Part shown: one piece after another, positions 1 through 21,997 of the stretch
Layout: the number at the start of each line of letters is the position of its first letter
Numbering within the stretch: position 1 is the stretch's first letter
Source: Oscillospiraceae bacterium
GTDB lineage: Bacteria; Bacillota_A; Clostridia; Oscillospirales; Oscillospiraceae
Length of the DNA stretch: 21,997 nt
Reading direction: 5' to 3'
NCBI GenBank assembly: GCA_017939025.1
Contig: JAGBAI010000140.1
Coordinates: 1-21,997, forward strand
Notes under the pieces: generated by a model
Databases searched by the model: none
Seen by the model: only the letters and a program-made list of their open reading frames with translations
What the model was told of the DNA's origin: nothing
Made by a program: the position numbers and the translations under genes

Positions 1-924
1 ATTGCCGCAGGTGGCTATGTTGGGCAGATGACATGGCAGGGACTGCTTTCCTCCTCCATCGGTTTGTCCATTGCCAATCCCGGCCATTTTCTGGAAGCTG
101 AGATCGGTGTGATCCCCATGGCGGCGTATATGGGAAATGGGGTGAATCTGTTCGTAACCGTGGCGCTGCTGCTGCTTCCTCCGGCCTTCGCCATGTTGAT
201 GCATCCCGCCGGCGGCAATGTCTCCCCGCTGGAGTTTGATGCCATCCGTGCGATCTCAGAAGAGGAAAAGGCGGCGCCCTGCCGTCCGGAATCCCCCACC
301 GTGGGCGAAAGACTTAACTTTAGTCCCGTTATTTCCGGCGTGATTGGCTTGATGGGCGGCATCTACATTATCTATGCCTTTGTGACCAAAGGCTTTTCCG
401 CGCTGGATATTAACTTTGTAAACTTCATCTTCTTCATTTTGGGTATCCTGCTCCACGGGAACGTCGCCAATTATATTCGTGCGGTGACAGACGCAGTCAG
501 CGGCGCCACCGGCATTATTTTCCAATTCCCTCTGTACGCGGGCATTCAGGGAATGATAAAATACTCCGGCCTTGTGGGGATCCTCTCCTCGGCAATTGTG
601 TCCATCTCCACGCCCGTGACCTTTTATTTTTGGACGTTCCTGTCTGCGGCAATCATCAATATGTTCGTTCCCTCCGGCGGCGGACAGTGGGCCGTACAGG
701 GCCCCATTGCAGTGGCATCGGCAAAAATGATGGATGCAGATGTGATTAAGACCTGTTTAATGGTTGGCTACGGAAATACCTGCACCAATATGTGCCAGCC
801 TTTCTGGACCATCGCGCTTCTCGGAATTACGGGATTGAAAGCGAAGGACATCATGGGCTATTCCACGGCGATCATGCTCTGCGGCGGCTTGATCTTTGTC
901 ATTGCGAGCTTTTTGCCGATTTGA
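1..924 (+). CDS. atoE: AtoE-family short-chain fatty acid transporter, 3' part
   Basis: The frame is open from the first base, so the gene begins upstream; about 307 codons are visible and the family is usually about 440 residues, so roughly the first third is missing. The protein is very hydrophobic. It carries the family-like segments NPGHFLEAEIGVIP near the visible start, FVPSGGGQWAVQGP in the middle and a QPFW...GLKAKDIMGYS stretch near the C terminus, which I recognise from the AtoE/short-chain fatty acid permease family (inner-membrane uptake of acetoacetate, butyrate and similar acids). The gene ends in TGA at 922-924 and is followed at once by a strong terminator, so it is the last gene of its transcript. 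The assignment to the family is fairly firm; the substrate is not known from sequence. Confidence 0.8.
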   Translation: MAAGGYVGQMTWQGLLSSSIGLSIANPGHFLEAEIGVIPMAAYMGNGVNLFVTVALLLLPPAFAMLMHPAGGNVSPLEFDAIRAISEEEKAAPCRPESPTVGERLNFSPVISGVIGLMGGIYIIYAFVTKGFSALDINFVNFIFFILGILLHGNVANYIRAVTDAVSGATGIIFQFPLYAGIQGMIKYSGLVGILSSAIVSISTPVTFYFWTFLSAAIINMFVPSGGGQWAVQGPIAVASAKMMDADVIKTCLMVGYGNTCTNMCQPFWTIALLGITGLKAKDIMGYSTAIMLCGGLIFVIASFLPI

Positions 925-946
925 CTATGAGGATTTTATGAAAATC

Positions 947-982
947 AAAAAAGCACTCCGCCAAATGGCGGAGTGCTTTTTT
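947..982 (+). terminator. Rho-independent terminator after the AtoE gene
   Basis: A perfect 10-bp GC-rich stem (953-962 with 967-976) closes a four-base loop and is followed by a run of T. A-runs on the other side make it potentially bidirectional, so it could also act on minus-strand transcripts that pass the tRNA terminator. Confidence 0.88.
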
Positions 983-1078
983 GGTGCCTCGTCGGGGATT
1001 CGCTTTTCTGCGGAAAAGCCACGGCGGTTGCAACAGTCCACCGGACTGTTGCTAAGAGCCGCCTTTCGAATCCCCGAC
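979..1078. repeat. Cruciform-forming small element carrying a tRNA-Lys 3'-end copy
   Basis: Bases 979-1002 repeat exactly the 24 bases at 1126-1149, which are the 3' acceptor/T-arm end of the neighbouring tRNA-Lys gene. The last 12 bases of this copy (991-1002) are the left arm of an inverted repeat whose right arm is at 1067-1078. Between the arms sit two further hairpins: a 7-bp stem at 1002-1008/1013-1019, and a stem at 1023-1027/1059-1063 extended by a perfect 10-bp stem at 1030-1039/1043-1052. The whole can fold as a three-way cruciform. No ORF fits it. It looks like a small non-coding repetitive element or insertion linked to a tRNA-Lys end; its family is unknown to me. Confidence 0.65.
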
Positions 1079-1092
1079 TAAAAGGAAAAGTA

Positions 1093-1128
1093 TCAAAAAA
1101 CCGCCCCACCTACGGTGGAGCGGTCTTT
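1093..1128 (-). terminator. Terminator of the minus-strand tRNA operon
   Basis: On the minus strand an 11-bp stem (1100-1110 with 1114-1124, one G-U pair) is followed by six T. It starts one base after the encoded CCA of tRNA-Lys, the last gene of the tRNA operon. Confidence 0.85.
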
Positions 1129-1204
1129 TGGTGCCTCGTCGGGGATTCGAACCCCGGACACCCTGCTTAAAAGGCAGGTGCTCTGCCTACTGAGCTAACG
1201 AAGC
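1129..1204 (-). tRNA. tRNA-Lys(TTT)
   Basis: The minus strand folds as a full cloverleaf. The acceptor GCTTCGT pairs with ACGAGGC (one G-U), the D arm is GCTC/GAGC, the anticodon loop is CTTTTAA in a CCTGC/GCAGG stem, and the T arm is CGGGG TTCGAAT CCCCG. Discriminator A and CCA are encoded. It is the last gene of a five-tRNA operon. Confidence 0.96.
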
Positions 1205-1236
1205 ATCTATATAAAGGCGTGAGCCTTGTTTTGCGT

Positions 1237-1311
1237 TGGCAGGGATGGCTGGACTCGAACCAGCGGATGAGGGAGTCAAAGTCCCTTGCCTTACCACTTG
1301 GCGACACCCCT
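1237..1311 (-). tRNA. tRNA-Gln(TTG)
   Basis: A cloverleaf is seen on the minus strand with acceptor AGGGGTG/CATCCCT, anticodon loop CTTTGAC (anticodon TTG) in an AGGGA/TCCCT stem, T loop TTCGAGT, discriminator G and an encoded CCA. It is the fourth gene of the tRNA operon, between a hairpin and tRNA-Lys. Confidence 0.96.
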
Positions 1312-1321
1312 ATGTGGATAA

Positions 1322-1361
1322 AAAAGAATCAGGGATTGGGATCGATGCCCAATCCCTGATT
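1322..1361 (-). terminator. Hairpin with T-run inside the tRNA operon
   Basis: A perfect 14-bp inverted repeat (1327-1340 with 1348-1361) with a 7-base loop is followed on the minus strand by TTCTTTTTT, which is terminator architecture. It lies between tRNA-His and tRNA-Gln. No promoter is evident between it and tRNA-Gln, so it is either a partial terminator that lowers Gln/Lys dosage or a processing signal. Confidence 0.6.
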
Positions 1362-1364
1362 TGG

Positions 1365-1441
1365 TGGGGTGGGTAATGGGACTCGAACCCACGACACCCG
1401 GAACCACAATCCGGTGCTCTAACCAACTGAGCTATACCCAC
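1365..1441 (-). tRNA. tRNA-His(GTG)
   Basis: A cloverleaf is seen on the minus strand with acceptor GTGGGTA/TACCCAC, anticodon loop TTGTGGT (GTG), T loop TTCGAGT and C73. A G at 1442 can supply the G-1 that pairs with C73, as expected for tRNA-His. CCA is encoded and then repeated once more in the trailer. Confidence 0.96.
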
Positions 1442-1479
1442 CACGTCTGTCCACGTGGGATCTTGATTACTGACAAAAT

Positions 1480-1556
<77 letters not shown>

Positions 1557-1569
1557 AAATCGACAAAGT

Positions 1570-1644
1570 TGGAGCGGGTGACGGGAATCGAACCCGCATC
1601 CCCAGCTTGGAAGGCTGGTGCCCTAGCCATTGTGCTACACCCGC
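1570..1644 (-). tRNA. tRNA-Gly(TCC)
   Basis: A cloverleaf is seen on the minus strand with acceptor GCGGGTG/CACCCGC, anticodon loop CTTCCAA (TCC) in a CCAGC/GCTGG stem, T loop TTCGATT, discriminator T and an encoded CCA. It is the first gene of the tRNA operon, directly downstream of the promoter. Confidence 0.96.
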
Positions 1645-1672
1645 ATGCCCTCCGAAAATTGTCAGCTCACAT

Positions 1673-1701
1673 ATAATATCATATGACCTCGTCTCTGTCA
1701 A
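1673..1701 (-). promoter_or_regulatory. Sigma-A type promoter of the tRNA operon
   Basis: The minus strand has a perfect -35 TTGACA (1696-1701), a 17-bp spacer and -10 TATTAT (1673-1678). The predicted start is about 20 bases upstream of tRNA-Gly. Confidence 0.85.
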
Positions 1702-1757
1702 GGAGAAAATAAGAAAAGTGGCAAAAAAGTCCAAAGATTTCTTTGCCAAAATAGCCG

Positions 1758-1786
1758 TTGCGCAACGATGAGATTTATGCTATAGT
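1758..1786 (+). promoter_or_regulatory. Probable promoter for the tRNA-Ser region
   Basis: TTGCGC (1758-1763), a 17-bp spacer and TATAGT (1781-1786) fit a sigma-A promoter. The predicted start lies just before the tRNA-Ser fragment at 1801. No good promoter is seen directly before the intact tRNA-Ser at 2012, so this may serve it by read-through. Confidence 0.6.
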
Positions 1787-1800
1787 GTAGAGGTTGATAT

Positions 1801-1842
1801 GCAGCGGTATCGAAGTGGTCATAACGGGGCTGACTCGAAATC
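1801..1842 (+). pseudogene. tRNA-Ser(CGA) 5'-half fragment
   Basis: Bases 1808-1842 match bases 2019-2053 of the intact tRNA-Ser at 33 of 35 positions, covering the D arm and anticodon loop with CTCGAAA. Identity stops abruptly right after the anticodon loop. The following bases supply neither the anticodon stem 3' strand, a T arm nor a matching acceptor, so no cloverleaf can close. The 7-base acceptor strand (1801-1807) also differs. It sits just downstream of a plausible promoter, as if it were the original tRNA position disrupted at the anticodon loop. Confidence 0.7.
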
Positions 1843-1903
1843 GAGTAGGTCGGTAGATGCCCCACCTCCGAAAACCCTTGATATTGCTGGACTTTTCGGC
1901 TTG

Positions 1904-1963
1904 TCTACTTTTTTTAAACTTAATATCTACGGTTTTTCTACGCTTTTCTAACATTTTCTACGC
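1904..1963 (+). repeat. Phased TTTTCTACG-type direct repeats next to tRNA-Ser
   Basis: TCTA(C/A) units occur at 1904, 1926, 1937, 1947 and 1957; the last four are spaced 10-11 bp and most follow a T run. The clearest copies read TTTTCTACGC. A further TTTTTCTACG lies at 3475-3484, between integrase and excisionase. Short phased direct repeats on both sides of an integrase gene resemble arm-type integrase or Xis sites, which is an inference. The surrounding 1843-2011 stretch holds no gene; an imperfect inverted repeat (about 1892-1903 with 1985-1996) flanks the array. Confidence 0.45.
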
Positions 1964-2011
1964 ACGGTTCTGGACCGGCGGGAAGCCCGAAAAGCGCTGG
2001 GAATACAATAG

Positions 2012-2100
2012 GGAGATGTATCGAAGTGGTCGTAACGAGGCTGACTCGAAATCAGTTGTACCTTTGGGTACCGGGGGTTCGAATCCCTCCATCTCCGCCA
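2012..2100 (+). tRNA. tRNA-Ser(CGA)
   Basis: A class II cloverleaf is seen with acceptor GGAGATG/CATCTCC, anticodon loop CTCGAAA (CGA) in a CTGA/TCAG stem, a long variable arm (GTACC TTTG GGTAC), T arm GGGGG TTCGAAT CCCTC, discriminator G and an encoded CCA ending at 2100. An integrase gene reading toward it lies 41 bases away, which is typical of a tRNA used as an attachment site. Confidence 0.96.
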
Positions 2101-2103
2101 TCG

Positions 2104-2139
2104 GCCTGCAGTGGTTCGCCACTGCAGGCTTTTTCTTTT
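2104..2139 (+). terminator. Terminator of tRNA-Ser
   Basis: A perfect 11-bp stem (2104-2114 with 2119-2129) closed by a TTCG tetraloop is followed by TTTTTCTTTT. It begins three bases after the tRNA-Ser CCA. Confidence 0.92.
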
Positions 2140-2141
2140 GC

Positions 2142-3362
2142 TCATGCAGGCTGTCCTTCCGGTGTGCGGATGAACATTCCGCTCATTGCATTTGCGGATT
2201 CTTCCTGTGCGGTGAAGTCCAGATGCGCATAAATATCTGCCGTGGTTGCGAAGGTGCTGTGTCCCAGCCAGATCTGAATCTGCTTCATGGAGATTCCGTT
2301 ACTGAGAAGCAGGCTGGCGCAGGTGTGTCTGAGGTCGTGGAAGCGAATCTTCTTCAGGTCATACTTCTGGATGAGCCATGTGAAGTGTTCCGTCACATAG
2401 TTGGGACGCAGGAGCTTGCCGGTCTGGTCGACGCAGATGTAGTCGAGGTAATCTCTGCAGTAGGACTTTTTGAAGAGTCGGCGGAACATTTCCTGCTTCT
2501 CCTTTTCCTCCAGCAGAAGCTTCTCTACTGCGGGAATGAGCGGCAGGGTGCGGAAGCTGGACTTGGTCTTGAGGACATCCTCACCTACAGGTCTGAACTT
2601 TCCGTCGACTTCGGCCTCGATGACCTTGTGTTTGATGGAGATAGTCTTGCGCTCAAGGTCTATGGCATCCCGTCTCAGGCCAAGGACTTCGCTCCTACGC
2701 AGGCCGTAGTAGGCTGCGATTTTCACGCACAGCTCCAAAGGGTCACCGGATACGGCATCGAACAGCGTCAGCATTTCGTCCTCGGTGTAGAAGTTGCCGT
2801 GGTAGACATTTTTCTTGGGACGCTGTACCTTATCCACCGGATTCTTAAGGATGATGTCCTTTTTCACGGCCACCTGCATCGCCTTGCGGAGAATGGAGTG
2901 GTAGTGGATGACCGTGTTGGTGGTGCAGTTATCGTCCAGAATCGTCTGGTAGAAGTCCTCGATGTGCTGGGGCGTTACTTCCTGCAGCTTCAGGTCCAGG
3001 GGCTTGAAGTACGGTAGGATTCTGGCCTTGATCATGTTGGAGTAGCTCTGGTAGGTAGTAGTGGCCAGAGAGGGTCGAGCACTGTTGAGCCACTTTTCAA
3101 TGTAGTCAGTGAATGGGAGCAGTGCGTCCGGATGGGTATTCTTGGTCAGCTTGGCCAGTTCTGCTTCCTTTCTCTGGATTTCTTCCTGCTCCCGCTCATA
3201 TTCGATACGGATCTCGTCGAAGGCTTTTTGAGCCTTGCGGTTACTGGTACCGTTGACGGGGAGCTTGGTGGGAATCCATTTGCACTTGCGCTTGCCATCT
3301 ACCTTGAGGTAGAGAACCGCATAGTAATAACCATTTTTCTGTTGCAGGCTGCCTGTTATCAT
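2142..3362 (-). CDS. int: Tyrosine recombinase (integrase) of a Tn916-like element
   Basis: The protein has 406 residues. The N terminus (SLQQKNGYYYAVLYLK) looks like the arm-type DNA-binding domain of Tn916/ICE integrases. It is followed by a SAM-like core-binding domain (about 80-185) and a C-terminal catalytic domain. The catalytic set is visible: Arg222 in GLRRSE, a Lys near 265-267, HDLRH giving His342 and Arg345, His368 in LGHS, and Tyr378 in DIYAH. The ATG at 3362 is chosen because AGGAGG stands 6 bases upstream; the longer open frame has no such site. The 3' end of the gene faces tRNA-Ser, the usual orientation for an element integrated at a tRNA gene. It should catalyse integration and, with Xis, excision. 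It looks intact. Confidence 0.93.
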   Translation of the reverse strand: MITGSLQQKNGYYYAVLYLKVDGKRKCKWIPTKLPVNGTSNRKAQKAFDEIRIEYEREQEEIQRKEAELAKLTKNTHPDALLPFTDYIEKWLNSARPSLATTTYQSYSNMIKARILPYFKPLDLKLQEVTPQHIEDFYQTILDDNCTTNTVIHYHSILRKAMQVAVKKDIILKNPVDKVQRPKKNVYHGNFYTEDEMLTLFDAVSGDPLELCVKIAAYYGLRRSEVLGLRRDAIDLERKTISIKHKVIEAEVDGKFRPVGEDVLKTKSSFRTLPLIPAVEKLLLEEKEKQEMFRRLFKKSYCRDYLDYICVDQTGKLLRPNYVTEHFTWLIQKYDLKKIRFHDLRHTCASLLLSNGISMKQIQIWLGHSTFATTADIYAHLDFTAQEESANAMSGMFIRTPEGQPA

Positions 3363-3541
3363 TTTTATCCTCCTGTTCGTAATAACAAGTAGTCGTATTG
3401 CCTGCCACTGACAACCCAAACATATCACAAAGGTTTGGGAATAGCTATACCCCAAGTGGAGAAAAACCGCTCGATTTTTCTACGATTTTATGGCAGACGA
3501 CCACGATAATTTCAAAGAATTTATGCCGGTTTGGAATCCGG

Positions 3542-3766
3542 TCAGGAGAGCTTGATGTGGCACATTTCTTCGCCCATCAGATACTCGATGATGCAGACTT
3601 TGGGGATCTTATATGTTCTGCCGACTTTGACTGCCTGGATCTCTTTATCGGCCAGGAGCTTGTAGGCCAGCTTTCGGCTGATGCCGCCCAGCATCTTGCG
3701 GAGGTCATCCACCTCCACGACTTCCGGGTATTTATCGAACATGTTGTATTTGGCGTATTTATTCAT
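3542..3766 (-). CDS. xis: Excisionase / HTH DNA-binding protein
   Basis: This is a small 74-residue protein. The ATG at 3766 is preceded by AGGAGG at 7 bases, which rejects the longer upstream frame. The core VEVDDLRKMLGG, followed by ISRKLAYKLLADKEI, AVKVGRTYKIPK and an EYL helix, is the winged MerR-like fold of excisionase-family proteins, which bend DNA and direct the integrase toward excision. It lies upstream of int on the same strand with a gap of about 180 bases that holds one TTTTTCTACG repeat and a short hairpin (3415-3421/3433-3439). The xis-int order is that of Tn916-family elements. Confidence 0.85.
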   Translation of the reverse strand: MNKYAKYNMFDKYPEVVEVDDLRKMLGGISRKLAYKLLADKEIQAVKVGRTYKIPKVCIIEYLMGEEMCHIKLS

Positions 3767-3831
3767 GGCGATGCCTCCTATGCATGAGGGACCGCCCATT
3801 GAACCGTGAGCGGCCCAATGGTGTTTGATAT

Positions 3832-3869
3832 GTAAAAATAGGCCGCAGCTCATTTCTGAACTGCGGCCT
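3832..3869 (-). terminator. Terminator downstream of the mazF remnant
   Basis: On the minus strand a 9-10-bp GC-rich stem (3840-3848 with 3861-3869) with a 12-base loop is followed by TATTTTTACA. It would end transcripts from the mazF/sigma side before xis. Confidence 0.75.
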
Positions 3870-3886
3870 GGGTGTCGCTGTACCCA

Positions 3887-4222
3887 CTAAGGTGGCAGCG
3901 GTTTCTTAGATGTACCGACGCTGATTTCAAGCGCCTTGTCCACCTCTTTCATTTTCGCTTTTCCGATGCTTCCGATATAGCCAAGCAGACGTTGCTTGTC
4001 CAGTGTCCGGAGCTGTTCCAGCATGATGGTGGAGTCGTTTGGTAATCCGCACTGCCTTCCATCCAGATGTACATGGGTCGGCTGATGGCGGTGTTTTATG
4101 CGGCTGGTGATCGCTGCCACGATGACCGTGGGACTATGGCGATTTCCTATGTCGTTCTGGATAACCAGTACCGGGCGGACGCCTCCTTGTTCGGAGCCGA
4201 TGACCGCTTGAGGCAGTATTTG
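3887..4222 (-). pseudogene. MazF/PemK-family endoribonuclease toxin, N-terminally truncated
   Basis: Reading the minus strand from the TGA at 4223-4225 gives 111 sense codons to the stop at 3887. The product has VIGSEQGGVRPVLVIQND, NRHSPTVIVAAITSR, PTHV, GLP.DS, LEQLRTLDKQRLL and a C-terminal VDKALEISVG, all hallmark segments of MazF (an mRNA interferase). The normal N terminus (about 15-20 residues, including the RGDI.YADL strand) is missing: upstream of PQAVIG there are only a few codons before TGA, no ATG/GTG/TTG start, and no matching peptide in the other frames. The first possible start, GTG at 4118-4120, would remove the active-site strand. No antitoxin gene is seen. I read it as a dead toxin gene, or as one truncated when the element was reduced. 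Confidence 0.7.
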
Positions 4223-4292
4223 TCAAGGTTTGTAGCAGGGAGAAAAATAATCCCTTCACTGTGTAGGCATCGAGAACGCAGTTTTTACAACC

Positions 4293-4760
4293 TTAATTGA
4301 AATATTTTTTGATTTTCTGCAATCTTTTTGACACTGCCTGTTGAGTGCAACCCCATTCCTTCGAAATATCGTCCTGGTTTTTTCCATCGCAATAGAGAAG
4401 GGTGAGCAGCTCCTTGTCTTTTAAAGTTAGTGCCCCAACAATGGACTGTATCTGCGGATTACTACTACTCTCTAACCAACTGTAACGGTCATATAAGTCT
4501 GTATCGTTGAACGTAACTGACAACGCAGAATACTTTCGAAACAGTGTGCTGTTTTTATTCTCATCAGTATCAACACCAATGGTTTCCGGCATTTGTTGGG
4601 TATGAGAATAATATTTTCTACAGCTATTGAAGAACCGCAAATCATACTGATACATTTCTTCAATTGTTTCCGGTATCATGCCAGCGTTTTTATATTGGCG
4701 GCGAAGTTTTTCCCACTCGCGGTCAAACTTTGCTCTTTCTTTTGCGTAATGAAAACTCAT
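4293..4760 (-). CDS. Small sigma-70 region 4-like factor of the element
   Basis: The protein has 155 residues. The ATG at 4760 is chosen because GGAGG lies 7 bases upstream; the longer frame lacks a site. The N-terminal half is charged and helical (MSFHYAKERAKFDREWEKL). The C terminus carries a sigma region 4 type helix-turn-helix: LTLKDKELLTLLYCDGKNQ, then DDISKEWGCTQQAVSKRLQ. Small proteins of this type accompany xis and int in Tn916-like and other clostridial elements (Orf7-type), where they control element transcription. The ribosome binding site is buried in a long hairpin (4768-4815), so translation may be regulated. It could instead be a phage-type ArpU-like regulator. Confidence 0.72.
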   Translation of the reverse strand: MSFHYAKERAKFDREWEKLRRQYKNAGMIPETIEEMYQYDLRFFNSCRKYYSHTQQMPETIGVDTDENKNSTLFRKYSALSVTFNDTDLYDRYSWLESSSNPQIQSIVGALTLKDKELLTLLYCDGKNQDDISKEWGCTQQAVSKRLQKIKKYFN

Positions 4761-4767
4761 ATTGGTT

Positions 4768-4815
4768 CCTCCGTTTTCTGAAATTTTTGATGGGAGCAAA
4801 ATTTCAGAACGGAGG
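4768..4815 (-). promoter_or_regulatory. Long leader hairpin hiding the sigma-like gene's ribosome binding site
   Basis: Bases 4768-4787 pair with 4798-4815 (about 18 bp with a two-base bulge) around a 10-base loop. In the minus-strand mRNA the 3' arm ends in the GGAGG that serves the ATG at 4760. The folded form would block ribosome binding. No T-run follows, so a translational switch is more likely than a terminator. Confidence 0.6.
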
Positions 4816-4854
4816 CCCACGACAGCGCGGACTGGTTCCGGGCATATAAACAAA

Positions 4855-5161
4855 AACACACCCGCATTGCGGCACATAAGGCCGCACAACGAGTGTGTTG
4901 GTAAAGGCTATTTCATTGTTATGCTGAACCGTCAGTTCACGGAAGAGCCCGCAAATGCCCATCTGGGGGAACAGGCTTTTTTGATGGGCTACCATGAGTC
5001 AGCGCATTGTTCAGGCGGTATCATAACCGCTGCTTGAAATCAGCAGCGGAACACTGGATGCAGACCAGCGCATAAAAATCCTCCAATCCAAAACGCAGGA
5101 TTGGAGGGACTGACGCACGGGAAATCACCCCGCCAAAAGCTGCGTTTTTTATATGGCGGGG
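4855..5161. other. Gene-poor, highly structured intergenic stretch
   Basis: This stretch separates the sigma-like gene from the XRE gene. It contains four hairpins: 4855-4864/4890-4899 with an inner 4869-4873/4881-4885; 5027-5034/5042-5049 (8 bp); 5080-5089/5098-5107 (10 bp); and 5128-5134/5155-5161 (7 bp, long loop). The loop AAAACGCA of the third and TGCGTTTT of the fourth are complementary, allowing a kissing interaction. One short plus-strand ORF (4921-5037, 38 codons) lacks a good ribosome binding site. The stretch may encode a non-coding RNA or be an untranslated leader; the strand is undecided. Confidence 0.45.
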
Positions 5162-5201
5162 AGTGTTCTCTATTCATTACAACAAACTATGACATAGCAT
5201 G

Positions 5202-5262
5202 CACCTATAATTGAAATGTCACGCCATTATCAACATGGCATGAAAATATACAATTATAGGTG
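5202..5262. promoter_or_regulatory. Palindromic operator upstream of the XRE gene
   Basis: A perfect 12-bp inverted repeat (5202-5213 and 5251-5262) flanks the gene's leader. Each arm contains TATAAT, one facing each strand, so divergent -10 elements may be embedded in it. A smaller inner repeat (5223-5227/5235-5239) lies between. The right arm reaches the ribosome binding site. This is a plausible self-binding site for the XRE repressor. Confidence 0.5.
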
Positions 5263-5276
5263 GAGGTGAACCAACA

Positions 5277-5609
5277 GTGCATACAGTACCTGAATCACCG
5301 GGTGCAGTCATCAAGGAAGCGCGTCAAAAGACCGGCATAACGATGGAAAAGCTGGCTGAACGAGTTGGGATTACGGAACGCTACTTATATCGCATTGAAA
5401 ACGAAGGGCAGAAGCCCAGTTACGATGTTTTCATCAAACTGATCCGAGAATTGGCAATTGACCCCCGCGTTATAATCCATCCTGAATATCAGGATATGGA
5501 CGGCGAGGTCGGAGAAATCCTGCGGATGTTGTGTACCTGCGACAAGCGCTCCATGGAGGTCGTAAAGGCAACCATTCGTGCGTTGATAGATACGGCACCT
5601 GAAAAGTAA
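5277..5609 (+). CDS. XRE-family HTH regulator of the element
   Basis: The protein has 110 residues. It starts at GTG with GGAGGT 9 bases upstream. Residues about 10-70 form a classic Cro/C1 helix-turn-helix: VIKEARQKTGITMEKLAERV, then GITERYLYRIENEGQKPS and a following IKLIREL helix. The C-terminal 40 residues are a short helical tail. It is transcribed away from the sigma-like gene and sits behind a palindrome, like the Orf9-type repressor of Tn916 that faces the regulatory genes. It probably represses its own and the divergent promoter. A terminator follows at once, so it is monocistronic. Confidence 0.85.
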   Translation: MHTVPESPGAVIKEARQKTGITMEKLAERVGITERYLYRIENEGQKPSYDVFIKLIRELAIDPRVIIHPEYQDMDGEVGEILRMLCTCDKRSMEVVKATIRALIDTAPEK

Positions 5610-5655
5610 AAGACACAAGACGGCAGTTTTTAGTGCTGCCGTCTTGTGTCTTTTT
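5609..5655 (+). terminator. Strong bidirectional terminator after the XRE gene
   Basis: An 18-bp perfect stem (5609-5626 with 5636-5653) with a 9-base loop ends in TTTTT. The A-run on the left lets it also stop the convergent regulator gene at 5759-6451. Confidence 0.92.
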
Positions 5656-5714
5656 CATCATCGGCAAAGCGTTGATGCTATCATACACAACGAAAACCAA
5701 GGGATTGATAAGTT

Positions 5715-5756
5715 TTGGATAAGAAACAGTCAAGACTTGGATAAGATTTGGATAAG
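5715..5756 (+). repeat. Three TTGGATAAG direct repeats in 11-bp phase
   Basis: Identical 9-mers start at 5715, 5737 and 5748, that is 22 and 11 bp apart. Eleven-bp phased direct repeats are the usual site type of OmpR/PhoB-family regulators, and such a gene ends three bases away at 5759. Their position between convergent genes, not at an obvious promoter, is odd. Confidence 0.5.
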
Positions 5757-5758
5757 TC

Positions 5759-6451
5759 TTACTTGGGTACATCGAATTTATATCCACCACCGCGAACGCT
5801 TTTTATGTACTCCGGCACATCTGGCGCAGTTTTCAGCTTTCTGCGCAGATTACTGATGTGCGTAGTAACCGCTTTCGGAGAATAGAAAGAAACATCTTCA
5901 TGCCATACTGCATCCATAATCGTTTCATGGGTAAAAACTTTTTTGGGGTTAGTCAGCAGCAAAGCGAGAATATCAAATTCTTTTTCCGTCAGTTCCACCT
6001 CTACGCCGCGCACTTCTACAGAGCGATATTCCAGACAAAAGCTGAGTTCCTTAACTGTTATGATCGTCAGCGCTTCTCTCTGCTCAGAGGGCATATCAAG
6101 AGCAACCTGTAAGCTCTCGTCGCCGCCTAACGCAGCAACATCGTCAAGACCGGTGGCGCGCATATACTGGATGGCACTGAGATGGGCGCAAATGTGCGCC
6201 TCCGCTGCGGAATAGGAGGGCGGCAGTATCACAGTCGGAATTGGGCGTATAGCCCGCAGAGCGGCAATATCTGCCTGACTGATTTGGTCAGAACGAATGG
6301 CGATACAGATATAGGTCTGCTGCCGAAGTTTTTCAGCAGCATCGTCCAGTGATCCTGCAAAGTCAAATGCAATACCGTGCTTCATCCATTCGGTACGCTC
6401 CACATCATATTCACTTGGCGCATATCCAAGTCCCAACACGCTGTATTTCAA
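5759..6451 (-). CDS. Orphan OmpR-type winged-helix regulator with degenerate receiver
   Basis: The protein has 230 residues if it starts at TTG (6451), which has GGAGG 8 bases upstream; the longer frame with upstream ATGs has no site. The C terminus (about 145-230) is a clear OmpR/PhoB winged helix, with VELTEKEFDILALLLTNPKK, an AVTTHISNLRRKL recognition helix and SVRGGGYKF. The N-terminal 110 residues have receiver-like size and alternation, but I see neither the acidic pair nor the phospho-accepting Asp; the expected strand reads TYICIAIRSD. No histidine kinase is adjacent. It is therefore likely a phosphorylation-independent or ligand-responsive regulator. It may be cargo of the neighbouring element. 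Confidence 0.8.
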   Translation of the reverse strand: MKYSVLGLGYAPSEYDVERTEWMKHGIAFDFAGSLDDAAEKLRQQTYICIAIRSDQISQADIAALRAIRPIPTVILPPSYSAAEAHICAHLSAIQYMRATGLDDVAALGGDESLQVALDMPSEQREALTIITVKELSFCLEYRSVEVRGVEVELTEKEFDILALLLTNPKKVFTHETIMDAVWHEDVSFYSPKAVTTHISNLRRKLKTAPDVPEYIKSVRGGGYKFDVPK

Positions 6452-6622
6452 GATATCGTCCTCCTTTCTAAGTCCTAAACCGATATTCATCGTTGCCTCA
6501 GTCCCGATTGCTTTTTGTTTTTTCGATTGGCTTGATTGCTTTGGTAATCCCTTTCGCAATCGTGCCTATGGCACAAATCTCTATTACCTTTTCCGTTAGA
6601 TATTAGTTTATCTATTCATAAC

Positions 6623-6656
6623 AGAAGCGGAGGGATCAACAGCCCCCTCCGCTTCT
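6623..6656. other. GC-rich hairpin without T-run
   Basis: A perfect 12-bp inverted repeat (6623-6634 with 6645-6656) lies just downstream of the last minus-operon gene and the SLH remnant. No T-run follows on either strand, so it is not a standard intrinsic terminator, though its place suggests 3'-end protection or termination. The rest of 6452-6665 shows only a short GTGCC/GGCAC hairpin and no gene. Confidence 0.4.
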
Positions 6657-6665
6657 CAAAGATAC

Positions 6666-6791
6666 TTATTTCACGAAGTAACGATACGGGAAGGTGACCA
6701 TCTGTGCTCGAGTACAGGGATCGTCGGGGCTAAAGGTCGTAGCGCTGGTGCCGCCGGTGATTTTCTGCTCGTAAACCCACCTTCTCGCTGT
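6666..6791 (-). pseudogene. SLH-domain gene fragment (3' end)
   Basis: Directly after the preA stop, and in the same frame, the minus strand reads WVYEQKITGGTSATTFSPDD, then CTRAQMVTF, PYRYFVK and a TAA at 6666-6668. This is the C-terminal half of an S-layer homology repeat (compare the common WAYEKGITGG...FSP...CTRAQ.VTFLYR). SLH domains anchor proteins to the cell wall. No start or upstream SLH sequence is present, so this is a leftover of a lost gene joined to the end of the preA operon. Confidence 0.72.
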
Positions 6792-8285
6792 TCAAGGTTT
6801 ATTGAACCGCTTCCCGCCGCCGGAGATGGCGTCACGGGGACAGACCAACACGCAGAGATGACAACCCACACAGGCCTTGCCGTCCAGAATGGGCTTGCGC
6901 TCCGAAGGGTCAAAACGGATCGCCTGATGTCCGCCGTCCAGACAGGAGAGATAGCAACGCCCGCAGCCAATGCACCGCTCCCGATGAAATTTCGGAAAGA
7001 TTACGGTGTCCCGTTCAAGAGCATCGGTGTTTACAACATTCTCCACCGCCTGTCCGATCAGGTCATCTATCCGCTGGATTCCCCTTTGAGCCATATAGAT
7101 TTGCAGACCCAGCTTCAGATCGTCAATGATCCGATATCCATATTGCATGACCGCAGTGGTCACCTGTACGCTCCCTGCGCCCAGCAGCAGAAATTCCAGC
7201 GCATCCTTCCATGTCTCAACGCCGCCCATGCCGCTGATGTGGTGGCCCTTCACTTCCGGATCACCGGCCAACTCGGAGATAAAGCGCAGGGCGATGGGCT
7301 TGACCGCTGTGCCGGAATAGCCGCCCAGAGAGGATCGCCCCCGGACAGAAGGCGCCGCCACATAGGTGTCCAGATTGACGCCGGTGATGCTCTTGATGGT
7401 ATTGATGGCAGCAATGCCGTCGGCGCCTGCAGCAATGGCGGCACGGGCCATGGGCCGCATATCTGCAACATTGGGCGTCAGTTTCGCCAGCAGAGGGAGA
7501 TTGCTCCCGCGTCGGGCTGCACGGGTATATTGAGCCACCGCCTCCGGGTCCTGTCCCACATCCACGCCGACGCCTTTTGCCTCCATATGGGGGCATGAGA
7601 AATTGCACTCGATCACATCGGCTCCGGCCTCTGTCACCGCTCTGGCAAGATACTCCCATTCCGCTTCGTTCCGACCCATGATGGAAGCCAGCAGGATCTT
7701 GGAGGGGTAATCCCGTTTGAGTCGGCAGAACATCTCCAGATTTTCCTCCAACGCGTGGTCGGAGAGCTGCTCAATATTCTTGAATCCGTAAAAAGCCCCG
7801 TTGCCGTCTTTCAGCGCGGAGAAACGGGGTGATGCCTCGTGAATGTCCATCAGGCCAATCGTCTTGAAGGCTGCCCCGGCCCAGCCGGCATCAAACGCTC
7901 TGGCGCACATCTCATAGGTGCTGGCCACCACGGAGGAGGACAGCAGAAATGGATTTTCCATGGAGATGCCGCACATCTCACAGGACAAATCCACCTCCGC
8001 ATAGCGGGGAGCTTCCTCCATTTGTTCTGCGTCCTGCCGCAGGCAGTCCATCAGTTGCGGGATGTGTACGCCTGCGGGACAGGCCTGGAGACAGGGACCG
8101 TTGCACCCGGTACAGTCATTTTCCGACAGCAGTTGGGCGGCTCCGTCTGCATTTTCAAATCGAATCGCCCGGAGCAGTCGTGCCGGATCCATTTTCGGGC
8201 AAGCCATGGTACATGGCGCCGCGTGGCAGAGAAGACACCGATGCAGCTCGTTCTTTTCTGCGGAGAGTTGATGGTTGCGAAGCAT
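6792..8285 (-). CDS. preA: PreA-like dihydropyrimidine dehydrogenase with extra N-terminal Fe-S domain
   Basis: The protein has 497 residues. The central part (about 100-400) is a dihydroorotate dehydrogenase-type FMN barrel with ECNFSCPHMEAKGVGVDVGQ, AKLTPN, INTIKSITGVNLDT, SGMGGVETWKDALEFLLLGA and VTTAVMQYGY, as in bacterial PreA (reduction of uracil/thymine with NAD(P)H via PreT). The C terminus has two 4Fe-4S motifs, CIGCGRCYLSC and CVGCHLCVLVCP. The N terminus adds about 95 residues with two more CxxCx4CxxxC sets (Cys17, 20, 25, 29 and Cys58, 61, 65, 69), like the start of PreT/DPYD. I see no PreT gene. The ATG overlaps the phosphatase stop by one base (TAATG) with GGAGG before it, so translation is coupled. 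It is the last gene of the operon; substrate identity is not certain. Confidence 0.85.
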   Translation of the reverse strand: MLRNHQLSAEKNELHRCLLCHAAPCTMACPKMDPARLLRAIRFENADGAAQLLSENDCTGCNGPCLQACPAGVHIPQLMDCLRQDAEQMEEAPRYAEVDLSCEMCGISMENPFLLSSSVVASTYEMCARAFDAGWAGAAFKTIGLMDIHEASPRFSALKDGNGAFYGFKNIEQLSDHALEENLEMFCRLKRDYPSKILLASIMGRNEAEWEYLARAVTEAGADVIECNFSCPHMEAKGVGVDVGQDPEAVAQYTRAARRGSNLPLLAKLTPNVADMRPMARAAIAAGADGIAAINTIKSITGVNLDTYVAAPSVRGRSSLGGYSGTAVKPIALRFISELAGDPEVKGHHISGMGGVETWKDALEFLLLGAGSVQVTTAVMQYGYRIIDDLKLGLQIYMAQRGIQRIDDLIGQAVENVVNTDALERDTVIFPKFHRERCIGCGRCYLSCLDGGHQAIRFDPSERKPILDGKACVGCHLCVLVCPRDAISGGGKRFNKP

Positions 8286-9703
8286 TATTTCCCTCCTTCA
8301 TATCCGTTATCTGTTTTTTCTTTTGCCGGGCCAAGGTAGCATAGGCCCAGCATTGTAATGTCGTCAAATTGCGGCGCATCTCCAACAAACGCATCCACAT
8401 CGTCTTTGACGATTTTCAGCAGTGTTTCCGGCCCGCTGTCTGCATGGGCATTGAGGGTATCACACAGGCGCTGGTCTCCGTAGAGTTGCCTGTTTTCATT
8501 TGTAGCCTCTGTCACACCGTCTGTATAGAGATAGACCGCATCTCCCGGCAACAGCTCCAAGCTGGCGGGACGATAGCGCATCCCGTCCATCCCAGCCAAA
8601 ATAAAGCCGGAACGGGTGCGTAGAAACTCATATTTTCCGCCGTTGCGCCGCAGCAGGGGCGGGTTGTGACCCGCATTGACATAGGCGAGATGACCGGTAG
8701 TCAGCTCCAGCACACCCATCCAGGCAGTGACGAACATCCCCTCATCGTTGGCCTCGCAGAGCAGGCGGTTTACCTCGGTAAAGACCTCCTCCGGTTGCGC
8801 TCCCTGCTGGGCATGATCTTTAATGAGCGTCTTTGCAATGACCATGAACAGTGCGGCGGGAACTCCCTTGCCGGAGACATCGGCTATAACTACCGCCAGA
8901 TGGTCGTCATCCACCAGGAAAAAGTCATAGAAATCGCCGCCTACCTCCTTTGCCGGGTTCATGGTGGCATAGATGTCAAATTCCGTACGCTCGGGAAAGG
9001 CGGGGAAAATGCAAGGGAGCATGGAGGTCTGGATGTGGGTGGCTACGCTCAGCTCCGAGGCGATTTGCTGCTTCTCCGCGCTGTCCTTCACCTGACGCTC
9101 CAGGAGCCTCCGTGTACGATCCGCCAGCGTCGTGCAGATGGAGGTCAGGCCGCAGAGGATCAGGCTGCGGGGCAGTATGTAGAAGAGCACAACCCTCCGG
9201 ATGGTATTCGCCGTGACCACCCGGACGCCGCTTGTATCCAGTGCGTATAACAGGTTGCTGTCCCACTCGCCCACGTGAATGCCAATGAGCAGCGATGCCG
9301 CCATGCATACCACGGAGACCGTCAACAGGCTGTAAGAAAACTTCTTGGAGTAATAATGACAGCCCAGAATAATGGGCGCCGGCCACGCCATGATAGCGTG
9401 CTTGGGCAGGGCGGCAGACATGAGCGTGATACCCAGGATGCAGCACAGCAGGATGTAGAGCTTCAGTCTAGGAGAATCTCTGTCCAGCAGGCGGAGCAAC
9501 AAAGTCGGAAGCAGAAACAGCACAATACCGCCGATAGCAGCAATGGCCATGATCACAGGAGGAACGATAAACAGGTGGAGAAGGTTCATCGCCCAGATGA
9601 CCGCCACGACTACGGCAAGCACCCGCATACACCTTGCGGCATACAGGTTAGCTTCTTTTTCATTCTCCGCAAAGGCGGCGGAATAGTCAAATTCGTTTAT
9701 CAT
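8285..9703 (-). CDS. Membrane SpoIIE/RsbU-type PP2C phosphatase
   Basis: The protein has 472 residues. About six membrane helices occupy residues 25-190, followed by a helical linker (LADRTRRLLERQVKDSAEKQ and SVATHIQTSMLP) and a PP2C-type SpoIIE domain (about 240-458). The metal-binding motifs are present: EVGGDFYDFF (Asp257), VVIADVSGKGVPAALFM (Asp275), VNAGHNPPLL, YLYTDGVTEATN and a final FDDITML (Asp447, Asp448). In partner-switching systems this enzyme removes phosphate from a STAS protein; the STAS gene lies 40 bases upstream. The membrane part is not a domain I can name and may sense a signal in or near the membrane, for example transporter state. Confidence 0.92.
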   Translation of the reverse strand: MINEFDYSAAFAENEKEANLYAARCMRVLAVVVAVIWAMNLLHLFIVPPVIMAIAAIGGIVLFLLPTLLLRLLDRDSPRLKLYILLCCILGITLMSAALPKHAIMAWPAPIILGCHYYSKKFSYSLLTVSVVCMAASLLIGIHVGEWDSNLLYALDTSGVRVVTANTIRRVVLFYILPRSLILCGLTSICTTLADRTRRLLERQVKDSAEKQQIASELSVATHIQTSMLPCIFPAFPERTEFDIYATMNPAKEVGGDFYDFFLVDDDHLAVVIADVSGKGVPAALFMVIAKTLIKDHAQQGAQPEEVFTEVNRLLCEANDEGMFVTAWMGVLELTTGHLAYVNAGHNPPLLRRNGGKYEFLRTRSGFILAGMDGMRYRPASLELLPGDAVYLYTDGVTEATNENRQLYGDQRLCDTLNAHADSGPETLLKIVKDDVDAFVGDAPQFDDITMLGLCYLGPAKEKTDNGYEGGK

Positions 9704-9743
9704 ACCACCTCTTACCTACCATTCCTATCATACGGAACAATGA

Positions 9744-10043
9744 TTACTTGATCGTGATGATGTCCACAAAACCGGTGACCTCAAATACCTCCATAATGGT
9801 CTCGTTGACATTCACGATCACCATTTCTCCGCCTTGTTTTTGCATCTGCTTCTGGGCCGCCAGAAGGACACGAAGGCCAGCGGAGGAGAGGTACTCCAGT
9901 TTTTCCAGATCCAGAACCAGTTCCTTTACCTCATACAGACAAACTTTAAACTCGTTATCCAGCTGCGGGGCGGTGGTGGTGTCCAGACGGTCCTCCAGGG
10001 CCATCACCATTTTGTCGCCATCCATTTTTTTGCTGATCGTCAT
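9744..10043 (-). CDS. STAS-domain anti-anti-sigma-type protein
   Basis: The protein has 99 residues and is a single STAS domain of SpoIIAA/RsbV size. The segment LVLDLEKLEYLSSAGLRVLL holds the usual phospho-acceptor serine position at the start of helix 2, and the C-terminal FEVTGFVDIITIK is typical. Such proteins are phosphorylated by an RsbW-type kinase, dephosphorylated by a SpoIIE-type phosphatase, and bind the kinase when unphosphorylated. Both partners lie next to it in the same operon, with a 17-base gap to the gene before. No sigma factor is encoded in the operon, so its binding partner may be something else. Confidence 0.9.
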   Translation of the reverse strand: MTISKKMDGDKMVMALEDRLDTTTAPQLDNEFKVCLYEVKELVLDLEKLEYLSSAGLRVLLAAQKQMQKQGGEMVIVNVNETIMEVFEVTGFVDIITIK

Positions 10044-10060
10044 TGTAATTTCCTCCTCAG

Positions 10061-10651
10061 TTAATTCGTTGTATTGTGAAATGTTTTATGGACTGTGATA
10101 ACCACTTTGTCCCGGCGCAGACCCACCCGAACATCGTCAGCCAAATGCGACAGAATGGACGTTTCCAATTCATCCCACTTTGCCGCCTTCCGTTCCCGGG
10201 CAGTATAATTGCGCATTCGGACCAGAGACCACTCATCGGAGACACCATCGTGAAAGCCGCCGGCAAAAGCATTTCCCCGTCCGGCAGGATCTCCCCCCTG
10301 GCTATACCAGTCAGCGACCATGCGCACTTTTCCAGCAACGCCCTGATAAAGTATGTTCTCTCCGGTGGAGGATGCGTCCAGCAGTTTTTTCTGCGCCCTT
10401 TCTCCCACGGGGAAGGTTTTGGCAGAGAGCTGGAGACGGTATTCTCCATCCCTCAGTTCAATAGTGAAGGAGCCGTCCCGCACCTCTGTCACACCATTGA
10501 CCACCCCCAGCAGTTCCTCCGCCAAAAGGCGCAGATGCAGAGATTGTTTGCTTGTCAGACCAGTCTCTTTTGCAAACTTGTCTGCTTCCCGCAGAGCGGC
10601 TGCCGTGGCGTCACGGCTGCCGTCAACGGGACAAATTGCAGATGATTTCAC
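10061..10651 (-). CDS. RsbW-like (GHKL-related) protein, degenerate
   Basis: The protein has 196 residues if it starts at GTG (10651) with GGGAGGA 7 bases upstream. It lies between the RsbW-type kinase (16-base gap) and the STAS gene (17-base gap). Residues 13-52 resemble the first helices of the RsbW fold, with SLHLRLLAEELLGVVNGV as an N-box-like segment (Glu45, Glu46). The region after it gives RDGEYRLQLSAKTFPVG and GVAGKVRMVADW where an RsbW protein has its G1 and G2 boxes, but the Asp-x-Gly and Gly-rich motifs are missing. ATP binding is therefore doubtful. It may be a scaffold or decoy that binds the STAS protein. Identification as a GHKL relative rests on pattern and context. Confidence 0.6.
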   Translation of the reverse strand: MKSSAICPVDGSRDATAAALREADKFAKETGLTSKQSLHLRLLAEELLGVVNGVTEVRDGSFTIELRDGEYRLQLSAKTFPVGERAQKKLLDASSTGENILYQGVAGKVRMVADWYSQGGDPAGRGNAFAGGFHDGVSDEWSLVRMRNYTARERKAAKWDELETSILSHLADDVRVGLRRDKVVITVHKTFHNTTN

Positions 10652-10667
10652 ATAGATTCCTCCCAAA

Positions 10668-11078
10668 TCATTTAATTTCTTTTTTAATGGTCAGGATGTT
10701 TTTTCCGTTCTCATGGGCGTAGTCCACCTGATCCATGATTTTCTTTACCAACAGAATCCCCAGTCCGCCAATCTCCCGATCCTGTGCGCTCAGAGTGATA
10801 TCCGCATCGGGTTTTTCCAGCGGGTTAAACGGTCGTCCCTGATCCAGAAACCGGATCGTTACTGTAGGCGGGTCACCGTCAATATCCACACCGACCTCCG
10901 CCTGCCCAACCTCCGGATGATACGCATAGCTGGAGATGTTGACGAAGATTTCCTCCACAGCCAGCTTCATCTGCATCCGGGCCCGTTTTGGACAGTCGAT
11001 GGCCTCAAGTTTTTTCTGAATAAAGGTATTGACGGTCTCCAGCGCCGCTGATTCCGCAGGTACAGTAATGATCTCCAT
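10668..11078 (-). CDS. RsbW/SpoIIAB-type serine kinase (HATPase_c)
   Basis: The protein has 136 residues. The ATG at 11078 follows AAAGGTGG at about 10 bases. It is a compact GHKL ATPase: N-box MKLAVEEIFVNISSYAYHPE (Glu43, Asn47), G1 box FLDQGRPFNPL (Asp79, Gly81) and G2 box EIGGLGILLVKKIMD (Gly104-Gly107), ending with the usual GKNILTIKKE strand. The family phosphorylates a STAS protein and normally sequesters a sigma factor. Here the STAS protein and phosphatase are downstream but no sigma gene is present, while three transporter proteins in the locus carry domains that look like this one. Confidence 0.92.
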   Translation of the reverse strand: MEIITVPAESAALETVNTFIQKKLEAIDCPKRARMQMKLAVEEIFVNISSYAYHPEVGQAEVGVDIDGDPPTVTIRFLDQGRPFNPLEKPDADITLSAQDREIGGLGILLVKKIMDQVDYAHENGKNILTIKKEIK

Positions 11079-11117
11079 AGCAGCATTACCACCTTTCAAA
11101 AAGTAAATTTAATGTTT

Positions 11118-12697
11118 TTACTTTCCTCGCAGCATCTCCACGTCCAAGCGGTCCAAGGATCCTGCCAGCTCCATCAACTCCGCCTGCAGGCAGAACAAGT
11201 TGACAGCCGTGCCAAAGAACTCCAGAATCACATTTAAGGCAAGGGTGATGGCCACTGCCTCAGATGGAATATTCAGCTGTAAAAACAGCATGGTATAGCA
11301 GGTCAGACCACCGCCAGGAACCGGCGGAGCCGCCACAGCCAGCACAACAGTGATGAGCAGGGCGCTGACCAGCCAAGCCGGCAAGATCGCCACGCCATAG
11401 ACTTCAGCCATACACAACCCGGCTGACAGGAAAATGACAGCCGCCCCCGGCATAAAACGACCTGCCCCAGAGGGATACCAAAATTGATGATTTGCCGGTC
11501 GATGCCCAACTGCTTCTCACAGAACTCCACATTTGTGGAGTAAGCGGCGGCCGAAGATGCGGTACTCAATCCGATGAGGAAAGTTGGCGCTACCTTTTTC
11601 ACAAAGGCGGGTAAGGCTACGCGCTTACGGATACAGACCAGTAGCAGATAAGCTGCACAGACGAGCACATGGCCCAACAGCATAATGGGCAGCAGCTTGG
11701 AGGCTCGCAGCAGAGTGGAAAGACTGCCGCTGAGGATCATATTGAAGATACTGCCAAACACAAAGAACGGTATCAGATTGCTGACCGCCTCCATGATGAG
11801 CTGGACAACAGAATTGGCCTGCTCCACAAAGGAAGCGACGGATGACACCTTTGCGCCCAGCACAAGCATAGCAAAACCGATTATGACCGCCACAAAGATG
11901 ATCTGCAGGGGATTTGCCTCTGTGAAGGGGGTAAAAAAGTTGCCCGGAACAATATCCAGCACCATTTGAAGAAGCTGAGAAGAATCCAGTGAGCTGCCAC
12001 CGTTCCCAGCCAGCGGAAAGAAAGGGAGCATGGTGGCTCCTGCCAGCAGCGTCAGGAGAAAGGACATGAGCAAAAAGCGCAGGATCATCCGTTTACCGAT
12101 TTTGCTCAGCGTAGCGGTGTCTCCGATACTGTAAACGCCCCATACCACAGAGAGGAAGATCATGGGACCGGCGATTGCGGTAAGCAGCCCCATAAAGGTA
12201 TTGAATACGGGCGCAATCAGCTGGATTGACAGGAAATTTTGTATATGCTCAGGCAGCAGGGTGCAAAGCCCACCGCACACCACTGCCAGAACGACGGAAG
12301 CCACCAGCAGAAGAACCTGTGAGGGTTTACGTCTTCTGGGTGTGAATATGATCTGGTTGACTCCGTTTTTATACTGCCAGACCGGTGCAATGCCCATACC
12401 TGCAAGGATGCCCCGTAGGATTTCACTACCTTCCTCCTCGTCGGCAAAAGGATCGTGTCGGATACCTGGAACAGACAGTTCAATGCGCAGCCGCCCCAGT
12501 CTTTTTACACACCGCTGGGAGAACGATTCGGTTTCACCCAAAATCTTCTGGTAATTCAGCAGCGTTTCCTCCATGGCCAGCCGGATACGAATCATGTCCT
12601 TATCGTCTACATTGGCCTCAGAAAGAAACTTTTCCGTTTCTTTTATCCTTGTGTCGATATTTTCATTTGACAGCATTGTGCATTTGATATCTGCCAT
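11118..12697 (-). pseudogene. SLC1/DAACS-type symporter with N-terminal RsbW-like domain, frameshifted
   Basis: Two overlapping frames (11303-12697 and the frame ending at 11118) form one gene of about 526 residues if one T is added in the T run at 11454-11457, where IPLGQVV continues into MPGAAVIFLSAG. Residues about 1-122 resemble an RsbW-like GHKL domain: IRIRLAMEETLLNYQ matches the kinase N-box with the same Glu-x3-Asn spacing (Glu44, Asn48), LRIELSVPGIRHDPF sits at the G1 position, and YKNGVNQIIFTPRR matches its last strand. From about 125 on it is a dicarboxylate/amino acid:cation symporter with about eight membrane segments, the serine-rich re-entrant loop (STASSAAAYSTN) and GIPLG. The loss of frame removes the last membrane part unless it is a sequencing error or bypassed. 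Confidence 0.8.
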
Positions 12698-12734
12698 CCC
12701 GTTTCATCACCATCCTATATCTTTTGGCGTCCTC

Positions 12735-13139
12735 TCAGGGTAGAAAGTCATAGGTGCAACTGATCTCCTCCATCAGCACGGAGGCCAGATTCAGCTCCTC
12801 CTTGATCTCGGCGGCCACAGCGTCCGCATCCGATTTCTCAATGAAGAAGAAGGTATATTATACGAGGGTATCGTTTCCATTGATCGTTTCACCGTCCACG
12901 AATCCTCCATAGGCCATGTATTCCGTATAGCCCAAGCCCCGGTCTGTGATCACTTTCCGAGCAATGTCTCGGGCGTCCTCTACGGACAACATCTGTGTCC
13001 CGGTTTCGGCATCATTCAGGCTGCAATAGGCGACGTATTTTCTCTGTACCTTTTCTATGTCGGGGCCGCCTGCGCCGCAGCCGGAAAGGCAGAGACAAAC
13101 CATCAAGAGTGTCAATGACAACACAATGGTCTTTTTCAT
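12735..13139 (-). pseudogene. Small lipoprotein gene with internal TAA
   Basis: It starts at ATG 13139 with a lipoprotein signal peptide ending in LCLSGC (lipobox), so the mature form would be anchored outside the membrane. The frame meets TAA at 12858-12860 after 93 codons, but continues open for 40 more codons as YTFFFIEKSDADAVAAEIKE and on through LASVLMEE to TGA at 12735-12737. The sequence on both sides reads as one protein, so the original product was about 134 residues. I do not recognise its family; the tail resembles a small alpha/beta domain. It lies between the ABC ATPase and the symporter and may be an extracytoplasmic partner of one of them. Confidence 0.7.
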
Positions 13140-13162
13140 CCTGAGATCCTTTCTGTTTCGTT

Positions 13163-14260
13163 TTATTCCTGCTTTAACTTCAACACCAGTTCATTTGTAA
13201 ATGTTTCGGGGCAGTCACACCGATAGGACGAACTCTTGCACAGACCTTTCACCAGAAGTATAGACAGTTCATCACCCTCATCAAGCGGGTTAAATGCCGG
13301 GCCCGCATACCGAACTGTCATACTGGTATCGTTATTCTCTTCGGAATACTCTACCAGCACCTGCATTTGAAGATTATTCCCCATTCTGGGCACCAGCGTT
13401 TGCATACAGAGTTCTTCAAATATATTCTGCATCCGGTAGATGGTTTTTTGCCCCATCTCATGCTTGCGGCCAAACTGCTCCAGCTGGCTGATGATACCGA
13501 TAAAGTCAAAATCCAGCGAGTCGATGAAGATTTCAAACACCTTCAAGCGGCGAATAAACTGCCGGGTACGCTCCCGCTGGGGATGGTCAAAAATCTGCTC
13601 CGGTGTGCCATCCTCGTAGATTTCGCCCTGATCCATATAAAATACACGGGTGGATACATCACGGGCGAATTTCATCTCATGGGTAACGATCATCATGGTC
13701 AGGCCCTGTTTGGCCAGATTCCGGATGACAGAAAGCACCTCACCCACCATTGTCGGGTCAAGGGCGGAGGTCGGCTCGTCAAAGAGGACGATCTCAGGCT
13801 CCATGGCCAGTGTTCGGGCAATGGCGGCCCGTTGCCTTTGTCCGCCAGAAAGCTCATCGGGATAGGCCAGCGCCTTGTCACCCAATCCCACCGCGCGAAG
13901 CAGCTCCATCCCTTTCTCATAAGCGTCCTGACGGCTTTTGCCTAAAAGGGAAACCGGACCGGTCATGATGTTTTCAATGATATTCATGTGGTGGAACAGG
14001 TTAAAGGACTGAAACACCATTCCCATCTTCCGCCTGAGAAGATGCACCTTGCATTTCGGGTCTGTGATGGCCTGACCATCAATGCAGATCTCTCCTGATG
14101 TGGGCGTTTCCAGCAAATTGATACAGCGAAGCAGGGTGGATTTTCCCGTGCCGGAGGGTCCGATAATAGAAATCACCTCACCCCGGCCAATCTCCGCGTT
14201 CACGTCTTTCAAGGGGGTAACATTGGGGTATTCTTTTCTTACATGGCGGATAGAGATCAT
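13163..14260 (-). CDS. Polar amino acid ABC transporter ATPase with C-terminal RsbW-like domain
   Basis: The protein has 365 residues. Residues 1-240 are a GlnQ/HisP-type ATPase: Walker A GPSGTGKS (34-41), Q-loop VFQSFNLF, signature LSGGQRQR (137-144), Walker [13 protein letters not shown] and switch His194. The family normally ends near residue 245. Here about 120 more residues follow that resemble the RsbW-type kinase of the same operon: [15 protein letters not shown] at the N-box, [17 protein letters not shown] at G1 and [10 protein letters not shown] at G2. The G1 Asp is a Tyr and the ATP lid is missing, so this copy probably cannot bind ATP and may be a protein-binding module. The start overlaps the upstream permease stop (ATGA), so the two are translationally coupled and form one transporter. 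Confidence 0.88.
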
Positions 14261-16503
14261 GACAGCTTCACCCCCTTTACCTTTCTTCTCTTTCGATCAG
14301 GTGTCACCTTTCGCTCAATGGGGCGGAGCAGCGAGGTCAAAAGCCATGCGATCAAGAAGTAAATGATTGCCGTGCTGATGAGGGGGAAGAACGCCTCATA
14401 GGTGCGGCTGCGAATAATGTCGCTCATCTTGGTCAGATCCTGTACGGCAATATAACCCACCACGGAGGTCATCTTGATCAGAGAAATAAACTCCCCCTTA
14501 AAGACCGGCAGGAACTGCCGCGCGGCCTGGGGCATGACAATCTGGAAAAATGCACGGGACCTGGTAAAGCCCAGCGCCAGCGCAGCCTCGGTCTGTCCCC
14601 GTTCCACTGACTGGATGCCTGTGCGGATCATCTCGCACACATATGCGGCCAGATTCAACCCAAAGCCAATGACCGCCACCCAGATGCTGCCCAGTCCGCT
14701 GCCGGCGAAAACGAGATAGAACAGGATCATCAGCAGCACGACCATGGGCGTACCCTGTAGCACCCGGATATAGACCTGGGCAAAGCCCCGGGCCAGGGGG
14801 TATTTGGAGATTTTCAGCAGACACAGGCCAAAGCCAAGAACAGACCCCAGAAGTGTTGCCAGCACAGAAATCAGTACCGTCGTACCGATGCCCTGAACAA
14901 TGAGCTGCCAGCGGTTCTCACGGATGAAGGTCTTTTCAAAGCTCTCCGCCAGAGAGGCCCAAAAGCTCTTCGCCTCTTCCTCGCCCCGAACCATCATCAC
15001 GGTGCCGCCGGAATAATCGGGTTCAGAGAAATAAACGCTTTCGGCCCGCTCCGCTGTCACGGCGATGCACGACGCCGCGATGTTATACCGCTCGCCCAAA
15101 CCGGGGATAAGGGCGGCAAAGTCCATGTTGTGGAGTTCCAAGGCATAGCCATAGGCAGCACAGAAGCGAACCGCAATATCGATTTCATAGCCCACGATCT
15201 GACCATTTGCCAGATAGGAGAATGGTGGATTTTCTGTGTTGGTGGCCAGCTGAAGGGTCCCATTCTCGCCGGTGAGTTCGGTCAGGTCGATGACCTTTTT
15301 ACTTTCATCGGAGCCAAACCAGATGCCGTCGATTTCCTCCAATGTGCCATCTGTCTTGATTTTCGTGAGGAACTCGTTCATTTGGTCCCGAAGGACTCCG
15401 CCCTCTTCGGTTTTTGGGAACGCAAACGCATAATCTGTTTCGCTCATCAACTGCGGGATGTAAGTAACGGCAGGATATTCCAGTTCCATATACCGGGCTA
15501 CCGGCTCGTCCGCCATAAAAGCGTCCAACTGATTGGTCGTGACGGAGTAAGCCATGTCGGGGATGTTGTTATAGTACGCCAGCTCGGCTTCTGGAAAGGC
15601 ATCCTGTGTCAGTGCATCAAATACGGAGCCGGTGAGAATGCCCAGGCGCACGCCGGGAGCGGTCAGAGATTCTATCGTTTGATAGCCCTGCATTGCGGTG
15701 GTGGAATCGTCCCGCACCATCACTGCTGTTTCAGACAGGAGATACCCTTCGGAGAATTCCAGCTTCTCCCGCCGTTCCGGGGTAGCGTTCAGGTTGGCCA
15801 TGATGCAGTCGATGTCCCCGCTCTCGGCAGCGGCAATGATCCCGCCGTAATCGTACACGGCGATCTCCACATCAGCGCCCAACCAGTAGGCAAAACGGTA
15901 GATCATTTCCAGATCGTATCCTGTAAGCGTGGTGCCCTTGTAATAGCTGAAGGGCTGCACCACGCCGGTGGTCCCGACCTTCAAATGATATGTCGGGAGT
16001 TCCGCTTTCGGAATGTCCGGCATTTGATCATCCGCCATGGTCACCCAACGGCGGTACATATCGTCCAGCGTACCTTCATCCCGAAGCTCCCGCAGGAACT
16101 GATTTACCTTTTGCGTCAGATTCGGAATCTCTGTTTTGGGAGAGATGCCCACTGCGATGTCCATAGTTTCGCCCAGACTTCCCTCCAGCAGCCTGACGCC
16201 CTCCACTTCGCCAGCAATTGCAAATTCCATCATGATGCGGTCATAGGCATAGGCATCCAGCTCTCCCTGCCGAACCGCAGCGTAGCCGGTCACATCGCTG
16301 CTGTAGAGCAGCATTTCCGCTTCGGGCAGATATTCCTCCACCGCAAACATACCGGCGGCGCCTTCGCCCACCCCGACGGAATACGCCTTGTCGTTGAGCT
16401 GTTCAATGGATGTGATTTCTGGCGTCTTTGTTTTGGAACAACCCACCAGCAGCACAGCCTGGATTAGCACGGCAACGGTTATCAGGATCCATTTTCTTCG
16501 CAT
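14257..16503 (-). CDS. Fused solute-binding/permease protein of an amino acid ABC importer
   Basis: The protein has 748 residues. A lipoprotein-like signal (LLVGC, Cys22) is followed by solute-binding modules of the SBP_bac_3 type and a HisM/GlnP-type permease (about 530-740, with the EAA-like [20 protein letters not shown]). It resembles GlnP-type fusions, but the lobes run in an unusual order: a lobe-2-like segment (33-155, ending [10 protein letters not shown]), a full protein of lobe 1 plus lobe 2 (173-397, ending [11 protein letters not shown]), then a lone lobe 1 (416-507, [10 protein letters not shown] ... YFSEP) joined to the permease. It pairs with the ATPase that overlaps its 3' end. 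The binding part would sit outside the membrane and supply polar amino acids. Confidence 0.88.
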
Positions 16504-16775
16504 AGGCGTACCCCTCTTTCAGACAGCGTAAACGGACTGTTCAGCCATCGACGGACTTCCTCCAGCGATGCAAACTCCATTCTTTGGTCATATAGTACGG
16601 CCAGTCCGACTCTCCATTCCTCCAGGGCATACCGCTCTACAGGGATATTCCTCAAATATGTGCGCAGCAGTCCCTTTGTCCCAAGAAACTGGAGTTCTTC
16701 TAGGGGCAGTCCACTGATCTCACACAAATCGTCAAGGAGGGCATCGCCGGGTGTATACGGCATCCATTTTTTCAT
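16482..16775 (-). CDS. Small conserved-looking protein of unknown function
   Basis: The protein has 97 residues. The second ATG (16775) is chosen because AGGAG lies 7-8 bases upstream, while the first ATG touches that site. I do not recognise it. It is soluble, helical and acidic, with PGDALLDDLCEISGLPLEEL and a C-terminal FASLEEVRRWLNSPFTLSER. The last 22 bases overlap the start of the solute-binding/permease gene, so it is made together with the transporter and may be an accessory or regulatory subunit. Confidence 0.65.
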   Translation of the reverse strand: MKKWMPYTPGDALLDDLCEISGLPLEELQFLGTKGLLRTYLRNIPVERYALEEWRVGLAVLYDQRMEFASLEEVRRWLNSPFTLSERGVRLCEENGS

Positions 16776-16825
16776 GACCATTCTCCTAACAGATCCAAAG
16801 TCGGAATCTCTATAACGAGATTTAC

Positions 16826-17668
16826 TTAGTTCAATGGCAAAAATTTTTCATACAGGAGCTTTGCAAACTCCGCGCTGGTGTAGGCGGCAAACTTTTGGTA
16901 GTCATCCGATTTTTCGCCATCAGCGTAGTCGCTGACTCCCTTAATCACCAGCGCATATGGTTGTGGCTGCGCTGCATTCTCTGCCGCATACATCACTGCA
17001 TAGGACTCCATATCCAGACCAATGGTATGCGGGAACTGGGAATAAACCTGTTTATCGAGGATCTCTCTGTTTGCCACCACTGTGCTTCCGCAGGCCATGG
17101 GGCCTGTGTGTATATGGCACTGGTTTTCACTTGAATTTGCGGCCAGCTCCACATATTCTCTGATTCTCGGATCCATCTGTATAACAGTTGGCCTGGGAAG
17201 AAATCCAACTCCGCCGAATTGGATATCGGCGCTGTCTGCGCTGACGAACTTACCCGCAGCATAATTCCAGATCATGTCTGCCACGACCACATCTCCAAAG
17301 AACTGTTCATCCGTTTTCTGCACGGAGACCCCTGCCGCAATGCCAAGCGTAAGCAAATACCGGGGACGAAACCGTTGGATCAGCTTCATAGACAGCACAG
17401 CTGCCGCCGTCATGCCCATTTCACCCTGCTGCGCAAAAACTACCTTGTAACGGATGCCATCCCGTTCAAACGCAGATGTGTAATAGGTTTGATCTTCTCC
17501 ATCAAACCTGTGTTCCTGCCACTGCTTATAAAGTGTTTTGACGCCGGCACTTTCTGTTGCTGTGGCAGTGATCAAAGCAACATGATAATCATATCCAGAT
17601 TGCGATTGCCCTTGTTGGGAAACCCGAAAAATAATGATCCCTCCTAAATTAGCATTTGACGCTTTCAT
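16826..17668 (-). CDS. MTA/SAH nucleosidase-like protein (PNP/UDP phosphorylase superfamily)
   Basis: The frame has up to 280 residues. It shows the superfamily core: HVALITA near the start, LTLGIAAGV (107-114), FGDVVVAD, CGSTVVAN (193-200), GLDMESYAV (Glu221) and KGVSDYAD with catalytic Asp247. These enzymes cleave purine nucleosides such as methylthioadenosine. The identity of the nucleoside cannot be read from sequence. It is the first gene of the long minus operon. The start is uncertain: the ATG at 17668 abuts a predicted -10 box and lacks a ribosome binding site, whereas AGGAGGG at 17639-17645 stands 6 bases before an ATT (17632). A start at ATT would give 268 residues; the conserved domain begins after both. 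Confidence 0.82.
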   Translation of the reverse strand: MKASNANLGGIIIFRVSQQGQSQSGYDYHVALITATATESAGVKTLYKQWQEHRFDGEDQTYYTSAFERDGIRYKVVFAQQGEMGMTAAAVLSMKLIQRFRPRYLLTLGIAAGVSVQKTDEQFFGDVVVADMIWNYAAGKFVSADSADIQFGGVGFLPRPTVIQMDPRIREYVELAANSSENQCHIHTGPMACGSTVVANREILDKQVYSQFPHTIGLDMESYAVMYAAENAAQPQPYALVIKGVSDYADGEKSDDYQKFAAYTSAEFAKLLYEKFLPLN

Positions 17669-17696
17669 TTTATAAAAGTGAAAGAGATAGTTTCAA
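17669..17696 (-). promoter_or_regulatory. Promoter of the minus-strand transporter/partner-switch operon
   Basis: TTGAAA (17691-17696), a 16-bp spacer and TATAAA (17669-17674) form a sigma-A-like promoter on the minus strand. Transcription would start within or after the ATG at 17666-17668, which argues against using that ATG. Confidence 0.6.
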
Positions 17697-17708
17697 TGCT
17701 ATTGCCCC

Positions 17709-17761
17709 AAATGTGACGAACCAGTGATTTTTTCTTACAAAGTCACTGGTTCGTCACATTT
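17709..17761. repeat. 19-bp perfect inverted repeat between the divergent operons
   Basis: Bases 17709-17727 are exactly complementary to 17743-17761 around a 15-base loop. The repeat lies between the two outward-facing promoters, where a terminator would have no obvious use. It may be an operator or a supercoil-driven cruciform; a transcript end from either side cannot be excluded. Confidence 0.75.
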
Positions 17762-17772
17762 CTTTGAAATTC

Positions 17773-17801
17773 GGGACATGCCGAATAGGAGCCGTTATAA
17801 T
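17773..17801 (+). promoter_or_regulatory. Promoter of the plus-strand transporter operon with overlapping palindrome
   Basis: A consensus -10 TATAAT (17796-17801) stands 17 bp from GGGACA (17773-17778), a weak -35. An inverted repeat ATTCGG/CCGAAT (17769-17774/17781-17786) overlaps the -35 and could be an operator. The leader to the first ATG is about 50 bases. Confidence 0.6.
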
Positions 17802-17858
17802 GTGTGAAGTAAAAATACTTTTTCTGAAGATCACATTCAAACAGGAGCGGGATAACAA

Positions 17859-18527
17859 ATGGCGGATGCACTCCATTCTTTTCATGAATTTATATCCGGT
17901 ACATCCATGGATGTTGTCTGGTCTGGCCTCAAAACCACTTTGTTCATCACCGTGGCGGGTATGCTGTTGGGAACTCTACTGGCAGCGGCCCTGTGTGCTG
18001 CCTCCAGATCCAGATGCCGCATTTTGCAAGCAGCGGAACAAATATATTCGGTAATCATTCGAGGCATACCGGTGTTGATGCTGCTTCTGTTTTTGTTCTA
18101 TGTGGCGTTTGCCCGTTCCGGACTGTCTGCCCTGACAGTGGCAGTGATCGCCTTTGCCCTCAACAGCGCCGCCCATGTGGATGAGATTATGAAGAGTGCC
18201 CTGTCCACCGTGGATGAAGGGCAGGTCAAAGCGGCCCGGACGCTGGGTTTTTCCAGATGGCAGGCATTCCGCTATGTGACGCTGCCCCAGGCCTTTGCCG
18301 TTGCAAGACCGGTGTATCAGAGCGCCGTCATCAACACGCTTCAATGGACCTCCGTGGTGGGTTATATCACCATCAGCGACCTCACCCGGGTCATCAATCA
18401 GCTGGGCACACGGGCCTCCAAGCCCTTTTTCAGTCTGTTTCTGGGCGTGGTCATCTATCTGCTCATCGGTTATTTGATCCATCTGATTTTCTGGCTTCCG
18501 ACCCGGAAAGGGGGCGACAACCAGTGA
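17859..18527 (+). CDS. Polar amino acid ABC transporter permease
   Basis: The protein has 222 residues with about five membrane helices. The HisM/GlnP/ArtQ type is shown by [20 protein letters not shown] near the N terminus, the [17 protein letters not shown] helix and the ATPase-contact loop [20 protein letters not shown]. The start is an ATG with a GGGA-type site 6-7 bases upstream. Unlike its counterpart in the minus operon it carries no fused binding protein; a separate lipoprotein gene three genes on probably supplies that. Its last bases overlap the GTG start of the ATPase gene. Confidence 0.9.
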
Positions 18528-19621
18528 TTCGTGTAGAGAAGCTATGCAAATCCTTTGGCCCTTTGCAGGTGTTGCGGGATGTGTCCGTGGAGATCGGATG
18601 TGGCGAATGTGTGGCCGTGGTCGGGCCGTCCGGAACCGGAAAAAGCGTTTTCCTCTCCTGCCTCAATGGGCTTACAAAGCCGGACAGTGGAAGGGTGTTT
18701 ATCAGCGGCGTTGACATCTGCGACAAGGGAGCGGACATTGACCGCGTCCGGCAAAAGATGGGGATGGTCTACCAGTCCTTCCACCTGTTCTCCCATCTGA
18801 GTGTCATGGACAATATCACCCTTGCTCCCAGAAAGCTGCTGGGCCTTTCGGCGGGAGAGGCGCAGGCAAAAGCAGAAGCTTTGCTGGAGATGGTGGGTCT
18901 GCGGGAGAAAGCTTTCTCCATGCCATCTACGCTCTCCGGCGGTCAGCAACAGAGAATCGCCATTGCCCGGGCCATGGCCATGGAGCCGGAACTCGTCCTC
19001 TTTGACGAGCCGACCTCCGCCCTCGATCCGGCCATGGTGGGCGAGGTGCTTGCGGTGATCCGGGCGCTTTCCAGACAGGGCCTCACCATGGTCATTGTCA
19101 CCCACGAGCTGGATTTTGCCCGGGAAGTGGCTGATCGGGTGCTCTACATGGATGACATGGGAATCTATGAAGCAGGAACACCGGAGGAAATATTCGATCA
19201 TCCAAAAAGAGAGCGTACAAAAGCGTTCATCCGGAGACTGAAGACATTCCAGTATGAGATCCCCTCCAAAACCTTTGACTTTTATCAGCTCTATACACAG
19301 ATAGAGTTGTTCTGCCAGAAATACCGCATCAGCAGGGAGACAAGCTATGGATTGCAGCTATGCACGGAGGAAAGCGTGTTCCATCTATTGAAACACAACC
19401 TTGCAAGCCGTATCCTGCTTTCCATTTCCTACAGTGAACAGAGCGGCGCCGCCATGCTGATGCTGGATTATGATGGACCAAACCGTGATCCCTTTTCAGG
19501 TGGTGAGGAGGATATCGGGCTGCAGCTTCTGCGTTCAAAAGCGGAGCAGATCCAGTATGAGAATAGTGAAGAAGGAAATCACCTGAAATTACAACTTTAC
19601 ACAGGGAGAGAGCGAATATGA
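18524..19621 (+). CDS. Polar amino acid ABC transporter ATPase with C-terminal RsbW-like domain
   Basis: The protein has 365 residues and starts at GTG 18524, overlapping the permease stop (GTGA). The longer open frame upstream is a shadow of the permease gene. Residues 1-240 are a GlnQ-type ATPase with Walker A GPSGTGKS (34-41), [20 protein letters not shown] and His194. It has the same length and motif positions as the ATPase of the minus operon. The extra C terminus (about 241-365) aligns in pattern with the other one and with the RsbW kinase: [20 protein letters not shown] at the N-box, [19 protein letters not shown] at G1 and [15 protein letters not shown] at G2. The nucleotide-binding residues are only partly kept. 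It likely senses or binds a partner-switch component. Confidence 0.88.
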
Positions 19622-21120
19622 AAACCTTTCTGTTGGGACTTTTGATCCTGGTTATTGGAGCAGCCCTTTATGGAAAGCTCTGCGAAAAAGTGTTCGGTCC
19701 CGATGACCGAAAAACACCGGCCTTTACCAAGCAGGACGGCGTGGACTATATCCCTATGAAGGGATGGAAAAACAGTCTGATCAACCTGCTGAACATCGCA
19801 GGCACCGGGCCGATCTTTGGCCCCATCCAGGGTATCTTGTTCGGCCCGATGGCCTTCATCACCATCCCTATCGGCAACATCATCGGCGGCGCCATGCACG
19901 ACTACTTTTCCGGCATGATCTGTCTGCGGGACGGCGGTTCCCAGATGTCGGAGACGGTGCGTCGGTACAGCAACCGTGGCGTATTCACAGTCTATCAGAT
20001 CTTTTGCAGCGTGCTGCTTCTGCTGGTGGGTGCGGTATTCATCTACACCCCCGGAGATATCGCCGCTACACAGGTTTTTGGCTTTGACGGCAAGGCTACC
20101 AGTATTTCCACATGGGTCATTTACGGCGTGATCTTTGCCTACTACCTGGCAGCTACGGTGTTTCCCATCGACAAGATCATTGGCCGGGTCTATCCCATCT
20201 TCGGGGCTGTGCTCTTATTTTCCGCCATTGGAATTTTTATCGGTATGTTTGTCAAGGGTTATCCTCTGACTGAGTTGTGGGGCAGTTGGGAGTCTCCGCT
20301 GGCCTATGTCGTAAAGGACGGCGTGCAGACATCGTTCAGCTATGCGTACTACTTCTCGGTAGAGCGGTTTTTCCCCACCTTCTTCATCACCGTGGCCTGC
20401 GGCATCCTCTCCGGCTTCCACTCCACCCAGACGGCCATCATCTCCCGCACCATGCGTAGCGAGCGGCAGGGCCGCATGACCTTCTACAATATGATGGTTC
20501 TGGAGGGCTTCATCGCCATGGTCTGGGCGGCAGCGGCCATGGGTGTCTACAATCTTGGGCTTCAGGCCGCGGACGCCAATCTGTATTCCTCCACCGTGGG
20601 CATCGTCTGCCGGGATATTCTGGGGAATGTGGGCGGCGTGGTGGCGCTGCTGGGAATCATTATCCTGCCCATCACCTCCGGCGACACCGCCCTGCGGGGA
20701 CTGCGGCTGGCCATCGCGGAGTCCCTCCATCTGGACCAGGGCAGCGGGAAAAAGCGCATGGCCCTCTCCAGCGTCGTTTTCGCGCTGGTGGCGGCGATTT
20801 TGGTGTTTGCCAAGGTTTCGCCCGATGGCTTCAAGGTGCTGTGGCGCTATTTTGCCTGGTCCAATCAGACCCTGTCTCTGTTTGCGTTTCTGGTCATTTC
20901 CGTCTGGATGTTCGAGCATGGGAAACAATGCTTTGTCTGGATGCCGCTCATCCCCGGCACCTTTTACGCCTTTGCCACGGTAACCTACATCATGAACGCA
21001 AAAATCGGCTTCCATCTCCCGTGGACAGCAGCCTACATCATCGGCGGTACAGCGGCAGCTGCCTATCTGGCTGTGGTTCTCTGGTACGGAAACAGAAGAT
21101 CTGCACGTCGATACCCGTAA
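19618..21120 (+). CDS. cstA: CstA-family carbon starvation carrier
   Basis: The protein has 500 residues and many hydrophobic helices. CstA hallmarks are present: [66 protein letters not shown] and [12 protein letters not shown]. The family imports pyruvate or peptides; the substrate here is unknown. The ATG overlaps the ATPase stop (ATGA), so it belongs to the ABC operon, an unusual setting for cstA. It is shorter than E. coli CstA (about 700) and close to the size common in Clostridia. Confidence 0.92.
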
Positions 21121-21178
21121 ATAAGGGCAGACAAACGTCCTGCAATTATAGAATATGAAAGAAAAGGAGAGACCGAAT

Positions 21179-21997
21179 ATGAAACGCAAAATCAAAGCTG
21201 TCCCGCTTCTGATCGTTCTGTCTATGCTCTTTTCCCTGACTGCCTGTGGGAAGCAGGCCAGTACGGGCGCTGTGCTGACAGAGGGATCAACCTCCGCCGA
21301 TCTGGATGGAAAAACCCTCGCCTCCTTTGGAGCTCCCATTCCTGAAGCGGAGTTTGAAGCGATGCTGAATGAACACTTCGGCGGTACTCTGAAGGATCTT
21401 CAGATCGTCCCGTCCCCTGGCGAAATGGCACAGCTGATCCAAAACGGGCAGGCGGATGCCGGTGCCACCCTCGCATACAACGCAAAGTACATCGTCTCAC
21501 GCAACCCGGATCTTACCTTTTTTACCAACGGAATAGAAATGGAATGCTCCATGGTATTCAAAAAGGACAGCGGCCTCAAGGAGCAGGTCGATGCGGCACT
21601 GACCGAACTGGAATCCACCGGTGTACTGCCGGAACTGATCGAAACATGGCTTTCTGATGAGGCACTGCAACAGGATCCCCAGCCCAGGGAACTGGAACAG
21701 ATCCCGGGAGCGGAGACAATTCGTGTGGGAATCAGTGGAACCCTTCCACCTATGGATTACGCTACAGCAGACGGAAAACCCGGCGGCTTCAATGTGGCAC
21801 TGTTTGGAGAAATTTCCAGGCTTATGGGTAAAAATGTAGAATTTGTCACGATTGATCCGGACGCAAAGTTTATGGCCCTGTCCAGCGGGACCATCGACCT
21901 GTTTTTCTGGAACTTCTACGGGCGGTTTATTTCCGAGGACTATGAGATCTCACAGCCCTACCTGACGGACTACGGCGCTTTCCTGATCCGGGCTGAA
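21179..21997 (+). CDS. Lipoprotein solute-binding protein with permuted lobes, 5' part
   Basis: It starts at ATG 21179 with AAGGAGAG about 7 bases upstream, 58 bases after cstA. The frame is open to the window end (273 codons). A lipoprotein signal (LFSLTACG, Cys23) is followed by a segment like the second lobe of an SBP_bac_3 protein (about 42-160, ending TELESTGVLPELIETWLSDE). A first lobe then follows (about 175 on, IRVGISGTLPPMDYATADGK, FNVALFGEISRLMGKNVEFV, SSGTIDLFF). This lobe order is the same as at the start of the fused protein of the minus operon. It should bind an amino acid for the permease/ATPase pair encoded upstream. Confidence 0.85.
   Translation, partial: MKRKIKAVPLLIVLSMLFSLTACGKQASTGAVLTEGSTSADLDGKTLASFGAPIPEAEFEAMLNEHFGGTLKDLQIVPSPGEMAQLIQNGQADAGATLAYNAKYIVSRNPDLTFFTNGIEMECSMVFKKDSGLKEQVDAALTELESTGVLPELIETWLSDEALQQDPQPRELEQIPGAETIRVGISGTLPPMDYATADGKPGGFNVALFGEISRLMGKNVEFVTIDPDAKFMALSSGTIDLFFWNFYGRFISEDYEISQPYLTDYGAFLIRAE

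Follow-up and report, generated by a model that had tools for sequence, protein, structure and literature searches.

Transporters of four unrelated families look like effectors of a partner-switching module

Introduction

Partner switching is mainly known as a mechanism for freeing sigma factors, and a few other effectors have been described. What, then, could such a switch act upon when its genes lie together without a sigma gene? This question is raised by a DNA stretch of an Oscillospiraceae bacterium (GCA_017939025.1, contig JAGBAI010000140.1, positions 1-21,997; this whole stretch of 21,997 nt is referred to as the window). Its minus strand carries a gene array encoding a SpoIIE-type phosphatase, a STAS protein, an intact RsbW-type kinase and a degenerate RsbW-fold protein, and three transporter subunits of the window (two GlnQ-type ABC ATPases and an SLC1 symporter) contain an RsbW-like domain (Table 1).

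A preliminary description of this DNA proposed that the switch has transporters as its targets. Our analysis lends support to this proposal through the homology and fold of the domains, the absence of a sigma gene and the co-occurrence of the kinase, while the binding of STAS and its effect on transport are what we infer. We consider it rather probable that this is a partner-switching module with transporters as effectors, in which STAS docks on pseudokinase domains. No description of transporters in such a role was found in titles and abstract beginnings of open-licence PMC articles, among the matches listed.

Table 1. Features of the window, with the evidence for each
Feature	Position	Strand	Evidence
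SpoIIE/RsbU-type membrane phosphatase, 472 aa	8285..9703	-	Pfam SpoIIE, E 1.3e-52
STAS protein, RsbV/SpoIIAA type, 99 aa	9744..10043	-	Pfam STAS, E 5e-19
Degenerate stand-alone RsbW-fold protein, 201 aa (196 aa from a later ATG)	10061..10666	-	AF2 and PDB matches
RsbW-type serine kinase, 143 aa	10668..11099	-	Pfam HATPase_c_2, E 1.1e-24
SLC1 (SDF) symporter gene with N-terminal RsbW-like domain, frame broken	11118..12697	-	Pfam SDF, E 1.9e-44 and 1.2e-10 on two ORFs
N-terminal RsbW-like domain of the SLC1 protein, about 124 residues	12326..12697	-	hhalign of domain family
GlnQ-type ABC ATPase 1, 365 aa, with C-terminal RsbW-like domain	13163..14260	-	Pfam, NCBIfam, database matches
RsbW-like (pseudokinase) domain of ABC ATPase 1, C-terminal, about 130 residues	13163..13552	-	AF2, Foldseek, hhalign
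Amino-acid binding-protein/permease fusion	14257..16503	-	Pfam SBP_bac_3 and BPD_transp_1
Amino-acid ABC permease, divergent locus	17859..18527	+	Binding-protein/permease-fusion HMM, E 1e-69
GlnQ-type ABC ATPase 2 with C-terminal RsbW-like domain	about 18524..19621 (start inferred from the beginning of the ABC match)	+	Pfam, NCBIfam, HMM search
C-terminal RsbW-like domain of ABC ATPase 2	19232..19621	+	phmmer cross-matches, alignment A1
CstA-like transporter	19618..21120	+	NCBIfam CstA, E 1.6e-16, under cut-off

The switch genes

Pfam, NCBIfam, sequence motifs, the predicted fold and a sigma-F/G HMM confirmed the earlier statement that the phosphatase, STAS, kinase and degenerate RsbW-like genes lie together without a sigma gene. 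Judged by sequence only, the phosphatase contains GGDFYD, DVSGKG, GHNPP and DDITML, which we take to be the motifs of the PPM family. The STAS protein exceeds the cut-off of NCBIfam ant_ant_sig (E 3.9e-21) and contains the conserved phosphorylation serine (in YLSSAGL), which by its motif would be phosphorylatable. In the kinase the N-box and both glycine boxes are intact (alignment A7 and motif counts).

The same three core proteins and the same STAS serine are found in the SpoIIE-SpoIIAA-SpoIIAB-sigmaF and RsbU-RsbV-RsbW-sigmaB systems, and the SpoIIAB/RsbW fold of their kinases is also that predicted for the extra domain of ABC ATPase 1. The module of the window differs from both in that no sigma gene was found beside it, and in the fusion of degenerate kinase domains to transporters.

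The degenerate protein is assigned to the RsbW type through its predicted fold, since profile comparison with RsbW gave no significant match (probability 1.8) and that with the ABC domain a weak one (E 0.0013). Its AF2 model matches SpoIIAB in the PDB and has low confidence at residues 120-147, about where the ATP lid is expected; 29 related proteins were listed, near-identical ones included. A scan of the window with Rfam at gathering cut-offs detected nothing besides tRNAs.

The extra domains of the transporters

Both domain families were related to RsbW/SpoIIAB kinases by hhalign (E 7.6e-9 for the ABC domain and 1.1e-10 for the SLC1 domain), and to each other by profile-profile comparison (E 1e-7). 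The domain of ABC ATPase 1 was modelled with a pLDDT of 92.5 in the RsbW/SpoIIAB fold, and Foldseek and VIA matched this model to Usfx, SpoIIAB, RsbW and SiaB. A search of PDB sequences with the ABC domain profile gave nothing, and the link of this domain to RsbW is therefore drawn from fold and profile-profile comparison. The C-terminal stretch of ABC ATPase 1 is matched by 103 database proteins (E up to 1e-3). For ABC ATPase 2, the Pfam model HATPase_c_2 gave by itself an E of 0.11, and the domain used as a phmmer query found other ABC domains, with E from 1e-5 down to 5e-14 at most loci. The same Pfam model scored above its own cut-off on 7 of the 12 MATE proteins scanned. One SLC1 frame passed as well with 29.4 bits, and fell just under the cut-off with 25.5 bits when taken from a later start.

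The previously reported presence of an extra RsbW-like domain on each of the three subunits is thus borne out by profile comparison and, for ABC ATPase 1, also by the predicted fold. As far as they were checked, the folds agree with RsbW/SpoIIAB: by model for ABC ATPase 1, by profile for the SLC1 protein and through its relatives for ABC ATPase 2. One correction concerns the SLC1 symporter gene: the reading frame is broken near position 11450, the first part lying in ORF 11303-12697 and the rest in ORF 11118-11453. A database protein of 464 aa (P0109), which is identical to the ORF of the window at 463 of 464 residues, stands for nine sequences on nine contigs; an error in a single assembly is therefore unlikely, since a protein of the same length recurs. 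Intact relatives of the gene exist, for example at locus L019. The SLC1 target present in the window itself is frameshifted, a point against the proposed mechanism. The binding-protein/permease fusion is the likely partner of ABC ATPase 1.

Loss of ATP-binding motifs

Motifs were counted in strictly deduplicated sets (kinases 61 to 60, ABC domains 60 to 59, SLC1 domains 15 to 12) with domains shorter than 85 residues left out. The GGxG box (the second glycine box), the N of the N-box and the D of G1 are each retained in all 60 module kinases, whereas the GGxG box is retained in none of the 95 transporter domains (59 ABC, 21 MATE, 12 SLC1 and 3 NCS2). Within the ABC domains N has been replaced by Q in 47/59 and D by Y in 48/59; three keep N, one keeps D and none keeps GGxG (0/59). 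Both N and D are kept in 9 of the 21 MATE domains, so some of these may still bind nucleotide. Read from their motifs, the RsbW-like domains of the transporters are pseudokinase domains in which ATP motifs have been lost.

RsbW-type proteins dimerise, and the domains might accordingly have a structural function (dimerisation or stability), with STAS as a constitutive subunit and no phospho-switch at all. The precedent is MlaF-MlaB, where the STAS protein MlaB binds the ABC ATPase MlaF, whose stability depends on it (PMC7367683). According to the same source, MlaF binding was lowered when the STAS site of MlaB carried a phosphomimetic, there is as yet no evidence of MlaB phosphorylation, and MlaF has a C-terminal tail for self-dimerisation and no RsbW-like domain, unlike the ABC ATPases of the window. 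We regard a structural role as very unlikely, considering that the kinase co-occurs with the fused transporters (see below) and that the STAS serine has been kept. Regulatory C-terminal domains occur in the ABC ATPases MetN, ModC and MalK (PMC7367683); these differ in having other folds (ferredoxin-like, TOBE) and small-molecule or other protein partners.

The proposed mechanism

In the mechanism that we favour, the RsbW kinase would phosphorylate STAS on the conserved serine, and the membrane SpoIIE phosphatase would remove the phosphate, presumably on a signal. Unphosphorylated STAS would then bind the RsbW-like pseudokinase domains of the transporters, instead of or besides the kinase, and this binding would change transporter activity. 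The free degenerate RsbW-fold protein would probably be a further STAS-binding partner or a competitor. The data from which we start are the homology or fold of the parts, the ATP motifs that have disappeared from the transporter domains, the intact motifs of the enzymes, linkage and co-occurrence; the docking of STAS, its dependence on phosphate, the direction of the signal and its sign (transport on or off) are inferred.

A partner switch with an effector other than a sigma factor is also seen in SiaABCD of Pseudomonas aeruginosa, where unphosphorylated SiaC attaches to the stalk of the diguanylate cyclase SiaD, which is thereby activated (PMC8457831). SiaB is among the best structural matches of the ABC ATPase 1 domain. 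The effector of that system is an enzyme that is contacted at the stalk, and so differs from transporters bearing an RsbW-like domain. A Pfam scan of window and locus proteins, which covered the neighbouring genes in part, named no cyclase.

Linkage and co-occurrence with the switch genes

Sixteen genomes were used to examine linkage, with 43 of 59 SpoIIE matches (E <= 1e-10), all 51 STAS rows and all 75 ABC rows as input. A SpoIIE gene lay within 10 kb of 14/20 ABC ATPases with the domain and 0/55 without it, and a STAS gene within 10 kb of 11/20 and 0/55, respectively, figures biased upward by the hand-picking of these genomes from 40 loci after their neighbourhoods were known. The same linkage, judged by frame length, was found for 6/6 long SLC1 frames against 0/18 others and for 3/3 long NCS2 frames against 1/26 others (fragments being counted among the others). 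We rejected the idea that the domain is a general part of such ABC ATPases, as 55 of the 75 GlnQ-type proteins in the 16 genomes do not have it and none of these 55 is near SpoIIE or STAS.

A class sample of 291 genomes is free of this hand-picking bias except for the centre, G009. The module kinase was present in 41 of them: in 10/10 genomes with the ABC domain against 31/281 others (9/9 against 31/281 without G009), and in 18/18 genomes with a MATE fusion (E <= 1e-25, frames of 570 to 673 aa) against 23/273 others, statistics that ignore the kinship of genomes. The MATE profile (A8) favours kinase genomes, as the kinase had led to the loci behind 7 of its 18 rows; of the 18 positive genomes, 10 are not represented among these rows. 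Its search returned 43 genomes, namely the 41 with the kinase (many through the kinase itself only) and two others (G238 and G261), in which the kinase was not matched and the frames are short (145 and 269 aa). It is unlikely that the co-occurrence merely reflects sporulation genes, since the kinase query matched only 41 of the 291 genomes; five spoIIA kinases matched the module-kinase HMM at 2e-11 to 4e-5 only.

If the preliminary description was right, the domain should be accompanied by switch genes. This held only in part at the level of loci, no switch gene being found in the DNA examined around 16 of 40 ABC-domain loci (several on short contigs), but it did hold at the level of genomes, each genome of the class sample with the ABC domain having the kinase. 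Among loci with at least 7 kb to the left and at least 9 kb to the right, 6/17 were without switch genes, as were, within about 10 kb, 8 of 13 ABC-domain loci in nine further genomes of the class. Conversely, the ABC domain is missing from 31 of the 41 kinase genomes, and of the kinase loci retrieved from the class, roughly one in two had no fused transporter detected nearby; other targets of the module are therefore possible.

The sigma factor question

A sigma-F/G-type HMM, which could miss ECF sigma factors, found no sigma gene beside the module; it gave a single match in the window (4296-4907, E 4e-5), which is confined to residues 153-202 of an unrelated ORF. Half of the 30 RsbW-type loci in the 16 genomes adjoin a sigma-F-type gene and are ordinary spoIIA operons, which served as the positive control of the search, while the remaining 15 have no such gene within about 3.3 kb. 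No sigma-F-type partner was thus found beside 15 of the 30 loci, as the preliminary description would have it; against it stand two ECF-like sigma genes near domain copies in one genome (Formimonas) and a weak match (E 0.003) at locus L013.

These two genes, and the core enzymes being of the same kind as in sigma switches, could be taken to mean that the module is an ordinary transcriptional switch controlling an unlinked sigma factor, with the transporter domains as bystanders or decoys. Sigma genes do occur elsewhere in all 16 genomes, among the matches listed. We nevertheless hold this to be highly improbable, given the contrast between the two sets of RsbW-type loci and given that no ABC or MATE fusion was found in the kinase-less genomes of the class sample.

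Transporters as effectors or sensors

Outside the window the RsbW-like domain was found also on MATE and NCS2 (xanthine/uracil) transporters. SLC1 proteins have it at the N-terminus, while in ABC ATPases, MATE and NCS2 proteins it is at the C-terminus; these four transporter families are unrelated. At locus L012, a single phosphatase and a single kinase accompany fusions of two MATE proteins, one NCS2 protein and one ABC ATPase. Locus L038, from an isolate of the cultured commensal Butyricicoccus faecihominis, combines STAS, SpoIIE and kinase genes with a MATE and an ABC fusion.

This architecture is compatible with either direction of signalling. In other systems there are transporters that serve as co-sensors, and those considered here might likewise be sensors: depending on the substrate, their conformation would leave the RsbW-like domain accessible or not, titrate STAS and so inform the kinase and phosphatase, with the output elsewhere; the presence of several fusions beside one enzyme pair at L012 would fit this as well. 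Such a reverse flow seems unlikely to us, as the very different substrates of the transporters suit an output better than one sensor, and no alternative output gene was noticed to recur at the mapped loci, where most neighbours are without annotation.

If the transporters are indeed effectors, the existence of SpoIIE/STAS/RsbW gene sets without an adjacent sigma partner in Clostridia would be explained, there would be a post-translational handle on how gut bacteria transport amino acids and purines and on their efflux, and a degenerate kinase would be seen to turn into a portable receptor domain. A bolder reading, to which we give somewhat less than even chances, is that of a general plug-in control of transport, in which one kinase/phosphatase pair and one or several STAS proteins serve any transporter (ABC, SLC1, MATE or NCS2) that gains the receptor domain. 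Uptake and efflux in Clostridia and their relatives would then be coordinated cell-wide and post-translationally by sporulation-type parts, a role comparable to that of inducer exclusion by the phosphotransferase system.

A minor observation concerns the CstA-like gene of the window, which overlaps the gene of ABC ATPase 2 and whose product has no extra domain that we could see; CstA-like genes are present at other module loci too (L028, L139, L150 and L153).

Degenerate RsbW-like domains on transporters

We confirmed by sequence comparison that the genes and extra domains reported in the preliminary description are real. The gene list of the window (listed below) was correct, its sole flaw being a broken SLC1 frame. 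On the minus strand the genes form a close-packed run from 16503 to 6792, beginning with the fusion permease and ending with the dihydropyrimidine-dehydrogenase-like gene. The SLC1 reading frame is interrupted near 11450; a near-identical truncated product represents nine sequences from nine contigs, which makes a genuine break in that population likely. Relatives with an intact frame exist.

Genes of the transporter and partner-switching locus in the window
Feature	Position	Strand	Remark
Amino-acid binding-protein/permease fusion	16503-14257	-	
ABC ATPase 1	14260-13163	-	
Small lipoprotein-like ORF	13139-12858	-	93 aa
SLC1 symporter gene	12697-11118	-	
RsbW-type kinase	11099-10668	-	
201-aa protein	10666-10061	-	
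STAS protein	10043-9744	-	
SpoIIE-type phosphatase	9703-8285	-	
Dihydropyrimidine-dehydrogenase-like protein	8285-6792	-	DHO_dh plus 4Fe-4S; 1-base overlap with SpoIIE gene
Permease	17859-18527	+	
ABC ATPase 2	about 18524-19621	+	
CstA-like transporter	19618-21120	+	
Binding protein		+	

The three domain-bearing transporters first recognized (two ABC ATPases and an SLC1 symporter) are indeed present, but the range was drawn too narrowly, as MATE and NCS2 carriers were also found. A Pfam scan of 20 module-locus proteins, mostly picked because custom HMMs had detected the domain, returned 12 MatE, 2 Xan_ur_permease (NCS2) and 2 SDF (SLC1) proteins. Seven of the 12 MatE proteins pass the model-specific cut-off of HATPase_c_2, while the domain of the two NCS2 proteins was detected by the custom HMMs alone (L012, E 2e-4 with the CTD model; L108, E 3e-6 with the RsbW model). 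In profile comparison the MATE domains matched both the kinases (E 8e-21) and the ABC domains (E 4e-17). From established topology, we take the domain-bearing termini of these families to be cytoplasmic.

Duplicates were removed and the domains were set against the kinase alignment, an automatic alignment of distant sequences. The N-box asparagine, G1 aspartate and GGxG box were present in all 60 module kinases (37 stand-alone, 23 fused to SpoIIE). In the 59 ABC domains the N-box position is occupied by glutamine in 47 (asparagine in 3), the G1 position by tyrosine in 48 (aspartate in 1), and GGxG is retained in none. The SLC1 domains keep the asparagine in 5/12 and neither aspartate nor GGxG (0/12 each); the MATE domains keep both residues in 9/21 and the last GGxG glycine in 19/21, the full box in 0/21; the NCS2 domains retain none of the three (0/3). 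The transporter-borne domains are thus predicted to be pseudokinases. Because most ABC domains share the same substitution, a conserved, non-catalytic role is suggested.

Linkage with switch genes

A scan of GTDB species genomes yielded 40 loci with the ABC domain, mostly in Clostridia, plus Phascolarctobacterium and one Spirochaetaceae bin. The expected company of switch genes was found only in part: SpoIIE, STAS or kinase genes occurred in the retrieved flanking DNA of 24 loci (11 of the 17 with long flanks on both sides) and were absent from 16. The proposed co-occurrence emerged in 16 genomes, although these were hand-picked by us from the 40 loci, which biases the figures upward. There, a SpoIIE gene lay within 10 kb of 14/20 GlnQ-type ATPases with the domain versus 0/55 without, and a STAS gene within that distance of 11/20 versus 0/55. 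With classes set by frame length (fragments falling among the "others"), SpoIIE or STAS genes lay near 6/6 long SLC1 genes versus 0/18 others, and 3/3 long NCS2 genes versus 1/26 others.

A less biased test used 291 genomes from the class of G009, the genome at the centre of this sample. The ABC domain occurred in 10 and the module kinase in 41; all 10 ABC-domain genomes had the kinase, versus 31/281 others (Fisher 1e-9, kinship ignored). MATE fusions (E 1e-25 or better), in each of which Pfam or an HMM recognized both the MATE part and the extra domain, occurred in 18 genomes, all with the kinase, versus 23/273 others (p 1e-17); 7 of the 18 rows of the MATE profile came from kinase loci, and 10 of the 18 positive genomes contributed no row. 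Several fusions lie on different contigs from the kinase, in which case the switch would act in trans. Among 13 ABC-domain loci in nine class genomes, switch genes lay within about 10 kb in 5 and not in 8. Conversely, many class kinase loci show no fused transporter nearby, so other targets of the module are possible.

At 15 of 30 RsbW-type loci (16 genomes), spoIIA-like operons with an adjacent sigma gene were recognized. At the other 15, no sigma gene was found within about 3.3 kb, which fits the description of a switch without one. A transporter-fused domain lies within about 10 kb of 14 of these 15, the exception being L090 (region L114). In a Formimonas genome, ECF-like sigma genes (L108:11563-12162 and L110:9479-10093) lie near two ABC-domain copies. 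The module-type motif Y-x-SS[AS]G[LI] occurs in 74/90 STAS domains; among the 15 listed of the remaining 16, 12 carry MDSSG, as in spoIIA-like operons, and all 15 retain the serine.

Proposed mechanism

In SpoIIAA/SpoIIAB and RsbV/RsbW the kinase phosphorylates the STAS protein, the phosphatase reverses this, and unphosphorylated STAS binds the target (PMC8256260). The SiaC system resembles the present one in its non-sigma target, an enzyme (PMC8457831), whereas here transporters are proposed. MlaB, a STAS protein seated on an ABC ATPase, with a phosphomimetic weakening the interaction, provides a precedent for STAS-transporter contact (PMC7367683).

Here, the kinase would phosphorylate STAS and the phosphatase would remove the phosphate; in the simplest reading, unphosphorylated STAS would dock on the transporter-borne domains. 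Docking could then switch transport on or off, and signals may run from switch to transporter or the other way. Locus L012 has three STAS genes and L024 two, each with one kinase and one phosphatase, as if one STAS served each transporter. The sequence data support well the earlier proposal of a switch acting on transporters, which would make these a new class of partner-switching effectors; among the matches listed from the open-access literature, no description of such effectors was found.

Additional observations

STAS is fused to a phosphotransferase-fold kinase in the same modules at L147:5307-6911, L148:6837-8438, L151, L158, L161, L101:5896-7083, L154, L167 and L181. Pfam APH was called on all three scanned (L148, L101, L181), and in five an RsbW kinase domain follows the phosphotransferase-fold part. 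STAS may be subject to a second layer of phosphorylation.

A membrane protein of about 300 aa with an RsbW-like C-terminal domain and no Pfam family (L034:2142-3068 and L112:6027-6926, same genome region) adjoins a SpoIIE-RsbW fusion and is perhaps a fifth target family. Between SpoIIE and a fused MATE gene, locus L101 encodes a protein of the GH3 family, which is of acyl-amido synthetase type (L101:1991-3670). CstA-like transporters recur (window, L028, L139, L150, L153) with no RsbW-like domain visible on them, and may be served by the free degenerate RsbW-fold protein.

In the window, the lipoprotein-like ORF ends at an in-frame TAA (12858-12860), beyond which, by eye, the frame stays open to 12735; in the relative L019 the ABC-SLC1 gap is too small for this ORF. 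A nucleosidase-like gene lies at 16826-17668 and, with the DHO_dh/4Fe-4S gene and the NCS2 targets elsewhere, hints at purine/pyrimidine metabolism. Finally, the region 1129-5609 holds a tRNA cluster, then ORF 2142-3455, by its motif a putative tyrosine recombinase, and small regulators; it is probably an integrated element next to the module.
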